Assembly: GCF_008000995.1 (NCBI RefSeq)
Contig: NZ_CP042828.1
Location: 434,001 to 498,000, forward strand
Source of the DNA: Ruania zhangjianzhongii
GTDB taxonomy: Bacteria > Actinomycetota > Actinomycetes > Actinomycetales > Beutenbergiaceae
Length of the DNA stretch: 64,000 bases
Direction: 5' to 3'
Made by a program: the position numbers and the translations under genes. Shown here in pieces: positions 1 to 64,000 of this stretch. The notes under the pieces were generated by a model. That model was not told the DNA's origin and did no database searches. It saw only the letters and a list, made by a program, of their open reading frames with translations. How positions within the stretch are numbered: the stretch's first letter is position 1; each line of letters begins with the position of its first letter.

Positions 1-1032
1 GGAGCGCTCCAGGTGAAACTGGGTCCCGATCACGCCGACGACCGCTGCCGCGACGCCCACTCTGAGTACTGCGGTCCGGATCGAGGCACCCGGTGCCAGC
101 GCATCGGTCAGCGCGGCCAGCGGCCCCGGGTGGCCGAGCGGGACCACCCCTGGTGCCATCCCCGGGGGTAGTGCGTCCGCAGGCACCTTGCCCTTGCCGC
201 GGGCGAGCGCCTGCAGCGTACGTACTTCCTCGAGTAGCGACTCCGGTGCAGGATCGCCGCGAGCGCCGGCGTGGACGGCATCGGCGAACAGTGCGTGCAG
301 CCGGCGGTTGACCGCCCGCAGCGACGCCAGCGTCTCGGTTGACCGCACCCGGGAGGGCTGTTGGTTGACCAGCACGGTCCACGCCCGGTGCAGGGCCCGG
401 GCCGCCGCATGCCGAGCGGAGGACTGCTGATCGGTGCCGAGGGCCTGAGCGTGCGCTGCCACGGCATCACCGGCTGCTAGCACCACTGTGCGCTCCGGGC
501 CGCGGGGCGTGGCGACGGCACCGATCAGGCTGAGCAGCCAGGCAAAGCCGCCACCGGCCAGCACCAGCAGACCTGCGGTCAGTGGGTCACCCGCCTGGTT
601 GAGACCACTGCTCGCCGCGGCGGTGGCGAGCAGGAACATGTAGGGGCCCGGCGGACCGATCTGGAAAGCGTTGCCGAGCCAGGTGGCAATCATCGCGATC
701 AATGCCAGGGTGATCGTCACGGCCACGCTGCCGAGCGGATAGACCGCCAAGCCCACCGTCGTCGCGGTAGCAAACCCGAGCGCGATCAGCGCGAGCTCAC
801 GGGCACGGCTCAGGTACGGCCGGCCCCCTCCGTACAAGGCGGTGAAACCACCGGTGGCGGCCACCATCCCTGCCTCGGGATGACCCAGCAGCCATCCGAC
901 CAGGATCGGTACAGCCATGCAGACTCCGGCCCGCAGCGCGAACAACCACCGGCGCGGCGGTGCGCTGCCCGGCCGGAGAAGTCCGCGAAACTGCTGACCG
1001 ACGCCCGGCGGGCCAGGGGGTGGAGTGGACAC
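1..1032 (-). CDS. FUSC-family integral membrane protein, C-terminus outside window
   Basis: The frame is open from a GTG at 1032 to the window edge, giving 344 codons. The N-terminus is Pro/Gly rich, then come about six hydrophobic segments (residues roughly 31-50, 53-62, 73-95, 98-118, 125-145, 150-170), a soluble helical stretch (about 180-290) and the start of a second hydrophobic block. This is the layout of FUSC/aromatic-acid-exporter-like proteins, which have two membrane blocks around a cytosolic domain. It starts 20 bases after the ldh stop and is read in the same direction. The substrate cannot be told. The translation was made by hand from the complement; the family call rests on topology and general resemblance. 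Confidence 0.72.
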   Translation of the reverse strand, partial: MSTPPPGPPGVGQQFRGLLRPGSAPPRRWLFALRAGVCMAVPILVGWLLGHPEAGMVAATGGFTALYGGGRPYLSRARELALIALGFATATTVGLAVYPLGSVAVTITLALIAMIATWLGNAFQIGPPGPYMFLLATAAASSGLNQAGDPLTAGLLVLAGGGFAWLLSLIGAVATPRGPERTVVLAAGDAVAAHAQALGTDQQSSARHAAARALHRAWTVLVNQQPSRVRSTETLASLRAVNRRLHALFADAVHAGARGDPAPESLLEEVRTLQALARGKGKVPADALPPGMAPGVVPLGHPGPLAALTDALAPGASIRTAVLRVGVAAAVVGVIGTQFHLERS

Positions 1033-1051
1033 GATCGGACGATACGCGCGA

Positions 1052-1987
1052 TCAGAACCCGAGGCTGCGTGCGACCGCGCGGATCTCCTCCGCACTGGCG
1101 CGCAGCCCCGCGATCTCGTGGTCGGTCATCGGCACGTGCAGCTGGCGCTCGATCCCGCTCGCACCGACGACCGACGGCATGGACAGGCAGACGTCCTCGA
1201 TGCCGAGATGGCCGTCGACCCTCGCGGATACCGGCAGCACACGGTGCTCATCACGCAGGACGGCTTCGAGGATCCGGCCTGCAGAGACGCCGATGGCGTA
1301 GTTGGTCGCCCCCTTGCCGGCGATGATCTCGTAGGCGGCGTGGACGACGTCGGAGGCCATCTGGTCACGTTCGGCCTCGTCGATCAGGTCGGTGACCGGG
1401 ATCGCTCCCGCCGTCGCGGTACTCCACAGCGGGATCTCGCTGTCCCCGTGCTCGCCCACGATGTAGGCGTGCACGTTCTGCACGGCGATCCCGCAGCGCG
1501 AGGCGATCAGGCCGCGCAGCCGCGCCGAGTCCAGCACAGTGCCCGACCCGAACAGCCGCTGCGGTGCCAGACCGGTCAGCTTCTGCGCCACGTAGGTGAT
1601 GACGTCGACCGGGTTGGTCACCATGACGATGATCGCCTCCGGAGCAACCTCCACCAGCTGCGGCATCAGCGTCCGCATCAGCGCCGTGGTCGAGGCTGCG
1701 AGGTCCACCCGGGTCTGGCCGGGCTGCTGCTTTGCACCCGCCGTGACCGCGATGACGTCGGCGCCGGCGCAGACTCCGATGTCGTCAGAACCCTCGACGT
1801 GCGCCGCCGGGACGAACTGTAGCCCCTGGCGCAGGTCCAGCGCCTCCGCGCGCACCTTGGTGGCATTGACGTCATACAGCGCGACCGATCGCGCCAGGCC
1901 GCGGATCAGGGCGGCGTAGGCGAGCGTCGAGCCGACCGAGCCGGCCCCGACGATCGCGAGCTTCGTTCCCGTGCTGCTCTCGATCAC
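1052..1987 (-). CDS. ldh: L-lactate dehydrogenase
   Basis: NAD-dependent L-lactate dehydrogenase (pyruvate + NADH to L-lactate), cytosolic, 311 residues, normal family length. Visible: Rossmann GxGxxG at 14-19, the NAD-binding acidic residue D39, substrate loop 84-93 with Gln (GAKQQPGQTR), which favours lactate over malate dehydrogenase, N125-P126, the D153..R156 pair and catalytic H180 in GEHGDSE. The start is GTG at 1987. It precedes the FUSC gene by 20 bases and is separated from the upstream phosphodiesterase gene by two strong hairpins, so it probably has its own promoter. No sign of damage. Confidence 0.95.
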   Translation of the reverse strand: MIESSTGTKLAIVGAGSVGSTLAYAALIRGLARSVALYDVNATKVRAEALDLRQGLQFVPAAHVEGSDDIGVCAGADVIAVTAGAKQQPGQTRVDLAASTTALMRTLMPQLVEVAPEAIIVMVTNPVDVITYVAQKLTGLAPQRLFGSGTVLDSARLRGLIASRCGIAVQNVHAYIVGEHGDSEIPLWSTATAGAIPVTDLIDEAERDQMASDVVHAAYEIIAGKGATNYAIGVSAGRILEAVLRDEHRVLPVSARVDGHLGIEDVCLSMPSVVGASGIERQLHVPMTDHEIAGLRASAEEIRAVARSLGF

Positions 1988-2022
1988 CCGTCCATGCTGT
2001 CAGGCGTGGCGTGATCTGTCCG

Positions 2023-2065
2023 GTCAGACTGAGCGGGCGGCGTCCTGGCACCCGCTCAGTCTGAC
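2023..2065. repeat. Perfect 15-bp inverted repeat upstream of ldh
   Basis: GTCAGACTGAGCGGG at 2023-2037 is the exact reverse complement of 2051-2065, with a 13-base spacer. It lies 36 bases before the ldh start and just beyond the hairpin at 2066-2127. It may be a second terminator stem for the phosphodiesterase operon or an operator for ldh; the sequence does not decide. Confidence 0.7.
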
Positions 2066-2127
2066 GGAGGCACCTTCCGGGATCGGAGCCAAGGTAGAAC
2101 CTGGCTCCGATCCCGGAGGTTGCCTCC
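2066..2127 (-). terminator. Strong 26-bp hairpin, terminator of the Ugp-like operon
   Basis: Arms 2066-2091 and 2102-2127 pair at 24 of 26 positions around a 10-base loop; the inner 15 pairs are perfect. It lies 47 bases after the phosphodiesterase stop in the direction of transcription. The arms contain GATCGGAG and CTCCGATC, the core shared with the hairpins at 44382-44448 and 45375-45430. There is no U tract, which is usual in high-GC actinobacteria. Confidence 0.7.
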
Positions 2128-2173
2128 GATAGGGGCCGACGGCGGTGATCCGGCCGTGAGCTGGCGCGCGGGG

Positions 2174-3082
2174 CTACACCACGGCCGGGGCCGGCCGCGG
2201 CACGCCCGTCGTCGCGGTCAGCCAGCCGGCGAGCCGGTCCGGACGGTCGGTGATGATCCCGTCCACGCCCCAGGCCAGTGCCTGCGCCCACTGCTCCGGC
2301 TCGTTCAGCGTCCAGACGAACACCTGCATCCCAGCCGCGTGGATCTCATCTACCACCTCCGGGTGGCGGGCGATCAGATCGTAGCGCGGGTTGCACGCGA
2401 ACGCCCCCACCTCGGTGCTCAGCGGCAGCATCACGCTGTCCGGGGCCACATGACTGCCCACCAGCAGTCCGAGGCGCACGCCTGAGTCCGTGGCGCGCAG
2501 CGACCGGATCGTCTGCGGCCAGAACGTCTGCACCACGGTGCGGTCACTCATGCCTGCGGCGGCCAGAGTGCTCAACACTCCGGCGGCCTGCGCCTCGGTG
2601 TAGTCGCCTTTCAGCTCGAGCAGCAGGTCGGTGCCCGGGTGGTCGGCAAGAAACTCCGCCACGTCCGCCAGCAGCGGCACGCCCGTTCCGGCAAACACGG
2701 ACGAGAACGGGGTGCCGGCGTCCAGCCGTGCCAGCTCGGTCGCGCTCATCCGGCTCACTTCCCCGGCCGCGGTGGTGGTCCGGTCCACAGTGGCGTCGTG
2801 GATCACCACCCCGATCCCTTCCTGAGTCAGGCGGAGGTCCACCTCCACCAGGTCGGCCCCGGCGCGCCAAGCGCCCTCCACGGCCGGCATGGTGTTGCCC
2901 GGGGCTACCGAGGCGTTGCCCCGGTGTGCGATCACGAGCAGGCCGGGCTCCGCCGTCGTGCTGGGGGCGGGCTCCCCGCCGGGGGCGGGCACCGCCGAAG
3001 CGGCACCCGCCCCTGAAGCGGCACCCGCCCCTGAAGCGGCATCCGCCCCTGAAGCGGCACCCGCTACCCCGTCCCCACTCAC
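2174..3082 (-). CDS. Glycerophosphodiester phosphodiesterase family protein with altered PENT motif
   Basis: GDPD-family TIM barrel, expected to hydrolyse glycerophosphodiesters to sn-glycerol-3-phosphate and an alcohol. The GTG at 3082 overlaps the stop of the upstream binding-protein gene (GTGA), giving 302 residues. Residues 1-47 are a low-complexity Ala/Gly/Ser/Pro leader coded by 18-bp repeats; the GDPD domain begins near 48 with HRG at 53-55, E80-x-D82 and HD at 95-96. The usual PENT metal-ligand motif reads PGNT (61-64), so the Glu is Gly. Either the enzyme uses a different ligand or it is impaired. Clustering with a UgpB/A/E-like importer mirrors ugpQ next to ugp genes and suggests import of glycerophosphodiesters followed by intracellular cleavage. 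Confidence 0.88.
   Translation of the reverse strand: MSGDGVAGAASGADAASGAGAASGAGAASAVPAPGGEPAPSTTAEPGLLVIAHRGNASVAPGNTMPAVEGAWRAGADLVEVDLRLTQEGIGVVIHDATVDRTTTAAGEVSRMSATELARLDAGTPFSSVFAGTGVPLLADVAEFLADHPGTDLLLELKGDYTEAQAAGVLSTLAAAGMSDRTVVQTFWPQTIRSLRATDSGVRLGLLVGSHVAPDSVMLPLSTEVGAFACNPRYDLIARHPEVVDEIHAAGMQVFVWTLNEPEQWAQALAWGVDGIITDRPDRLAGWLTATTGVPRPAPAVV
2997..3068. repeat. 18-bp tandem repeat, 4 units
   Basis: Four tandem 18-base units begin at 2997, 3015, 3033 and 3051. The first two are identical, the third has one substitution and the fourth diverges at its last bases. 18 is a multiple of three, so copy-number change keeps frame. The repeats code for the Ala/Gly/Ser-rich leader of the phosphodiesterase, just inside its start. 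Confidence 0.92.
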
Positions 3083-4473
3083 AGGTACGGCTCGACGTTG
3101 TCCTCGTAGGCACGGTCGAGCTGGGTGGTCACCTGCGGGAACACGTCCTCCGGGGTGCCGCCACCGAGCACCAGCTCCTCGATGCCGTCGGTGATGATCT
3201 GGTCCCCGCCGGGGGTGAACACGCGCACCCAGTCCTGCACCCGGGTCTTCTGCTGCAGCTGGTCCACCGAGGTGCGGAACTGCGGCGTCTCCTCGTACAC
3301 GGAAGCCATCGTCTCGCCCTCGATCGCCGAGGTGCGGACCGGCATGTAGCCGGTCTCTTGGGAGAAGACCGCGGTGTTCTCGGTCTCGGTGAGGAACTTC
3401 AGGAACATCGCCGCGGCCAGCTGCTGCTCCGGGGAGCGCGAGGACGGGATGGCCAGGCCGGTGCCGCCGGTGGGCACGTTCGGCACATCCTCCGGACCGT
3501 TCGGCAGGAACGAGGTGCCCACCTCGAAGTCGGCGGCCTCCAGGTGTCCGGTCAGCGACCCGGTGGAGCCGATCAGCGAGGCGAAGATCTCGGTCTGGAA
3601 GTCGGCGTTGGTGTCCGAGCCGAACCCGGCGAAGGCGTTGTCGCCGTTGTACATCTCGACCACGAAGTTCCCGGCGGCGATCGCTTCCTCGGTGTCCAGC
3701 GTGACGGTCCAGTCGTCGCTCATCGCGCCGCCCTGGCCCCAGATCACGTTGGAGAACCACCAGCCGGACCAGGACGGGCCGATGCTCAGCGCGAGCGCCG
3801 CGCCGTCGCCGGGCACCTGCTCCTTCAGCGCCGGTGCCCACTCCTGGAGCTCGTCCCAGGTCTCCGGGCCGCGGTCCGGCAGCCCGGCGGCGGACCAGAT
3901 GTCCCGGTTGTAGTAGAACAGCGGCGTCGAGCGGGCGTAGGGCGCCGCGTAGTGCTTGCCCTCGTACTCGTAGTCGCTGAACAGGGTCTCCACGTAGTCG
4001 CCCGTGTCCACACCGAGGTGCTCGAACACGCTGTCGATCGCCATGATCTGGCCGTTCACGAAGTACCGGAACCACCACACGTCCGAGGCGATCACCAGGT
4101 CCGGGATCTCGTCCGTGCCGGACGCCGCCTGGAACCGCTGGGCGATCTCGTCATAGCCCGCGCCGGCGGTCACGTGGTTGATCGTGATCTCCGGGTACTC
4201 CTCGTTGAACGCCTCGATGTAGGAGGCCTCCAGGTCCTTGGTGTTGCCCGGGTGGTTGGACCACCAGGTGATCTCCGAGGCAGGCTCGATGCTGGCCCAG
4301 TCGATCTCGTCGGCGGGGTCCTCCTCCTCGCCACCACCGCCGCCGAGGGAGGGGCCGCAGGCGGCCAGCATGCCCGCGGCGGCACCGGCGCCGGTGAACT
4401 GCAGTAGCTGGCGTCGGGTGGGGCGGGCGAGCCGGCGGCTCGGGACGGTGAGGCGGTTACGCGATGAGGACAT
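3079..4473 (-). CDS. UgpB-like ABC transporter substrate-binding lipoprotein
   Basis: Family 1 extracellular solute-binding protein, 464 residues. The N-terminus has a twin-arginine pair (R20-R21, RRQLLQF), a hydrophobic stretch and a lipobox LAAC with Cys39, so it should be a Tat-exported lipoprotein. The body has the family motifs STPLFYYNRD, PETWDEL and GYMPVR, which recall UgpB (glycerol-3-phosphate/glycerophosphodiester binding). ATG at 4473 is preceded by AAGGAG. It follows two permease genes with a 35-base gap and overlaps the phosphodiesterase by 4 bases. The ligand is inferred from the neighbour; an ordinary sugar ligand is the alternative. No ATPase gene is nearby. Confidence 0.88.
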   Translation of the reverse strand: MSSSRNRLTVPSRRLARPTRRQLLQFTGAGAAAGMLAACGPSLGGGGGEEEDPADEIDWASIEPASEITWWSNHPGNTKDLEASYIEAFNEEYPEITINHVTAGAGYDEIAQRFQAASGTDEIPDLVIASDVWWFRYFVNGQIMAIDSVFEHLGVDTGDYVETLFSDYEYEGKHYAAPYARSTPLFYYNRDIWSAAGLPDRGPETWDELQEWAPALKEQVPGDGAALALSIGPSWSGWWFSNVIWGQGGAMSDDWTVTLDTEEAIAAGNFVVEMYNGDNAFAGFGSDTNADFQTEIFASLIGSTGSLTGHLEAADFEVGTSFLPNGPEDVPNVPTGGTGLAIPSSRSPEQQLAAAMFLKFLTETENTAVFSQETGYMPVRTSAIEGETMASVYEETPQFRTSVDQLQQKTRVQDWVRVFTPGGDQIITDGIEELVLGGGTPEDVFPQVTTQLDRAYEDNVEPYL

Positions 4474-4508
4474 GGTCGTCTCCTTGGGGGTGATGAGGCG
4501 GGGGTCGG

Positions 4509-5411
4509 TCAGCCGGTCACAGCACCGGCGGTGAGTCCGGCGACCAGCCGGCGTTGCAGGATGAGGAAGATGAGCAGCATCGGCAGGGTGACCACCACAG
4601 TGGCGGCCATCAGCACACCCCAGGCCTGCATGCCGTCCAGGCTCTGCAGCAGGGTCAGCCCGACCGGCAGGGTCATCGTGTCGGTGTTGTCGGTGACCAG
4701 CATCGGCCACAGGTAGTCGTTCCACTCGTTCACCAGCGAGATCAGCCCGACTGCCGCGATCGTGGGCACCGACATCGGCACCACGAACTTCCACAGCCGG
4801 CGCCAGTGGTTAGCACCGTCCACCTGCGCCGCCTCGAGGACGGAGATCGGCAGGGAGAGGAAGTGCTGGCGGAACAGGAACGTGCCGAACGCGCTGGCCA
4901 GCCCGGGCACCAGGATGCCTTGGTAGGTGTTCAGCCAGCCGAGGTTAGCGATCAGCTCGTAGTTCGGGATGATGGTGATCTGGCCCGGGATGAGCAGGGC
5001 GAACAGCACCACCACGAACACGGCCTTGCGGAACGGCACGTCGATGAACACCACGGCGTAGGCGCAGCACAGGCCGAGGAAAACCTTCAGCCCGGCACCG
5101 GCGATGGTGATGCCCACACTGTTCAGGAACATCCGCCCGATCGGGATGCTGGTGGCCACCTGGTCATAGTTGAAGAAGGCGAACTGGTCGGGCAGCCACT
5201 GCAACGGCATCGAGTAGATCTCGCCGTTGTCCTTGAAGCTGGCCAGGAACATCCAGATCAGCGGAACGGACATCACCAGGATCGCGGCGATCATGGTCAG
5301 GTACAGCCCGGCGTCCAGATGTGCACGGAACGGCCGACGGCGTTTGTTCGGTGTGGTCTGGCCGGGTGGGTCGGTCTGTGCTGCTTGGGTGCGCTGCGCG
5401 GTGGTGGTCAT
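4509..5411 (-). CDS. Carbohydrate ABC transporter permease (MalG/UgpE type)
   Basis: Inner permease of a CUT1 ABC importer, 300 residues, about six membrane helices, after a Gln/Thr/Pro-rich cytosolic N-terminus. The EAA loop for ATPase docking is visible as EAAQVDGANHWRRLWKFVVP. ATG at 5411 overlaps the stop of the preceding permease gene by 4 bases (ATGA), which fixes the start, although the frame stays open further upstream. It works with the 5408-6313 permease and the 3079-4473 lipoprotein. Confidence 0.93.
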   Translation of the reverse strand: MTTTAQRTQAAQTDPPGQTTPNKRRRPFRAHLDAGLYLTMIAAILVMSVPLIWMFLASFKDNGEIYSMPLQWLPDQFAFFNYDQVATSIPIGRMFLNSVGITIAGAGLKVFLGLCCAYAVVFIDVPFRKAVFVVVLFALLIPGQITIIPNYELIANLGWLNTYQGILVPGLASAFGTFLFRQHFLSLPISVLEAAQVDGANHWRRLWKFVVPMSVPTIAAVGLISLVNEWNDYLWPMLVTDNTDTMTLPVGLTLLQSLDGMQAWGVLMAATVVVTLPMLLIFLILQRRLVAGLTAGAVTG

Positions 5412-6313
5412 GCGTAGTGCACCTTCTTCTCCATGTACTTGAGCTGCACGGCGGTGATCACCAGCAGGATGATGAACAGGATCGTGGCCGAGGCCGAGGC
5501 GTATCCGGCGCGGCCGGTCTGGAAGCCCTCGATGTAGATCTGGTACATCAGGGTGGTGGTCGATCCCAGCGGTCCACCGTCGGTCATCGCCTTGATCAGG
5601 TCGAAGGACTGCAGCGAGGACAGGATCGTGGTGATCAGCAGGAAGAAGGTCACCGGACCGAGCAGCGGCAGCACGATCGAGCCGAAGGTGCGCACCTTGG
5701 TAGCACCGTCCAGGGAGGCGGCATCGCGCAGGTCCTGCGGGATCCCCTGCAGTCCGGCCAGGTAGATCAGCGCGACGTACCCGATGTGTTTCCACAGGTA
5801 CACGATGATGATCATGATCAGCGCCCAGGGGGAGGTGGTGTACCACTGCGGGGAGTCCAGGCCGATCGCGCCGAGCAAGGTGGACAGCAGGCCGTACCGG
5901 GGGTCGAAGATGTACAGCCAGAGCATGCCGACGGCGATCCCGGACAGGACGTACGGCGCGAACACCACGGTGCGGGCCACACCGCGGCCCCAGAGCTTGC
6001 GGTTCAGCAGCAACGCCATCGCCAGCCCGAGTACCAGCGCCCCACCCACAGTGGCGACGGCGAAGATCGCCGTGGTGCCCATGATCTGTGGGGTGTCCGG
6101 GTCGGTGAACCAGCGGATGTAGTTCTGCAGGCCGACGAACCGGGCCACCGAGGAGCCCATGTTCCACTGCAGCAGCGAGTAGTAGAAGCTCAGCAGCAGC
6201 GGCCGGTAGACGAACACCAGCAGCAGTACCACGTTCGGTCCGGCGAGCAGGGCGAAGATGCCCAAGTTGCGCAGGCGGCGGCGATTGATCAGGGCCCGGC
6301 GGTCCTTGGGCAT
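5408..6313 (-). CDS. Carbohydrate ABC transporter permease (MalF/UgpA type)
   Basis: First gene of the Ugp-like operon: 301 residues if ATG at 6313 is used, about six membrane helices, EAA-loop equivalent RDAASLDGATKVRTFGSIVLP. The frame is open upstream and a GTG at 6361 would add 16 residues; neither start has a strong Shine-Dalgarno sequence, so the start is uncertain. The next permease overlaps by 4 bases. Together they should form the membrane heterodimer for a glycerophosphodiester or sugar importer. Confidence 0.9.
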   Translation of the reverse strand: MPKDRRALINRRRLRNLGIFALLAGPNVVLLLVFVYRPLLLSFYYSLLQWNMGSSVARFVGLQNYIRWFTDPDTPQIMGTTAIFAVATVGGALVLGLAMALLLNRKLWGRGVARTVVFAPYVLSGIAVGMLWLYIFDPRYGLLSTLLGAIGLDSPQWYTTSPWALIMIIIVYLWKHIGYVALIYLAGLQGIPQDLRDAASLDGATKVRTFGSIVLPLLGPVTFFLLITTILSSLQSFDLIKAMTDGGPLGSTTTLMYQIYIEGFQTGRAGYASASATILFIILLVITAVQLKYMEKKVHYA

Positions 6314-6528
6314 GCCCGTGTTCCGGGCGGCCTTCGGTGCCGTCGGCGCTTGCGCCGTCACCGGCGGCACCGCGCCACAGTGGGCGTCACGGCTAACAGT
6401 CGTGGAAACACAGTCTCTCCCTCGGGACCAGCATCTCGAACGGCACCACTGCGGCGCGTCCGTCTCGCGCCGGACCGCACCGTAGCGGACCAGTGGCTGA
6501 CGGCGATCCAGCGCGATGAGGTCCACAA

Positions 6529-6556
6529 CGTATACAAGCCGCAGCCGGTATAGCAA
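6529..6556 (-). promoter_or_regulatory. Candidate sigma-70-type promoter for the Ugp-like operon
   Basis: Reading the minus strand, TTGCTA (6556-6551) and TATACG (6534-6529) are separated by 16 bases, in an AT-richer patch. That would leave a leader of about 160-220 bases before the first permease. Pattern match only. Confidence 0.35.
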
Positions 6557-6827
6557 TAGCCAACATCGTCCGAACGAACGGTGAAAACTAGTAACTCGGG
6601 GTCGGCCACCCGGACATTTATGGCGTGTTCTTCGCATCGGCCGGCCGATCCTGGCTCAGACCGGTGGCCCGATGCTGAGCAAACGTGCTCTCATCCGCTC
6701 GTTCGTTGAGCAATTGTGCTGCGCTGTCGGTCACGGTAGCGGCGGTGAACGACGGTCACCATGGATGATCGGGCTACCATACTTGGACTATTCCAGCGTT
6801 GGCACACGGCCAGCGCCGCGACCCTTC

Positions 6828-6869
6828 TCTGGTGCGCCAGGAACGCCTGCTCTGGTGCGCCAGGAACGC
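6828..6869. repeat. 19-bp direct repeat, two copies
   Basis: TCTGGTGCGCCAGGAACGC occurs exactly at 6828-6846 and 6851-6869, 23 bases apart. Each copy contains the short palindrome TGGTGCGCCA. The second copy merges into the hairpin at 6846-6893. Origin unknown; too few copies for a CRISPR. Confidence 0.85.
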
Positions 6870-6893
6870 GTTTTCTGGCCACACCAGAGCAGG
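6846..6893 (-). terminator. Hairpin downstream of the FAD oxidoreductase gene
   Basis: CCTGCTCTGGTG at 6846-6857 is the reverse complement of 6882-6893, with a second small stem TCTGG/CCAGA inside (6874-6888). It starts 25 bases after the oxidoreductase stop, in the position of a terminator. Confidence 0.55.
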
Positions 6894-6918
6894 CTCGGGG
6901 ACACGGGGACGGGCGAGG

Positions 6919-9171
6919 TCAGCTGGCCCAGGTGCGCAGGGAGACCACTCGTGCGCTCTCGGCACCGTTGGTGGCCTCGACCACCAGCCGGACGCCGTCG
7001 ACCTCGATCGGTTCGGTGAGCCGGTGCCGACGGTGCCGGTGCCGGTTCTCGGTCACCTGCGCCAGCGTCTGCCACCGGTCACCGGAGCGGGCCTCGATCC
7101 GGTAGTCGCGGACCAGGGTGGGCAGCACGTCGAACGGAGTGCGGTGGTGGTGCAGGTTGATCAGGTCCTCGTCCAGGTCGTCATCGAAGACCGCGGCTAC
7201 CTCGGCCACGGTCACCGGCTCGTCCCAGGCCAGCTCCAGATGCGGCGCCGGGTCATGGTCCAGCGGGGCGGAGATCCACAGCTGCGGACCTCCCCACGGT
7301 CGCGCGTACCCGCCCACGGCCCGCTGGGCAGCGAACGCGTCGGTCGCCTCGAGCAACCGCAGGCACACCGAGGAGCGCTGCAGCACCTGCTTCCACTCCC
7401 GCCACTGCTCGGTGTAGGCCTCCTCCGCCGGCAGATCTCGGTGAGTGAGCGTGAGCACGCCCGGTAGTGCGCCGTCGGCGGTGTGCAGCCGGACCTGAGC
7501 ATTCGCCCGGAGCACCACGAACGCGTTCTGCGGATCCTCGAGGTCCCAGTCCAGTGGCAGCGTCACCCACTGCTTCTCCCCGGCGGCCACCTTCACGGTG
7601 ACGGTGCCCACCTTCCGGTGCGGGACGTAGTTCTGCGGCCGGCGGACCTCGTGTACCTCGACCACCAGCTCGGTATCGGCAGCGGCGTCCAGGAGTACTT
7701 CCAGGTCTGCCACGGCCGGGTCGGCCGGCAGTACGATCGCCAGATGGTCGGTCAGCGACCAGTGCCCCGTCGGCGGTCCGGCAGCGAGCGTGCGCAGCGT
7801 GGAGGAGGCGCTCACCCGAGCGCGCACCGCGTGGTCGTCCGGATCGTCGTGGAGCACGCCCAGCACCGAGGCGTCGGAGCGCACCAGCGCACGGTGCACG
7901 CTCGCCATCCGCTCGGCAGCGAGCTCGCGCGGCGTCACCTGCTGCTGCACCGCCAGTGCGGCTGCGGTTCCCGCCGCTTCACCGATGACGGCGCAGGTCG
8001 CCATCACCCGAGTCGTCCCGAAGGCCACGTGGGAGGCGGAGATCGTCCGCCCCGCCAGCCACAGGTTCGTCACGTTCTGCGAGTACAGGCTGCGCAGCGG
8101 GATGTGATAGTTCCCGTCCGGGTGCCAGTGCCGCGAGCCCTTCTCGCTCGCGTACATCCCACCCGGAGGATGCAGGTCGATCGACCAGCCACCATGGGCG
8201 ACCCGGTCATCGAAATGCACCTGGTCGAGGACCTCGTCCTGGACCAGGGTGTGGTCGCCGATGAACCGCCGGTACTCGCGTTTACCGGGCACTGCACCGA
8301 TCCACTCCAGGGTGAGGGTGTCCGCGTCGTACTCACCGGAGTTCTTGATGTGGTCCCAGATGCCGTAGATCACGCCCTGCAGCTCGTCCCGGATGCGCTC
8401 GTTGTCGGCGACCACGTCCAGCTCGCCGCCCCACTCGATCCACCAGTAGTCGCAGCCGTTCGCCTCCACCCGGATACCGCGCAGCTCCGGGATCGGGGTG
8501 GTGGTGATGTCCTTGGCGAACGAGGGCGGCACGAACTTCTCCGGCCGTCCGGTGTCCTTGGTGTAGAACAGGATCGTCGAGCCCAGGGTGTTGTCGTCCG
8601 GAACCTCCGGCGCCCAGGACTCGCCGAACACCGAGCGGGCTTCCCGTCCGGTGCGGAACCGGGCTCCGGCGAGGTAGCCGACCAGCCCGTCCCCGCTGGC
8701 GTCCACGAACGCCGGTGAGGTGAACTGCAGCGAGCGCTCCGAGCCCATCTGCCAGCCGGTGACCGACTCGATCCTGCGGTCGGATTCGGGTCCGGTGGCG
8801 CGCACGTGCCGGATGTCGGTGTTCAGGAACAGCTCGATGTTCTCCTCGGCGCGCACGGCCTCGAGCACCACCAGGTCCCAGTAGTAGGGGTTGCCCTCCG
8901 GGTTGGTGAACTGGTTCTGGACGAACAGCTCGCCCATGATCCCGGTCTCCCGGGCATAGTGCTGCGCCCCGTGTGCGGTCGCCCCGCAGACCCAGACTCG
9001 CACCTCGGACGAGGAGTTGCCGCCGAGGACGGGGCGGTTCTGCACCAACGCCACGTGGGTCCCTTGCCGGGCCGCGGCGATCGCTGCGCACACGCCCGCC
9101 AGGCCACCGCCGACGACGGTCAGGTCGGTGGCGATCTCCTCGGTGGGGATGTCTCGGTCTGGGGTGGTCAT
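6919..9171 (-). CDS. FAD-dependent oxidoreductase (PF12831 type), 750 residues
   Basis: Residues about 16-45 show an FAD dinucleotide fold (TVVGGGLAGVCAAIAAARQG), followed by PVLGGNSSSE, typical of the FAD-dependent oxidoreductase family PF12831; a middle VDASGDG and a later GRTISASHVAFGTTRV complete the flavin fold. The C-terminal third (after about 450) looks like an added beta-rich domain of unknown role. The gene ends an operon of sugar ABC importer plus RpiR regulator, 7 bases after the regulator. Related proteins are often found beside glycosidases and sugar importers but most have no known reaction; oxidation of a sugar or cyclitol is a reasonable guess only. No signal peptide, so cytosolic. 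Confidence 0.82.
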   Translation of the reverse strand: MTTPDRDIPTEEIATDLTVVGGGLAGVCAAIAAARQGTHVALVQNRPVLGGNSSSEVRVWVCGATAHGAQHYARETGIMGELFVQNQFTNPEGNPYYWDLVVLEAVRAEENIELFLNTDIRHVRATGPESDRRIESVTGWQMGSERSLQFTSPAFVDASGDGLVGYLAGARFRTGREARSVFGESWAPEVPDDNTLGSTILFYTKDTGRPEKFVPPSFAKDITTTPIPELRGIRVEANGCDYWWIEWGGELDVVADNERIRDELQGVIYGIWDHIKNSGEYDADTLTLEWIGAVPGKREYRRFIGDHTLVQDEVLDQVHFDDRVAHGGWSIDLHPPGGMYASEKGSRHWHPDGNYHIPLRSLYSQNVTNLWLAGRTISASHVAFGTTRVMATCAVIGEAAGTAAALAVQQQVTPRELAAERMASVHRALVRSDASVLGVLHDDPDDHAVRARVSASSTLRTLAAGPPTGHWSLTDHLAIVLPADPAVADLEVLLDAAADTELVVEVHEVRRPQNYVPHRKVGTVTVKVAAGEKQWVTLPLDWDLEDPQNAFVVLRANAQVRLHTADGALPGVLTLTHRDLPAEEAYTEQWREWKQVLQRSSVCLRLLEATDAFAAQRAVGGYARPWGGPQLWISAPLDHDPAPHLELAWDEPVTVAEVAAVFDDDLDEDLINLHHHRTPFDVLPTLVRDYRIEARSGDRWQTLAQVTENRHRHRRHRLTEPIEVDGVRLVVEATNGAESARVVSLRTWAS

Positions 9172-9178
9172 CGGCTCC

Positions 9179-10108
9179 TCAGCTTTTCGTCGATGGTGGG
9201 GGAGGGGGTACGGATCCGGTGTCCGGGCCGATCACGAACTCGATCCCGAGCGCGTCCGGGATGCGCTGGGCCACCAGGACCCAGAGCAGCGCGGCGGTCA
9301 GGGTGTCGCTCGCCCGGCCGGCGAAGTAGTCGGTCCAGGCGCTGCCCTCGCGGGTGCCGGTGTACAGGGCTACTTCCACCTCGCGGGCGAGCGTGCAGCC
9401 CGGATCGCTGATGATGGCGACTGTGTGCGCGCCACGTGCCGCGGACAGTCGGCAGAACTCCAGGGCGGCCACATCCTCGGTGGAGCGGGCGAGCACCAGG
9501 GCCACATCGCCGGGACCCATCAGGCTCGCGGCGACCCGGCTCGCCTGCTGGCTCTCGTGCCGCCACACCGGCCGGCCGATGCGCAACAGTCGCAGGTACA
9601 GCTCGTGCAGGGCGACCGAGTCGCCCCACTCGCCGTGCAGGTGGATCCGGCCGGCCGCGGCGATCCATCCGGCAGCGCGCGAGGCGCCGTCCAGGTCGAG
9701 GGCACCCATCAGATGGCGGGCGGCCCGGGTCTGCGCCGAGACGAGTACTCCGAGCACGTCCTCGGCGGTGTCCGCCGGGTTGATCGCGGTGCCGATGTCC
9801 CGCTGCCAGCCGCCCTGCACCTCTCGGCCGTGCTCGGTGGCGATCGCCGCTCGCAGCGCCGGGAAGCCGGAGTAGCCGAGGACTCCGGCCAGCCGGGTCA
9901 GGGTGGCCGGCGAGACGTCCGAGGCGGCGGCCAGATGGGTGATCGACATCCCGCTCACCTCGGCCGGGGAGGCGACGATATGTGCGGCCGCGCGTGCGGT
10001 GGCACCGCTGAGCGTGGGCAGCGTGTCCCGCAGCGCCTGCAGCGGGCTGGCGTCGTCCGCCTGTGATCGTCGCGGGCGGGCGGGGTGGTCGGGCTTGTCC
10101 TGGGCCAT
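9179..10108 (-). CDS. MurR/RpiR-family transcriptional regulator
   Basis: 309 residues. An N-terminal RpiR helix-turn-helix (about 25-100; motif ITHLAAASDVSPATLTRLAGVLGYSGFP) is followed by a SIS sugar-phosphate-binding domain (about 130-280; IHLHGEWGDSVALHELYLRL, then DVALVLARSTED). Such regulators sense phosphorylated sugars. ATG at 10108 has GGGAGCC upstream. Its place inside the operon, after the permeases and before the oxidoreductase, suggests local control of this importer; the palindrome at 13458-13474 is a candidate site. Confidence 0.9.
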   Translation of the reverse strand: MAQDKPDHPARPRRSQADDASPLQALRDTLPTLSGATARAAAHIVASPAEVSGMSITHLAAASDVSPATLTRLAGVLGYSGFPALRAAIATEHGREVQGGWQRDIGTAINPADTAEDVLGVLVSAQTRAARHLMGALDLDGASRAAGWIAAAGRIHLHGEWGDSVALHELYLRLLRIGRPVWRHESQQASRVAASLMGPGDVALVLARSTEDVAALEFCRLSAARGAHTVAIISDPGCTLAREVEVALYTGTREGSAWTDYFAGRASDTLTAALLWVLVAQRIPDALGIEFVIGPDTGSVPPPPPSTKS

Positions 10109-10206
10109 CGGGGCTCCCGGTTACGTGGAGTACAGCTGAGCAGTGGGATGGCCGCCATTCTCGCCGACCCGCTGCGCGCCGGGTGTGGCCGGGGCTGCGA
10201 TCGTGC

Positions 10207-11112
10207 TCATTTGATCCCGGTATGGGTGAGTGCTCGGATGAACCGCTTCTGCAGCACCAGGAAGACGATCAGCACCGGAATGATCGAGACCACCGAGGCG
10301 GCCATGGTCAGGTTCGCGGAGATCGCCCCCTGCTCGTCGGTGAAGCCGGCCAGCGCCAGGGGCAGCGTGTAGGTCTCCGGGCTGGAGATCAGCACCAACG
10401 GGGTCTCATAGTCGTTCCAGGACCAGACGAAGGTGAGAATGCCCAGTGCGCTCATCACCGGGGTGGCCATCGGCAGGTACAGCCGCCAGAAGATCTGCCA
10501 CTCGTTCGCGCCGTCGATCCGAGCAGCCTCGGCGAACGCCGCCGGCTGACCGACGAAGAACTGGCGCATCAGGAACGTACCGAGCACGGTGAACATCCCG
10601 GGCAGGATCAGCGCCCAGAGTGTGTCGTAGAGGCCGAGCTGCTGGAAGTAGATGAACCGCGGTACCAGCAGGAGCTGAGCCGGAATGATCGACGTGGCCA
10701 GATAGGCCAGGAACACCTTGTCCCGGCCGCGGAAGTACAGCCGGGCGAACGCATAACCGGCCATCGTGGCGGTGAACACCTCACCGAGAACCCGCACGGT
10801 GGCCACGATCACCGAGTTGGCGAACGCCGGCAGGATCGAACCCTCACCGGTGAGTACCTCCACGAAGGCGTCCCAGTGCACGGGGTCCGGGATCCACTCC
10901 ATCGGTACGACGAAGGCTTCGGCATTGGTCTTCAGCGAGGTGGAGAGCATCCAGACGAACGGCAGCAGGAACGCCAGCGCGAGCAGCCACATCGGGATCG
11001 CCCACAGCCACCGGCTCCGGGCAGCGCGGCGCTGGCGTGGCGTGCGGCCGGTGCGGTCTCGGGTCGAGGCGGCGGCGGGTGTGGGTCGGGGGCGCACAGC
11101 GGTGTCAGTCAT
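10207..11112 (-). CDS. Carbohydrate ABC transporter permease (MalG type)
   Basis: 301 residues, CUT1 inner-membrane permease with a Thr/Arg/Pro-rich cytosolic N-terminus, about six helices and an EAA loop (FAEAARIDGANEWQIFWRLYLP). It overlaps the preceding permease by 8 bases and is followed by the RpiR gene after 98 bases. Partner of 11105-12037 and the lipoprotein 12037-13347. Confidence 0.93.
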   Translation of the reverse strand: MTDTAVRPRPTPAAASTRDRTGRTPRQRRAARSRWLWAIPMWLLALAFLLPFVWMLSTSLKTNAEAFVVPMEWIPDPVHWDAFVEVLTGEGSILPAFANSVIVATVRVLGEVFTATMAGYAFARLYFRGRDKVFLAYLATSIIPAQLLLVPRFIYFQQLGLYDTLWALILPGMFTVLGTFLMRQFFVGQPAAFAEAARIDGANEWQIFWRLYLPMATPVMSALGILTFVWSWNDYETPLVLISSPETYTLPLALAGFTDEQGAISANLTMAASVVSIIPVLIVFLVLQKRFIRALTHTGIK

Positions 11113-12037
11113 GCAAGGCCCTTCCTCGTTGTGCCCGCCACATCGCCAGGGTCAGCAGCAGCACCCCGACGAAGGTGACCAGCCCGATCGCGGCCGCATA
11201 GCCGAACCGGTAGAACTGAAAACCGGTCTGATACATGTAGTACGGCAGCACGGTGGTGGAGTCGCCCGGGCCGCCGGAGGTGAGCAGCGCCACCAGACCG
11301 AACCCCTGAGACGTACCGATGAACAGGGTGACCAGCAGGAACACGGTGGTGGGCAGCAGCGAGGGCCAGGTGATGGCGCGGAACCTACGCCACGGTCCTG
11401 CGCCGTCGACCTCTGCCGCCTCGTACAGATCGGTCGGAGCATCCTGGAGCGCCGAGAGATAGATGACTGCTGCGTACCCCAGACCGCTCCAGATCGCGAC
11501 GATGATCAACGCCGGCAACGCCCAGTAGGAGGAGGCGAACCAGCCGGGTAGATCGGCGAGCCCGAGGAGGGAGAGGAACTGGTTTACCACTCCGGCGGAG
11601 GGGTTCATCAGCATCAGCCAGGTCATCCCGACGGCTACGGTCGAGACGATGTACGGCATGAAGAACATCGCCCGCAGCACGCCGCGTCCCGGAATGTCGC
11701 GGTCCAGGGCGAGAGAGAGGGCAAGGCCGCAGACGACGGTCATCGGCACGCTCACCCCGGCGTAGATGACCGTGCGCCCGACGCTGCCCCAGAACGTCGG
11801 GTCCTGGAGCACGTTGACGAAGTTGTCCGCGCCGATGAACTCGATCCCACCGAGGCCAGAGACCAGGTTCCAGTCGGTGAACGCCAGCACCACCACTGAG
11901 AGCAGGGGGACGAACGTGAACAGCGTGACTCCCACCAGGTTCGGCAGGATGAACAGCCAGCCGGCGCGGGCGCGTGGGCCCGCCTGGCTCGCCGGGGGTG
12001 TTGGAGCTGCGGGTGCCTGTGCGGCGGTGACCACCAT
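11105..12037 (-). CDS. Carbohydrate ABC transporter permease (MalF type)
   Basis: 310 residues, about six membrane helices, EAA-type loop LYEAAEVDGAGPWRRFRAITWP. The ATG at 12037 shares one base with the stop of the binding-protein gene. Forms the importer with 10207-11112. Confidence 0.93.
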   Translation of the reverse strand: MVVTAAQAPAAPTPPASQAGPRARAGWLFILPNLVGVTLFTFVPLLSVVVLAFTDWNLVSGLGGIEFIGADNFVNVLQDPTFWGSVGRTVIYAGVSVPMTVVCGLALSLALDRDIPGRGVLRAMFFMPYIVSTVAVGMTWLMLMNPSAGVVNQFLSLLGLADLPGWFASSYWALPALIIVAIWSGLGYAAVIYLSALQDAPTDLYEAAEVDGAGPWRRFRAITWPSLLPTTVFLLVTLFIGTSQGFGLVALLTSGGPGDSTTVLPYYMYQTGFQFYRFGYAAAIGLVTFVGVLLLTLAMWRAQRGRALHD

Positions 12038-13347
12038 CAGCTCTGCTCCCCGAACCGGTCGATCGCGGCCTGAGCCTGCGAATCGATCGAGTCGATCGCC
12101 GCCTGCGGCGACCGCTCACCGAGCCAGCACACGTCGCGCTGCTGCTGGTAGGCGAGATCGATCTCGGGATAGGCGGTCAGGTTCGTGTCCACGTACAGCT
12201 CGGTCTCGTCCTCGAAGAACACCCGCCGGAAGGAGTCGACGTCGAACCACTCATCGGCGTCCTCACCGAGCAGGCCGGTCAGGACGGTCTCATCGTCGAC
12301 GTTCTCCAGGGTGGGGATCCGTCCCCCTGGTGCCAGGTAGGGCGGGCCCTCCTTGATGTAGAAGCGGATGAACTCCCAGGCGAGGTCCTGCTTGGTGGAT
12401 TTCGGGTTGATCATCATGAAGTCCCCGAACGGTCCGCCGTTCCAGCTGTCCGGGCCGACAGTGGGCATCGGAGCCGCGGCGACGGTGAAGTCGTGCGGGT
12501 ACTCCTCAGGGTCATAGAGGTAGCGCAGGCTGTAGGGCTCGGTGGCCCACAGGCTGAACTCCTCGGCAACGAACCCGTTCTGCTGAAAGACCTCCAGCTG
12601 TCGGGCGAGTACCTCGGTCCACGGGAAGAGGACGCCCTCGTCGATCATCGTGCGACTGAGCTGCATGTGCTCCAGGAATGCCGGGTGGGAGAGGTTGGAG
12701 TCTCCGCTGTCGGTGTACCAGTAGTTCGGGCCGAGCTCGAGCCGGGGCAGGTCCGGCAGGCGGTAGCAGCCGAACCGTTCGCCGGTGGTCAGCTCGCGCG
12801 ACATGGCGACGAACTCCTCCACGGTCCACTCGGTCGGCACCTCCAGCCCGGCAGCGTCCAGGTGTGCCGTGTTCAGCAGGATGAGCGCCCGAGAGCGGGC
12901 CGTGGCCAGCGCGGTGATCCGCCCGTCCTGCCAGTAGGCCTTCGGGGTCTCGGTGTCCAGGAAGGGCTCGAAGCCGGGCTCCGTCTCGACCCGGTCGGTC
13001 AGGTCCAGTCCCATCCCCGAGCCGGACCGCAGCGCCAGCGACTTCATCGGATAGGTGATGTAGACGTCGATGTCCACGCCACCCTGCAACGCGGTGTCGA
13101 GCTTGAGGTTGCCCCGGTCATCGTTGATGAACCGGGTGTAGTTCACCGTGTACTCGGGGTAGGCCTCCTCGAATGCCGCGATCACGTCGGCCGGCCCGGA
13201 CTCGGCGGGTACACCGCCCCAGACGTTCAGCGTGGTGGCAGCCGAGGACGCTCGTCCACCGCCGCAACCGGTCAGTGCGGTGAGGGCGGTGGCGCCCAGG
13301 CCGCCAGCGAGGAGGTTGCGGCGGCTGAGCCGCGGTGCGGCGCTCAC
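12037..13347 (-). CDS. ABC transporter substrate-binding lipoprotein
   Basis: 436 residues, family 1 solute-binding protein. R9-R10, a hydrophobic core and lipobox LTGC (Cys28) indicate a Tat lipoprotein. The annotated start is GTG at 13347; it overlaps the stop of a 12-residue reading frame that has the better ribosome-binding site (13344-13382), suggesting coupled translation. The mature part has the typical PTEWTVEEF and LAWEFIRFYI elements. The ligand is unknown; neighbours suggest a sugar or sugar derivative. Confidence 0.9.
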   Translation of the reverse strand: MSAAPRLSRRNLLAGGLGATALTALTGCGGGRASSAATTLNVWGGVPAESGPADVIAAFEEAYPEYTVNYTRFINDDRGNLKLDTALQGGVDIDVYITYPMKSLALRSGSGMGLDLTDRVETEPGFEPFLDTETPKAYWQDGRITALATARSRALILLNTAHLDAAGLEVPTEWTVEEFVAMSRELTTGERFGCYRLPDLPRLELGPNYWYTDSGDSNLSHPAFLEHMQLSRTMIDEGVLFPWTEVLARQLEVFQQNGFVAEEFSLWATEPYSLRYLYDPEEYPHDFTVAAAPMPTVGPDSWNGGPFGDFMMINPKSTKQDLAWEFIRFYIKEGPPYLAPGGRIPTLENVDDETVLTGLLGEDADEWFDVDSFRRVFFEDETELYVDTNLTAYPEIDLAYQQQRDVCWLGERSPQAAIDSIDSQAQAAIDRFGEQS

Positions 13348-13382
13348 CCGCGCGCTCGCTGCGGTGTTGTGAGGTGCTGCAT
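13344..13382 (-). CDS. Possible 12-residue leader peptide
   Basis: An ATG at 13382 preceded by GAGGGAGATCC opens a 12-codon frame (MQHLTTPQRARG) whose TGA overlaps the GTG start of the lipoprotein gene (GTGA). The lipoprotein start has no good Shine-Dalgarno sequence of its own. It may be a translation-coupling leader; chance is the alternative. Confidence 0.35.
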   Translation of the reverse strand: MQHLTTPQRARG

Positions 13383-13457
13383 CGGATCTCCCTCGATCGG
13401 GTCTGCAAGAAGTTACCGACCAAGAGGAGAGAAATCAAGACATCATGAAAATTACTT

Positions 13458-13474
13458 GCGAACCGTGGGTTCGC
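13458..13474. promoter_or_regulatory. Palindromic candidate operator upstream of the ABC operon
   Basis: GCGAACC-GTG-GGTTCGC is a perfect 7+3+7 palindrome about 75 bases upstream of the leader frame and also lies just downstream of the next operon's last gene. It may be the site for the RpiR-type regulator of this operon, or a short terminator stem for the gene ending at 13542. Confidence 0.45.
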
Positions 13475-13541
13475 GAACGCTTGCTCGTGCGGCATTCTGG
13501 GCGATTTGCCGCGCCAGGCAGCGTTCGCGGAAAGGTCTGGG

Positions 13542-15212
13542 TCAGCCGAGGTGGGCGGGTTCGGGCCGGTGCACACCGCGGGGCCGGTAGCCGAGGGCGC
13601 CGGCGAGGCCGAGCAGGTCGGCGAGCAGCCAGATAATGGTCAACCACATCTCCGTGCCCTGCAGTCCGGGCTCGGCATCGGCTCGGGAACCATCGGCGCC
13701 GCCCGCGCTGAACCCGAACCCCGCGCTGTCTTGCCAGCGCGCCAATGCCTCGCGGAGCAGCCGCTCGGCGAGCCGGGTCTGGTCGTCCTTGCGGTAGCCG
13801 GTAGTGCGCACCAGCCACAGCGGGTGCGCGACGTCGAGCACGTTGCAGGCGTTCTGCCGCTCGGCGGTGAAGTACCGAGCATCCTGGGCATGCCGGAGCA
13901 CGGTGTCGACGATCCGTTCCGGATGCGGCACAGCGATCCCGAACTGGGCAAAGGTGCCTCGGCTGGCCCGGTAGAAGCCGTTCACCGGCTGCAGCAGGCC
14001 GTCCTCGCCTGGCTGGCCCCACATCCCGGTCTGCGGGTCCGCCCGGCGCACCAACCAACCGATCAGTGCATCGAGCGGTGCTGCCGGCGGGGTCGGGCTG
14101 CGCCGGCTGTTCCACAGCATCGCGGTACCGAGCGCATCCACCCAGTGGCCCGCACGCCACGCTTTGCGCTGCCACGGCAGGCCCGCCACGAAGCTGACCA
14201 CCTCCTCCGCCGACAGGTCCGCCACCGCGTGCACACCGGTGAGGAACTCGCTGCCGAGGATGTCGAGCGCGTAGCCGACGCTGAGCACGTGGTAGGCGGC
14301 TGGCGGGTCGGAGAGGGACAGCGGCTGCGCCGGGTCCCGGCCCAGCTCGCCGACCAGTCCGGTGCGCGGGTCCTGCCAGCCGCGGAGCAGCGCGATCGTC
14401 TCCTCGCCCGAGCGTTGCACCGGGGGTGCGCCGGTAAGCAGATCACTGATCTCCACCGCGTCGCACTGGGCGCGCACCGTGACCGGGCTGCCGGGCTTGT
14501 CGCCGAACAGGGCGGCTTCGGCGTTCCAGGCCCGGTCCAGGACCTGCGCTGCCTGCTCTCGTGCCCGGTCGGCGAAGTCCCGCAGCCGCTGCTCCAGGTC
14601 GCCTGCCGGAGCAGTAGGCGATCCGGGAACGGGGCGGTGACCGTCGGCCAGCTCCGGAACCCGCCAGCGCAACACCCGGGCGGGATTGCCACCCACCACA
14701 GCGCCGGCGGGTACGTCCTTGGTGACCACGGCACCCGCGGCGATCACCGAGCGGTCCCCGATCTGCACGCCGTCGAGGATCACGCAGTGCGACCCGATCC
14801 AGACGTCATCACCGATCTCGATGCCTCGTTCGCTGATCGGCTGGCGGAACACCTCCACGTCCGGATCGGTCATCGTGTGGTTGAAGCCGATGATTGAGGT
14901 GTGCGCACCCACGCGGACCGCGCTGCCGAACCGGACCGGCCCGCGGATGATCGAGTATGCGTTGATCGTGCAGTGTCGGCCCATCTCGATCGCACCGGTG
15001 ACCAGTGCGCCGGCAGCGATGTAGCTGCTGCGCCCCATCGTCAGCGCCGAGCACTGCACCGAGGCGAGCGCGGAGACGAAGGCCTTCTCCGCGAACTGGT
15101 AGTCCGGGGCGGTGGCGCTCAGCTCGGCCTGCACGGCGAGTTGTTCGGCCTGTTCGGTCTCGGTGGCCTCCGCCCAGAACCGCCAGGGGGAGAACTCGAG
15201 GTCCCGGTTCAT
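13542..15212 (-). CDS. Hexapeptide acyltransferase fused to an (alpha/alpha)-type C-terminal domain
   Basis: 556 residues from ATG at 15212, which has AAGGAG upstream and overlaps the previous stop by 4 bases. Residues about 55-190 are a left-handed beta-helix acyltransferase of the maa/NodL/CAT group: repeated hexapeptides, a candidate catalytic His in [11 protein letters not shown], and closing [17 protein letters not shown]. After a charged linker, residues about 250-540 look like a helical toroid (motifs [44 protein letters not shown]) as in terpene-cyclase-like or glycosidase-like folds. The fusion is unfamiliar to me. It ends an ABC-importer operon after a large glycosidase-like gene, so O-acetyl transfer to a sugar is conceivable; function unproven. 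Confidence 0.75.
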
Positions 15213-17962
15213 CGGGTGGCTCCTTCCGGGAGCTGGCTGGTGAGCAGGTGCTGGAGCAGGTCGGGTGGTGCGTCGCCTTCGTCGCCGGCGTCCCGGTGGC
15301 TGAACTCCTGATCGGCGGCAACGGCGCCGAGTACCAGATAAGCGCCGGGTCCCGGGGTGAAGGTGTGCTGGCCCGCCGGGAAGCGGAACGCGTGCACGTC
15401 CACCCAGAGCCGACGAGTCTCGTCGGATCGGGCGGCCGGGATCGAGACCTCGAGCGCCGACTTCAGCACCGGGTCGAGCCCGCCCTGATCGTCCGCGTGG
15501 GTGTTCACCTCCAGGTCCGGCACCTGCAGCCACTCCGGGTCCGGGCTCTGCACGTAGCCGATGAGCAGGTGGCCGGATTCTGGCAGGTCAACCTCCAGCG
15601 CCACCTGGGCGGCGCTCGAGGCCTCGAAGGAGATCCGGGACGCGGTGACGCCCGCGAGCTCGGGGGCAATGCGCTCGATCAGCACACTGCGGTCGGTGAA
15701 CACCGACTGCCCGGCGATCAGGTCGAAGCCCTCGGCCGGGGTCACGTCCACCTCCGCGGCGCGGAACGGGACCACGTCGGCGCCCTCGGGCACCGACCCG
15801 GGTAGGGGCCAGCCCTGTGCGGCGATCTCGCGGGTCGCCGCCGCGAACGCCACCGCCTCCTGCTCGAACTCCGGCAGGCACGCCGTCCAGTGGCCATAGA
15901 CCTTGCCGTTCCGAAACGGCACCCGGCGTTGCGGTGTGCGCATGCTGTTCGCGTACCGGTAGGTCTGTTCGGTGAGCTCGGCCAGCTCGCGGTAGCGTGC
16001 CACGCTCTCGGCGATGAGGTCCGCGGCGTGGGTCAGCTGCGCGGGGTCCACCTGCCCGCCGCGCACGGACAGCGCCCGCTGGGTCAGCACGATCGCCGCC
16101 GCCTCGATCCGAAGCGCGTAGAACTCCGCGATCAGTGCGAGCGCCCGGGCATCCTGACGGAGCCGGGTGAACTCCTCGGCGTCGCGGTGCACGTGCCTGT
16201 TGCCGGCGTCCGCAGCAGCGCAGGCGCGGGCGGCGAAGTGCCGGATATCGTCCACCACGTCCAACGGGGTCTCCCCGAGGTGCGCGTCCCCGCGGACCTC
16301 CCGTTCGGCGTACTCCTGCAGCCGCTCACCGCCGGGGGCGTGCGACTGCCACAGGTCCGGCCAGGTCCGGTGCGCCTCCGGCTCGAGCAGTTGGCTCATC
16401 GTCATCCCCAGGCTGAGCGTCTGCCGGTTGCCCTCGGTGATGCCCACCCGGCGCACCAGCAGCGGCGCGATCTGACCCATCGCCTCGTACGTCTCCAGGG
16501 CGGCCGCACCAGCCTCGGCAGTGCCGAACTGCTCGGCGAGCACCTCGGTCCAGTAGGCCTCCTCGGCCACCGGGTCCCGATCGGCCTGCCAGGCGTACCG
16601 GAGCCAGGCCCGGAACCAGATCGCGTCCCGGTCGATCTGGCGCAGCCGCGGCTCCGCCCGGTCCGGCGACCACGGCCAGTCCCAGTAGAACAGCGGGTAC
16701 AGGTGCAGACCCTGAGCGTGCAACCGGTGCTTCATCGCCTGCGCGCTGCGCTGGATAAAGCCGACCGCGCCGAACCGGAACGGTTCGAGGTTGGCCAGGA
16801 TGTGTACGTTTGCGATGTGCGTGCTCTCCAGCGAGGAGAGGAACTGGTGCTGCTCCTGCCACTCGCCCCGCGGGTTCCAGGTGGTCAGCGACTCGCCGTT
16901 GTACTTGGCTTCGGTGTACAGCCGCGGATAAACCTCGCGGGCGGCGGTGACCACCGGGAGTGGGTCGATCGCGTGACCGCGCAGGATCAGCGGCGGGAGC
17001 TCGGCCAGCCCCGCCTGCTGCACACCGTCGAGCACACCCGGAATGATCGTCTCCAGTAGCCACTCCTTGCCGTACAAGTCACCCTGCAGCACCTCACCGA
17101 GGCAGGTGTACAGGCCGATGTTCGGGTACTGCGCCACGAACGCGCCGATCGTGGCACGGGTGTAGCTGCTGGTCAGTGGCGTCGGCTGCGGCTGGCGCAG
17201 TGGGATGCCGTGGTGCTCGGCGAACGGGAGGGGGATGTGGATGTTGTAGAACTTCACCACGATCCAGATGCCGCGTCGGTCCGCCTCCTGGGTCAGCCAC
17301 TGCAGCATCGACGCGTTCAGGTCCAGCTCGTCGTCGGTGACCTCCTGCGCCTCCGGAAAGTCCGGCAGCGAGACGAAGGAGGAGAACGGATGACCGCTCC
17401 ACAGGTAGATCACGTTCGCACGCTGGTCGAAGAGCTCGTCCAGCACTCTCAGCCAGTGCTCGCGGTCGTAGAACCACGGAAACCGTTCCGGCGTCACCGG
17501 GTACTCGTACACCTGGCGCGGCGGCTCGACCTCGGTCTTCTGCAGCCCGATCGCAGGACCCCGCAGCACCATGTCCGGAGTCTCGCCGCGGTCCAGGTCT
17601 CGCGGGATCCTGCCGGTGCGGGTGACGATGCGAGCGAGCTCCTGGCAGCCGTAGAGCACTCCGGCGTCATCACCACCGGTGACCACCACGACGCCGCCGG
17701 GCAGGTGGGAGAGGTAGTAGCCACCCTCGCCGGGGGCGCCGGTGTTGTAGAGCAGGACGTCCTGGTCCTCCAGCTCCCGGATCTGCTCGCTCGAGGTGCG
17801 TACGCCCAGCAGGATCCGGAGCGTATCGGCGGACCGGGGCGGTAACTGACCTTCGTGGCGCACCTGGAGGCCTTGGGCCGCCAGCGCCGCTGTGATCAGC
17901 TCGAGCCCGTAGCGGATCCGCGGGCTCTCGCTCGAGGTGAGCGTGATCGATACTCGGTCCAT
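15209..17962 (-). CDS. Large glycosidase-like protein (GH20/GH67-like N-terminal fold), substrate unknown
   Basis: 917 residues. The N-terminal 130 residues resemble the small domain found before catalytic barrels in GH20/GH67-type enzymes ([10 protein letters not shown], then [22 protein letters not shown]). The centre (about 150-480) looks like a TIM barrel with acidic candidates in YTCLGEVLQ and YTEAKYNGE, followed by an Arg/Trp-rich helical region and a beta-rich tail. No signal peptide, so cytosolic. The ATG at 17962 is chosen because the domain begins at once; the frame is open upstream. It follows the permease gene by 20 bases and overlaps the acyltransferase fusion by 4. Likely cleaves the imported oligosaccharide. 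Family assignment is tentative. Confidence 0.68.
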
Positions 17963-17982
17963 CTTCAATTCTTGGTTCCTAC

Positions 17983-18909
17983 CTACTTGATTCCGGTGGT
18001 GGCGATGCCGTCGACAAGGTACTTCTGGCCGGCGATGAAGAATCCGATTACCGGGGCGAGTGAGAGCGTCGACATGGCGAAGATCTGACCCCATGAGCTG
18101 AGACCCTCGGCGTTCATGAACTGCCGAAGGGCGAGGGGCACGGTGTAGAGCTCGGGACTGGTCAGGTACAGCAGTGGCGAGAAGAACTCGTTCCACGTCC
18201 AGATGAAGGTGAAGATCGCAGTGGTCGCGAACGCTGGAACGCACAGTGGCGCGACGATGGAGAGAAAGATCCGGTAGTTCCCGCAACCGTCGATCCTCGC
18301 CGCATCATCGAGTTCTTTCGGCAGGGCGCGCATGAACTGCACCATCAAGAAGATGAAGAACGCGTTGCTCGCCAGGAACGCGGGCACCACTAGCGGCAGG
18401 TAGGTGTTTAGCCAGCCGAGGTTGGAGAAGATCACGTACTGCGGCACCAGGAGCACGTGGGAGGGGAGCATCAAGGTGCCCAGCATGATGGCGAAGAACG
18501 CTTTCCTGCCGACGAACTGCAGCCGGGAGAAGGCGAACGCCGCCATCCCGCAGGAGATGACGTTCCCGATGATGCTCAACACCACGATGATGAGGGAGTT
18601 GACCAGATAGAGACCGAACGGGTGGTCGAGCGCCACCCAGCCGTCGGAGTAGTGGCTGAAGTCGAACTCGCTCGGCCACAGGCTCGAGTCGGTGAAGATC
18701 AGCCCGTCGGGTTTGACCGAGCTCGACAGCATCCACAGCAGCGGATAGAGCAGGATGATTCCGATCCCGCAGGCGGCGACGTGCCGCACGAACACTCTCC
18801 GTGAGGAGAGGCCGAACCGGTCGAGGGCCGGTAGCGTCGACCGCCGCGGTGGCGCCTTCGTGGTGGTGCGCTGAGGCGCGACAGGCCTGCTTTGCTGATC
18901 AGTTTTCAT
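17983..18909 (-). CDS. Carbohydrate ABC transporter permease (MalG type)
   Basis: 308 residues from ATG at 18909, overlapping the preceding permease by 11 bases. Cytosolic Thr/Pro/Arg-rich N-terminus, about six helices, EAA-type loop (LDDAARIDGCGNYRIFLSIVAP). Second permease of the third CUT1 importer in the window. Confidence 0.92.
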   Translation of the reverse strand: MKTDQQSRPVAPQRTTTKAPPRRSTLPALDRFGLSSRRVFVRHVAACGIGIILLYPLLWMLSSSVKPDGLIFTDSSLWPSEFDFSHYSDGWVALDHPFGLYLVNSLIIVVLSIIGNVISCGMAAFAFSRLQFVGRKAFFAIMLGTLMLPSHVLLVPQYVIFSNLGWLNTYLPLVVPAFLASNAFFIFLMVQFMRALPKELDDAARIDGCGNYRIFLSIVAPLCVPAFATTAIFTFIWTWNEFFSPLLYLTSPELYTVPLALRQFMNAEGLSSWGQIFAMSTLSLAPVIGFFIAGQKYLVDGIATTGIK

Positions 18910-19861
18910 AGTAGACCCAGTACTTCTGGCCGATGAAGTTGATGGCGGTAAACGCCGCGATGACCAGCAGGAGCAGCCAGGCCATCGCGGAGGCGTACCC
19001 CATATCGAAGCTGGTGAAGCCCTGCTGGTACAGGTAGAGGTTGTAGAACAAAGTCGAGTTCGAGGGACCACCGGTGCCATTGGAGACGACGTACCCCTGG
19101 GTGAACGTCTGCATCGAGCCGATCACGGCCAGGATCAGGTTGAAGAAGATCACCGGGCTGATCAGCGGCAGGGTGACCGAACGGAACTGTCGCCACCGGG
19201 AGGCGCCGTCCAGGGCGGCGGCCTCGTAGTACGCCGCCGGCACCTGGCGCAGCGCGGCCAGGAAGATCACCATCGGTGCACCGAAGGTCCACACGTTCAA
19301 GGTGATGAGCACGCCCAGCGCCGTGTCCGGGCTGCCGATCCAGGACTGGGTGTGCTGGATGCCCAGGGTGGCAAGCAGATCGTTCACGATGCCATCGGCG
19401 CCGAAGATCGCCCGCCACAGCATCACCACGGCTACCGAGCTGCCGATCAGCGACGGGAGGTAGAAGACGGAGCGGTAGATCTTCAGCCCGGACATGCCCT
19501 TGTTCAGCAGGACAGCCACGCCCAGGGCCGCGATCAGGGAGAGCGGCACCGAGATGAACGTGTACAGAAACGTCACGCCCAGGGAGTGGTGCAACGTCGT
19601 GTCGGTGATCATCCGCTTGATGTTCGTCAGACCGGAGAACTCCGGCGGGTTGAGCAGGTTGTAGTCGGTGAACGCCAAGTAGAGGGACCACAGGAACGGG
19701 ACGATGGTGAACAACATCCCGCCGAACCAGGGCAGCAGGAAGACGTAACCGGACCAGTCCTGGCGCCGGCGCCTTGAGGACGACTGAGTCCCGGCGCGCA
19801 CGCGGCCGGACCGCTGGCGTGGCGTGGGGGTGAGGACGGGCGCCGTCACTCCTGCGCCCAC
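18899..19861 (-). CDS. Carbohydrate ABC transporter permease (MalF type)
   Basis: 320 residues from GTG at 19861; a second in-frame GTG at 19849 would overlap the binding-protein stop by exactly 4 bases and may be the real start (316 residues). Arg-rich cytosolic N-terminus, about six helices, EAA-type loop YEAAALDGASRWRQFRSVTLP-like (stated from the loop's start at about residue 225). Partner of 17983-18909. Confidence 0.92.
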   Translation of the reverse strand: MGAGVTAPVLTPTPRQRSGRVRAGTQSSSRRRRQDWSGYVFLLPWFGGMLFTIVPFLWSLYLAFTDYNLLNPPEFSGLTNIKRMITDTTLHHSLGVTFLYTFISVPLSLIAALGVAVLLNKGMSGLKIYRSVFYLPSLIGSSVAVVMLWRAIFGADGIVNDLLATLGIQHTQSWIGSPDTALGVLITLNVWTFGAPMVIFLAALRQVPAAYYEAAALDGASRWRQFRSVTLPLISPVIFFNLILAVIGSMQTFTQGYVVSNGTGGPSNSTLFYNLYLYQQGFTSFDMGYASAMAWLLLLVIAAFTAINFIGQKYWVYYEN

Positions 19862-21162
19862 GACTGCTGCGCTGCCTCGACGAGCGCTTCCCCCGCCTCG
19901 GCGGGCGACAGCCGGGCGAACCGGACCTCGTCGGCGATCGTCGACATCTCTTCCATGAACTCCTGTGCGCCGACTGGGGCGGGGATGGGGTCGACCAGGT
20001 CCAGCTCCCCGAGGCTGAGGATGTGCTCGTAGGCGACCTGCTCGTCCTCGTCCAGGTCCTGCACCAGGGCGGAGACCACCTCTTGGTTGGCCGGGATGCC
20101 GTTGGTGCCGGCCATGGCTTCGTTCCCGCCCAGGTCGTTGACGAGGAAGTCCACCAGGGCTACAGCTGACTCCGGCGCTGCGGTGGCCGAGCTGATCGAC
20201 CAGAACAGGGCCGGAATGAGCTGCATGCCGCGGCCCGCCCCGGTCGTCTCGCCCGGCAGGTAGCCCATCTCCAACTCGCCGCCCGCTGCCGTGTTGAAGG
20301 AGGCGAACGAGTTGGACGGAATAACCTGTGCGGCGGTCAGTCCCTGAGCCAGTGCGGACTGGTCGGCCGCCGCGCCGAGGACATCGATGGCGCCGCCCGC
20401 CGGGACAGCGCCCATCGCCTCGAGCTCGACCCAGAGTTCGTACCAGGGCGTGACCTCCGGCGCGGTAAAGCCGATGCTGCCGTCCTCGTTCCAGAGGTCC
20501 AGACCCTGCTGTCGCAGCCAGGTGCCGAACGTCTGCAGCTCGCCGATGGGCAGGTCGCCGCCGTAGACCTCGCCGTTGCTGGCCTCGCTGAGCTCTGCGC
20601 TCACCTGACCGAAGTCCTCCCAGCTCCAGGAGGTCATATCGGGCGCCTCGACGCCAAACCGGGTGAAGGCGGCATGATCGATCACCATCGACATTGACGT
20701 GACCCCGCCGGCAACGCCGAGGAGCTTGCCGTCGACGAGACCGGCATTGAGTACCGACTCCGGCATCTTGTCGGTACGGAGCACGTCGGAGTACTCGTTG
20801 AAGTCGAGCAGGACGCCGCGATCGCCATAGTCCCGCAGCGACTCGCGCGCCATCCGCATGACATCCGGGGGACTGTTGGAGGCGAAGCGGATCGCCAGCT
20901 TCTGGCGATACTCCGACCCGGACTGGTACTCGGTGGAGACCTCCACGTCCGGGTGGGCTTCGATGAACAGGTCGACGGCGGCCCGCATCTGTTCTGCCCG
21001 GGTGGCATCGCCCTTCCAGACGAAGTTGAGCTCGCCGGCCGCCGCGTCGGCACCGCCGGTGTTGGTAGATCCACCGAAGCGGCCACAGCCGGCAACACCA
21101 ATTCCACCTGCGGCACCCAGGCCGAGACCGAGGAGAGCGCGCCGGCTCAAGTTCGCTGTCAT
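19846..21162 (-). CDS. ABC transporter substrate-binding lipoprotein
   Basis: 438 residues, family 1 solute-binding protein. R7-R8, hydrophobic core and lipobox VAGC (Cys26) indicate a Tat lipoprotein. ATG at 21162 is preceded by GGAG. First gene of an operon with two permeases, a glycosidase-like protein and the acyltransferase fusion. The divergent regulator gene starts 116 bases away. Ligand unknown. Confidence 0.9.
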   Translation of the reverse strand: MTANLSRRALLGLGLGAAGGIGVAGCGRFGGSTNTGGADAAAGELNFVWKGDATRAEQMRAAVDLFIEAHPDVEVSTEYQSGSEYRQKLAIRFASNSPPDVMRMARESLRDYGDRGVLLDFNEYSDVLRTDKMPESVLNAGLVDGKLLGVAGGVTSMSMVIDHAAFTRFGVEAPDMTSWSWEDFGQVSAELSEASNGEVYGGDLPIGELQTFGTWLRQQGLDLWNEDGSIGFTAPEVTPWYELWVELEAMGAVPAGGAIDVLGAAADQSALAQGLTAAQVIPSNSFASFNTAAGGELEMGYLPGETTGAGRGMQLIPALFWSISSATAAPESAVALVDFLVNDLGGNEAMAGTNGIPANQEVVSALVQDLDEDEQVAYEHILSLGELDLVDPIPAPVGAQEFMEEMSTIADEVRFARLSPAEAGEALVEAAQQSWAQE

Positions 21163-21278
21163 CGTTGACTCCAGATCGTTTCCTGTTCGGGTACCCTCAG
21201 AAAAGTCCAGATACGCACGCGTTACAACCAGATCGCACAGACTCGCACAGGCAGTTGTTCGAGTCCGGAGGATCTCCG
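21163..21278. promoter_or_regulatory. Divergent promoter region
   Basis: 116 bases between the binding-protein gene and the divergent regulator gene, relatively AT-rich. No perfect long palindrome was seen; CGCACGCGTTAC and the repeated TCGCACAG (in CAGATCGCACAG and GACTCGCACAG) are the only short repeats. Expected to hold both promoters and the regulator's site. Confidence 0.45.
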
Positions 21279-22370
21279 ATGACTGCAGAACGCCCCGATC
21301 CGCTGCCCGGTCAACGGCAGGAACGGCTGCTGCGCGCGCTCCGAGCCACCGGGTCGGTCGTGGTGAGCACCCTTGCACCCGAGCTCGGTGTCTCGGAGAT
21401 GACCTTGCGCCGCGATCTCAATGCCTTGGCAGCGCGGGGGCTGGCGGTGCGCGTGCATGGCGGCGCCACCCTGCCGGATGCGCCGGGCCAGGAGGGTGTC
21501 GGCCCGGGGTCGGAGGCGCCCCAGCTGACCATCGGCCTGGTCCTTCCCGGCGTGGAGTACTACTGGTCGCCCGTAGTGGTCGGTGCTCGTGAGGCCGCGG
21601 CGCGGGTCAATGCCCGGTTGATCCTGCGGTGTACGGGTTACGACCCCATCGAGGACCGCAAGCAGGTGCAGTCGCTGCTGTCCTACGCCAATGTCGACGG
21701 CCTGATCATGGCGCCGACGCTCGACTCCCTCGAGAACGGTGAGCTGGTGACCTGGCTCGATTCGCTTCCGGTGCCGGTGGTGCTCGCGGACCGGAGATCA
21801 ACGGCGGTCCCGGTGCGCAACCTCGAGTGGGTGACCTCCGACCATGCGGCCGGTGGTGCACTGGCGGTGCAGCACCTGGTGGCCCAGGGGCACCGCAGGA
21901 TCGCGGTCTGCTCCGGGCCGACGGCCACGACTGACCAGCTCCTTGGCGGGTGGCATCGTGAGTCGATCCGGCTCGGGCTGGACCCGGCCGAACAGTTCGC
22001 GATGCGCACCGACCTGACCGAGCGCGATCGGCGGCACGCCGCGGACGAGCTGCTGGAGCGGTGCACCAGTACTGGTACGACCGCGGTGATCGTCCACCCG
22101 GACATCCTCACGCTCACTCTGGTGCAGCAGTGCTTGGATGCCGGCATCGCCATCCCGGACGATCTCGCCGTGGTCAGCTATGACGACGAGGTCGCGGCTC
22201 TCGCTGATCCGCCGCTGAGTGCCGTGATGCCACTGAAGCAGGATGTGGGGCGGATGGCGATGGAGATGGTGCACGCCCGGCTGATGGCCGGCGACCGGCG
22301 CCCGCCCAACCGGCTCACCGTGATGCCAGTGCTGAACGTCCGCAGGTCCAGCACCACGCGCCGCGGCTAG
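21279..22370 (+). CDS. Hybrid regulator: DeoR-type HTH with LacI-type sugar-sensing domain
   Basis: 363 residues from ATG at 21279 with GGAGGA upstream. Residues about 12-70 form a DeoR-type winged helix (LLRALRATGSVVVSTLAPELGVSEMTLRRDL is the region, ending in VHGGATL), and about 85-355 a periplasmic-binding-like Peripla_BP_3 domain (IGLVLPGVEYYWSPV, then DGLIMAPT and VVSYDDEVAALADPPL). The helix-turn-helix of one family is thus joined to the effector domain of another; similar combinations exist in actinobacteria. Likely a repressor of the divergent importer operon, released by the imported sugar. Confidence 0.88.
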   Translation: MTAERPDPLPGQRQERLLRALRATGSVVVSTLAPELGVSEMTLRRDLNALAARGLAVRVHGGATLPDAPGQEGVGPGSEAPQLTIGLVLPGVEYYWSPVVVGAREAAARVNARLILRCTGYDPIEDRKQVQSLLSYANVDGLIMAPTLDSLENGELVTWLDSLPVPVVLADRRSTAVPVRNLEWVTSDHAAGGALAVQHLVAQGHRRIAVCSGPTATTDQLLGGWHRESIRLGLDPAEQFAMRTDLTERDRRHAADELLERCTSTGTTAVIVHPDILTLTLVQQCLDAGIAIPDDLAVVSYDDEVAALADPPLSAVMPLKQDVGRMAMEMVHARLMAGDRRPPNRLTVMPVLNVRRSSTTRRG

Positions 22371-22603
22371 GAAGCCATCATGGGCCCCACTGACATCGAC
22401 GTAGTGCGTCGCCGGGCCGTCACGGGCCCGGCTGGAGTCCGTGTTCGTGCGGGTGGCAGGCCCGAATGCGGACAGCGAAGCGAACTTGAGGTCGCTCTTG
22501 AGGTCGGATCGCATGCGCGTATCTCGGCAATGTTGTATCGTAACCGTGTCGGAACGCTCTCGGAAGTCGATCGAAGCGGCCGGCTGACGAAGGAGAGTGC
22601 GCG

Positions 22604-22996
22604 ATGGCTGCCGCGACCCACACCAGGAGTCACGCCCCAGTAGCAGGCGAAACGCCGCGGCGACCCGAGGACTGGAGCGTGCCGGAGATCGCTGAGTTCC
22701 TGAACGAGAACCTCGGCCCGAAGCTGACGGCATACCTGGTCGGCAAGGACCCGCAGACCGTAGCTCGCTGGATCAAGCGTGAGCAGATTTCGCCGCAGCC
22801 AGATGTAGAGCGGAAGCTGCGCGGGGTGTTCCAGATCTTCGACCTGCTGGTCAAGACCGACTCTCGGCACGTCGTGCGCGCATGGTTCATCGGAATGAAC
22901 CCCCAGCTCGACGATCACTCGCCCGCCGAGGTGCTTGCCGGCGGTGACACGCGTTCGGCGATGGCTGCCGCTCGGTCGTTCTCGGCAGGCGGGTGA
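22604..22996 (+). CDS. Xre/MbcA/ParS-type antitoxin
   Basis: 130 residues. The first half has helix-turn-helix character (WSVPEIAEFLNENLGPKLTAYLVGKDPQTVARWIK) and the second half the MbcA/ParS toxin-binding region (LRGVFQIFDLLVKTD, then WFIGMNPQLDDHSPAEVLAGG). It precedes a RES-domain gene with a 4-base GTGA overlap, the standard order. Expected to bind the toxin, block its active site and repress the pair's promoter in the 233 bases upstream. Confidence 0.9.
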   Translation: MAAATHTRSHAPVAGETPRRPEDWSVPEIAEFLNENLGPKLTAYLVGKDPQTVARWIKREQISPQPDVERKLRGVFQIFDLLVKTDSRHVVRAWFIGMNPQLDDHSPAEVLAGGDTRSAMAAARSFSAGG

Positions 22997-23682
22997 GTGT
23001 TCCGGGGCCCGCCGTGGTGTGGCCTCCAGGGCTCTTGTGGCGGGTCGCCCGGACAGGCAGGGGCTTCACTTTCGCTGAGGTCGATCTGGATGATGCCATG
23101 GAAGGGCGAGGTGTCAACCGGTTCGATGTCGCTGGTTCCGGCGTCCTGTACGCATCCACCGACATCGAAGGCTGTTTCCGGGAGGTGTTGGCCCGGATGC
23201 GCCCCGCGCGTGGCATGGCCGACCTGGACGAGGACAACTCGAACGCATTCATGGGAGCGGGCCAGCTGCCGGCGTCCTGGCGCGAGAACCGACGCCGGTT
23301 CGCACTCGCCGTCGACAGCGATCTGCCCTTCGTCGACGTGGAACAGCAGGTCACGTGGAACGCGATCGAGGCCACTCCGGGTGCGCTGCCGCCGTTCGAC
23401 CCCAAGAAGGACGACGGGCACCTGGATATCGGTGACATCCGCGGGAGTGATCGTCGCCTGACGCAGCGAATCGCGCGTTGGGCCTACGACGAAGAGTCGA
23501 TCGATGGCAAGCCCCGCTATGCCGGGATCCGCTACATGTCCCGCACCGGTCATTTTGAGTGCTGGGCGATCTTCCAGCGTCCGGCGGTGCAGGTGGTCGA
23601 GGTCCGACCCGCGGGCGAGATCGACATGAGCGACCCCGACCTCAGTAGGGTCTGCCGCGCGTTCGAGTTGACCCCGCACTAG
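22993..23682 (+). CDS. RES-domain toxin (NAD+-degrading)
   Basis: 229 residues from GTG at 22993. RES toxins break down NAD+ (phosphorolysis or hydrolysis). Visible family residues: R17 in LWRVAR, Y53 in VLYAST, E64 in CFREVL, and a Ser in GIRYMSRTG near the end, followed by a conserved WAIF strand. Length fits the family. Paired with the antitoxin gene just upstream; this locus sits alone between sugar operons, as mobile-prone TA loci often do. Confidence 0.9.
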   Translation: MSVPGPAVVWPPGLLWRVARTGRGFTFAEVDLDDAMEGRGVNRFDVAGSGVLYASTDIEGCFREVLARMRPARGMADLDEDNSNAFMGAGQLPASWRENRRRFALAVDSDLPFVDVEQQVTWNAIEATPGALPPFDPKKDDGHLDIGDIRGSDRRLTQRIARWAYDEESIDGKPRYAGIRYMSRTGHFECWAIFQRPAVQVVEVRPAGEIDMSDPDLSRVCRAFELTPH

Positions 23683-23744
23683 TTTTTCGCGCGATCAGTC
23701 AAGAGTGAGGACCGGCGTGCGGCATCGGCCGAGCGGGGTGAGTA

Positions 23745-23770
23745 GCGCGCTCTCTTGAGGCAAAGCGCGC
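23745..23770 (+). terminator. Weak hairpin after the RES toxin gene
   Basis: GCGCGCT (23745-23751) pairs with AGCGCGC (23764-23770) around a 12-base loop, between the convergent toxin and FadR-type genes. Short stem. Confidence 0.35.
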
Positions 23771-23853
23771 CATTCTCGATCAGCTGAGTCAGGTGACCGG
23801 CTCCATCGCACGGCTGCCGGGTTAGGGCTAGCAGCGCCGCGGTCAGCCGCGCC

Positions 23854-24609
23854 TCACCGCCGCGAGCGCCGCTTCGCCGACGGCAGCCGGCGCCGCTGCC
23901 AGGAGTTGAGGATGTGCTCGCTCATCGCGATCCGGGCTGCCTCCCGGTCTCCCGCCGAGATCGCCTCGACGATCTGCTCGTGCTCGGTGAGGGTGAGCTC
24001 GAAGGCGTGCGCGGGGTCGAGGCCGGTGTAGCGCTCGCTGCCGACGGCGTGGGCGATCAGCGTGCGCGCGATGTTCTCCGCGAGGGTGTTGTCCGAGAGC
24101 TCCATCACGGCGAGGTGGAACTGCACGTCGGCATCACGGAAGGCGGTGGAGTCCTCGATCAGCTCGGCCATCACCTCTAAGCGCTCGGCCAACTGGGCGC
24201 GAGCCTCGTCGGTCACGGCTCCAGCGGCTGCGGCGGCCATCGCAGCCTCGAGCGAGCCGCGGACCACGCTGAGGTCGTCCAGCACCCCGAGCGTGCTGTC
24301 ATTTCCGATCATCGTGGCCAGTACCAGCGGGTCGAGGACGTTCCAGTTGGTGCTCGGCAGCACGTGCGTCCCCCGGCCCTGGACGACGGTGATCATACCC
24401 TTCTCCTGAAGGCGCTTCATCGTCTCCCGGATCACCGTGCGGCTCACCCCGAACTCGGTGCTGAGCACGGCCTCGGGCGGCAGGATGTCACCGGCGGCGT
24501 ACTCGGCGGTGACGATCGAGCGGACGAGCTCGTTCAGGACGGTCACCCCGATGCGGTCGATCGGCGGTCTGGTCCGGCCGGGCGATCCCGGTCCTAACAG
24601 TTCAGGCAT
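23854..24609 (-). CDS. FadR-subfamily GntR regulator
   Basis: 251 residues. Winged helix at about 25-85 (ILPPEAVLSTEFGVSRTVIRETMKRL) and an FCD ligand domain at about 105-235 with metal-binding His residues (VQFHLAVMEL, EHEQIVEAI, SEHILNSW). FCD regulators commonly sense sugar acids or other organic acids. It is divergent from the eight-gene operon starting at 24715, and the palindrome at 24666-24676 lies between them. Likely controls that operon in response to an aldonate or keto acid. Confidence 0.9.
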   Translation of the reverse strand: MPELLGPGSPGRTRPPIDRIGVTVLNELVRSIVTAEYAAGDILPPEAVLSTEFGVSRTVIRETMKRLQEKGMITVVQGRGTHVLPSTNWNVLDPLVLATMIGNDSTLGVLDDLSVVRGSLEAAMAAAAAGAVTDEARAQLAERLEVMAELIEDSTAFRDADVQFHLAVMELSDNTLAENIARTLIAHAVGSERYTGLDPAHAFELTLTEHEQIVEAISAGDREAARIAMSEHILNSWQRRRLPSAKRRSRR

Positions 24610-24665
24610 GGGACCAATCTATTGATGTTTTCGGCCGAGGGGTGCAGGACACCCCAAAACCTAAG

Positions 24666-24676
24666 ACATATGATGT
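24666..24676. promoter_or_regulatory. Candidate operator for the FadR-type regulator
   Basis: ACAT-ATG-ATGT, an odd palindrome in an AT-rich patch 57 bases from the regulator start and 39 bases from the dehydratase start. Size and symmetry suit a GntR/FadR dimer; the sequence differs from the textbook TNGTNNNACNA form. Confidence 0.5.
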
Positions 24677-24714
24677 ATGCTGGCTGCTCTTCCGGTCTCC
24701 ACCTCGAGGACGAT

Positions 24715-25869
24715 ATGAAGGTCACTGGCTATCGCACGCTGCGGACGGTCCACCGCTGGGGTCGCCCGGTCGGCGACGTCAACGGGTTCATCGCCTCCGG
24801 CGTGACCGACGTGCCGGTGGTGATCGTGGAGACCGACGTCGGCATCGAAGGCGTCGCGATCGGTTCGCACGCCGATCTCGACCGACTCTTCCCGGCGATC
24901 GAGGGGCAGGACCCGCGAGCGGTCACAACGCTGTACGACGCCATGCTGGCGCGGGTGTTCAAGTCCTCGCACGCCGGGGCGACCTTCGGCGGCCTTGGCA
25001 CGCTCGACAGCGCGCTGTGGGACATCAAAGCCAAGGCGGCTGGCGAACCGCTGTGGCGGCTCCTCGGCGCCGGGGACCGGTTCGTGCACGGCTACGCCTC
25101 CGGTCTTGACGCCGCACTCTCCGCTGAGCAGCTCGAGACGTTGTACCGCTCCTTCGCCGAGCGTTCCTTCACCTCGGCCAAGCTGAAGGGCGGGCGCAAC
25201 GTCGAGGCGGATCTACGCCGGTTCGCCGTCCTGACCGACGTGCTCTCCGTCAACACGCCGACGCCCGCGCTGATGCTCGATGTGAACGAGTGCTGGAACC
25301 TCAAGCAGGCCGTGCGCTACGTGAGCACCCTGGAGGAGCAGGTCGACCTCACCTGGATCGAGGAACCGCTCCGGCGCTGGGACGCCACCGGGCACGCCCG
25401 GCTGAGCCGGTCGGTCAAGGCTGCCGTGGCGACCGGGGAGAACCTCACCGGACTGGAGCTGTACCGTCCGCTGCTGGACGCGGGCGGCGCCGACATCGTC
25501 CAGGCGGGTGCGATCTGGGGAATCACGCACTTCCTCCGGGTGGCTGTGGCCGCGCACAGCCGGGACCTCCCGGTCTCACCGGTGGGCCTGACCGCGAACT
25601 ACGCCGTCGCCGCTGCCGCAGCCGCCGTTCCGAACCATCTGTCCGCAGAGGTCCAGGATCTCGGTGTGCCGGTGGGGCTGGCGCTGGACCAGCAGATCGT
25701 CGACGGCGGGATCGTCCTGGGGGACCGGCCCGGCGGCGGGATCGAAGTCGACCAGCACCTGATCGCCGCGGCGCGCGAGGCCGGCGACTGGGAAGAACCC
25801 GCAGGCCCGCACGTCCGCCCGATCCGGGCCGGCCTGCGGCTGGTGGACAACGGAACGTGGGGAGAATGA
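24715..25869 (+). CDS. Enolase-superfamily (mandelate racemase/muconate lactonizing) sugar-acid dehydratase-like protein
   Basis: 384 residues from ATG at 24715 (GAGGA upstream). Capping domain about 1-125, then the barrel: KxK pair K156/K158 in SAKLKGG, metal ligands D189 (MLDVNECW), E216 (WIEEPL) and E242 (ATGEN). The His/Asp dyad of the mandelate racemase subgroup is not evident: the Asp position reads VQAGAIWGIT and the His position SPVGLT. It heads an operon with dehydrogenase, hydrolase, FAH-type dehydratase and ketoglutaric-semialdehyde dehydrogenase, so aldonate dehydration to a 2-keto-3-deoxy acid is the natural role, perhaps by a lysine-only mechanism. Confidence 0.82.
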   Translation: MKVTGYRTLRTVHRWGRPVGDVNGFIASGVTDVPVVIVETDVGIEGVAIGSHADLDRLFPAIEGQDPRAVTTLYDAMLARVFKSSHAGATFGGLGTLDSALWDIKAKAAGEPLWRLLGAGDRFVHGYASGLDAALSAEQLETLYRSFAERSFTSAKLKGGRNVEADLRRFAVLTDVLSVNTPTPALMLDVNECWNLKQAVRYVSTLEEQVDLTWIEEPLRRWDATGHARLSRSVKAAVATGENLTGLELYRPLLDAGGADIVQAGAIWGITHFLRVAVAAHSRDLPVSPVGLTANYAVAAAAAAVPNHLSAEVQDLGVPVGLALDQQIVDGGIVLGDRPGGGIEVDQHLIAAAREAGDWEEPAGPHVRPIRAGLRLVDNGTWGE

Positions 25870-26828
25870 TGGAACTGCGACCAGGACTGCACCGAATCCA
25901 GGCACCGCTGGGCGAACGCTTCATCGCGATGTATCTGCTCACCGGTCCCGATGGTGCCCTGCTCTTCGACACCGGTGTGGCCGAGTCGGTACCAGGCACC
26001 CTCGCGCCCTATCTCCAGCGCATCGGCTTCGACCCGGCCGGGCTGCGCTGGGTGATCAGCTCGCACTGCGACTTCGACCACACCGGTGGCAACGCCGCGC
26101 TACGCGAGCTGGCACCGCACGCCGAGCTTGCCGCCGGCCGCGCCGATGTGCCGATGACCGAGGACCTCGAGCTGCTGATCACCGGGCGCTACGGCGAGTT
26201 CGCCGCGCTGGACCGGTTCGATGATCCCCCGGAGACCACCGCCGAGATCCGGCGCAGCACGGCACTGGTCGGCGTCGATCGTGCCCTGGACGGAGGGGAG
26301 AGCTTCGACCTCGGCGGCGGCCGGCAGATCGAGGTGATCGCCGCACCCGGGCACTCGCCCGGCCACCTGGCGCTCTGGGATCCGGCCAACAGTGCACTGC
26401 TGATCTCCGATGCGGTACTCGGCGAGACGGTACCGACCGCGGACGGCCAGCCCGCCTTCCCGCCGACCTACCGGGACACCAGCGCCTACGTGCAGACCAT
26501 CCGCACGCTCGGCGAGTACCCGGCGGACCTGCTGCTGACCGCCCATTACCCGATCTACGAAGGCAGCGAGGTGAGCACCTTCCTCGCCACCTCGCTCGCC
26601 TACACCGAGCGGGTCGACGCCGTGATCGCCGAGGTCCTTGCCGCCGGGGAGGAGCTGACCTCGCTGGAGCTGATCCACCGCAGCGCGAAGGCGCTCGGCC
26701 CCTGGAACGCCGAAGCCTGCGAGTACCTGATCTTCCCGATGACCGGAAACCTGGAACGACTGACCCGGGACGGCCGGGTCGTCGAGGGCACCCGGGACGG
26801 CCTGCGGACCTGGCGGTGGGCAGCATGA
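25866..26828 (+). CDS. Metallo-beta-lactamase-fold hydrolase
   Basis: 320 residues from ATG at 25866, overlapping the dehydratase stop by 4 bases. The metal motif is HCDFDH (67-72): the usual HxHxDH has Asp in place of the second His, a variant seen in other members of the fold. A second His block PGHSPGH follows, then ISDAVLG with the bridging Asp and TAHYPIY. The C-terminal helical region resembles the extended hydrolases of the SoxH/ribonuclease-Z-like group. In this operon a lactonase, opening the lactone made by the dehydrogenase, would fit; thioesterase is an alternative given the CoA genes. Confidence 0.8.
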   Translation: MMELRPGLHRIQAPLGERFIAMYLLTGPDGALLFDTGVAESVPGTLAPYLQRIGFDPAGLRWVISSHCDFDHTGGNAALRELAPHAELAAGRADVPMTEDLELLITGRYGEFAALDRFDDPPETTAEIRRSTALVGVDRALDGGESFDLGGGRQIEVIAAPGHSPGHLALWDPANSALLISDAVLGETVPTADGQPAFPPTYRDTSAYVQTIRTLGEYPADLLLTAHYPIYEGSEVSTFLATSLAYTERVDAVIAEVLAAGEELTSLELIHRSAKALGPWNAEACEYLIFPMTGNLERLTRDGRVVEGTRDGLRTWRWAA

Positions 26829-27874
26829 GCGCGGTACGCCTGGGCGCGATCGGCGCCGGCTGGTGGGCCACCAGCAACCACTTCCCGCTGTTCGCGGCAC
26901 GCAAGGACGTCGAGCTGGTCGGGGTGTGCGGGCGCGGCCCGGGACTGGAGGACATCCGCGCGCAGTTCGGCTTCGACTTCGCCACCGAAGACGCTGACGA
27001 GCTGCTCGCCGCGGACATCGACGCCGTCGTGATCTCCACTCCGCACGACCTGCACCACCCGCTCGCCGCACAAGCGCTCGACCGCGGACTGCACGTGCTC
27101 TGTGAGAAGCCGATGACCTTACGCGCCGATCAGGCGTGGGACCTTGCCGATCGCGCGGAGCGCGCGGGCACCGTGTTCCTGGTGCCGTACGGCTGGAACT
27201 ACAAGCCGTTCACCGTGGCAGCCAAACAGATGCTCGACGGCGGTCGCATCGGTCAGATCCAGTACGTGCTCTGTCATATGGCCTCACCCACCCGCGGGCT
27301 GTTCGGCAGCGACCCGACCCACATGCTGGCGCGGTGGAACTCCGATACCGCCCCGAACCCGACCACCTGGTCCAGCCCAGAACACGGCGGCGGGTACGCC
27401 CACGGTCAGGTCACGCACTCCTCGGCCCTGCTGTTCTGGCTCACCGGCCTGCGCGCCGCCACGGTCGCGGGCCGGGTGAGCAATGCCGGCGCCGCGGTGG
27501 ACCTGTTCGATGCCGGTGTGGTCCGGTTCGACAACGGAGCCCTCGGCACCCTCTCCGGCGCAGCGACCCTCGCCGACGGCGACCGGTACCAGGTGGACAT
27601 CCGGCTGTTCGGCACCGAAGGCGTGCTGATGATCGACGCCGAACGGGAACGGGTCAGCCTGAGCCGCTACGACGGGCAGCGCGAAGACATTCCGATCGCC
27701 CCCGAGGAGGGCGACTACGAGTGCCTGGTCCCACCGGCGCGGTTCATCGACCTGATCACCGGAGCCAGCCAGGAGAACAATTCCGACGCCGCGGTGGCAG
27801 CGCGCTCGGTCGAGCTGATCGACGCGCTGCTGCGTTCCTCGGCCGCCGAGGGGCGCGAGACCCCCGTGCACTGA
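26825..27874 (+). CDS. Gfo/Idh/MocA-family sugar dehydrogenase
   Basis: 349 residues from ATG at 26825, overlapping the hydrolase by 4 bases. N-terminal Rossmann fold (AIGAGWWATSNHFPL) and family motif CEKPMTL with the conserved Lys, then a C-terminal substrate domain (HGQVTHSSALLFWL with a candidate catalytic His). Likely oxidises a sugar to its lactone with NAD(P). The next gene starts 59 bases later. Confidence 0.88.
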   Translation: MSAVRLGAIGAGWWATSNHFPLFAARKDVELVGVCGRGPGLEDIRAQFGFDFATEDADELLAADIDAVVISTPHDLHHPLAAQALDRGLHVLCEKPMTLRADQAWDLADRAERAGTVFLVPYGWNYKPFTVAAKQMLDGGRIGQIQYVLCHMASPTRGLFGSDPTHMLARWNSDTAPNPTTWSSPEHGGGYAHGQVTHSSALLFWLTGLRAATVAGRVSNAGAAVDLFDAGVVRFDNGALGTLSGAATLADGDRYQVDIRLFGTEGVLMIDAERERVSLSRYDGQREDIPIAPEEGDYECLVPPARFIDLITGASQENNSDAAVAARSVELIDALLRSSAAEGRETPVH

Positions 27875-27933
27875 GAAGCCATCGCTGCACTGGGCAGCCA
27901 CCGCACCACCCCGACCGACCAGTAGAGGAAGTC

Positions 27934-29154
27934 ATGGCAGAGAAGTCCACCGGCAAGATCCTGGACGGCTACCGGGTGATCGACTGCTCGATCGCCATGG
28001 CCGGCCCGTTCGCCGCCCAGCGTCTGGGTGACCTCGGCGCCGATGTCCTCAAGGTCGAACCGACCAAGGGGGAGTGGCAGCGGTACGCCGCGGCCGGTGG
28101 CGCCCAGGGGAACACGGTGAACGTCTCGTTCCTCTCCCTGAACCGCAATAAGCGCTCCCTGGCCGTGGACCTGAAGTCCGACGACGGTCGACAGATCGTC
28201 CGTGACCTGATCGCCACCGCGGACGTCTTCCTGCAGAACTACCGGCCCGGCGTCGCCGCCCGGCTCGGCCTGGACTACGAGACTCTCGCGGCGATCAACC
28301 CCTCGCTGGTGTACGTGTCGATATCCGGCTACGGCGAGGACGGACCTTACCGGGACCGCCCAGGCCAGGACCTGATCCTGCAGGCGATGACCGGGGCGAT
28401 GCTCTCCGCCGGCCGCGCCGGTGAGCCGCCCACACCCGCCGGTCTGTTCCTCGCCGACGCCGTCACCGCCTCCACCGCCTTCGAAGGAGTGCTCGCCGCC
28501 CTGCTGCACCGGGAGCGCACCGGGGAGGGGCAGCTGGTCACCGTGAACATGCTCGACGCCCTGACCACGCTGCAGATGCAGGAGTTGTCCGTCTACACCG
28601 TGGGCGGAGTGCCGCAGGAGCGCGGCGAGGAGCCGAACGCACACGTCTACATCCGCGCCCCGTACGGGGTGTTCGCCACCAGCGACGGCTACCTCGCGCT
28701 CGCGTTCGCGGACCTGAGCACCCTCAGCGAGGTGCTCGACGAACCCTCGCTGGCCGGGCTCGACCCGGAAGAGCACGGCTGGACCCACCGCGACGAGCTG
28801 TACGCCACAGTGGCGCGCCACCTCAAGGACCGGACCACCCAGCACTGGCTTGATGTGCTGCTCCCGGCCGGGCTGTGGGTCGGGCCGGTGCAGGGTTACG
28901 CGGACCTGGTCGAGGACCCGCAGATCCTCCACAACGGCACCTTCGTCGAGTACGAGCACCCCACCGAGGGGTGGGTGAAAACCCCCGGGTTCCCCTACAG
29001 GTTCGCCAAGACCCCGCCGTCGGTGGACCGCGGCGCCCCGCTGGTCGGTGAGCACACCCGGGAGATCCTCACCGAGCTTGGCATCGAGTCCGAGCGGGTG
29101 CAGGCTCTGGAAGAATCTGGCGCGATCGCCGCCACCGCCCCGGTGCGGCAGTGA
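27934..29154 (+). CDS. Family III (CaiB/BaiF) CoA-transferase
   Basis: 406 residues from ATG at 27934 with AGAGGAAG upstream. Family III enzymes move CoA between carboxylic acids through an aspartyl-CoA intermediate. Visible: VIDCSIAMAGPFAAQRLGDLGADVLKVE at the start, NRNKRSL, NYRPGV, and catalytic Asp D146 in RPGQDLILQAMTG. Length is normal. It overlaps the following solute-binding-like gene by 4 bases and is repeated in the same context at 58719-59915. It implies that the operon activates a carboxylic acid as a CoA thioester, which ordinary sugar-acid pathways do not need. Confidence 0.93.
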   Translation: MAEKSTGKILDGYRVIDCSIAMAGPFAAQRLGDLGADVLKVEPTKGEWQRYAAAGGAQGNTVNVSFLSLNRNKRSLAVDLKSDDGRQIVRDLIATADVFLQNYRPGVAARLGLDYETLAAINPSLVYVSISGYGEDGPYRDRPGQDLILQAMTGAMLSAGRAGEPPTPAGLFLADAVTASTAFEGVLAALLHRERTGEGQLVTVNMLDALTTLQMQELSVYTVGGVPQERGEEPNAHVYIRAPYGVFATSDGYLALAFADLSTLSEVLDEPSLAGLDPEEHGWTHRDELYATVARHLKDRTTQHWLDVLLPAGLWVGPVQGYADLVEDPQILHNGTFVEYEHPTEGWVKTPGFPYRFAKTPPSVDRGAPLVGEHTREILTELGIESERVQALEESGAIAATAPVRQ

Positions 29155-30272
29155 CCGACTTCCTCGGGCTGACCTGGGACCACCCGCGCGGCCGGAACGC
29201 CCTGGCGGCAGCCGCCCCTCGGCTCGGCGGCGGCGACCGCCTGCACTGGCACGTCCAGCCGCTGGAGGGGTTCGAGTCCGCACCGATCGACGAGCTCGCC
29301 CGCAGCTACGATCTGCTCGTGCTGGACCACCCGCACCTCGGTGACGCGCTCGCCACCGCCAGCCTGCGGCCGTTGGACGAGCTGGTCGACGCCGAGCAGA
29401 TCCGTGCCTGGGAGCAGGCGGCGATCGGGCCGACGCTCGCCTCCTACCGGATGGCCGGGCAGCTGTGGGCGCTGCCGCTGGACGCCGCGACGCAGGTCTC
29501 CGCCCGGCGCCGGGACCTGGTCCCGGACGCCCCGACCACGTGGGGTGAGGCAGAGCAGCTGGCCGAGCGGGGCCTCCTCGCTCTGAGCCTGGCCGGACCG
29601 CACGCCTTCCTCTCCCTCTGTTCGGTCGCCGTTTCCTTCGGGGACAACCCGGGCAGCACGCCCGGCGGGCTGTTCCACCGCCCGACGGCGCAGCGCGCCC
29701 TGGCACTGCTGACTCACCTGGCCGCTCGCGCACCCGAAGGCACGGAGCTGCTCAACCCGATCGGGCTGCTGGGCCGGATGCGCGATCACGGCGATATCGG
29801 CTACCTGCCACTGGTGTACGGCTACGTCACCTACTCCGCACCGGAGCTGGCCTTCGGCACCGTGCCGACCGAGAACGGGCGGATCGGCTCCACTCTGGGT
29901 GGCACCGGGATCGCCGTCACCCGCCGGTCGGAGCCGTCGCCGGCGCTGCTGGACCACCTGCGCTGGTTGCTCCGGGAGCAGACACAGCGCACCTTCATCC
30001 CCGCCCACGACGGCCAGCCGGGCATCCGCGCAGCCTGGACCGACCTGGACGTCGATACCGCGGCGCACGGCTTCTACTCCGGCACCCGCGCAGTGCTCGA
30101 GGCCGCCTGGGTCCGGCCCCGCCTCCCGGGCTACATCCCGTTCCAGTCCGCGGCGTCGGCCATCGTGCGCGCGGCGATCAGCGGCGGACGCAGCGGCGCC
30201 AGCGCGCTGGACGAGCTTGAGGAACGCTTCGCGCAGCTCGGCACGCACCCCAGCAGAGAGGACCTGCCATGA
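29151..30272 (+). CDS. Signal-less solute-binding-protein-like protein, CoA-transferase-linked
   Basis: 373 residues. The fold signature is that of family 1 ABC solute-binding proteins: SYDLLVLDHPH, LPLDAATQV, PTTWGEA, YLPLVYGYVTYS, GSTLGGTGIAV. But there is no signal peptide, Tat motif or lipobox: the protein begins MTDFLGLTWDHPRG and its start overlaps the CoA-transferase stop by 4 bases, so it should stay in the cytosol. No permease is adjacent. A homologue of the same length lies at 57601-58722 in the same position relative to another CoA-transferase. Its role is unknown: binding of a small acid or CoA ester, enzyme scaffold, or sensor are possible. Confidence 0.85.
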   Translation: MTDFLGLTWDHPRGRNALAAAAPRLGGGDRLHWHVQPLEGFESAPIDELARSYDLLVLDHPHLGDALATASLRPLDELVDAEQIRAWEQAAIGPTLASYRMAGQLWALPLDAATQVSARRRDLVPDAPTTWGEAEQLAERGLLALSLAGPHAFLSLCSVAVSFGDNPGSTPGGLFHRPTAQRALALLTHLAARAPEGTELLNPIGLLGRMRDHGDIGYLPLVYGYVTYSAPELAFGTVPTENGRIGSTLGGTGIAVTRRSEPSPALLDHLRWLLREQTQRTFIPAHDGQPGIRAAWTDLDVDTAAHGFYSGTRAVLEAAWVRPRLPGYIPFQSAASAIVRAAISGGRSGASALDELEERFAQLGTHPSREDLP

Positions 30273-31051
30273 CTGTCACCTCCGACACCGACCTGATCGT
30301 GGTCGAGACCACCGGCGCCGTCGCCACTGTGCGGCTGAACCGGCCGGAGAAGCTGAACGCCGTCACCCAGGCGATGAGCGACTCCCTGGTCCGGATCGTC
30401 CGCGCCCTGAACGAGGACCCCGGCATCCGCGCGGTGGTCTACACCGGCACCGGCCGCGCGTTCAGCGCCGGTTCGGACATCGCCACCCTCGACCAGTACG
30501 CCACGCCCTGGCAGTTCCGGAACCGGTGGGACTACTGCGATGCGCTCCGCGAGCTGCGCAAGCCGGTGATCGCCGCGGTGAACGGGTACGCCTTCGGCGG
30601 AGGCCTGGAGGCCGCCCTGACCTGCGACATCCGGCTGGCCGCCGAGACCGCCACGTTCGCTGCACCGGAGATCAAGCTCGGCTGGATCGGCGGCGGCGGG
30701 ATGTCACCGCTGCTCGCGCAGTCCGTGGGCGCGAGCAACGCCGCGCTGATGCTGATGACCGGCGACCCGATCGACGCCGCGCGCGCCCTCTCCTGGGGGC
30801 TGATCAGCGAGGCAGTCCCCGCTGCGGACCTCCTGGCCCGGGCGCAGCAGCTCGCCGCCACCATCGCCGCCCGGCCACCGATCGCCGCCGAGACCGGGAA
30901 GGCCAACCTGCGGGCGTCCTGGAACCTTCCCCTGGACCAGGCGATCGGCTACGAACGAGAGATGCAGGCGATCACCTTCGCCACCCAGGATGCGGCCGAA
31001 GGCCGCGCCGCCTTCGCCGAGAAGCGAACCGGTACGTTTCAAGGACACTGA
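30269..31051 (+). CDS. Enoyl-CoA hydratase/isomerase (crotonase family)
   Basis: 260 residues; ATG at 30269 overlaps the preceding stop by 4 bases. Both catalytic glutamates of hydratases are present: E114 in GGGLEAALTCD and E134 in APEIKLG. Oxyanion-hole glycines lie in FSAGSD and GYAFGGG. Expected to hydrate or otherwise process the CoA thioester made by the CoA-transferase. The next gene starts 58 bases downstream. Confidence 0.92.
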   Translation: MTVTSDTDLIVVETTGAVATVRLNRPEKLNAVTQAMSDSLVRIVRALNEDPGIRAVVYTGTGRAFSAGSDIATLDQYATPWQFRNRWDYCDALRELRKPVIAAVNGYAFGGGLEAALTCDIRLAAETATFAAPEIKLGWIGGGGMSPLLAQSVGASNAALMLMTGDPIDAARALSWGLISEAVPAADLLARAQQLAATIAARPPIAAETGKANLRASWNLPLDQAIGYEREMQAITFATQDAAEGRAAFAEKRTGTFQGH

Positions 31052-31109
31052 CGCTCCGCCGTCGACCTGTGTGCAGTCCCGCGGGTGAGGGCCTCGAACA
31101 AGGAGAGAG

Positions 31110-32306
31110 ATGACCGAAAGCTGGGCCGGGCCGGTCGAGACCGTGCTGCCCGACGATGCCGACGATGCACTGCTGGCCGGGCGGGTGTGGCTGCCGGAGG
31201 TCGGTGGGCCTGCGGTCGTCGTCTGCCGCAACGGCCAGGTGCTGGACCTGTCTGGCTCGTTTGCCACGATGCGGGATCTGACGGAGGAGGCGGACCCGGC
31301 GGTCGCCCTGCGCGGCGCGGACGGTCCGGTGGTCGGTTCACTCGCGGATCTGTGGGCGAACACGAACCCGGACGCTCGGGACCCGCGCCGGCCGTGGCTG
31401 CTGTCGCCGATCGACCTGCACGTAGTCAAGGCGGCCGGGGTCACCTTCCCGGTCTCCATGCTGGAGCGGGTGATCGAGGAGCGGGCCGGTGGTGAGGCGG
31501 AGTCGGCCCAGGGAATCCGGGAGACCGTGCTGGCGGCGCTCGGCGGGGACATCCGCGATCTGGTGCCCGGTTCGGACCAGGCCGCCCGGCTCAAGGAGGT
31601 GCTGGTCGCCGAAGGGCTGTGGAGCCAGTACCTGGAGGTGGGGATCGGGCCGGATGCGGAGATCTTCACCAAGGCGCCGGTGCTGGCCACGGTCGGCGGC
31701 GGGGTGGACGTCGGCGTGCTCGCCGAGTCGGAGTGGAACAACCCGGAACCCGAGGTGGTGCTGGCGGTCTCCGCCGCCGGAACGATCGTGGGCGCGACGC
31801 TCGGTAACGATGTGAACCTGCGCGATATCGAGGGGCGCTCGGCGCTGCTGCTCGGCCGGGCGAAGGACAACAACGCCTCCGCCTCGCTCGGACCGTTCCT
31901 CCGGCTCTTCGACGACCGCTTCGACCTGGCGGACGTGCGCGAGGCGACCGTGCAGCTCACCGTGACCGGAGCGGACGGGTTCGCCATGTCCGCCAGCTCG
32001 CACATGGACCAGATCAGCCGCGACCCCGCCGATCTGGTGCAGCAGGCGATCGGGAGGCACCACGCCTACCCGGACGGGTTCGTGCTCTACCTGGGCACGA
32101 TGTTCGCCCCGGTGGAGGACCGCGACGAACCGGGGCACGGCTTCACCCATCACCTCGGCGACGTGGTCCGGATCTCCTCCCCGCGGCTCGGCGCCCTGGT
32201 GAACCGGGTACAGCACAGCGAGTCGCTCGAACCCTGGAGCTTCGGGATCTCCGCGTTGATCACCAGCCTCGCCGAACGAGGCCTCGTCGGAAGGACACGA
32301 CCGTGA
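31110..32306 (+). CDS. FAH-family 2-keto-3-deoxy-sugar-acid dehydratase (XylX-like)
   Basis: 398 residues from ATG at 31110 (AGGAGAG upstream). The fumarylacetoacetate hydrolase fold is seen in VGIGPDAEIFTKAP, ESEWNNPEPEVVLAVS (metal-ligand acids) and GNDVNLRDIEGRS. Proteins of this size followed by a ketoglutaric-semialdehyde dehydrogenase act as 2-keto-3-deoxy-pentonate dehydratases in Weimberg-type pathways (Caulobacter XylX). Here the dehydrogenase follows with a GTGA overlap, so conversion of a 2-keto-3-deoxy-pentonate to alpha-ketoglutaric semialdehyde is the likely reaction. Confidence 0.85.
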   Translation: MTESWAGPVETVLPDDADDALLAGRVWLPEVGGPAVVVCRNGQVLDLSGSFATMRDLTEEADPAVALRGADGPVVGSLADLWANTNPDARDPRRPWLLSPIDLHVVKAAGVTFPVSMLERVIEERAGGEAESAQGIRETVLAALGGDIRDLVPGSDQAARLKEVLVAEGLWSQYLEVGIGPDAEIFTKAPVLATVGGGVDVGVLAESEWNNPEPEVVLAVSAAGTIVGATLGNDVNLRDIEGRSALLLGRAKDNNASASLGPFLRLFDDRFDLADVREATVQLTVTGADGFAMSASSHMDQISRDPADLVQQAIGRHHAYPDGFVLYLGTMFAPVEDRDEPGHGFTHHLGDVVRISSPRLGALVNRVQHSESLEPWSFGISALITSLAERGLVGRTRP

Positions 32307-33817
32307 CCACCCTCACCACCACCGACCCCCGCACCGGCACCAGCCGCGACACCGACCTGACCAAGACCGGAGCCGAGGAGGTCGCGGCGATCACCGAACA
32401 CGCCAGTGCGGCCTTCGCCCAGTTGCACGAGCAGCCGCGCAGCTGGCGCGCCGGTCTGCTCCGTGCGCTGGCCGACGGCCTGGAGGCCGACCGGGACGGC
32501 CTGGTGGAGGCGGCGATGAGCGAGACCGGGCTGCCCGAGGCCCGGCTGAACGGCGAGCTGAGCCGCAGCGCGTTCCAGTTCCGGCTTTTCGCCGACGCCG
32601 TGGCCGAGGGCGGGTACCTCGAGGCGATCATCGATCACGCCGGTCCGACCCCGCTCGGCCCCGGCCCGGATGTGCGCCGGATTCTGGTGCCGATCGGCCC
32701 GGTGGCCGTGTTCGGTGCGAGCAACTTCCCGTTCGCGTTCTCGGTGGTGGGCGGGGACACCGCCTCGGCGCTCGCCGCCGGGAACCCGGTGGTGATCAAG
32801 GCGCACAGCTCGCACCCGGTCACCTCACAGCGATCCTTCGCCGCGCTCGAGCGCGCAGCCGCTGCGTACGGCGCACCGGCCGGCACCTTCGGGATCGTCT
32901 ACGGCCAGAAGGCCGGCTCGGCGCTGGTGGCCGACCCGCGGATCGCCGCCGTGGGATTCACCGGATCGCTGTCCACCGGCAAGATCCTGCAGCGGATCAT
33001 CGACGAACGACCCACGCCGATCCCGTTCTACGGAGAGCTCTCCAGCCTGAACCCGCTGGTGATCACTGCCGGCGCTGCTGCCGCACGCACCGCCGCGCTC
33101 GGTGAAGGACTGTTCACCTCGGTGACCGGTTCGGCCGGCCAGCTGTGCACCAAGCCCGGACTGGCCTTCGTCCCTGCTGGTGCTGCCGGTGACGAGCTGG
33201 TGGCGGACGTCGTCTCCCGCGCCTCTGCCGCGGGGGCGCAGACCCTGCTCAACGCGCGCATCCACAGCGCCTTCGACGAGATCCGCAGCCGGCTGATCGG
33301 CGACGGGCAGGCGCGCAGCCTGGTGGCGCCTCAGCACGGGGATGCGGGGTTCTCGCTCACCCCCGGCGTCCTCGAGATCGACGCCGCCGACGTCACCGCC
33401 GCGGTGACCGAAGAAGCCTTCGGACCCCTGGTGGTCCTGGTGCGCTACCGCAGCATCGAGGAGATCCGCACTGCGCTGCAGGCGGTGCCGCACTCGCTGA
33501 CCGCCACGATCCACTCCACGGCCGAGGAGACGCAGCAACGCGCTGCGCTGACCGAGGCGGTCACGCCCCTGGTCGGGCGGATCGTCTACGACGGCTTCCC
33601 CACCGGGGTGCGCGTCTCCTGGGGGATGCACCACGGCGGGCCGTGGCCGGCCACGAACACCCAGCACACGTCAGTGGGGGTGACGGCGATCCGCCGGTTC
33701 CTGCGCCCGCTCGCCTGGCAGGACGCACCGGCCGACGTCCTGCCGGCGGAGCTGCGGGACGGGACGGTGGACCTTCCGCGCCGGGTGGACGGGGTGCTGC
33801 AGCTCGCCGGGAGCTGA
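32303..33817 (+). CDS. Alpha-ketoglutaric semialdehyde dehydrogenase
   Basis: 504 residues from GTG at 32303. Aldehyde dehydrogenase with N141 (GASNFPFAFS), K166 (VVIKAHSS), E245 (FYGELSSLNP) and catalytic C282 (GQLCTKPG). The motifs GASNFPFAFSVVGGDTASAL and FYGELSSLNP mark the ketoglutaric-semialdehyde dehydrogenase (2,5-dioxovalerate dehydrogenase) group. It finishes a non-phosphorylative pentose pathway, yielding 2-oxoglutarate for the TCA cycle. Last gene of the operon; a hairpin follows. Confidence 0.92.
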   Translation: MTTLTTTDPRTGTSRDTDLTKTGAEEVAAITEHASAAFAQLHEQPRSWRAGLLRALADGLEADRDGLVEAAMSETGLPEARLNGELSRSAFQFRLFADAVAEGGYLEAIIDHAGPTPLGPGPDVRRILVPIGPVAVFGASNFPFAFSVVGGDTASALAAGNPVVIKAHSSHPVTSQRSFAALERAAAAYGAPAGTFGIVYGQKAGSALVADPRIAAVGFTGSLSTGKILQRIIDERPTPIPFYGELSSLNPLVITAGAAAARTAALGEGLFTSVTGSAGQLCTKPGLAFVPAGAAGDELVADVVSRASAAGAQTLLNARIHSAFDEIRSRLIGDGQARSLVAPQHGDAGFSLTPGVLEIDAADVTAAVTEEAFGPLVVLVRYRSIEEIRTALQAVPHSLTATIHSTAEETQQRAALTEAVTPLVGRIVYDGFPTGVRVSWGMHHGGPWPATNTQHTSVGVTAIRRFLRPLAWQDAPADVLPAELRDGTVDLPRRVDGVLQLAGS

Positions 33818-33828
33818 ACAACGGCTAT

Positions 33829-33845
33829 CGCTGCGCGGCGCAGCG
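33829..33845. terminator. Short GC hairpin between convergent genes
   Basis: CGCTGCGC and GCGCAGCG form an almost uninterrupted palindrome 12 bases after the dehydrogenase stop, between convergent operons. Confidence 0.45.
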
Positions 33846-33905
33846 CCTGCCACGATCAGCGCGTCCCAAGCCGGGAGGCGCCGGCGCCCGGCGGTGCCCG
33901 CCCGG

Positions 33906-36062
33906 TCAGAACACCGACCGGGCCCGGGTCGGCGGCTGCGGATCGGGCAGCGTCGGCTGACCGAGCGGATGCCGGCGTTCGGCCGGCGGGCGGGGTCCGG
34001 CATCAGCAGTCCCGTGCAGCCGTCGGATGAGCTCGTGCGCCGGTGATCCCGGCCGGAGCGAGAAGTCCCGGGACTGCGGATCTGCGAGCAGCGGGTCCGC
34101 CACCACCGAGTGCCGGTCGCGCCCGGCGGCGAGCCAGTCGTCGTCGGCTGGGCCGGTGAGCTGCCAGCGCCGGGCTCCGTCAGCATCTGGCGCTGAAGTG
34201 CCGTTGGCCGCGATCACTGCGCCAGCGGCGGGGGAGTAGTCCCAGACCAGGTTCAGGTCGCTGCGCACGTTCAGGGACCGGACGTCATCGGGACGGCCCT
34301 CGTGGCCGGTGAACGCCGGCCGGCCAGATCCGAGCAGCATGTTGCCCAGCAGGGTCAGCCCCACGTGCTCCTCCGGCCTGCTCACCGTGACCTGACCGTG
34401 GCCGCCGAACGCGAAGAGGTTGTCCCGCACGATGTTCTCCCGGCCGTAGTGCAGGTGCAGGCACTGGCTGGAGGAGTCATGCACGGTGTTCTGCTCGATC
34501 ACCACGTGGGAGGACGCCTCGTCCAGGTAGATGCCCCAGCCGCCGTAGTTGCGGCAGCGGACGTCGTGGATGTGGTTACCGCGGACGATGGTCCCGGGGG
34601 CGATCCCGAGCAGGTAGACGCCGCCCATATCGTTCAGCTCGCCCTGCCCGAGGTGGTGCAGGTGATTGCCCTCGACGAGATTCCCCACCGACGCACTGGG
34701 GTGGTAGTCCCACACCCAGCCGATGGACACCGCGCTGTAGTAGAAGTCCGCAACCTCGTTATAGGCCACGATGTGGTGCGCAGCGTGCTGGAGCAGGATG
34801 GCCACGCAGCCGGGGTAGACGCGGCCGCCGGAGCGGATCGTGCAGTCGCTGATCTCGTTGTGGCTGACGAACCCGGGGCTGGCGGGATCGGCAGAGCCGC
34901 CGGCCCGCACCGCCCCGGCGCCGAGGTCGGTGAAGGAACTTCCCGAGATCAGCGCGCCGCGGGTTCCGTCGCCGAGCTCGATACCGTACCCGCCGATGTG
35001 CTCGAGGGCGCAGTCGAGGAACACGCACCCGTGGGCGTAGCGCAGCTGGACGGCGGCCGGCACCTGGCTCGCGGCCTGCACCTCCGTGCCGTACTCACCG
35101 GCCGGCAGTATCGGGTCCTCTCGGACCCCGAACGGCGGCACAGCCGGCGGTGAAGTCGTGAAGTCGGCGTAGGCGAAGTGCACCTGCTCGAACCGCACCT
35201 CCCGAACCGGATCGGACTCGTGGCCGGCCACAGTCACGAACGCCTCCACCACCGGCAGCCGGGCCTGGAGGTTCTCCGCTGTCTCGTTTGCGCGGGGCAC
35301 GTAGAGCACATGGGCACCGTCGAGCCCGCAGACGGCGCCGGTCGCGTCCAGGTACCACTCACCCGGTTCGTCGCCCAGGGCCTCCGCGACGTTGTCGAGG
35401 TAGTAGGTGGCGAACGTCTTCGCAGCGTCGTCGCGCAGCGCGAACAGGCTCCGATACGGGCTGACGATGGTGCGGGTGCCGTAGTCGATGCTGCCGATCG
35501 GCAGACGTTCCTGCACCCAGTAGTGCGGGACGACCACCTCGACCCGGTCCGGTTCGGACAGTTCCGGGAGGTCGCCGTCGGCGTAGGTGAAGGTGTCACC
35601 GCCGTCGAACATGGTGCCGACTCCGTGCGCGTGGGGATCGAGCCCGCCGGCACTGGCCATCTGCAGCCGCCGGCCGCGGGGGAGTCGCGGTCGTGGCCGT
35701 CGTTCCCCGTCGACGTAGAGCGACTTTCCGCCGTCGGCCGGGGCCGGTGCGGCGAGCATCGACCGGCCGTTGACTCGCACGGACCGCCAGTCGGTGACCG
35801 GCACCGATCCGTCGAAGACTGGCGGGTTCGCGGGATCGATTGCCACGAACGAGGTAAAGGAGTCCGCCGGGCCGAGGCTGAGCGTCTCGTGGTGCCGGTA
35901 ACGGCCGCCGGCGATCCAGACGACCGCGCGCTGGCCCACCTCGCGGCGGGCTCGGATCACCTGAATCGCTCCGTGCAGGTCGCCCACCGGATAGCCCTGC
36001 GACCCGTCGCCGTACCGTGACCCGCTCGGGTGGACGAACACTTCGATCCGGTGGGTGACCAT
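33906..36062 (-). CDS. Right-handed beta-helix protein, GH141-like
   Basis: 718 residues. N-terminal VFVHPSGSRYGDGS and ...AIQVIRARREVGQ are the usual opening of pectate-lyase-like helices; many Asn/His-rich coils follow (GNHLHHLGQGELNDMGG, GNHIHDVRCRNYGGWGIY, VIEQNTVHDSSSQCLHLHYG). The block with MGGVYLLG, NYGGWGIYLDE and HYGRENI resembles GH141 enzymes, whose characterised member (Bacteroides BT1002) is an alpha-L-fucosidase acting on rhamnogalacturonan II; xylanase activity is also known in the family. No signal peptide, so it would act on imported oligosaccharides. Last gene of the operon that starts at 38976. Confidence 0.75.
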   Translation of the reverse strand: MVTHRIEVFVHPSGSRYGDGSQGYPVGDLHGAIQVIRARREVGQRAVVWIAGGRYRHHETLSLGPADSFTSFVAIDPANPPVFDGSVPVTDWRSVRVNGRSMLAAPAPADGGKSLYVDGERRPRPRLPRGRRLQMASAGGLDPHAHGVGTMFDGGDTFTYADGDLPELSEPDRVEVVVPHYWVQERLPIGSIDYGTRTIVSPYRSLFALRDDAAKTFATYYLDNVAEALGDEPGEWYLDATGAVCGLDGAHVLYVPRANETAENLQARLPVVEAFVTVAGHESDPVREVRFEQVHFAYADFTTSPPAVPPFGVREDPILPAGEYGTEVQAASQVPAAVQLRYAHGCVFLDCALEHIGGYGIELGDGTRGALISGSSFTDLGAGAVRAGGSADPASPGFVSHNEISDCTIRSGGRVYPGCVAILLQHAAHHIVAYNEVADFYYSAVSIGWVWDYHPSASVGNLVEGNHLHHLGQGELNDMGGVYLLGIAPGTIVRGNHIHDVRCRNYGGWGIYLDEASSHVVIEQNTVHDSSSQCLHLHYGRENIVRDNLFAFGGHGQVTVSRPEEHVGLTLLGNMLLGSGRPAFTGHEGRPDDVRSLNVRSDLNLVWDYSPAAGAVIAANGTSAPDADGARRWQLTGPADDDWLAAGRDRHSVVADPLLADPQSRDFSLRPGSPAHELIRRLHGTADAGPRPPAERRHPLGQPTLPDPQPPTRARSVF

Positions 36063-36113
36063 TCCTCGACTCCAGTGGCGATCGGTGCGCAGCGGGCGCA
36101 GGTAAAGCTCTCG

Positions 36114-37013
36114 TCAGCGCGGGCTTCCCGCAGTGGTGGCCGTGGACCGGACGACGCCGAGCCGGGAGCGTGCGTCCTCGTCGAGCTCGGCGTGCGGGGG
36201 GCGCACTCCACCAGCCTCGATCCCCTGCCAGCGCAGCAGCTGCTTGATCGTCGCGACGTTGTACCGCCCACCGTGCTCGGCGCGGAGTGCTTCGACCGGT
36301 TCCACGAAGTCACGCACCAGGTCACGGAGCTGGCCGAGGTCACCGTCGGTGACCGCTCGGTGCACGGCGAGGGCGATGTCCGGGCGGGCGTTCGCGATAC
36401 CAGACGTGAACGACGTCACGCCCAGCGCGCCGAAGGACGCCACTGCCGACTCCGCGAGCCCGTTGATCCAGGTGCATTGCTCGCCTGCCGGTCCGGCCAG
36501 CAGCGTGGCCAGCGTGTGCAGGTCGTTGCGGGCGTACTTGACGCCGACGACCGCCGGGAGCGCGGCCAGCTCGGCGAGGTGGGTTGGCTGCAGCCGGGTG
36601 GATCGCAGATAGAGGACGGTCGGCAGGGCCGAGGTCTGGGCCAGCTGCCGGTAGAAGGAGGTCAGGCTGTCCGGATCGCCGAACGGGTCTGCGGGTTCGT
36701 GCACCATAGCGGCGTGGTAGCCCAGCTCCCGGGCCGTCTCGATCTCGGACAGCATCGTCGGCATGCCGCCGCAGACTCCGGCGATTCGAGTGACCGGCTG
36801 GTCGACTGCCGCCACCGCCCTCAGCACCGCCAGTCGCTCATCCGGCCCGAGCTGCTGGACCTCCGCCGTGTTGCCGAGCGCCGTCAGCACCGGGACACCG
36901 GCCGCAGCGGCCCGAGCGGCGATAGCGGTGACGGTGTCCTCGTCGACCTGCGCGGTACCCTCGCGGTAAGCGGTGATGAGCACGGCGGTGACGCCGTCGA
37001 GGTCGGTAGTCAC
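36114..37013 (-). CDS. DapA-family (dihydrodipicolinate synthase-like) aldolase
   Basis: 299 residues from GTG at 37013, overlapping the SDR stop by 4 bases. Schiff-base K159 (VVGVKYARN) and the catalytic Tyr Y135 (TVLYLRS) are present; the GTTGE loop reads GNTAE. In this context, behind an SDR and an enolase-superfamily enzyme, cleavage of a 2-keto-3-deoxy sugar acid to pyruvate plus an aldehyde is the best guess. Confidence 0.85.
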   Translation of the reverse strand: MTTDLDGVTAVLITAYREGTAQVDEDTVTAIAARAAAAGVPVLTALGNTAEVQQLGPDERLAVLRAVAAVDQPVTRIAGVCGGMPTMLSEIETARELGYHAAMVHEPADPFGDPDSLTSFYRQLAQTSALPTVLYLRSTRLQPTHLAELAALPAVVGVKYARNDLHTLATLLAGPAGEQCTWINGLAESAVASFGALGVTSFTSGIANARPDIALAVHRAVTDGDLGQLRDLVRDFVEPVEALRAEHGGRYNVATIKQLLRWQGIEAGGVRPPHAELDEDARSRLGVVRSTATTAGSPR

Positions 37014-37819
37014 TGGTCTTTACCTGCTTCCGTGTCGATCTCGATCTCCGAGGAGGCCTGCCGCACCTGAGCGGTGAGACCGCCGTCGACAGTGATCACC
37101 TGACCGGTGATGTAGGCGGCGTCGGCAGAGGCGAGGAACGCTGCGAGACCGGCAACATCAGCGCCGCTGCCCGCGCGGCCGAGCGGGATGGGGGCGACCT
37201 CCCGAGCCTGGACCGCCGGATCCAGGCCCTGGAACCGGGCGTTCGAGATGGCTCCCGGCGCGATCGCATTCACCAAGATGCCGCGGGTGGCCAGCTCGAG
37301 CGCTGCCGCGCGGGTGAAAGCCTCGATCGCCCCCTTGCTGGCGTCGTAGGCTACGGCGGCCCGGTGCGCTTTGGTGGCACCCACCGAGGAGATGTTGATG
37401 ACTCGGCCGCCGGTTCCCATCAGCTGCGCAGCCGCATGCGTGCACAGGTAGGTGCCGCGGGCGGCGACGTCGAACTGCCGGTCCCACTCGGCCAGGGTGA
37501 GCTCGAAGAACGGTACTCGCCCCAGCATCGGCAGGGCGGCGTTGTTCACCAGCACATCGAGGCCACCGAGCTCATCGCCGATCGCGGTGAACATCTGCGC
37601 CACCTGGTCCGGGTCGGAGACGTCCGCCGGCATCGCGATGGCGCTCTGGCCGGCGCCGCGGAGCTCGGCGGCGAGGCTCTCTGCCTCACCGGGCACCACG
37701 GAGTTGATGGCAACGTGGGCCCCTTCGGCCGCGAAGCGTTCGACGATCGCGCGGCCGATGTTCCGCGAGCCGCCGGTGACCAGCACACGGGTTCCGCGCT
37801 GCCGCAGCTCGGTGCTCAT
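37010..37819 (-). CDS. Short-chain dehydrogenase/reductase
   Basis: 269 residues from ATG at 37819 (4-base overlap with the upstream gene). TGGSRNIG cofactor motif at 15-22, NNAA at 92-95, catalytic S144/S145, Y158 and K162 (YDASK), C-terminal ITVDGG. Classical SDR, probably a sugar 1-dehydrogenase or a keto-deoxy-acid dehydrogenase of this operon. The tail after the usual SDR end (QASSEIEIDTEAGKDQ) is acidic. Confidence 0.88.
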   Translation of the reverse strand: MSTELRQRGTRVLVTGGSRNIGRAIVERFAAEGAHVAINSVVPGEAESLAAELRGAGQSAIAMPADVSDPDQVAQMFTAIGDELGGLDVLVNNAALPMLGRVPFFELTLAEWDRQFDVAARGTYLCTHAAAQLMGTGGRVINISSVGATKAHRAAVAYDASKGAIEAFTRAAALELATRGILVNAIAPGAISNARFQGLDPAVQAREVAPIPLGRAGSGADVAGLAAFLASADAAYITGQVITVDGGLTAQVRQASSEIEIDTEAGKDQ

Positions 37820-38976
37820 GAGCTGGTCCCCGCGCGGTCGATGATCGAGGTGGTCGCGCCCGCGTCCCACCGCAACGGCCCGGCGACCTCCTGCAGTCGC
37901 TCGGGGTCGATCTCCATCCCGAGGCCCGGTCCGGTAGGAGCAAGGAGCTCACCACCGGAGTAGGTCACCGGCGCCGCGACCACATCGGATCGGTACAGCA
38001 GCGGGCCGACCGGGTCGCTGGCGATGGTGACGCACTCGGTGGCCACGCCGAGGTGGACAGCTGCCGCTGTACCGATCGACAGCTCCTGGGTCGTGCCGAT
38101 CAGGCACTCCACCTGCGCGGCCTCCGCGATCGCGATCACCCTCAGCGCCGGGGTGATGCCGCCGAGGGCGAACAGGCCCACGTTCAGCACATCGACGGCA
38201 CGGGCGGACACCAGCCGCAGTGCAGCGGAGGCGTCGTAGACATGCTCGCTCACCGGGACGAGCGCTCGACGACGTACCTGGGCCAGGCCGTCGAGGTCAC
38301 CTTCGTGCGCCGGTGCTTCGACCAGAGCGTAGCCCACGTCCAGAGTGCGCTCGATGAACCGGGTCGCGGCGGCGGCGTCGAGCAGGTTGGAGAAGTCCAG
38401 GGACTTGATCTCGATACGGTCGCCGAAATGGTCGCGAAGCGCGCGCAGGAACAGCTCGTCGAGCCCGAGGTCGCCGCCGACGTAGACCCGGAACATCGTG
38501 AAGCCCTCGTCCAACCGGTTCGCGACGAGCTCCAGGTTCGCCTCGATATCGGCTGCGCTGCGCTGGCGGAAGATCGGGTAGGCCACCGGCAGGGCGTTCC
38601 GAACGGCCCCACCGAGCAGCGAGCCGACGCTGCGGCCGCTCACCTTTCCGCGCAGGTCCCACAGGGCGATGTCGATACCGCAGCGGATGACAGCGCCTTT
38701 GTCGTAGAGCGAGCCGCTGGAGGGGAAGGACCCCTCCAGCAGTCCGGAGATCTGGTTCGCCGCCCAGAGGTCGATCCCGGTGAGCATCGCGGTGAGCGTG
38801 CTGGTCAGATCGCCGATATCGGGGTGGAACCGGGGGAGGTGCTGGAAGTCCGACATCTCACCGATGCCGGTCTGCCCGTCGTCGGTATCCAGTTCCACGA
38901 TGACGTGACCGCAGACCACCCCGGTCGTCCGGGCGACGTTGACCGGGGTGAGCCGCACCGCGGTGATCCTGGTCAA
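37816..38976 (-). CDS. Enolase-superfamily (MR/MLE) protein, putative sugar-acid dehydratase
   Basis: 386 residues if the TTG at 38976 is the start (GGGAAGAGACG just upstream); no ATG or GTG suits better. The capping domain includes VIVELDTDDGQTGIGE; barrel ligands appear in LDFSNLLDA, LVEAPAHEGD and VPVSEHVYD. GVAT and LGMEIDP near the C-terminus are typical. First gene of the operon with SDR, aldolase and beta-helix protein, divergent from the apiose-type operon. Likely dehydrates an aldonate such as L-fuconate; not provable here. Confidence 0.8.
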   Translation of the reverse strand: MTRITAVRLTPVNVARTTGVVCGHVIVELDTDDGQTGIGEMSDFQHLPRFHPDIGDLTSTLTAMLTGIDLWAANQISGLLEGSFPSSGSLYDKGAVIRCGIDIALWDLRGKVSGRSVGSLLGGAVRNALPVAYPIFRQRSAADIEANLELVANRLDEGFTMFRVYVGGDLGLDELFLRALRDHFGDRIEIKSLDFSNLLDAAAATRFIERTLDVGYALVEAPAHEGDLDGLAQVRRRALVPVSEHVYDASAALRLVSARAVDVLNVGLFALGGITPALRVIAIAEAAQVECLIGTTQELSIGTAAAVHLGVATECVTIASDPVGPLLYRSDVVAAPVTYSGGELLAPTGPGLGMEIDPERLQEVAGPLRWDAGATTSIIDRAGTSS

Positions 38977-39040
38977 CGTCTCTTCCCGTCCATATCGGCA
39001 CCCTAGCAGTCGAGTGCATACACAGCGAAAGACGAATAGA

Positions 39041-39075
39041 TATGCCGTCTCGCGTTGACAAGAGAGTTCGGCATA
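39041..39075. promoter_or_regulatory. Inverted repeat in the divergent promoter region
   Basis: TATGCCG (39041-39047) and CGGCATA (39069-39075) are exact inverted copies, centred about 39058, and flank the candidate -35 of the plus-strand promoter. Could bind a regulator of either operon. Confidence 0.5.
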
Positions 39076-39084
39076 CGGCAAGAT
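39055..39084 (+). promoter_or_regulatory. Candidate promoter for the apiose-type operon
   Basis: TTGACA at 39055-39060 and CAAGAT at 39079-39084, spacer 18 bases, about 65 bases before the first gene. The -35 is a perfect consensus. Confidence 0.55.
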
Positions 39085-39102
39085 CGGCGCAATAGCAGGC
39101 GA

Positions 39103-39122
39103 GGATGAATAAATATGCATCC
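39103..39122. promoter_or_regulatory. Candidate SorC-type operator, site 1
   Basis: GGATGAATAAATATGCATCC is a near-perfect palindrome (one mismatch between arms) just downstream of the promoter and 27 bases before the first gene. Its left half GGATGAAT recurs at 45505 in front of the SorC-family regulator gene. Confidence 0.6.
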
Positions 39123-39148
39123 CTTGGCCCCAGCGAACAAGGAGCGGG

Positions 39149-40066
39149 ATGGCCCAGGACCTACGGCGGCGGGTGATCGTCAACACCGACGCGAAGAACG
39201 AGGCGGACGACCAGTTCGCGATCGTGCACGCGCTGCTCTCGCCGACCCTGGATATTCGAGGGCTTGTTGCCGCTCACTTCGGTCGCCATCGCTCCGCCCA
39301 CAGCATGGCGGACAGCCGCACCGAGATCGACCTGCTGCTCGACCTGCTGCAGCTCGAGCACGAGGTGCCGGTGGCCGACGGCGCTGAGCACCAGCTCCCG
39401 GACGAGCGCACCCCGGTGGACTCGCAGGGTGCCCGGCTGATCATCTCCGAGGCGCACGAGGACGGCGAAGGTCCGCTCTACCTGGCCTTCCTCGGCCCGC
39501 TCACCGATATGGCCAGCGCGCTGCTGCTCGATCCGAGCATCGCCGAGCGCGAGCTGGTGCTGATCTGGATCGGCGGCCACCACTACTACGACCCCACGGC
39601 GCCGATCGAGCCGAAGGTGGAGTTCAACCTCGGCAATGACATCGCTGCGGCGAACGTGGTGATGGCCTCGTCCCTGACCGTCTGGCAGGTGCCCAGCTCC
39701 ACCTACCGGCTGGTCGGTGTGGGCTATGCCGAACTCGACGCACGCGTTGCTCCGCACGGTCGGATCGGGCGCTACCTGGTCGATCAGCTGCACGACTGGA
39801 ACGCCGCCCACCACAACGGTCCGATCGAGCACCGCTCCCTCGGCGACTCACCCGCGATCGGGCTGATGCTGAACCCGCACAGTGCCCGCTTCTCCGTGCG
39901 CACCGCTCCCGTGTTCGCCGCCGACGGCACTACCACCGGGGTGGCCGACGCCGAGCGCACCATTCGAGTGGTGGAGAACTACGACACCCGCTGGCTGCTC
40001 GAGGACATGTTCCACAAGATCGCCCAGCACGCCCAGCACGCCCAGCCGAACGGCGGCCCGGCATGA
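39149..40066 (+). CDS. Nucleoside-hydrolase-like protein
   Basis: 305 residues from ATG at 39149, AAGGAG upstream. The N-terminal acidic cluster NTDAKNEADDQFAI replaces the usual DxDPGxDD, as in a divergent branch of the inosine-uridine nucleoside hydrolase superfamily; FLGPLTD and EFNLGNDIAAANVV are standard superfamily elements (second acidic metal ligand in the latter). Nucleoside hydrolases cleave N-ribosidic bonds. In this operon, before genes for an apiose-type route, it may release a pentose from a glycoside. No signal peptide. Overlaps the transketolase gene by 4 bases. Confidence 0.8.
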   Translation: MAQDLRRRVIVNTDAKNEADDQFAIVHALLSPTLDIRGLVAAHFGRHRSAHSMADSRTEIDLLLDLLQLEHEVPVADGAEHQLPDERTPVDSQGARLIISEAHEDGEGPLYLAFLGPLTDMASALLLDPSIAERELVLIWIGGHHYYDPTAPIEPKVEFNLGNDIAAANVVMASSLTVWQVPSSTYRLVGVGYAELDARVAPHGRIGRYLVDQLHDWNAAHHNGPIEHRSLGDSPAIGLMLNPHSARFSVRTAPVFAADGTTTGVADAERTIRVVENYDTRWLLEDMFHKIAQHAQHAQPNGGPA

Positions 40067-40938
40067 TCGCCGATGCGGGCCAGGTACAGGCCTGGCGACA
40101 GCTACGCGTCGAGGCAGCGGCAGCATCCGAGAGTCACCGAGCGACGTTGCTGGCTGACCAGTCCCAGGCCATCCGCCGCGCGGTGCTGACCATGATCGAC
40201 GGTGCCCGAGCCGGCCATATCGGTGGTGACTTCTCGGTCACCGACATCCTGACCACCCTATTCTTCGGGGTGCTCCGGATCGATCCCGCGCAGCCGGCGG
40301 CGCCCGTCCGGGACCGGTTCATCCTCTCCAAGGGGCACTGCTCCGCCTCGCTGTACGCGACGCTCGCCTTCTGCGGCTACTTCAGCCTCGACGAGCTCGG
40401 CACGTTCATGGCGCCGCACTCCTCGCTGAACGGGCACCCGAACCGCACCAAGGTTCCCGGCGTGGAGACCAACACCGGCCCGCTCGGCCACGGACTCCCG
40501 GTGGCGGTCGGGGAGGCGATCGGCACCCGGCTGCTTGGCCAGGACTCCCGCGTCTACGTCGTCTGCGGCGACGGCGAGATGCAGGAGGGCAGCAACTGGG
40601 AGGCTCTGATGGCGGCGGCGCACTACCAGCTGGACAACCTCACCGTGGTGATCGATCGCAACCGGCTGCAACAGGGCGCACGCACCGAGGAGACCAACGC
40701 CCTCGACCCGCTCGCGGACAAGCTGGTCGCCTTCGGCTGCGAGGTGCGCGAGGTCGACGGCCACGACCACCTCGCCCTGCTCGAGGCGTTCACCACGCCG
40801 GGCGCCGGCCGGCCGATCGCCGTCATCGCCCACACCATCAAGGGCAAAGGCGTCTCGTTCATCGAAGATCGGGTCGAGTGGCACCACAAGGTACCCACCG
40901 CCGAGCAGGTCGCGCTCGCGGCGAAGGAGCTGGCATGA
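40063..40938 (+). CDS. aptA: Transketolase N-terminal subunit, likely D-apulose-4-phosphate transketolase
   Basis: 291 residues: only the thiamine-diphosphate-binding half of a transketolase. SKGH at 89-92, GHIGGDFS, LGHGLPVAVG, and GDGEMQEGS at 169-177 with N200 completing the TPP motif. The pyrimidine half is the next gene (ATGA overlap). Split transketolases with an FGGY kinase and a xylose-isomerase-like protein are the arrangement of the D-apiose pathway (AptA/AptB), where apulose 4-phosphate gives glycolaldehyde-type transfer to a C3 acceptor. The substrate is inferred from context; the split transketolase itself is certain. Confidence 0.75.
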   Translation: MIADAGQVQAWRQLRVEAAAASESHRATLLADQSQAIRRAVLTMIDGARAGHIGGDFSVTDILTTLFFGVLRIDPAQPAAPVRDRFILSKGHCSASLYATLAFCGYFSLDELGTFMAPHSSLNGHPNRTKVPGVETNTGPLGHGLPVAVGEAIGTRLLGQDSRVYVVCGDGEMQEGSNWEALMAAAHYQLDNLTVVIDRNRLQQGARTEETNALDPLADKLVAFGCEVREVDGHDHLALLEAFTTPGAGRPIAVIAHTIKGKGVSFIEDRVEWHHKVPTAEQVALAAKELA

Positions 40939-41888
40939 CCCTCACCGACGCGGCCGTGCCCGTGTACGACAACCGCACCGCCTTCGCCGAGGAGCTGGTG
41001 GCGCTCGCCACCGAGAACCCGCGCATCGTGGCGGTCTGCAACGACTCGGTGGGCTCCTCCAACCTGGTGGCTTTCCGCGAGGCGTTCCCGGACCGGCTGA
41101 TCAACGTCGGCATCGCCGAGCAGAACATGGTGGGGGTCGGGGCCGGGCTGGCTGCCGCCGGACTGGTGCCGTTCGTCTGCGCCGCCGGGCCGTTCCTCAC
41201 CGGTCGAGCGCTGGAGCAGATCAAGGCCGACATCGTCTACAGCCGCCATGACGTGATCCTCTGCGGCATGAGCCCGGGGATGGCCTACGGCGAGCTGGGC
41301 CCGACGCACCACTCCGTGGAAGATCTCTCCTGGCTGCGCGCACTACCCGGGCTGGACATCGTGGTCCCCGCCGACCGGCACCAGACCCGGCAGGCGGTAC
41401 GACAGGCGGCGGCCGACCCGCGCCCCACCTACATCCGGGTCGGCCGGTTCAAGGTCCCGGACGTCACCGACGCCAGCGATCCGCTCACCCGTGGCACGTT
41501 CCTGCTCGCCCGGCCGGGCATCGACGCCACCATCATCGCCACTGGCACCCTGGTCTCCCACGCCCTCCAGGCCGCCGAGACCCTTGCCGAAGAGGGCGTC
41601 AGCGTTCGGGTGCTGAACGCCAGCTATATCGCCCCGCTGGACGAGGCGGCGATCCGGTCCGCCGCCGCCGAGACCCACGCTGTCATCACCGCCGAGGAGG
41701 CCACGGCCTCCGGCGGGCTCGGCGCCGGAGTCGCGCTCACCGTGGCAGCCGAGGGCAGCAGTGTCCCGGTGAGAGCATTGGGTCTGACCGAGTTCGCCCC
41801 GACCGGGAGTACCGAGATGCTGCTGGAGCACTTCGGCCTCAGCGCCACCGCGCTCGCTGCTGCAGTCCGGGAGGCGCTCAGGGCATGA
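40935..41888 (+). CDS. aptB: Transketolase C-terminal subunit, likely D-apulose-4-phosphate transketolase
   Basis: 317 residues from ATG at 40935. Pyrimidine-binding half (INVGIAEQNMVGVGAGLA with the catalytic Glu, then PTHHSVEDLSWLRALPGL) plus C-terminal transketolase domain (VLNASYIAPLDE). Partner of the preceding subunit; overlaps both neighbours by 4 bases. Confidence 0.75.
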   Translation: MTLTDAAVPVYDNRTAFAEELVALATENPRIVAVCNDSVGSSNLVAFREAFPDRLINVGIAEQNMVGVGAGLAAAGLVPFVCAAGPFLTGRALEQIKADIVYSRHDVILCGMSPGMAYGELGPTHHSVEDLSWLRALPGLDIVVPADRHQTRQAVRQAAADPRPTYIRVGRFKVPDVTDASDPLTRGTFLLARPGIDATIIATGTLVSHALQAAETLAEEGVSVRVLNASYIAPLDEAAIRSAAAETHAVITAEEATASGGLGAGVALTVAAEGSSVPVRALGLTEFAPTGSTEMLLEHFGLSATALAAAVREALRA

Positions 41889-43360
41889 CGGGGCCGGGGG
41901 AGTCCGGCACCGATGCCGGCCAGGGCGTGATCGTCGCGATCGATCAAGGCACGTCTGCCACCAAGGCGATCGCGCTCGACGGCGGAGGCCACCTGGTCAC
42001 GTCCGTCACCGTGCCAGTCACTCAGTCGCATCCCCGCCCCGGCTGGGTGGAACAGGATGCGACCGCGATCCTCGCTTCGGTCCGGGACGCCGTGCGGCAG
42101 CTGGTCGCGCAGTTGGATATACCGGTGCTCGGCGTGGGCATCAGCTCCCAGCGCGAGTCCGCGCTGCTCTGGGACACCGGTACCGGGCAGCCCCTTGGCC
42201 CGATGCTCGGCTGGCAGGACCGGCGCACCAGCGCCGCCGCGGCTGCGCTGGCCGAGAACGCTGACCTCGTCCGGCAGCGCACCGGACTGCCCCTGGACCC
42301 GATGTTCTCGGCGTTGAAGCTGTCCTGGCTGCTGGACCAGGTGGACCCCGACCGCCGCCGCAGTGCTCGGGGGGAGATCGCCGCGGGCACGGTGGACTCG
42401 TGGCTGGTATACGCCCTCACCGGCGAGCACCGGATCGAGATCGGTAACGCCAGCCGCACCCAACTGCTGAACCTGGTCACCGGCACCTGGGATCCGGACC
42501 TGCTGGACCTGTTCCGGATTCCCGCCGCTGTGCTGCCCGCGGTGTTTCCCTCTACGGCAGCCACCGGGCCGTCCGATCTTCCCGGTGCGCCCGCGATCCA
42601 CGCAGTGCTCGGCGACTCCCACTCCGCGCTCTACGCCCACGGCATCCGCACCCCGGGCCAGGTGAAGGTCGGCTACGGCAGCGGATCTTCGGTGATGGGC
42701 CTGACCGCCGGCCAGGAGGCGGCGCCAGAAGGGCTGACCACCACGATCGCCTGGCAGCTTGGCGGTGCCGCCCACCAGCTGGCGTTCGAGGGCAACATCC
42801 TTTCCACCGGGGCCACGGTCGCGTGGCTCTCCCGACTGCTGAACCGGCCGGTCGGCGAACTGATGACGCTGGCCCGCTCCGCGGAGCCTGGTCCGGTCTT
42901 TCTGGTGCCGGCGTTCGCCGGGCTCGGCGCGCCCTGGTGGGATCCTGGTGCGAGTGCCGTGCTCAGCGGGTTCGATCTGGGTACCGATGCCGGCACACTC
43001 GCCCGCGCCGGAGCAGAGTCGATCGTGCACCAGGTGGAGGACGTGCTCGCTGCTGCCGACTCTCAGGCCCCGGTCACCGAGATCCTCGCTGACGGCGGAC
43101 CGGCGGCGGACGACTGGCTGATGCAGCTGCAGGCCGATATCAGCGGCCGGCCGGTGCGCCGCGAATCCCGAGCGGAGCTGTCCGCGTGGGGTGTGGCGCT
43201 GCTGGCCGCCGAGGGACTCGGGCTGACCATCCCGGGAGCGGGTCCGGGTGCGATGTTCACTCCCATCGCAGCGCCGGAGACGATCCGATCCCGCCACGAC
43301 GCGTGGCGTGACGCCGTCGCACTCGCGCGAGCAACGCCGTCGGGCAGGACAACACCGTGA
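41885..43360 (+). CDS. apsK: FGGY-family carbohydrate kinase, likely D-apulose kinase
   Basis: 491 residues from ATG at 41885. ASKHA kinase: [11 protein letters not shown] phosphate loop at about 18-28, substrate region WQDRRT, second domain with [11 protein letters not shown] and the adenosine motif [19 protein letters not shown]. Glycerol-kinase-like branch of FGGY. Between the split transketolase and the isomerase genes it fits D-apulose kinase; another ketose such as ribulose or erythrulose is possible. Confidence 0.75.
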
Positions 43361-43385
43361 TGAGCCGACCACCAGAGGAGACCCT

Positions 43386-44360
43386 ATGAGTACCCAACGC
43401 TACGGCGCCGGCATCTGGCACTTCGCCACCTACGTGGACCGGTACGCCACCGACGGCTACGGCGATCCGCGCACCGTGCTGGATGCGATCGAGCTCGCCG
43501 GACGGGTCCGCGACCTGTCCGTGGTGGACCTGAACTATCCGTTCTTCGGCGGTGAGTTCAGCAACGAGCAGGTCGGCGCCGCACTGGAGACCGCCGGCCT
43601 GGACGTCATCGGCATCACCCCGGAGATCTACACCCGCACCTTCTCCCGCGGCTCGTTCACCAGTCCGGACCCGGGCGTGCGACGGCTCACCCACGAGCTG
43701 TGCACCGAGGCGGCCGACGTCGTTCGCCACTTCGGCGCGGAGTACGTCAAGCTCTGGCCGGGTCAGGACGGCTGGGACTACCCGTTCCAGGTGGACCACG
43801 GCGCCCTCTGGAAGGCCTCCCTGGACGGAGTCGGCCAGCTGGCGAGCGAGAACCCGGACCTGAAGTTCGTGATCGAGTACAAGCCGCGCGAGCCGCGGGT
43901 GCACATGAGCTTCGACTCGGTGGCCCGCACCCTGCTCGGCATCGAGAAGATCGGGCTGCCGAACGTGGGCATCCTGCTCGATTTCGGCCACTCTCTCTTC
44001 GGTGGCGAGTCCCCGGCCGATGCGGCGCAGCTGGCGATCGACTACGGGCGGCTGTTCGGGATGGACGTCAATGACAACCTGCGCGGCTGGGACGACGACA
44101 TGATCGCCGGCACCGTGCACCCGATCGAGCTGTTCGAGTTCTTCTACACCCTGCGCAAGAACGGCTGGGAAGGCGTCTGGCAGCTGGACCAGTTCCCGTT
44201 CCGGGAGGACTCGGTGGCCGCCGCCGACCTGGCGATCGACTTCCTGAAGAAGATCGAGCGCGGCCTGGACACCCTGGACATGGCCGCCGTCGCCGAAGCT
44301 CAGTCCCGCCAGGACGCGGTGGCCGCGATGCGGCTCGTCCAGCAGGTGCTGTTCGCCTGA
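43386..44360 (+). CDS. apsI: Xylose-isomerase-like TIM barrel, likely D-apiose isomerase
   Basis: 324 residues from ATG at 43386 with AGAGGAG upstream. AP-endonuclease-2/xylose-isomerase-like barrel: [27 protein letters not shown] (metal-ligand Glu), [14 protein letters not shown] (Asp/His) and [12 protein letters not shown] at the end. Last gene of the operon. With kinase and split transketolase it forms the three-step isomerase/kinase/transketolase route described for D-apiose; the reaction here is inferred from that order. Confidence 0.72.
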
Positions 44361-44381
44361 GCCGGTTCGGCTGGCGCGGTC

Positions 44382-44448
44382 ATCGGAGGTGCCGGGTGTG
44401 ATCGGAGGGAGGCGCGGCGTCCCTCCGATCGCCGGAGCTACCTCCGAT
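44382..44448. terminator. Nested hairpin repeat between convergent genes
   Basis: Inner stem GATCGGAGGG (44400-44409) / CCCTCCGATC (44421-44430), loop 11; outer ATCGGAGGT (44382-44390) / ACCTCCGAT (44440-44448). Four copies of CGGAGG/CCTCCG in 67 bases. It lies between the isomerase and DUF1272 stops and includes the last codons of the DUF1272 gene. Same core as the repeats at 2066-2127 and 45375-45430. Likely a two-way terminator. Confidence 0.7.
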
Positions 44449-44674
44449 CGCGGGCGAGCCGGCGCCGTGCTCGAGCGGGTAGGCGGCCCGCGATCGCCGC
44501 TGCGCCGGTGGTGCGCTTCGGTCGCCGCACCAGCTCACCGCCGCAATTGGGGCAATCGGTGTGACTGCGCGCGCACGCGGTGCAGTACGTGCACTCGTAG
44601 CTGCAGATCCAGGCCTCACCGGCCCGCTCCACACCGCCAGCGCAGAGCTCGCAGCGATCATGCATCTTCAACAT
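44438..44674 (-). CDS. DUF1272 small zinc-ribbon-like protein
   Basis: 78 residues from ATG at 44674 (AGGAG 7 bases upstream). CxxC-type pairs RCELC, SYECTYCTAC and DCPNCGGELVRRP give eight cysteines, probably two zinc sites; the ECTYC...CPNCGGELVRRP pattern is DUF1272. The basic tail ends RDRR, coded inside a hairpin repeat. Divergent from the TetR gene, with two shared operators between them, so it is probably the TetR target. Function of DUF1272 is not known. Confidence 0.85.
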   Translation of the reverse strand: MLKMHDRCELCAGGVERAGEAWICSYECTYCTACARSHTDCPNCGGELVRRPKRTTGAAAIAGRLPARARRRLARDRR

Positions 44675-44707
44675 CGTCAACTCCTGCTCAGGTACCTCGA
44701 CGGAAAG

Positions 44708-44722
44708 GCAACGGTGCGTTGC
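44708..44722. promoter_or_regulatory. TetR operator, site 1
   Basis: GCAACG-GTG-CGTTGC, perfect 6+3+6 palindrome, 34 bases upstream of the DUF1272 start. Shares its half-site with the one at 44755-44773. Confidence 0.75.
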
Positions 44723-44735
44723 ATATCGTCAGAGT

Positions 44736-44747
44736 AGGACTAGTCCT
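44736..44747. promoter_or_regulatory. 12-bp palindrome between the two TetR operators
   Basis: AGGACTAGTCCT is a perfect palindrome nearly midway between the operators. It may be part of overlapping divergent promoters or a site for a second protein. Confidence 0.4.
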
Positions 44748-44754
44748 AGGTCGG

Positions 44755-44773
44755 ATGCAACGCTACGTTGCAT
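44755..44773. promoter_or_regulatory. TetR operator, site 2
   Basis: ATGCAACGCTACGTTGCAT is a perfect 8+3+8 palindrome 14 bases before the TetR start, with the same GCAACG-N3-CGTTGC core as site 1, centres 49 bases apart. Autoregulation expected. Confidence 0.8.
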
Positions 44774-44786
44774 TAAGGTGGGGCCT

Positions 44787-45398
44787 ATGAAGGTCACGGT
44801 CAGCAAGCCGCGGAAGGCGCAAGCCATCTTCGCCGCGACGCTCGAGCTGCTTGCGGAGCGTGGCTACGACGCATTGGCGATCGAAGCTGTCGCGGCCAGG
44901 GCGGGGGTGAACAAGACGACGATCTATCGGTCATGGGCCGCCAAGGACGAGCTCCTCGCCGCTGCCTTTCGCGATGCTCCGGTGCTTGCGCTCCAGGTGC
45001 CCGACACCGGGAGTCTGCGCGGTGACCTGATCGACGTGGCGCAGCAGATCGCGACGCTGCTCAGCGAGGAGCCGAGCCGTCGCATTGCCGCCGTCATGCT
45101 CGCCGCTGCGCCCGACCGACCTGCCACTGCACAGGTGACCGCAGCGTTCTTCGCGGATCGACTCCAACAAGAACGCTGCATTTTCGAACGCGCCGAGCAT
45201 CGGCGCGAGCTGAAACCCGGAACTGACCCCGCCGCGATCATGGACCTGCTCGGCGGCGCCCTGTGGTTCCGGATCTTGATCCGCTCCGAACCGGCGGGCG
45301 CGGGCTACATCGCTGCTCTCGTCGACGCGATCTTGGCTGGCGTCGCCAGCGGTGTGGCCGGGCCGGCCATCGGAGGTCACCCACGCGATCGGAGATAG
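44787..45398 (+). CDS. TetR-family transcriptional regulator
   Basis: 203 residues from ATG at 44787 (AAGGTGGGG upstream). N-terminal TetR helix-turn-helix at about 15-55 (LAERGYDALAIEAVAARAGVNKTTIYRSWAAKDEL) and a C-terminal ligand domain of the TetR_C group. Two matching operators lie just upstream, shared with the divergent DUF1272 gene. The last residues RDRR and the stop are coded by a 20-bp inverted-repeat arm. Ligand unknown. Confidence 0.9.
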   Translation: MKVTVSKPRKAQAIFAATLELLAERGYDALAIEAVAARAGVNKTTIYRSWAAKDELLAAAFRDAPVLALQVPDTGSLRGDLIDVAQQIATLLSEEPSRRIAAVMLAAAPDRPATAQVTAAFFADRLQQERCIFERAEHRRELKPGTDPAAIMDLLGGALWFRILIRSEPAGAGYIAALVDAILAGVASGVAGPAIGGHPRDRR

Positions 45399-45430
45399 GC
45401 GCGGGCGTACCTCCGATCGCGTGGGTGACC
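45375..45430. terminator. Perfect 20-bp inverted repeat after the TetR gene
   Basis: Arms 45375-45394 and 45411-45430 are exact reverse complements with a 16-base loop. The left arm codes for the end of TetR and its TAG falls in the loop. Contains GCGATCGGAG, shared with the element at 44382-44448. Probable terminator. Confidence 0.8.
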
Positions 45431-45501
45431 GCTGACGGCGGGAGAGCCGGCCTCTTGTCTCCGTGGCGCTACGACGTGGCACGTTGGGGTGCAACAAGGG
45501 T

Positions 45502-45538
45502 CACGGATGAATTACTATTCATGTGGCGTCCATCCGTG
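45502..45538. promoter_or_regulatory. Candidate SorC operator, site 2
   Basis: ATGAAT-TACT-ATTCAT (45507-45522) is a perfect palindrome starting with the same GGATGAAT as the site at 39103. It is flanked by CACGGATG (45502-45509) and CATCCGTG (45531-45538), another inverted pair. It lies about 75 bases before the SorC-family gene. Confidence 0.65.
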
Positions 45539-45599
45539 CGATCCTGGCTGCGGCTACGCCTGAACTTGTCCGCTCCCGCCAGGAAGGTGGCGCAGTAGG

Positions 45600-46589
45600 G
45601 TGCACTCCATGTCTGCAGGTTCCCCCAGTCCCGCGCGCGTCTCCGGCGACCGGATGTCGCTGCTGGTCAAGATCGCCCGGATGTACCACGAACAGGGTCT
45701 GCGCCAGCCGGACATCGCCGCACGGCTGCACATCTCCCAGTCCCGCGTCTCCCGCTTCCTGAAGGAGGCGGTCTCGCTGGGCATCGTGCGCACTGTGGTG
45801 GTCCCGCCGCCGGGCACCTTCTCCGAGCTGGAGGAGGCGGTCCAGGAGCGGTACGGACTGGCCGATGTGGTGGTGGCCGGCCCCTCCACCGATGACGAGT
45901 CGGCGGTCCTGGCCGCGATCGGCGGCGCAGGTGCCGCCTACCTGGAGACCACGCTGCTGGGCAGTGAACGCGTGGGAATCTCGTCCTGGTCGGCGTCGCT
46001 GCTCGCCGTGGTGGAGGCCATGGCCCCCCGAGCCACTCGCAGCGCCGAGGTCGTGGTCCAGCTCCTCGGCGGCGTCGGCGACCCCCAGGCACAGGTCCGC
46101 GCGACGCGGCTGGCCGACCGGCTGGGGCAGGCCACCGGAGGAACGGCGATGTACTTCCCGGCACCCGGTGTGGTGGCCTCGCCGGTGGTGCGCGATGCCC
46201 TGATCGCCGATCCGTACATCTCCGACGTCGCCGAGGCGTGGGCCTCGCTGAGTGTGGTGCTGCTCGGGATCGGTTCTGTCCAGCCGTCCCCGTTGCTGGC
46301 CGCCTCAGGTAACGCTCTGCCCGAATCGGATCTGGATGCGTTGCGCACCGCCGGCGCCGTGGGGGATGTCTGCCTGCGGTTCTTCGACGCCGACGGCTCC
46401 CTGGTCTCGACCGACCTGCACGAGCGGGTGCTCGGTATCGGTGCCGACACCCTGCGCGCCATCCCGCGCAAGATCGGAGTGGCCGGTGGGCCGCGGAAGT
46501 TCGAGGCGATCCGCGCCGCCGTGTTGGGCGGCTGGATCGACGTGCTGATCACCGACAGCTTCACCGCCCGCCGCCTGGTCGAGCAGTGA
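45600..46589 (+). CDS. SorC/DeoR-family sugar-binding transcriptional regulator
   Basis: 329 residues from GTG at 45600; ATG at 45609 is the alternative. The upstream AGGAAGG is nearer the GTG. Helix-turn-helix at about 20-60 (YHEQGLRQPDIAARLHISQSRVSRFLKEA) and the SorC sugar-phosphate domain (VGISSWSASLLAVVEAM, VLLGIGSVQPSP, then GVAGGPRKFEAIRAAVLGGWIDVLITD). Such proteins sense phosphorylated sugars. Matching palindromes stand before this gene and before the apiose-type operon, so control by a kinase product such as apulose 4-phosphate is plausible. Overlaps GH42 by 4 bases. Confidence 0.92.
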   Translation: MHSMSAGSPSPARVSGDRMSLLVKIARMYHEQGLRQPDIAARLHISQSRVSRFLKEAVSLGIVRTVVVPPPGTFSELEEAVQERYGLADVVVAGPSTDDESAVLAAIGGAGAAYLETTLLGSERVGISSWSASLLAVVEAMAPRATRSAEVVVQLLGGVGDPQAQVRATRLADRLGQATGGTAMYFPAPGVVASPVVRDALIADPYISDVAEAWASLSVVLLGIGSVQPSPLLAASGNALPESDLDALRTAGAVGDVCLRFFDADGSLVSTDLHERVLGIGADTLRAIPRKIGVAGGPRKFEAIRAAVLGGWIDVLITDSFTARRLVEQ

Positions 46590-48628
46590 GCGTGGGGGTC
46601 GGATTCGGGGCTGCGTACTACACCGAGTACCAGCCCAGCCCGCGCCTGGCCGAGGACATGCGGCTGATGCAGGAGGCAGGCTTCAGCGTGATCCGCGTCG
46701 GTGAGTCGACGTGGAGCACCTGGGAGCCCGAGGACGGCCGCTTCGAGACCGGCTGGATGACCGAGGTCCTCGACGCGGCGCACTCCCACGGCATCGAGGT
46801 CCTCCTCGGCACACCCACCTACGCGGTGCCGCCGTGGCTGGCCCGCGCGCACCCCGAGATCGCCGCCGAGACCAAGACGGGTGTGCGCCGTCCCTGGGGT
46901 GCCCGCCAGGAGATCGACATCACCCACCCGACCTTCCGGCAGTACGCCGAGCGGGTGATCGCCACGATGGTGACAGAGTTCGCAGACCATCCGGCCGTCG
47001 TCGGATACCAGCTCGACAACGAGCCCGGTGTACTGCTCCTGCACAACGAGGGCGTGTTCGCCGGTTTCAAGACCTGGCTTGCGAACCAGTTCGACGACGT
47101 CACCACGATCAACGACCGCTGGGGCCTGGCCTACTGGTCCCACCGGCTGAGCACCTGGGACGACCTCTGGCGCCCGGACGGCAACGCCCAGCCCCAGTAC
47201 GACCTGGCATGGCGGCTGTACCAGGCGGAAGTCGTCGCGGAGTTCATCGCCTGGCAGGCCAGGATCATGCGTGAGCTCGCCCGGCCCGAGCAGTGGCTGA
47301 CCACGTGCATCGCCTACGACCGGGTTGCCGCTGACGACCTGCGCATCGCCGCGGAGCTCGACATCGCCTCGGGCAACGCGTACTACCGGATGCAGGACGG
47401 GCTCGCTCACCCGGCCACCACTCGGCCGCAGACGTGGATGAGCGACGGCACCTGGAGCGTATTCCTGCAGGCGGACCGCATGTTCGGCTCGAAGCAGGCG
47501 CCGTTCCTGGTCACCGAGACCAATGCGGGCGCGATCAACTTCGCCAACGTCAGCGAACCCGGCTGGGACGGGCAGTGGCGGCAGGCCGCCTGGGCGCAGA
47601 TCGGCCGCGGCGCGCGGCTGATCGAATACTGGCACTGGCACACCAACCACTACGGCACCGAGACCCACTGGGTGGGCGTGCTTCCGCACGACCAGCTCCC
47701 GGGCCGGGTGTACCGCAACATTGCCGAGCTCGGGCAGGAGATCCAGGACATCGGTGAGCGAGTGGCCGCCACCACACCCGATGCCGATCTCGCCTTCGTG
47801 TTCTCCACGCCGTCCAAGTACGCGCTCGCATTCGAGCCGGTCTTCGGTGACGAGGGCGCGGCGCCGCACTCGCGCGGCTACCAGCGGATCTTCGAGGCGT
47901 TCTACAAGGGTGCCTTCGACGCCGGACTGCAAGCGCACGTGCTGCACGACCGCGCACTGCCCAGCGGGGCCGAGCTGGCCGAGCGGTATCCGGTGCTGGT
48001 GGTGCCCGGGTTGTACAGCGCACCCGACGGCGTCCTGGCCACCCTGCGCGAGTACCACGCCGCGGGAGGCCATCTCGTGCTCGGACCTCGCACCGGGTAC
48101 GCCGACGAGTGGGCCGTGGTGCGCCGAGACCCCCAGCCCGGCGGCCTCGCCGATCTCGCCGGTACCCGCTACCAGGAGTTCACTACCCTGCGCGCGCCGG
48201 TGCCGATCATCGGCCGGGACGGTGCGACGCTCGGCGCTGCGCACGGCTGGACCGATCTCCTCGAGCCCGACGTCGCGGAGCCGATCGCCCGGTTCGACCA
48301 CCCCGAGCTCGGGGCGTTCGCGGCCGCGACCACGATGACGTACGGACCCGGCCGCGTGACCACGGTGGGTTTCGTACCGGACGATGCGGCCGCCGTCGCG
48401 CTCCTGGAGACGGTCAGCGAGCTGAGCAATCTGCGCCCGTTCAGGTGCAACGCGCCCTCGGTCACGCACAGCTCCGCGACCGGTGAGCACGAGCGCTTGC
48501 ACTTCTACTTCAACTGGTCCGGCGAGCCCGTCACGATCGGCTGGCCGGCCGGTCAGCACAGCGACGACGGCAGCAGCCAGCCGCAGCTGGAGCTCGGCGC
48601 CTGGGACGTGCAGCTCCTCTGGGAGTGA
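46586..48628 (+). CDS. GH42 beta-galactosidase
   Basis: 680 residues from GTG at 46586. GH42 (alpha/beta)8 barrel: acid/base E146 in YQLDNEPG, nucleophile E311 in LVTETNAG, plus GVGFGAAYYTEYQPS start and WHWHTNHYGTE near the end of the barrel; then trimerisation and small beta domains. No signal peptide: intracellular cleavage of beta-galactosides (or alpha-L-arabinopyranosides) from imported oligosaccharides. It is co-transcribed with the SorC regulator. The normal length and all landmarks are intact. Confidence 0.93.
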   Translation: MSVGVGFGAAYYTEYQPSPRLAEDMRLMQEAGFSVIRVGESTWSTWEPEDGRFETGWMTEVLDAAHSHGIEVLLGTPTYAVPPWLARAHPEIAAETKTGVRRPWGARQEIDITHPTFRQYAERVIATMVTEFADHPAVVGYQLDNEPGVLLLHNEGVFAGFKTWLANQFDDVTTINDRWGLAYWSHRLSTWDDLWRPDGNAQPQYDLAWRLYQAEVVAEFIAWQARIMRELARPEQWLTTCIAYDRVAADDLRIAAELDIASGNAYYRMQDGLAHPATTRPQTWMSDGTWSVFLQADRMFGSKQAPFLVTETNAGAINFANVSEPGWDGQWRQAAWAQIGRGARLIEYWHWHTNHYGTETHWVGVLPHDQLPGRVYRNIAELGQEIQDIGERVAATTPDADLAFVFSTPSKYALAFEPVFGDEGAAPHSRGYQRIFEAFYKGAFDAGLQAHVLHDRALPSGAELAERYPVLVVPGLYSAPDGVLATLREYHAAGGHLVLGPRTGYADEWAVVRRDPQPGGLADLAGTRYQEFTTLRAPVPIIGRDGATLGAAHGWTDLLEPDVAEPIARFDHPELGAFAAATTMTYGPGRVTTVGFVPDDAAAVALLETVSELSNLRPFRCNAPSVTHSSATGEHERLHFYFNWSGEPVTIGWPAGQHSDDGSSQPQLELGAWDVQLLWE

Positions 48629-48669
48629 CTCGGCTGAGCGCCCCGCCGATGCACCGACTGCATCTGGTG

Positions 48670-48717
48670 GGTGGGATTTCCGTCGCTCGCGGCCCGAAAA
48701 GCGACGGAAACCTCACC
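48670..48717. terminator. Bidirectional terminator between convergent genes
   Basis: Arms 48670-48687 and 48700-48717 pair at 16 of 18 positions around a 12-base loop; the inner TTTCCGTCGCT stem is perfect. Lies between GH42 and the minus-strand propeller gene. Confidence 0.75.
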
Positions 48718-48743
48718 CGCGGATGATGACCACTGGGTGAGCG

Positions 48744-49745
48744 TCAGGACCGGGCGACGGCGATCCCGCGCCGCTCCCGCTGCCGGAAGTCACCGATCAG
48801 CACCGGCTCCGCCAGCCGGGCGACCGCGCAGTAGTAGTGCTCCAGCCGGCCGTCGGTGGTGATCACCGCCGGTTTGTGTGCGTAGGCGGAGTCGATGCTC
48901 CCGTCCGGGCCGACGTCGATCAGCACGTGTTCGGACCGCTGCCAGGTGAGCAGATCCGTGGACGTCGCGAACGTCTCCCGGGCGCGGCCGTCGCTGCACA
49001 GCCCGAAGTAGAACATCACCCACAGATCACCGTCGCGCAGCACGCACGGGTCGGAAGCGAACCGGTCGTCGATCGCGCCGGGCTCCCCGTTGCGGACCAG
49101 CGGCTGGCTGCCCACCCGTTCCCAGTGGTGCAGGTCGGTAGAGCGCGCCGCTCCGGTCTGTTCCTGCCAGCCGCGGGGGGAGGCGTCCTTGGCGTTGTAG
49201 AACAGCCAGAACTCACCTTCGTGATGCATCAGCCAGGACTTGTACAGACCACCCCGTTCCCACGCTGCACCATCCTGCGGGCGGAGCAGCCCGCCGTACT
49301 CCTGCCAGTGGCGTAGGTCGCGGCTGCGGACGATGCCGACGACGCCCGGACCCTCCTCGTACCCCGCACCCGGATAGGCGTGATAGGTGCCGTAGTACCA
49401 GCCGTCGACGGCGAGCAGCTCACCGTCGCCAGCCAGGTCCACCTCCCGCATGATCGAGGTGAGAGCCGCGTTGTACCGGCGGTGCGCGGACGAGGGGTCG
49501 CGGCCGAAGACCAGCTCGGGCTCGGACCACGCACTGCCGTCGAACCAGGACAGACCACTCTGGTAGCCGATCCCGTCCCAGCCGATCACCGTCATTCCCA
49601 GGCGGCCCTGGTGCCGGAACACGAACGGGCAGTCCACGCCGTGGGAGTAGAAGTCGCCCGCCCGGAAGCTGGGGGCGAGCACCAGCTCGCCCTCCTTGTG
49701 CGGGGTGGCCAGCCGCTCCGTGAGCCGTCCGGTGGGTGCCGTCAT
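48744..49745 (-). CDS. Five-bladed beta-propeller glycosidase-like protein (GH32/43/130 type)
   Basis: 333 residues. Repeating propeller blades: VDCPFVFRHQGRLGM, VVGIVRSRDLRHWQEYG, GAARSTDLHHWERVG, RFASDPCVLRDGDLWVMFYFG, FATSTDLLTWQRSEH. The S(T)DLxxW blade motif is shared by GH32, GH43, GH68 and GH130 proteins. Acidic candidates are D39 region (HGVDCPF) and SDPCV. No signal peptide. Overlaps the GH78 gene by 4 bases, so it probably acts on the same oligosaccharide. Exact family uncertain. Confidence 0.75.
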   Translation of the reverse strand: MTAPTGRLTERLATPHKEGELVLAPSFRAGDFYSHGVDCPFVFRHQGRLGMTVIGWDGIGYQSGLSWFDGSAWSEPELVFGRDPSSAHRRYNAALTSIMREVDLAGDGELLAVDGWYYGTYHAYPGAGYEEGPGVVGIVRSRDLRHWQEYGGLLRPQDGAAWERGGLYKSWLMHHEGEFWLFYNAKDASPRGWQEQTGAARSTDLHHWERVGSQPLVRNGEPGAIDDRFASDPCVLRDGDLWVMFYFGLCSDGRARETFATSTDLLTWQRSEHVLIDVGPDGSIDSAYAHKPAVITTDGRLEHYYCAVARLAEPVLIGDFRQRERRGIAVARS

Positions 49746-51982
49746 CGGGCCCTCCTGGTGTAGGTGATCTCATGCCGGCCGGAGCCGCGGACCTCGACCG
49801 GCCCGGAGTAGCCGGGCGGTGGCACACACTGGGCCTCGGCCTGCGCCGGGACGTCGAGACGGATACGCAGCTGATCGGCCTCGCGCTGCCAGTCGAGTAC
49901 GTAGGTACCGCCCGGGCTGTCGAACGTCAGCGACGCCGTCGGCACCGAGTCGAGCGGGCGAGGTGAGACGACGGCGCGCCGCCAGCCCACGCCGTCGGAA
50001 GCGTGCCGCAGCCCGGCCACCGACTCCAGGAACCAGGTGCCGATCGCGCCGAGCATGAAGTGGTTCGCCGACTTCCGGCTGCGCATACCGGTCCAGTGCT
50101 CGACGAGCGCCGTGGCACCGTCGGCGAGCATCTGCCCGTAGCTCGGACCGGCGGTCTGGGTGACGAACCGGTAGATCTGCTCGTGTTCCTCGGCCGCTAC
50201 CAGCGTGCGGAGCACGGCCGGCAGAGCGATCTCGCCGACAGTGAGCTGGTCGTCGCCCTCCCGCAGCAGGGTGATCAGGTGGTCCACGGCGCGTGCCTGG
50301 TTGTCCTCGTCAAGCGCGCCCGAGTCGGCCAGCAGCGCCGCAGTGGCCTGTGAGCCGGACGCCAGCTCCCCGGTGTACTGCTCAGCGATCTGCCCGCGCA
50401 CCTCGGCTGCGCGGCTGCGCATCCGGCGTTCGTCGGCCGGCCGGCCGAGGGCCCGGGCGAGGGTCGCGGCGCTGTCCAGTACGCGGGCGTGCCCCCAGGC
50501 GGCGACCAGCGGCCGGGGAGTGCTCTCGTCCAGGGCGATCCAGTCACCGAGCCCGGTGGCGAGCAGACCGTCACCGGCGCGGTCGTCGAGATAGGACAGG
50601 TAGCGCAGCCCTGCTTCCCACGCCTGTTCAGCGGGTTCCAGAGTGCCGTAGTGCCGCCACAGCAGCGCGGGCAGGTGCCAGATCGCGCCGCCCCAGTTCA
50701 CGTCGTCGCGAAAGCCCGGCTCCCAGTCGAAATCGAACACGACGAGCTCGGGCGCGATGTCCGGGATCAGCCCGGTGCTGGTCTGGGCGTCGCCCATGTG
50801 CGTGATCATGTCGTGGAAGTGCTCGCGCACGTCCCACCGGAAGGCCAGCGGCTCGAACACCAGGTGCAGCTGCTCCAGCCAGCCGAGCTTCTCCCGGTGC
50901 GGGCAGTCGGTCGGTACCGTCATCAGGTTCGACTGGGCCGCGTTCGTGATCAGGTCATCGATGCCCTGCAGCACCGGATCGCCCAAGTGCAGCGCCCCGG
51001 TGGGGCGGTCATCGGTCATCACCTGCAGCGCCTGCACGCGGATCTGCTCCGGGTCGGGCGCCACCGGCCGGCCGGCGGGATCGCGCTGCTCGACCTGGAG
51101 ATACTGGAAGCCGTGGTAGACCAACTGGGTTTGCCACACTGCCGGTGTTCCGGCGCTGGTGTAGGTGTCCAGGATCGGCGACCCGGTCGAGCACTGGTCC
51201 ACCTGCCCCTCGCTCAGGTACTCGGCGGGCCGCAGGACGAGGCTCGCGCCGCGGTCCAGGCCGGTGATGGTCACCTTCGGCACCCCGGCGATGTTCCGGC
51301 CCAGGTCCACCACGAACGAGGTGGGGTGGCGGGTGATCGCGGCTGGCTCCACCACCTGCTGCACGCGCATCGCCGGTGCCCGGCGGCGCCACGGCGTCGG
51401 GCCGTCGGCGGGGCCGCCGAGCACGGCGACCGGCCCCCAGCCGTCGTTGCTCGTGGTCGCGGTGAGCCAGCCCGCCGGCTCGAGGCGCGCGTCGTAGTCC
51501 TCGCCGCCGTACCAGTGGCAGAACACGGTCGGACCCAGGCGTGCCTGCCAGCCGCTGTCGGAGCCGAGCAGGTGCCGCCCGGTGGCGTCCTCGAGCTCGA
51601 GTACCACCCGGGCGCGGGGGCCGAGGGTGCCGCCGACGAACTTGGTGTACCGGCCGGGAGCGGCCCGCACATGGGCAGGCCCTTCGCCGAGCTGCAGCAC
51701 CAGCTCGTTCTCCCCGGCGCGCAGCAGGCCCGTCACGTCGTAGCTGCGGGCGCTCACCCGCGTCTCGAACGTGCTCACCCCCGGTTCCAGCAGGTCGGCG
51801 CTCACCGGGACGCCGCCGATCCGCGCGTGCCAGACGCCGAGCCCGAGCACGTGCAGCACGGCTCGAACCGGGGGACCGGCGAGGTGCCACCGGGTGCGCA
51901 GAGTCGGCTGTTCCCAGGGTGGGTCATCGCTGGCCCACGCGGGGTGCGTCACCCACTCGCCATGGCTGGTCAGGGCATCCAT
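49742..51982 (-). CDS. GH78-like alpha-L-rhamnosidase
   Basis: 746 residues from ATG at 51982 (GAGGAG upstream). N-terminal beta domains (LRTRWHLAGPPVRAVLHVLGLG, then ARSYDVTGLLRAGENEL as in GH78 N-domains), then the (alpha/alpha)6 catalytic domain with VPTDCPHREKLGWLEQ, and GATALVEHWTGMRSRKSANHFMLGAIGTWFLE. Inverting hydrolysis of terminal alpha-L-rhamnose. No signal peptide. Belongs to a cluster with propeller and second glycosidase genes on the same strand. Confidence 0.88.
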   Translation of the reverse strand: MDALTSHGEWVTHPAWASDDPPWEQPTLRTRWHLAGPPVRAVLHVLGLGVWHARIGGVPVSADLLEPGVSTFETRVSARSYDVTGLLRAGENELVLQLGEGPAHVRAAPGRYTKFVGGTLGPRARVVLELEDATGRHLLGSDSGWQARLGPTVFCHWYGGEDYDARLEPAGWLTATTSNDGWGPVAVLGGPADGPTPWRRRAPAMRVQQVVEPAAITRHPTSFVVDLGRNIAGVPKVTITGLDRGASLVLRPAEYLSEGQVDQCSTGSPILDTYTSAGTPAVWQTQLVYHGFQYLQVEQRDPAGRPVAPDPEQIRVQALQVMTDDRPTGALHLGDPVLQGIDDLITNAAQSNLMTVPTDCPHREKLGWLEQLHLVFEPLAFRWDVREHFHDMITHMGDAQTSTGLIPDIAPELVVFDFDWEPGFRDDVNWGGAIWHLPALLWRHYGTLEPAEQAWEAGLRYLSYLDDRAGDGLLATGLGDWIALDESTPRPLVAAWGHARVLDSAATLARALGRPADERRMRSRAAEVRGQIAEQYTGELASGSQATAALLADSGALDEDNQARAVDHLITLLREGDDQLTVGEIALPAVLRTLVAAEEHEQIYRFVTQTAGPSYGQMLADGATALVEHWTGMRSRKSANHFMLGAIGTWFLESVAGLRHASDGVGWRRAVVSPRPLDSVPTASLTFDSPGGTYVLDWQREADQLRIRLDVPAQAEAQCVPPPGYSGPVEVRGSGRHEITYTRRAR

Positions 51983-52061
51983 CGGTGGAGGGCTCCTCGT
52001 CTCGGTCGGGCTCAGGTCAAGTCGGCGTGGTGTGCGCGTTCCCCGTCACCATCACGCGTGG

Positions 52062-54137
52062 TCATGGTCGGGCCGGAAAGCCCTCGGCGACGGCGGCCCA
52101 TCCGGTGGGTAGGTCGGCTCGCCTGGGGGTGCCGTCGGCGCCGGTCCAACCACCGAACAACAGGGCGGCGGCCATCAGCAGGGCGCCGTTGCCGGGCAGG
52201 TACAGCGGCATCCGGTGCGGCACCTGCCGGTTGTGCCCGTTCGCCAGGAAGGTGTTCTTGTCCTCGGTACGCAGCAGCGCGTCGAGGGCGATGTCGGCGC
52301 GGCCCAGCCGGGTCGCGCACATCGCGATCATCGGGAAGTCCCAGCCCCACGCACTGCGCCACTCCCAGCGCTCGCAGGCACGCTCCAGCGTGCGCAGCAT
52401 CGCGGCGTGGTCGATCGCCCCGGTATCGGGCACCACCCCGAGGGCGCCGAGCATCGCCGGATGGTCGGTGTAGACGGTGCGCGGCGGGTCCTGTACGGCG
52501 TCGTAGTGGCCGTCGTCGCTGACCACCGGGCGCAGCCCGGCCGCCACCTGTGCCCACTCCGACGGCTCCTCGCGGCCGTCGGCCCGGCGCCAGCCCAGGG
52601 CCACCTGCAGCGCCCAGCGCACGTAGGACACCTCGAACAGCGGGTCCCACGTGCGCGCGGCGCCGTACACCTCCTGGGCCGGCATCAGCGGCGGCGGCAG
52701 GTGGTAGCTGCCATCGGATCCCGCCAGCGCGAACGAGACGAGGAACTCCGCCGTCTCGTCCACCAGCTCGCGGTACCGGTCCCGCACAGTGCCCGGACGG
52801 GCGGCCGAGGCCCGGAGCAGCTCTGCGTAGTGGATCACATGCGGCTGCTGCCAGAGCAGCAGCGGCCCGATCTCGTTCGGGCTCTCCACGCCTTCGGGCC
52901 CGACATGCTTGGGCCACCGGGCTCCGCGGAACCCCTGAGCGGCGGCGATGCGCCGGGCCACCGGGAGGATGGCGGCGTACCAGCCGAGGCTGCGCTCGAG
53001 CAGCTCTGGGCGGCCCCACGCGGGGAAGTGTGCGGCGTGCCACCAGTGCATCTCCAGGTGGAAGGTGCCACCCCAGCTGTTGCACACCAGACCGGTCTCC
53101 TGCGGCGGTGTGCTACCGGAGCAGTGCACCGCGGTCTGGTATTGGGAGAGCACGATCCGTCGCTCCAGCTCCCGCGCCCGCGGGTCGCTGCTGGCGTCCA
53201 GGTCGAGCGCGGCGCCACGGGTCCAGAACTGCTCCCAGCCGCGGGCTGAGCGGTCGAAGACCGCCCGGGCGTCGTCGAGCACCTCGGCACCCAGAGCGGG
53301 GGCGAGCTCGACGACGGCGCGCAACGTGTCGCCGTCGGGCGTGAGTACCCAGTGGTGCCCTTCGCCGGTGACGGCGAAGGTACCGGCCGCGCGCACCTGG
53401 TAGGTCGCCTCATCGAGGCGGCGATCCCACACCTGCGCGCCGGCCTCGCTCCGGGAGGAGGTGCTGTGCGCCTCCGGCCGGTCCCAGACCGGCGGCGCTT
53501 CGAAGCTCTCCTGCACGTACGGGAACGCGATCTCGACGGCCAGGCGCCCGTCGGCGAGCAGGGGCGAGGCGACCTCGACGGCGATCGCATCGCGGTCGGG
53601 GTCGACGGCGGTGCGCACCTCGACGCCGATGCCGGCCAGGTCGAAATGGCTGACCACCAGGCCGGTCCACAGGTCCAGTTCCTGCGAGCGGGCGCGCACC
53701 TGGTCCCACTTCGGGGCACGGCCATCCAGCAGGAGGCCGATCCGGGCCAGGTGCAGCCGCTGCGGGTTGGTCCAGAAGTAGTAGCCGGCCCCGCGCCCGG
53801 AAGCCTCGGAGGCGGCTCGATCCTCGCGGAAGTCGTACGCCGTCGGGTACTGGATCGGCCCGCGCGGGCTGGAGTAGGCCTCCGAGGTGTCGCTCAGCCG
53901 GTAGCCCTCGGGGTTGGGTGCCCAGTGGTAGCCCCACTGGGCCTGGGTACCCAACGGCGTGGCAGCCTCACCGCGCTCGCGGGCGGCGTCGCGTTCGTAC
54001 CGGTCGGCGAAGGTCTGCAGACCGGTGTGGTCCACGGTGAAGGCCAGCTCACCGTTGCCCACGGACAGCGGTGCCTCCGGCTCCGGCTGCTGGTAGCGGA
54101 TCGAGTGACGGCGGACGACGGCTTCTCGGTCGATCAC
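52062..54137 (-). CDS. (alpha/alpha)6-barrel glycosidase-like protein (GH65/GH95-type clan)
   Basis: 691 residues from GTG at 54137. The N-terminal beta-sandwich starts with PLSVGNGELAFTVDHTGLQTF, like the xGNGxxG openings of GH65/GH95 proteins; the helical half has CNSWGGTFHLEMHWWHAAHFPAWGR, ESPNEIGPLLLWQQPH (candidate acid), and CERWEWRSAWGWDFPM. No close family is recognised. It is first in the minus-strand run with GH78 and the propeller gene, and divergent from a LacI regulator with an operator between. Cytosolic. Likely removes a terminal sugar from imported oligosaccharides. Confidence 0.75.
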   Translation of the reverse strand: MIDREAVVRRHSIRYQQPEPEAPLSVGNGELAFTVDHTGLQTFADRYERDAARERGEAATPLGTQAQWGYHWAPNPEGYRLSDTSEAYSSPRGPIQYPTAYDFREDRAASEASGRGAGYYFWTNPQRLHLARIGLLLDGRAPKWDQVRARSQELDLWTGLVVSHFDLAGIGVEVRTAVDPDRDAIAVEVASPLLADGRLAVEIAFPYVQESFEAPPVWDRPEAHSTSSRSEAGAQVWDRRLDEATYQVRAAGTFAVTGEGHHWVLTPDGDTLRAVVELAPALGAEVLDDARAVFDRSARGWEQFWTRGAALDLDASSDPRARELERRIVLSQYQTAVHCSGSTPPQETGLVCNSWGGTFHLEMHWWHAAHFPAWGRPELLERSLGWYAAILPVARRIAAAQGFRGARWPKHVGPEGVESPNEIGPLLLWQQPHVIHYAELLRASAARPGTVRDRYRELVDETAEFLVSFALAGSDGSYHLPPPLMPAQEVYGAARTWDPLFEVSYVRWALQVALGWRRADGREEPSEWAQVAAGLRPVVSDDGHYDAVQDPPRTVYTDHPAMLGALGVVPDTGAIDHAAMLRTLERACERWEWRSAWGWDFPMIAMCATRLGRADIALDALLRTEDKNTFLANGHNRQVPHRMPLYLPGNGALLMAAALLFGGWTGADGTPRRADLPTGWAAVAEGFPARP

Positions 54138-54168
54138 AGGAGGGACTCCGATCGGGGGACGAACTCGT

Positions 54169-54183
54169 TGGTGAATCGTTTGT
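54169..54183. promoter_or_regulatory. LacI-type operator, site 1
   Basis: TGGTGAATCGTTTGT, with a central AATCGTTT typical of LacI-family sites, between the divergent glycosidase and LacI genes. The identical 15 bases occur in reverse orientation at 62611-62625. Confidence 0.7.
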
Positions 54184-54216
54184 GCACCGGGCGCCCAGCG
54201 CTACTACGATCCGAGG

Positions 54217-55233
54217 ATGGTGACGCTGCGAGATGTGGCCGGCCACGCCGGGGTGTCGGTGTCGGTCGTCTCACGCGTGCTCAACTCCGACCCGTCGATC
54301 AGGATCCGGCCTCAGACCCGCGAACGTGTGCTGGCCTCGGCCCGGCTGCTGCGCTACGCCCCGAACTCCGCCGGCCGGTCGCTGCGCCGCTCGCGCACGC
54401 ATCTGCTCGCGCTCGTGGTCCCGGATGTCACCAACGCGACCTTCACCGACCTGGTCAACGGCGTGGAGTCGCGCGCTCTGGACCAGGACTACTCGGTGCT
54501 GCTGGCGTCCAGCCCGCGGATGCAGCCCGGCAGTGACGGGTTCACCCGCCTGCTCAGCGAACGGCTGGTGGACGGTGTGCTGCTGCAGAAGGGCGACGAT
54601 GCCCCCGCCGAACTCGTCGCCCAGGCGCTCGGCCGGCCGGAGCGTACGGTGATGATCAACTCCGGCCCGGTACCGGGGGTGGCGACGGTCGCCATCGACG
54701 ACACCGCGGCCGGCGTCCTGGCCACCCGCCATCTGCTCGAGCTCGGGCACACCGTGATCGGTTACGTCGGTGGCGTTCGAACCTCCGACACCAACGACCG
54801 CCGTCGAGCCGGAGTGGTGCAGACCCTCGCTGAGGCCGGGCTCACGCTTGCACCGGCACACCAGACCAGCCTGGGCTACACCTACCGGTCGGCACGGGAC
54901 GCGGTCCGGCTGCTGCTCAGCCGCGAACCGACCCCGACCGCCCTCGTGGTCGGTAACGTCAACGCCGGTATCGGCGCCCTGACCGAGGCTGGCCAGATGG
55001 GCTTCGACGTGCCCCGGGACCTCTCCGTGGTGGCGATCCACGACATCTGGCCGGCGATCACCTGCGCGCCAGCGCTGACCACGATCCGGCTGCCGATGGC
55101 CGCACTGGGCTCCACAGCGGTGGATGTCTTGCTCGCCGGCCTGCAGACACCGGACAGCCGCAGCCGGATCATCGACGATCCGGCTGCAGAGCTCATCCTG
55201 CGGGCGTCGACCGCACCGCCCGGCGGGAGCTGA
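54217..55233 (+). CDS. LacI-family transcriptional regulator
   Basis: 338 residues from ATG at 54217. LacI helix-turn-helix and hinge (TLRDVAGHAGVSVSVVSRVL, then YAPNSAGRSLRRSRTHLL) and the periplasmic-binding sensor domain (ALVVPDVTNATFTDLVNGVE, DGVLLQKGDD, VGGVRTSDTNDRR, VVAIHDIWPAIT). It is divergent from the glycosidase gene and convergent with the dehydrogenase gene, one base apart. Copies of its probable operator at 54169 and around 62480-62625 suggest a local regulon including the GH95 and Lpl importer genes. Confidence 0.92.
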   Translation: MVTLRDVAGHAGVSVSVVSRVLNSDPSIRIRPQTRERVLASARLLRYAPNSAGRSLRRSRTHLLALVVPDVTNATFTDLVNGVESRALDQDYSVLLASSPRMQPGSDGFTRLLSERLVDGVLLQKGDDAPAELVAQALGRPERTVMINSGPVPGVATVAIDDTAAGVLATRHLLELGHTVIGYVGGVRTSDTNDRRRAGVVQTLAEAGLTLAPAHQTSLGYTYRSARDAVRLLLSREPTPTALVVGNVNAGIGALTEAGQMGFDVPRDLSVVAIHDIWPAITCAPALTTIRLPMAALGSTAVDVLLAGLQTPDSRSRIIDDPAAELILRASTAPPGGS

Positions 55234-55234
55234 G

Positions 55235-56305
55235 TCACGGCAGCGGATGGCCACCTGCCTGACCGGCGGTGTGTGCCGCCTCGAGCACGGCCATGGTCCG
55301 CAGCGCGTCGGTGGCCGCCGTCGGCAGGGTGGCCGCCTCGCCGGTCACATAGCGTTGCAGCGCGCCCATCGAGCCGATGAAGGCGTCCGGGAACCAGGAG
55401 CCGTCCACCTCGATCGCCCGCCAGCCTGTGCCGGTGGTCACCTCGAGCAGGTCCGGTCCGCCGCGCGGGTAGTCCAGCAGCAGCCCGAGCTGGGCGCGGA
55501 TCGCCCCTTCGGTGCCGTGCCAGAGCACCGCGGCCTCCTGGTGCGCCGGCCCGAACGTGTGGTCGTGGTTCGTGCTGACCGTCACCCGCAGCGGGCGGTG
55601 GGCGTAGTGCAGCAGGTAGGCGCTGCGGGTGCTGGCGAGCTTCTTGTCCGGATGGGCCGTCGTCATCGCGCTGACACCGGTGGGGTCGCCGACGAAGGAG
55701 CGGACCAGGTCCACGTAGTGCACCGAATGCATCGGCATCTCCATCCGGTCCAGCGCGAACACGCTCGGGAACAGCTCCCACCGGGTCTCCACCCGCACCA
55801 GCACCTCGAGGTCGATCAGCTCACCGATCGTCCCGGCGGCGATCAGCCGGCGGGCGGCGGCCACCTGGGGTGCGAACCGCAGCTGGGTGTTTACTGCGGC
55901 GACCAAGTTCTTGCGGGTGACGAGGTCGACCAGTTCGCCGGCCTGGGCGTAGGTGTAACCGAGCGGCTTCTGCAGCTGCACCGCCGCGCCGTCGGGCAGG
56001 GCTTCGAGGATCGAGGCGAAGGCGTCCGGCATCACCGCGACGTCATAGACCACGTCTCGGCCGTGGGCGGCGACAGCCTCGGCGATGTCGGTGTGGGTGG
56101 TCGGTACGCCGAAGTCGGCGGCGAGGCCCGCCGCGCGGTCGCCGTCGACGTCGACGATGGCGGCCACCGGAAATTGCGCCTTGCGGTAGGCGGGCAGGTG
56201 CGCGTCCCGAGCGATCCCGCCGGCACCGACGAGCACGATCGGCACCGGTTCGCTCGGCGGCCCGGCCAAGTAGGCGGGGTCCGGGTCGCGATCGATGAGC
56301 GTCAT
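55235..56305 (-). CDS. Gfo/Idh/MocA-family sugar dehydrogenase
   Basis: 356 residues from ATG at 56305, overlapping the amidohydrolase stop by 4 bases. Rossmann motif VLVGAGGIARDAHLPAY, family QKPLGYTYAQAGELV with the conserved Lys-Pro, candidate catalytic His in MHSVHYVDLVRSFVG. Likely oxidises a sugar to a lactone, the substrate of the neighbouring amidohydrolase-type lactonase. Last gene of the operon. Confidence 0.88.
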   Translation of the reverse strand: MTLIDRDPDPAYLAGPPSEPVPIVLVGAGGIARDAHLPAYRKAQFPVAAIVDVDGDRAAGLAADFGVPTTHTDIAEAVAAHGRDVVYDVAVMPDAFASILEALPDGAAVQLQKPLGYTYAQAGELVDLVTRKNLVAAVNTQLRFAPQVAAARRLIAAGTIGELIDLEVLVRVETRWELFPSVFALDRMEMPMHSVHYVDLVRSFVGDPTGVSAMTTAHPDKKLASTRSAYLLHYAHRPLRVTVSTNHDHTFGPAHQEAAVLWHGTEGAIRAQLGLLLDYPRGGPDLLEVTTGTGWRAIEVDGSWFPDAFIGSMGALQRYVTGEAATLPTAATDALRTMAVLEAAHTAGQAGGHPLP

Positions 56306-57159
56306 CGGTTGTCCTGTGGCGCTGCGCGGTCCAGTCCGTACACCCGCGAGGCCGTATCCGCGCGCAGCGCCTGCGCCTGCTCCGGCGGCAGCCGGTCGAC
56401 GGCAGCGGTGAGCACGTTCATCGTCACCTCGGTGCCACCGGAGACGGTGCACATCGGCCAGTCGCTGCCGATCATCAGCCGGTCAGCGGAGAACACGGCC
56501 AGCGCGGTGGCCAGTACGGCATCCATCTCCTGGGCGGAGACGGCCGCGCCATCGGCCCGGTAGATCCCGGACACCTTGGCCACCACATTGGCCAGCGACC
56601 CGAGCTCGGCGAGCTGATCCTGCCACCGGCGGTAGTCGCCGTCGAGCCCCACCGGCGGCTTGCCGAGATGATCCAGCACGAAGGGGAGGCCGGGATGGTC
56701 GCGAGCGAGCCGGATGAGGTTCTCCAGGTGCCGCGGCAGTACGGACACATAGTCGAGCGGGACGCCAGCCTCCTCGATCAGCGCGAGGCTGCGGCGTTGA
56801 TCGGTACCCAGGATCCAGTCCGGGTCGCTCCGGTCGTGGGTGAGGTTGCGGATCCCGACGAAGTCCGGCGTCGCGGTGAGCACCGGCAGTTGCGCCGCGA
56901 CGGTCTCCGGGTCCTCCAGCGGCAGGTAGCAGACGGCGCCGGCCAGGCGAGGGTCCGCGGCCACCAGCTCGAGCAGATAGTCGGTCTCGGCGAGCGTCTC
57001 GTCGGCCTGCACGAGCACGGCCTGCTCCACCCCGGCCCCGGTCAGGGCCTCGAAGGCCTGTGCCAGCGAGTGGTCGGCGCGCAGCGGTTCAGGCGCGCCG
57101 TCCAGCCAGGCGTACCGCGACCGCGCCCGGTCCCAGACGTGCAGGTGGGCGTCGATCAC
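56302..57159 (-). CDS. Amidohydrolase-2 family protein, sugar lactonase-like
   Basis: 285 residues from GTG at 57159. IDAHLHVWD at the start supplies the metal His pair; later LPFVLDHLGKPP and MIGSDWPMC give the other His and the Asp. This is the pattern of the L-fuconolactonase/L-rhamnonolactonase branch of amidohydrolase-2 proteins (COG3618 type). Paired with a Gfo/Idh dehydrogenase and a GH95 fucosidase/galactosidase gene in one run, opening of L-fucono- or L-galactono-lactone is the likely role. Confidence 0.85.
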   Translation of the reverse strand: MIDAHLHVWDRARSRYAWLDGAPEPLRADHSLAQAFEALTGAGVEQAVLVQADETLAETDYLLELVAADPRLAGAVCYLPLEDPETVAAQLPVLTATPDFVGIRNLTHDRSDPDWILGTDQRRSLALIEEAGVPLDYVSVLPRHLENLIRLARDHPGLPFVLDHLGKPPVGLDGDYRRWQDQLAELGSLANVVAKVSGIYRADGAAVSAQEMDAVLATALAVFSADRLMIGSDWPMCTVSGGTEVTMNVLTAAVDRLPPEQAQALRADTASRVYGLDRAAPQDNR

Positions 57160-57614
57160 GTGCGTTCACCCCGCTTGTTGACCACGTACAGATGCACCAG
57201 CGAGAGCACGATATCGCCGTCGGAGTTCGTCACCGTCACCTGCTCGTCCACCCGGCCGAGCTCGGGGCGGCGGGGATGGTCGGCGATCTCGGTGATCTCC
57301 GCCCGGACGGTGATGCTATCGCCCAGGTAGACGGGTTTGATGAACCGGATCCGGTCGTAGCCGTAGCTCATCGCCTGCGGGTTGACGTCCCCGGCGGTCA
57401 TCCCCACGGCGATCGAGATGATCAGCGTGCCGTGCGCGATCCGGCCCGGCAGACCGGCCTCCTCGATGCACCAGCGTTCGTCCATGTGGTGCGGGAAGAA
57501 GTCGCCGGTCTGGCCGGCGTGCAGGACCACGTCCGCTTCGGTGATCTGGCGGCCGAGCGTGCGCCGCTCCTCGCCGAGGCGGTAGTCCTCCAGGTAGCGG
57601 TCAACGACCTGCAT
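57156..57614 (-). CDS. MaoC-like (R)-specific enoyl-CoA hydratase
   Basis: 152 residues from ATG at 57614. Single hot-dog domain with hydratase-2 motif: D38 and H43 in GDFFPHHMD, followed by GRIAHGTLIISIAVGM. Expected to hydrate an enoyl-CoA. It overlaps the solute-binding-like gene by 14 bases and the lactonase gene by 4. In the homologous module at 27934-31051 the same position is held by a crotonase. Confidence 0.9.
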   Translation of the reverse strand: MQVVDRYLEDYRLGEERRTLGRQITEADVVLHAGQTGDFFPHHMDERWCIEEAGLPGRIAHGTLIISIAVGMTAGDVNPQAMSYGYDRIRFIKPVYLGDSITVRAEITEIADHPRRPELGRVDEQVTVTNSDGDIVLSLVHLYVVNKRGERT

Positions 57615-58722
57615 GCTCGGCCTCCTCTGCCAAAGCTGTGAACATCCGGTCCAGGTCTTCGAGCACCGGGGCTGCCGCCTCGCGCTCCCACAGCCCCCGG
57701 TGCACCCGCTCGCAGGCGGCGTCCTGCACCGCCATGAAGTCCGGGTGCTGGGGACGCAGGCTGGCCTGGTCGAGGGTGCGGCGGGTGCCGGAGAAGAAGC
57801 CGTGGGTGAGGGCGTCCAGGTCCGGGTCCATCCACGCGGTCAGGTGCCCGGGCTGGCCGCCGCCGAGCGCGTACACCCCGCGCTGCACCAGGCCGGTGGC
57901 CACCCAGGTGGCGAAGGCGATCGCCTCCTCCGGATGGGCGGTCCGGGCGGAGACCGCCAGCCCGGCACCGCCGAGCATCGAGCCCCGCGGCTGGCCGTCG
58001 ATCTCCGGGATGTCCCTCCAGCACAGCAGCTGGTCGCGGAACCCGGGGCGGGAGTAGTTCGTGTACCCGTACAGCAGCGGTGCGTAGGCCCAGCGGTTCT
58101 CGGTCGCCATCCGGTCGGCCACCTGGATCGGGTTCGCGCTACGGCACTCGGGCGGGACCAGATCGCGCAGCCGGCCAAGCAGGTGCCAGGCCTCGGCGAA
58201 CGCGGCCGGGTCCGCGAAGCGGCCCTGGCCCGCGTCCGCGCCCTGCAGGCCCGAGACGAGCGTGAAGGTGGAGGCGAACGCGTCGATCGGCTTCGCCGGC
58301 CAGAGCACGACGCCGTCCCTCGCCAGGTCGAGCACTTCCGCCCAGGTGCGTGGGGGCTCGGGGAGGAGGTCCGGCCGGTAGGCCGCGACCTGGGCGGCCG
58401 CATCGATGGCCAGGCCGTACCGGGCGCCCTGCCAGCAGTAGCTCTGCGCACTGCGACCGACGAACTCCGCTGGACCGTCGCCGTCGGGCAGGGCAGCGAG
58501 CAGCCCGGCGTGCGCCGCCTCGGGGATGTGCGGGTGATCGATGACCAGCAGGTCGTAGGACTCGGTGAGCGAAGCCAGACCCTGGTCGGCGAACGCCTGC
58601 AGCGAGCGGGCGTCCCAGTCGATCTGCACGCCGCTGCTCGCCGCATAGGCCCGGCTGGCGGCCACGATGCTGCCGTGACCACGGGGATGGTCCCAGGTGA
58701 TCCCGCGCAGTCGGAGGGTCAC
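57601..58722 (-). CDS. Signal-less solute-binding-protein-like protein, CoA-transferase-linked (second copy)
   Basis: 373 residues from GTG at 58722, overlapping the CoA-transferase stop by 4 bases. Same length as the protein at 29151-30272, with shared motifs GITWDHPRG, SYDLLVIDHPH, IDAAAQV, PPRTWAE, YAPLLYGYTNYS, GSMLGGAGLAV and HGFFSGTR. No signal peptide, Tat motif or lipobox, so it should be cytosolic. The solute-binding fold is inferred from motif order. Function unknown; tight linkage to CoA-transferase and hydratase suggests a part in the CoA-thioester pathway rather than in transport. Confidence 0.85.
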   Translation of the reverse strand: MTLRLRGITWDHPRGHGSIVAASRAYAASSGVQIDWDARSLQAFADQGLASLTESYDLLVIDHPHIPEAAHAGLLAALPDGDGPAEFVGRSAQSYCWQGARYGLAIDAAAQVAAYRPDLLPEPPRTWAEVLDLARDGVVLWPAKPIDAFASTFTLVSGLQGADAGQGRFADPAAFAEAWHLLGRLRDLVPPECRSANPIQVADRMATENRWAYAPLLYGYTNYSRPGFRDQLLCWRDIPEIDGQPRGSMLGGAGLAVSARTAHPEEAIAFATWVATGLVQRGVYALGGGQPGHLTAWMDPDLDALTHGFFSGTRRTLDQASLRPQHPDFMAVQDAACERVHRGLWEREAAAPVLEDLDRMFTALAEEAEHAGR

Positions 58723-59915
58723 GGCAGGCTCCCGGCCACCTGCGGGGCAAGCTCGCCGTGCACCTGCTCGGTGTCCGCACCGAGCACCGGGGCACCGCCG
58801 CGGCCCCAGACGCGCTGGCCGTCCAGACGGATCGGCAGCCGGGTGGTGGTCACCTCGGTGCGGGCGCCATCGGCTTCGTCACGGGTGAGGGTCTGCACCA
58901 TGTCGATCGCGTGAAAACCTTCGTGCTCGACCAGCTCGTCCACGGTGTGCAACGGGGCGCACCAGACGTCGGCGGCATCCAGCACCGCGAGCCAGTGCTC
59001 CGTACTGGCGGTGCGCAGCCGGGCGGCGAGCAGCATCTCGATCCGCTCGCGCTCGGTCCACCAGGTCTCCGGTTCGGTCAGCACGGTCAGCTCGGGGATC
59101 TCCAGCAGCTCACCGAGCTGCGGCACCGGGTTCATCGCGATCGACAGGTGACCATTCGCGGTCGGGTACACCCCGTAGGGCGCGGGGAGGTAGGTATGGG
59201 CACTGTGCGGGCCCCGCGGGCGAGAGGTGATCGCCCCCGGTTCGGTCAGCCGCACCGACAGCATCTCGAACTGCAGGTCGAGCATCGCCTCCAGCAGCGA
59301 GGTCTGCACCTGGCCGCCGATCCCCGTACGCAGCCGGCGCAGCAGCAGCGCGGTGATGCCGTGCGCGAGGTGGCAGGAGGCCAGGTGGTCGGCGATCGAG
59401 ATCCCGAACGCGTTCGGTTCGGGATCGGCCTGCAACCAGGGCAGGCCGGAGATCGACTGGGCGAGCAGATCCTGACCGGGCCGGTCCACCCAGGGGCCGG
59501 CATCGCCGTACCCGGTGATCGAGCCGTACACCACCCCGGGGTTCACCGCCCGGATCGCGTCGTAGTCCAGTCCGAGGCGGGTCATCACTCCGGGGCGGAA
59601 GTTCTCCACCACCACATCGGCCTGTTCCACCAGGCGGCGTACGAAGGCGAGCTGCTCGGGGTCCTTGAGGTCGGCGGCCACGCTCTGCTTACCTCGGTTC
59701 ATGGCGTGGAACGAGACGGTGTCGCCACCGGCCCGGGCGCCGGCGAACGCCAGGCCGCGGCCGATGTCGCCAGTGCCGGGACGCTCGATCTTGATCACCC
59801 GGGCGCCGAGATCGGCGAGCCGGAGTGCCGCCACCGGTCCGGCGAGGAACTGGCTGAAGTCGAGGACCAGGAACCCCTCCAACGGCAGGGGAGCTCCGGG
59901 CTGAGGGACTGTCAT
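58719..59915 (-). CDS. Family III (CaiB/BaiF) CoA-transferase (second copy)
   Basis: 398 residues from ATG at 59915 (AGGAG upstream). VLDFSQFLAGPVAALRLADLGARVIKIE at the start, NRGKQSV, NFRPGVMTRLGLDYD, catalytic Asp D149 in RPGQDLLAQ, and C-terminal RTASTEHWLAVLDAADVWCAPL. Starts 2 bases after the GH95 stop. Heads the CoA-transferase/solute-binding-like/hydratase module. The frame is open upstream into the shifted GH95 frame, but that is an effect of the GH95 frameshift and not a real fusion. Confidence 0.93.
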   Translation of the reverse strand: MTVPQPGAPLPLEGFLVLDFSQFLAGPVAALRLADLGARVIKIERPGTGDIGRGLAFAGARAGGDTVSFHAMNRGKQSVAADLKDPEQLAFVRRLVEQADVVVENFRPGVMTRLGLDYDAIRAVNPGVVYGSITGYGDAGPWVDRPGQDLLAQSISGLPWLQADPEPNAFGISIADHLASCHLAHGITALLLRRLRTGIGGQVQTSLLEAMLDLQFEMLSVRLTEPGAITSRPRGPHSAHTYLPAPYGVYPTANGHLSIAMNPVPQLGELLEIPELTVLTEPETWWTERERIEMLLAARLRTASTEHWLAVLDAADVWCAPLHTVDELVEHEGFHAIDMVQTLTRDEADGARTEVTTTRLPIRLDGQRVWGRGGAPVLGADTEQVHGELAPQVAGSLP

Positions 59916-59917
59916 GG

Positions 59918-62474
59918 CTAGGACTCCTGAGAGAGGTCGGCGCCGGTGAGTACGGCTGAGCCGGTGGGTGGAAGGTCGACGGTGAGCTCGTCTGCGCCGC
60001 AGCGCACCCGCACCGTCTGGGGCTCGCGGTTCTCGGAGGTGATCCGCGCCTCGGTGAGCTCTCCGGCACGCCACTGCAGGTCGACGCTCAGCCCGGTGCG
60101 GGCGCGCAAGCCCCGGACCTGACCATCGGGCAGGTGCGGCGGCAGCGCCGGGAGCAGATCGAGAGCACCCGCATGCGACTGCAGCAGGCACTCGGCGAGC
60201 GCCGCGACGATGCCGAGGTTGCCGTCGATCTGGAACGGGGTGGGCGGAGAACAGGTTCGGGTAGAGCCCGCCACGCCAACGGCCGCCGGTAGGCCCGGGC
60301 TCGACCTCCACTGCACGGCGGATGAACTTCTCGAGCAGCCGGCCGGCACCGTCGGCCTGGTGCAGTCGTGCTCGCATCGCCATTTTCCAGGCGAGCGACC
60401 AGCCGGTGCCCTCGTCGCCGCGGGCGTCCAGGCTTCGGCTCGCTGCCGCTGCGACCGGTTCCGACGGCGTTCGGTCAGTCGGGTGGATCGCCACCAGGTG
60501 GGCGATGTGTCGGTGGTGCGGGTCGGCCATCTGCTCCACGTCGGCCCACTCGCGGAGCAAGCCGGCGCTGTCCACGCCGGGGGTGAGGATCCGAGGCAGC
60601 GCAGCCTCGGCTTCCTGGCACAGCTCGGGGCTGCTGGCGCGCAGCGCGTAGGTGTCCGCCAGCCGCAGCAGTGAGTCGAGCAGGTGGCGGGAGAGCACCA
60701 GGTCCATCGTGGCGTCGGCGGCGACCGAGGAGGTCTGGTCGGTGCCGGGGACCAGGAACCGGTTCTCCGGTGAGGTGGCCGGCGAGGTGCCGAGCGACCC
60801 GTCCGCGCGCGGCTCGAGCCAGTCGAGCACGAATCTGGCCGCACCGCACAGGGTGGGCCAGAACCGGCGGGCGGCGGCCTCGTCGCGGCTGAACGTGACC
60901 CGGTCCACCAGGTGCGTGGTCAGCCATACGCCCGCGAACGGCCAGAAGGCCCAGGCCGGGTCGTGGTGGCCGTCCCCCATCGGGTCGGCGAAGGCCCAGA
61001 TGTCGCTGGCGTGGTGTGCCACCCAACCGGACGAGCCGTAGATCCGGCGGGCCGGTTCGCGGCCCCGTCCGGCGAGCGCCTCGATGAACTCGAAGAGCGG
61101 CTCGGCGCACTCGGCCAGGCCGGTGGTCTCGGCCAGCCAGTAGTTCATCTCCAGGTTGATGTTCATCGTGAAGTTCGAGCTCCACGGTGGCTGCATCCGC
61201 TGGTTCCAGATGCCCTGCAGGTTGGCCGGTGTGCCACCTGGGCGGGAGCTGGAGATCAGCAGGTACCGGCCGTACTGGAACAGCAGCGCGACCAGCTCCG
61301 GGCCGCCGGCGGCAGCCGCGCCGCCGGCATCGGCGGCGTCGATCAGCGCGGTGGTGTTCGTGGGACCGGCGTTCGCCCCGGTGCGGGTGCCGAGCTGCAG
61401 TTCGGCACGGTCGTAGAGCTCCCGGTGTGCCGCGACGTGCTTGCCGTGCACTTCCTCCAGACCGGCAGCCACCGCGTCCCGGCAGAGCTGGCGCGCCCGT
61501 GCGAGTGCCGGGCCGACATCGTCGGCAGGATCCTGACCCAGGTGCGTGAACGTGGTGCGCACCGCCACGACCAAGGTGGCATCGCCGTCGACCTCGATCA
61601 CCAGCCCGTCCGCCGTGGCCCGGGTGCGGGCAGCACCACCGAGCACGCGCATGACGACCGCTGCCTGCACCCCGCGCGGGTCCGCCGCCCAGCGGATCGG
61701 ATCCGGCTCGCGCTGCACGGCGGGAAGGACATCGTCCGGGGCGCGGAGCACGGCCCAGGCCTCAGTATCCTCAGTGCCGGTCTGTTCCAGCTGGAGCGGT
61801 GAGTCCAGCGTGAAAGAGACTCCTCCGCGGGCGCCGGCGACGTCGATGACCAGCACCTGGTGCGGTGCACTGGCGAAGACTCGCTGACTGATCGTGGCAC
61901 CGGCCGCATGGGCCGAACTGACTGCACCGGCCCGGGTCCAGGCCGTCGCGGTTCGCAGGTCCAGACCACGGGCGTAGCCCTCCGGCGCGACAGCGCTCAC
62001 CGCACCGGCGTCGCTGACCGCGCCGGCGTCCTGTGCCGGCACCACCTCCGCCTGTCCGGCGGGCTCGGCCGCCGGAGCGCCGATTCGCCGGCGCAGCCGC
62101 GCCAACGGCTGGAAAGACTGTGGGGAGGAGTGTTGCAGTGCGTGCAGTGCGTGCTCGGCGGCGACGTAGTCCCCGGCCGTTGCCGCGGTCCGGGCGGCAG
62201 AGAGCGCCGCTCGCGCCGTCTCCGGGGTGACCGGGTGCGGCTGCGGCCGCCGCGGCGGCCCCGACCACACCGTGCCCTCGCTCAGCCAGATCAACTCGTC
62301 GTCGGCTCCGCCGTACACCATCGCGCCGAGGCGGCCGTTTCCCACCGGCATCGCCTCCACCCACTCGGCCGCCGGAGTGCTCAGCTCGAGGCAGTGTGCA
62401 GAGTCGGCGGACTCGGGGACCGCCGCTGAGCCGCTCGGCTGAACTGTGGACGAGAACGTTGACGACACCGTCAC
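59918..62474 (-). pseudogene. GH95 alpha-L-fucosidase/galactosidase gene with a frameshift
   Basis: GTG at 62474. The first about 745 codons give a clear GH95 protein: WVEAMPVGNGRLGAMVYGG, FNMNINLEMNYW-type motif (NINLEMNYWLAE), DIWAFADPMGDG, GTDQTSSVAADATMDL. Near 60240, in a run of four G (plus strand), the frame breaks inside the motif that should read HPPFQIDGN: the upstream frame gives HPVPDRR and a second frame continues PFQIDGNLGIVAALAECLLQ to a TAG at 59918. Two missing C on the coding strand would restore the usual motif. The lost part includes the QIDGN region thought to hold the general-base Asp. Inactivation in the strain, programmed slippage and a sequencing error are all possible. 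Confidence 0.85.
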
Positions 62475-62478
62475 CTCG

Positions 62479-62491
62479 GAGAATCGATTTT
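62479..62491. promoter_or_regulatory. LacI-type half-site cluster at the GH95 start
   Basis: GGAGAATCGATTT contains the palindrome AATCGATT (62482-62489) and resembles TGGTGAATCGTTTGT. A further GAATCG lies at 62581 (inside the 9-bp palindrome GCGAATCGC). It overlaps the leader of the GH95 gene, a good place for repression. Confidence 0.5.
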
Positions 62492-62610
62492 ACTGAGTGG
62501 AGACACCATAGACCGTAGCCAGGTAATCCTGGCAACCCCTTCATACAAGCCTATTCAACGAATCTGTAGTTGGGGGTTGCGAATCGCTAGTAAGACATAT
62601 TACCATCTGG

Positions 62611-62625
62611 ACAAACGATTCACCA
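62611..62625. promoter_or_regulatory. LacI-type operator, site 2
   Basis: ACAAACGATTCACCA is the exact reverse complement of the 15 bases at 54169-54183. It lies in the 259-base divergent region between the GH95 and LplB-type genes. Confidence 0.7.
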
Positions 62626-62707
62626 GACGAAGCGGTCACAGGTGCGCGACCCGGCTCCCGAGTCGCACGCGCCACGGCCGGGCGCTCATCGAGAGGAGCA
62701 CGTAGCG

Positions 62708-62737
62708 GTGCAGACACAGGCCGGGCGTCGGCGATGA
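62708..62737 (+). CDS. Possible 9-residue leader peptide
   Basis: GTG at 62708 preceded by GAGAGGAGCACG opens a nine-codon frame (VQTQAGRRR) whose TGA overlaps the ATG of the permease gene (ATGA). The permease ATG has no good ribosome-binding site of its own. Similar to the short frame at 13344-13382. Unproven. Confidence 0.35.
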   Translation: MQTQAGRRR

Positions 62738-63711
62738 CACAAGCGCCTCCACTGCCCACCCTCGCGGCGAACAAGTTGCCGGCTGACCCGACGCCGCACC
62801 GGCGACCCGGACGGCTGCGCAAGGCGCTGCGCCGGCGCTGGCAGCTCTACCTGCTGGTGATACCGCCGCTGGCCTACTTCGTGATGTTCCAGTACGTGCC
62901 GATGGCGAACGGGATCATTGCGTTCAAGCACTACAACGTGATCGAGGGCATCTGGGGCAGCGACTGGGCCGGCCTGGAGTACTTCGAGCGGTTCTTCACG
63001 AACCCGATGTTCACCACAGTGGTCAGCAATACCTTCCTGCTGAGCCTGTACGCGCTGATCGCGAGCTTCCCGATCCCGATCATCCTCGCGCTCGCGCTGA
63101 ATGAGATCCGCGGCCGCTTCTTCAAGCGGACCGTGCAGATGGTCACCTACGCGCCGTACTTCATCTCCACGGTGATCGTGGTGTCGATGGCGATCCTTAT
63201 TCTCTCCCCGAGGATCGGGCTGATCAGTGAAGTGACCGGCTTCTTCGGGCTGCCGGCCACCGACTACCTGGCCCAACCGGACTTCTTCCGACATGTCTAT
63301 GTCTGGACCGAGGTGTGGCAGACGGCCGGCTACTCCGCGGTGATCTACCTGGCCGCGCTCGCCGGTGTCGACCCCGCCTTGTACGAGGCGGCGAAGGTCG
63401 ACGGCGCGAACCGGCTGCAGAAGATCTGGCACGTGGATCTGCCCAGCATCACTCCCACGATCGTGGTGGTGCTGATCCTTTCGGTCGGCAGCATCATGGC
63501 GGTCGGCTTCGAGAAGGCCTTCCTGCTGCAGAACCCGCTGAACCTGTCCCAGTCGGAGATCATCGCCACCTACACCTACAAGCTGGGCATCCAGAATGCC
63601 GACTTCAGCCTGGCGACGGCCGTGGGGCTGTTCAACTCGGTGATCAACCTGGTGCTGCTCCTCGTGGTGAACAAAGTGTCCAAGCGAGTGACGGGGAGCG
63701 GACTGTGGTGA
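62734..63711 (+). CDS. lplB: LplB-type polysaccharide ABC transporter permease
   Basis: 325 residues from ATG at 62734. Arg-rich cytosolic N-terminus, about six helices, motifs LYLLVIPPLAYFVMFQYVPM and YEAAKVDGANRLQKIWHVDLP (EAA loop), with the C-terminus VNKVSKRVTGSGLW typical of LplB/YtcO permeases of CUT1 systems for complex oligosaccharides. Divergent from GH95, with LacI-type sites between. The partner permease follows with a GTGA overlap. Confidence 0.9.
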   Translation: MTQAPPLPTLAANKLPADPTPHRRPGRLRKALRRRWQLYLLVIPPLAYFVMFQYVPMANGIIAFKHYNVIEGIWGSDWAGLEYFERFFTNPMFTTVVSNTFLLSLYALIASFPIPIILALALNEIRGRFFKRTVQMVTYAPYFISTVIVVSMAILILSPRIGLISEVTGFFGLPATDYLAQPDFFRHVYVWTEVWQTAGYSAVIYLAALAGVDPALYEAAKVDGANRLQKIWHVDLPSITPTIVVVLILSVGSIMAVGFEKAFLLQNPLNLSQSEIIATYTYKLGIQNADFSLATAVGLFNSVINLVLLLVVNKVSKRVTGSGLW

Positions 63712-64000
63712 ACCTGCTGACTGCCCGACGGCGTTCTCGCTCCCGGCGGCCTACCCGGCCACGGGAGTCGCCCGTCGACCGAGTCTTTATGATCGGCGTC
63801 TACATCCTGTTGGTCACCTTCCTGCTCGTGGTGCTGCTGCCGCTGTGGTACATCGTGGTCAGCTCGGTGAGCAGCCCGGGGGCGGTCTCCGCCGGCCGTG
63901 TGTTCCTCTGGCCGGTGGAGTTCACCCTTCGTGGCTACGAGGTCGCGCTGACCAATCCGAAGATCCTCAGCGGCTTCGCCAACTCGCTGTTCTACACCGC
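63708..64000 (+). CDS. LplC/YtcP-type ABC transporter permease, cut by window end
   Basis: Open from GTG at 63708 to the last base (97 codons). Arg/Pro-rich cytosolic start, first helix (MIGVYILLVTFLLVVLLPLW), then YIVVSSVSSPGAVSAGRVFLWPVEFTLRGYE, the usual N-terminal pattern of LplC-type permeases. Partner of the preceding permease; the rest and probably the binding protein lie beyond the window. Confidence 0.88.
   Translation, partial: MNLLTARRRSRSRRPTRPRESPVDRVFMIGVYILLVTFLLVVLLPLWYIVVSSVSSPGAVSAGRVFLWPVEFTLRGYEVALTNPKILSGFANSLFYT

Follow-up and report, generated by a model that had tools for sequence, protein, structure and literature searches.

Hydroxyacids are dehydrated by CoA swap in the L-carnitine CaiB/CaiD system and by BaiF/BaiE and FldA/HadA acting with their dehydratases. 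The carnitine system resembles the locus studied here in placing a family III CoA-transferase and a crotonase in one operon and, by analogy, in swapping CoA from the product thioester to the substrate acid. It differs in that our gene trio belongs to operons for sugar oxidation, includes a sugar-binding protein as well and employs two unrelated hydratase folds; the operon-1 transferase scores 136 bits for the L-carnitine CoA-transferase family, well short of the cut-off of 413. Among sugar-oxidation systems, the Weimberg / Route II clusters (PMC6336799), as far as the available text describes them, resemble our loci in having a sugar dehydrogenase, an importer and a repressor next to a 2-keto-3-deoxypentonate dehydratase and a semialdehyde dehydrogenase, for which our loci have probable counterparts in the FAH and aldehyde dehydrogenase families, but our minimal clusters have no detected acid-sugar dehydratase and contain the CoA trio instead. 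Similarly, the L-fucose pathway FucM-A-B-C-F-G (PMC11199699) matches our second type of cluster in its mutarotase, dehydrogenase and lactonase and partly in L-fuconate dehydratase, SDR and FAH hydrolase genes, but CoA-transferase, binding-like protein and MaoC lie outside the pathway described in the available text. The term 'CoA' occurs in neither main text, and 'MaoC' does not occur in the latter. Also related is the deoxyribonate oxidation of Klebsiella, for which deoxyribonyl-CoA, a CoA thioester of a sugar acid, has been proposed (PMC6365646); according to the available text it differs in using a CoA-synthetase, dehydrogenase, thiolase and CoA-transferase, with no solute-binding protein (SBP) and no hydratase.

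The window, a 64,000-nucleotide stretch of the Ruania zhangjianzhongii genome, carries a CoA-transferase, an SBP-like protein (SBPc) and a hydratase in each of two operons (Table 1), just as a preliminary description had claimed. The overlaps of 4–14 bases given there are right as an overall range but not for operon 1, where the GTG start of SBPc lies inside the transferase stop and both trio overlaps are exactly 4 bases; along operon 2, from transferase through SBPc, MaoC and amidohydrolase to Gfo/Idh, they measure 4, 14, 4 and 4 bases. The operon-2 transferase lies within a longer open frame, 58719-62474, which arises because the upstream GH95 gene, of an alpha-L-fucosidase/galactosidase family, has a broken frame that is read through. 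The FadR-type GntR regulator was found again beside other operon-1-type clusters.

Table 1. Genes of the two operons and their neighbors, with positions in the window
Feature	Position	Strand	Basis
GntR regulator, FadR-type, divergent from operon 1	23854..24609	-	ORF and similarity to related loci; family name read from sequence
Enolase-superfamily (MR/MLE) protein, operon 1	24715..25869	+	Pfam MR_MLE_C 132 bits
Metallo-beta-lactamase-fold hydrolase, possible lactonase (inferred)	25866..26828	+	Pfam Lactamase_B 87 bits
Gfo/Idh/MocA dehydrogenase, probable sugar 1-dehydrogenase (inferred)	26816..27874	+	Pfam 82 bits
CoA-transferase, family III (CaiB/BaiF), operon 1	27934..29154	+	Pfam PF02515 CoA_transf_3 361 bits; catalytic Asp kept
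SBPc, solute-binding-protein-like, predicted cytosolic, crotonase-type clade	29151..30272	+	373 aa; homology
Crotonase, operon 1	30269..31051	+	Pfam ECH_1 206 bits; both catalytic Glu kept
FAH-family protein, probable 2-keto-3-deoxypentonate dehydratase (substrate inferred)	31110..32306	+	PDB 9kkt 424 bits; 2q18 (2-keto-3-deoxy-D-arabinonate dehydratase) 57 bits
Aldehyde dehydrogenase, probable alpha-ketoglutaric semialdehyde dehydrogenase (substrate inferred)	32303..33817	+	Pfam Aldedh 160 bits; PDB 3v4c 338 bits, 1eyy 326 bits
LacI-type regulator beside operon 2	54217..55233	+	Pfam LacI
Gfo/Idh dehydrogenase, operon 2	55235..56305	-	Pfam 40 bits
Amidohydrolase, COG3618-type, L-fucono-1,5-lactonase-like	56302..57159	-	Pfam Amidohydro_2 150 bits; NCBIfam L-fucono-1,5-lactonase 152 bits, below cut-off 400
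MaoC-type hydratase, operon 2	57614-57156	-	Pfam MaoC 73 bits; PDB 4ffu 155 bits; TGDFFPHHMD motif
SBPc, MaoC-type clade, operon 2	58722-57601	-	373 aa; GTG start; Pfam SBP_bac_8; AlphaFold2 model
CoA-transferase, family III, operon 2	59915-58719	-	phmmer vs PDB formyl-CoA transferase 185 bits; catalytic Asp kept
GH95 glycosidase, frame broken near 3' end	59918..62474	-	Pfam Glyco_hydro_95_cat 400 bits; tail in different frame

The SBPc family is present in at least 577 genome stretches, and the hosts of the module include many soil and marine bacteria as well as rhizobia and Bacteroidota. We collected 126 SBPc loci (128 rows, as one broken gene counts twice) from Actinomycetota, Pseudomonadota, Bacteroidota and two more phyla, and found a CaiB gene within 300 bases in 121 of the 128 rows, in comparison with 1 of 53 ordinary importer SBPs from the same loci. 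Because it recurs across phyla, the linkage of SBPc and CoA-transferase exceeds chance. Neighborhood conservation had been set beforehand as the check on which the preliminary description could fail; the linkage extends far past this genome, and its recurrence supports both a fixed three-part module and the idea that unrelated hydratase folds, crotonase and MaoC, fill one slot. In a quick tree, the crotonase-linked SBPc form one supported deep group (17 crotonase rows and L135), separate from the MaoC-linked ones. The divergence of SBPc correlates with that of CaiB (0.92 among 80 representatives; none of 500 permutations reached this value), host relatedness contributing to the value.

The CoA_transf_3 domain spans the full length of the operon-1 transferase, and the catalytic Asp is present in all 124 aligned transferases (127 collected), while both catalytic Glu are kept in 26 of 27 crotonases, including the window copy, with L080 as the exception. 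A MaoC with the GDxxPHH motif was found in 79 of the 96 MaoC-bearing loci. A further 44 MaoC genes are without the catalytic motif, 40 of them adjoining CaiB or SBPc, and just 23 of the 39 loci with such genes have an intact MaoC within the fetched stretch. Transferase and hydratase are adjacent and have intact active sites in the window operons and the crotonase-type loci; some MaoC-type loci have their intact MaoC at a non-adjacent place.

From the observed gene association, conserved catalytic residues, predicted fold, missing signal, two clades and pathway context, we infer a model for the chemical steps, CoA donor, substrate and role of SBPc. The trio may be a module for CoA-dependent aldonate dehydration by CoA swap, with SBPc as a clamp and the hydratase fold matched to C3, a reading to which we assign a probability of roughly 0.45. 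The sugar would be oxidized to a lactone or aldonate, and the CaiB-type transferase would move CoA from a donor, at steady state the product thioester, to the aldonate. The hydratase would then remove the hydroxyl at C3 of the aldonyl-CoA to leave an enol, from which the 2-keto-3-deoxyaldonyl thioester would arise, and the transferase would pass the CoA to the next aldonate and release 2-keto-3-deoxyaldonate. SBPc would work alongside the transferase in the cytosol by clamping the sugar acid, either as aldonate or as aldonyl chain, and could be needed to block attack of the C4/C5 hydroxyl on the thioester, that is, re-formation of the lactone. The fold would follow the C3 configuration: MaoC (R/D-3-hydroxyacyl-CoA) for L-fuconate-type acids and crotonase (S/L) for L-arabinonate/D-xylonate-type acids. 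The hydration that the preliminary description placed after the CoA thioester would more fittingly run as a dehydration.

In favor of the CoA swap we counted the CaiB linkage, active-site conservation, clade split, correlated divergence, SBPc fold and deoxyribonyl-CoA precedent, along with the dehydratase-free clusters and the altered enolase described below. The gene set suggests an undescribed sugar-acid breakdown route in many soil and marine bacteria, in which a family labeled as transport proteins appears to work in the cytosol with CoA chemistry on sugars. If this is true, CoA thioesters enter non-phosphorylating sugar catabolism, many CaiB/BaiF genes of unknown substrate gain a role, a transporter annotation is corrected, and the choice of MaoC or crotonase by C3 configuration becomes a directly testable rule. 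More tentatively, the trio may represent a further sugar-acid dehydration route in addition to those of the enolase, IlvD/EDD and COG2721 families, one that would combine CoA used catalytically, swapping by a CaiB-type enzyme, a hydratase fold set by the C3 configuration and an importer-derived cytosolic SBP as the subunit shielding the aldonyl thioester from lactonization. We found no description of the module in the openly licensed literature, including the available text of PMC11378808, PMC9007349, PMC6365646, PMC6336799 and PMC11199699, and no match there to aldonyl-CoA and five named forms; an earlier description in subscription papers is possible.

For the crotonase-type module, the neighbors point to a Weimberg-like pentose oxidation to 2-oxoglutarate, the 2-keto-3-deoxypentonate dehydratase and semialdehyde dehydrogenase of operon 1 being family-level matches. 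The Azospirillum cluster L138 consists of LacI, SDR, CoA-transferase, SBPc, crotonase, FAH-family and ALDH genes and an importer. Its 21 kb gave no match to lactonase, enolase-type or IlvD-type dehydratase seeds, nor did Pfam reveal any in 10 chosen ORFs, and the trio appears to occupy the place where a lactonase and an aldonate dehydratase would be expected. No aldonate dehydratase was detected within about 9-10 kb in L008, L009, L136 and L140 using gene tables (incomplete for PLSDB) and seeds. The enolase of operon 1 had seemed an obvious dehydratase, but in the alignment it keeps the KxK and metal ligands and misses the Asp-His dyad, which weakens that candidacy; SPVG replaces the His motif in 11 of 12 operon-1-type copies, the L176 copy being without the SPVG string. 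Neither an IlvD/EDD nor a canonical enolase-type aldonate dehydratase, as in Weimberg / Route II, is seen in L138, and the operon-1 enolase without the dyad is not of the canonical kind. On the other hand, among the 17 crotonase-type loci whose flanks both reach 7 kb or more, 9 have classical dehydratase seeds (FucD, MR/MLE or IlvD) within 9 kb, which we counted against the CoA swap. The crotonase-type loci L129-L132, from the genus of the window, adjoin GH29 fucosidase-like genes, which poorly fit pentose alone and were also counted against it.

The neighbors of the MaoC-type module point to an L-fucose-type oxidation. No neighbor supports the substrate suggested in the preliminary description, aceric acid or some other branched pectin acid; the context favors L-fucose-type acids for the MaoC and pentose acids for the crotonase type. 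Of the 82 MaoC-type loci whose flanks both reach 7 kb or more, 53 have classical dehydratase seeds within 9 kb, again counted against the swap; within that distance, 46 of the 82 carry MR/MLE-seed genes and 11 carry FucD. About 31 kb ahead of the window, the host genome encodes a homologue of L-fuconate dehydratase (56% identity). It also has 21 MR/MLE and 2 IlvD-family matches, and on these grounds we rejected the trio as its only aldonate dehydratase; these homologues, too, count against the swap. The ordinary dehydratases would be explained if the CoA chemistry served a rarer aldonate of the same stereochemical series, such as L-galactonate, D-arabinonate or 2-O-methylated fucose or xylose, without replacing the ordinary enzyme. 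The 2-O-methyl forms of fucose and xylose occur in rhamnogalacturonan II, and GH95, a family that includes L-galactosidases, is found within 9 kb in 7 of the 82 loci. The operon-2 lactonase, far below the curated L-fucono-1,5-lactonase cut-off, fits such a substrate as well. Nevertheless, a common sugar would better suit so wide a spread over rhizobia, marine bacteria and Bacteroidota, the pathway of the Azospirillum cluster requires a plain pentonate to be dehydrated, and there is no clear way for CoA to open a 2-O-methyl ether. We consider a rarer aldonate unlikely, though the best of the alternatives.

The other alternatives concern SBPc. Against Pfam, the operon-2 copy gives SBP_bac_8 with 44 bits and SBP_bac_1 with 42 bits; the operon-1 copy gives no Pfam family at E 0.01 but is homologous to the former by alignment (33% identity) and by a profile that contained both window copies. 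The AlphaFold2 model of the operon-2 protein (pLDDT 95.3) shows a complete maltose-binding-protein fold, its best structural match being the sulfoquinovose-binding protein SmoF with sulfoquinovose (TM-score 0.84). By prediction and profile, SBPc has the same full-length fold as the sugar-binding proteins of ABC importers (MalE, TMBP 1eu8, LpqY, SmoF). Residues H12, R14, D62, D107 and R323 are invariant and H63 nearly so among 46 sequences, and such conservation could mean that SBPc is an enzyme or lactone-opening partner: CoA would attack the aldonolactone on SBPc/CaiB, combining lactonase and activation in one step ahead of the hydratase. Lactonase seeds gave no match within 9 kb in the crotonase-type clusters L008, L009, L136 and L138, as this would predict, but other clusters do have SMP-30, MBL or COG3618 lactonase candidates, and the predicted fold is that of a plain sugar SBP. 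Family III CoA-transferases are known to act on acids and acyl-CoA, not on lactones, and on balance direct opening is improbable.

A sugar SBP fold without an importer role would also suit a cytosolic sensor that, on meeting the sugar acid, activates the transferase or a regulator, the CoA chemistry serving another end. This is compatible with Martelella L014 and Microbacterium L023, where the CoA-transferase–crotonase cluster has no SBPc of its own and a MaoC-type SBPc lies elsewhere in the locus, a pattern counted against the CoA swap together with the motif-less MaoC genes. However, LacI, IclR, FadR or GntR seeds already match in 109 of the 126 loci, and a working subunit is suggested by the start–stop overlap with the transferase gene as well as by divergence in step with CaiB. 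A sensor is improbable, and we give it slightly less weight than lactone opening. No fusion of SBPc to another seed protein was found across the loci.

Public records name SBPc an extracellular or ABC transporter solute-binding protein, but an ordinary importer component whose signal was missed or lost is very improbable: a start codon lies 5-11 residues ahead of the conserved TWDHPRG motif in 122 of 125 motif-bearing SBPc (7-8 in the window copies, leaving no signal peptide) and often overlaps the transferase gene, and of 116 SBPc N-termini 115 stay under a hydrophobicity of 1.8, the remaining one having an alanine run, versus 1.8 or more in 9 of 14 control SBPs. SBPc thus combines the predicted fold of an importer SBP with no recognizable export signal and no tie to permeases or an ATPase in its operon, and looks like a cytosolic part, as first proposed. 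Permease or ATPase seeds gave no match in the Bacteroidota loci L012 and L142; the importers of L005 and L138 have their own SBP, which in L138 bears a signal.

Two operons of the window were described preliminarily as each carrying a family III (CaiB/BaiF) CoA-transferase, a solute-binding-protein-like protein (SBPc) and a hydratase, and both trios are indeed present in the sequence where they had been placed. The genes overlap by 4 bases at both junctions of operon 1, and by 4 (transferase/SBPc) and 14 (SBPc/MaoC) bases in operon 2, where the MaoC gene is followed, again with 4-base overlaps, by an amidohydrolase and then a Gfo/Idh gene. The two SBPc share 32–33% identity and the two transferases 38%. 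Upstream of the operon-2 transferase, a GH95 gene (59918-62474, minus strand) continues in a different reading frame over its last part, and the 1251-residue open frame at 58719-62474 is an artefact of this frame shift, be it a sequencing error or a real break. The stretch between the operons (36114-48628) holds DHDPS-like and SDR genes, an enolase without KxK, a nucleoside hydrolase, a split transketolase, an FGGY kinase, a regulator with a sugar-binding domain and a GH42 beta-galactosidase.

Genes of the two trios. Family assignments are backed by Pfam, the operon-2 transferase being assigned via phmmer.
Feature	Position	Strand	Evidence
Operon 1 transferase	27934-29154	+	Pfam
Operon 1 SBPc	29151-30272	+	ORF, alignment with operon-2 copy
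Operon 1 crotonase	30269-31051	+	Pfam
Operon 2 transferase	59915-58719	-	phmmer
Operon 2 SBPc	58722-57601	-	Pfam
Operon 2 MaoC	57614-57156	-	Pfam

Further SBPc loci came from plasmid records, from a scan that took one genome for each species (at least 577 relatives among 595 candidate stretches, the best 80 kept) and from relatives of the window genome; as they were drawn from best matches and such relatives, the sample over-represents close relatives of the queries. Of 118 SBPc, 112 have a transferase gene at most 300 bases away in the same orientation, and 117 have one within 12 kb. With nine more loci added, it stands beside 121 of 128 SBPc rows (126 loci, one broken gene giving two rows), 106 times upstream and 15 times downstream, versus 1 of 53 ordinary importer SBPs of the same loci, and the association is thus conserved beyond this genome. 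The module is patchily distributed, with 3/296 Actinomycetota genomes, 21/396 in the order, 12/24 in the family and 7/8 in the genus, part of these surveys having scored just the best 4–6 first-look candidates per genome. Records with the module include Streptomyces, Sinorhizobium, Azospirillum, Variovorax, Roseibium, Rufibacter and Persicobacter, two Dormiibacterota loci and one Phycisphaerae locus. In a close relative (L132, G310:C2:298000-317900), the SBPc gene and a nearby enolase gene are each split into two frames.

Judged from its sequence, SBPc is cytosolic. The N-terminal motif T-W-x-H-P-R-G, with T, W, H, R and G invariant in a 14-row alignment that contains many further invariant polar residues, is preceded by a start codon 5–11 residues ahead in 122 of the 125 SBPc with a recognisable motif (exceptions L004, L066 and L069; the motif was not matched in three further rows). 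In both window copies, this start gives a 4-base overlap with the transferase stop. In SBPc, peak N-terminal hydrophobicity had a median of 0.40 and did not reach 1.8 in 115 of 116 sequences, the remaining one having an alanine run, while 9 of 14 control SBPs of the same loci reached 1.8 or more. Among the five controls below 1.8, the annotated starts of L005 and L007 apparently truncate the signal, L012 is a second cytosolic type, and the other two are the window SBPs. Given the motif-near start and low hydrophobicity, SBPc as part of an ordinary importer with its own signal peptide is not borne out; the importer of the Azospirillum locus L138 comes with a separate SBP, which bears a plain signal sequence. 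A second signal-less solute-binding family occurs in the same clusters (L004:5426-6613, L012:15532-16782, L070, L080, L142, L045), adjoining a second CaiB gene or a Gfo/Idh gene where checked.

The AlphaFold2 model of SBPc is confident (pLDDT 95.3, pTM 0.93) and gave 1121 Foldseek matches at E <= 0.001. The 50 listed are sugar-binding proteins of ABC importers and apparent maltose-binding-protein fusions, the top TM-score among them (0.84) being to SmoF with sulfoquinovose or its methyl glycoside. A profile search was concordant, finding the trehalose/maltose-binding protein 1eu8, LpqY and SmoF. T9, W10, H12, R14, G15, D57, D62, D107, Y223, Q290, W297 and R323 are invariant, and H63 nearly so, in 46 SBPc; mapped onto 1eu8 by the profile-search alignment, D62 and R323 coincide with or adjoin residues we take to be sugar contacts.

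A quick tree, built from 116 SBPc with 5 importer SBPs, put the SBPc linked to a crotonase into a single group of 18 rows (support 100), made up of 17 crotonase rows plus L135; the other MaoC-linked SBPc fell outside it. Transferase and SBPc divergence correlated at 0.92 (80 representatives; 0/500 permutations as high), to which host relatedness adds. The catalytic Asp was kept in 124/124 aligned transferases and the Glu pair in 26/27 crotonases. Intact MaoC (GDxxPHH) was found in 79 of 96 MaoC-bearing loci, adjoining CaiB or SBPc in 33 and Gfo/Idh in 38; the motif is missing from 44 other MaoC genes, of which 40 adjoin CaiB or SBPc, and the nearest MaoC has Val at the His column in 35/68. Of 39 loci with a motif-less MaoC beside the trio, 23 also have an intact MaoC within the fetched stretch, 17 of these adjoining Gfo/Idh, and the two look like paired subunits, possibly of a heterodimer. 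Clusters with one gene of each kind include L036, L044, L049, L059 and L073.

Around the 17 crotonase-type loci, seed queries found an FAH-family gene in 13, SDR in 11, Gfo/Idh in 10 and ALDH in 7. The window FAH member matches PDB 9kkt (424 bits) and 2q18 (2-keto-3-deoxy-D-arabinonate dehydratase) and the window aldehyde dehydrogenase 3v4c/1eyy, matches that would fit Route II of pentose oxidation as outlined in PMC6336799. The cleanest cluster, L138, comprises LacI, SDR, transferase, SBPc, crotonase, FAH, ALDH and an importer; no lactonase or aldonate dehydratase was found there (seeds over 21 kb; Pfam in 10 chosen of 34 ORFs), nor in the incomplete gene tables of L008, L009, L136 and L140. 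GH29-like genes, resembling annotated alpha-L-fucosidase, beside four crotonase-type loci (L129-L132) do not fit pentose oxidation alone. Clusters of window relatives additionally carry an MBL-fold protein and an enolase with SPVG at the position of the His motif in 11 of 12 copies. This operon-1 enolase (window 24715-25869; also L124, L129-L132, L134, L177-L179, L181) keeps KxK and lacks the Asp-His dyad, the metal ligands being retained in the window copy.

Among the MaoC-type loci, 82 had 7 kb or more on each side; seeds within 9 kb of these matched COG3618 lactonase and Gfo/Idh in 60 each, MR/MLE in 46, mutarotase in 45, SDR in 17, L-fuconate dehydratase (FucD) in 11 and FAH in 10. Annotated MaoC-type records contain a fuller gene set including L-fuconate dehydratase, some only in part, which is the non-phosphorylating L-fucose set described in PMC11199699 and PMC11378808. 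In one alphaproteobacterial fucose cluster, the closest PDB entry to the enolase (MR_MLE, L005:19696-20817) is 3,6-anhydro-L-galactonate cycloisomerase (5xd7), not L-fuconate dehydratase.

The transferase and hydratase of the trio have the same arrangement as carnitine CaiB/CaiD, where CoA is swapped by the transferase between the product thioester and the acid to be used, and dehydration is the task of the crotonase. Applied to aldonates, such a swap would yield the 2-keto-3-deoxyaldonate required by the next enzyme, and we tentatively consider this the best explanation of the trio, with a probability of about 0.45. MaoC and crotonase hydratases each use 3-hydroxyacyl-CoA of matching configuration, and the C3 hydroxyl is D-configured in L-fuconate and L-configured in L-arabinonate and D-xylonate; the fold would follow this configuration, MaoC serving L-fuconate and crotonase the other two, which would account for two folds in one slot. 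Lactonisation is to be expected of aldonyl thioesters whose C4 hydroxyl is free, so SBPc could be useful by gripping the aldonyl chain and hindering this reaction.

Contrary results hold our confidence at that level. Classical dehydratase seeds gave hits within 9 kb of 53/82 MaoC-type and 9/17 crotonase-type loci. The window genome itself has many enolases and a homologue of L-fuconate dehydratase, which precedes the window by 31 kb. Crotonase modules without a cluster enolase occur in two genomes, G351 and G061. Each has one IlvD-family gene elsewhere, and MR/MLE genes scoring above the cut-off number three in G351 and two in G061, so absence of other dehydratases is proven nowhere. Transferase-crotonase clusters without their own adjacent SBPc (L014:17415-19446 and L023, loci that both hold a MaoC-type SBPc) also count against this explanation. 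We found no description of the module in the openly licensed papers searched; its parts are known families, and what we have not seen described is their combination, with a cytosolic SBP as fixed CoA-transferase partner. We group the trio with CoA-swap dehydration by likeness of working and outside the carnitine family, because the operon-1 transferase falls below that family's curated cut-off.
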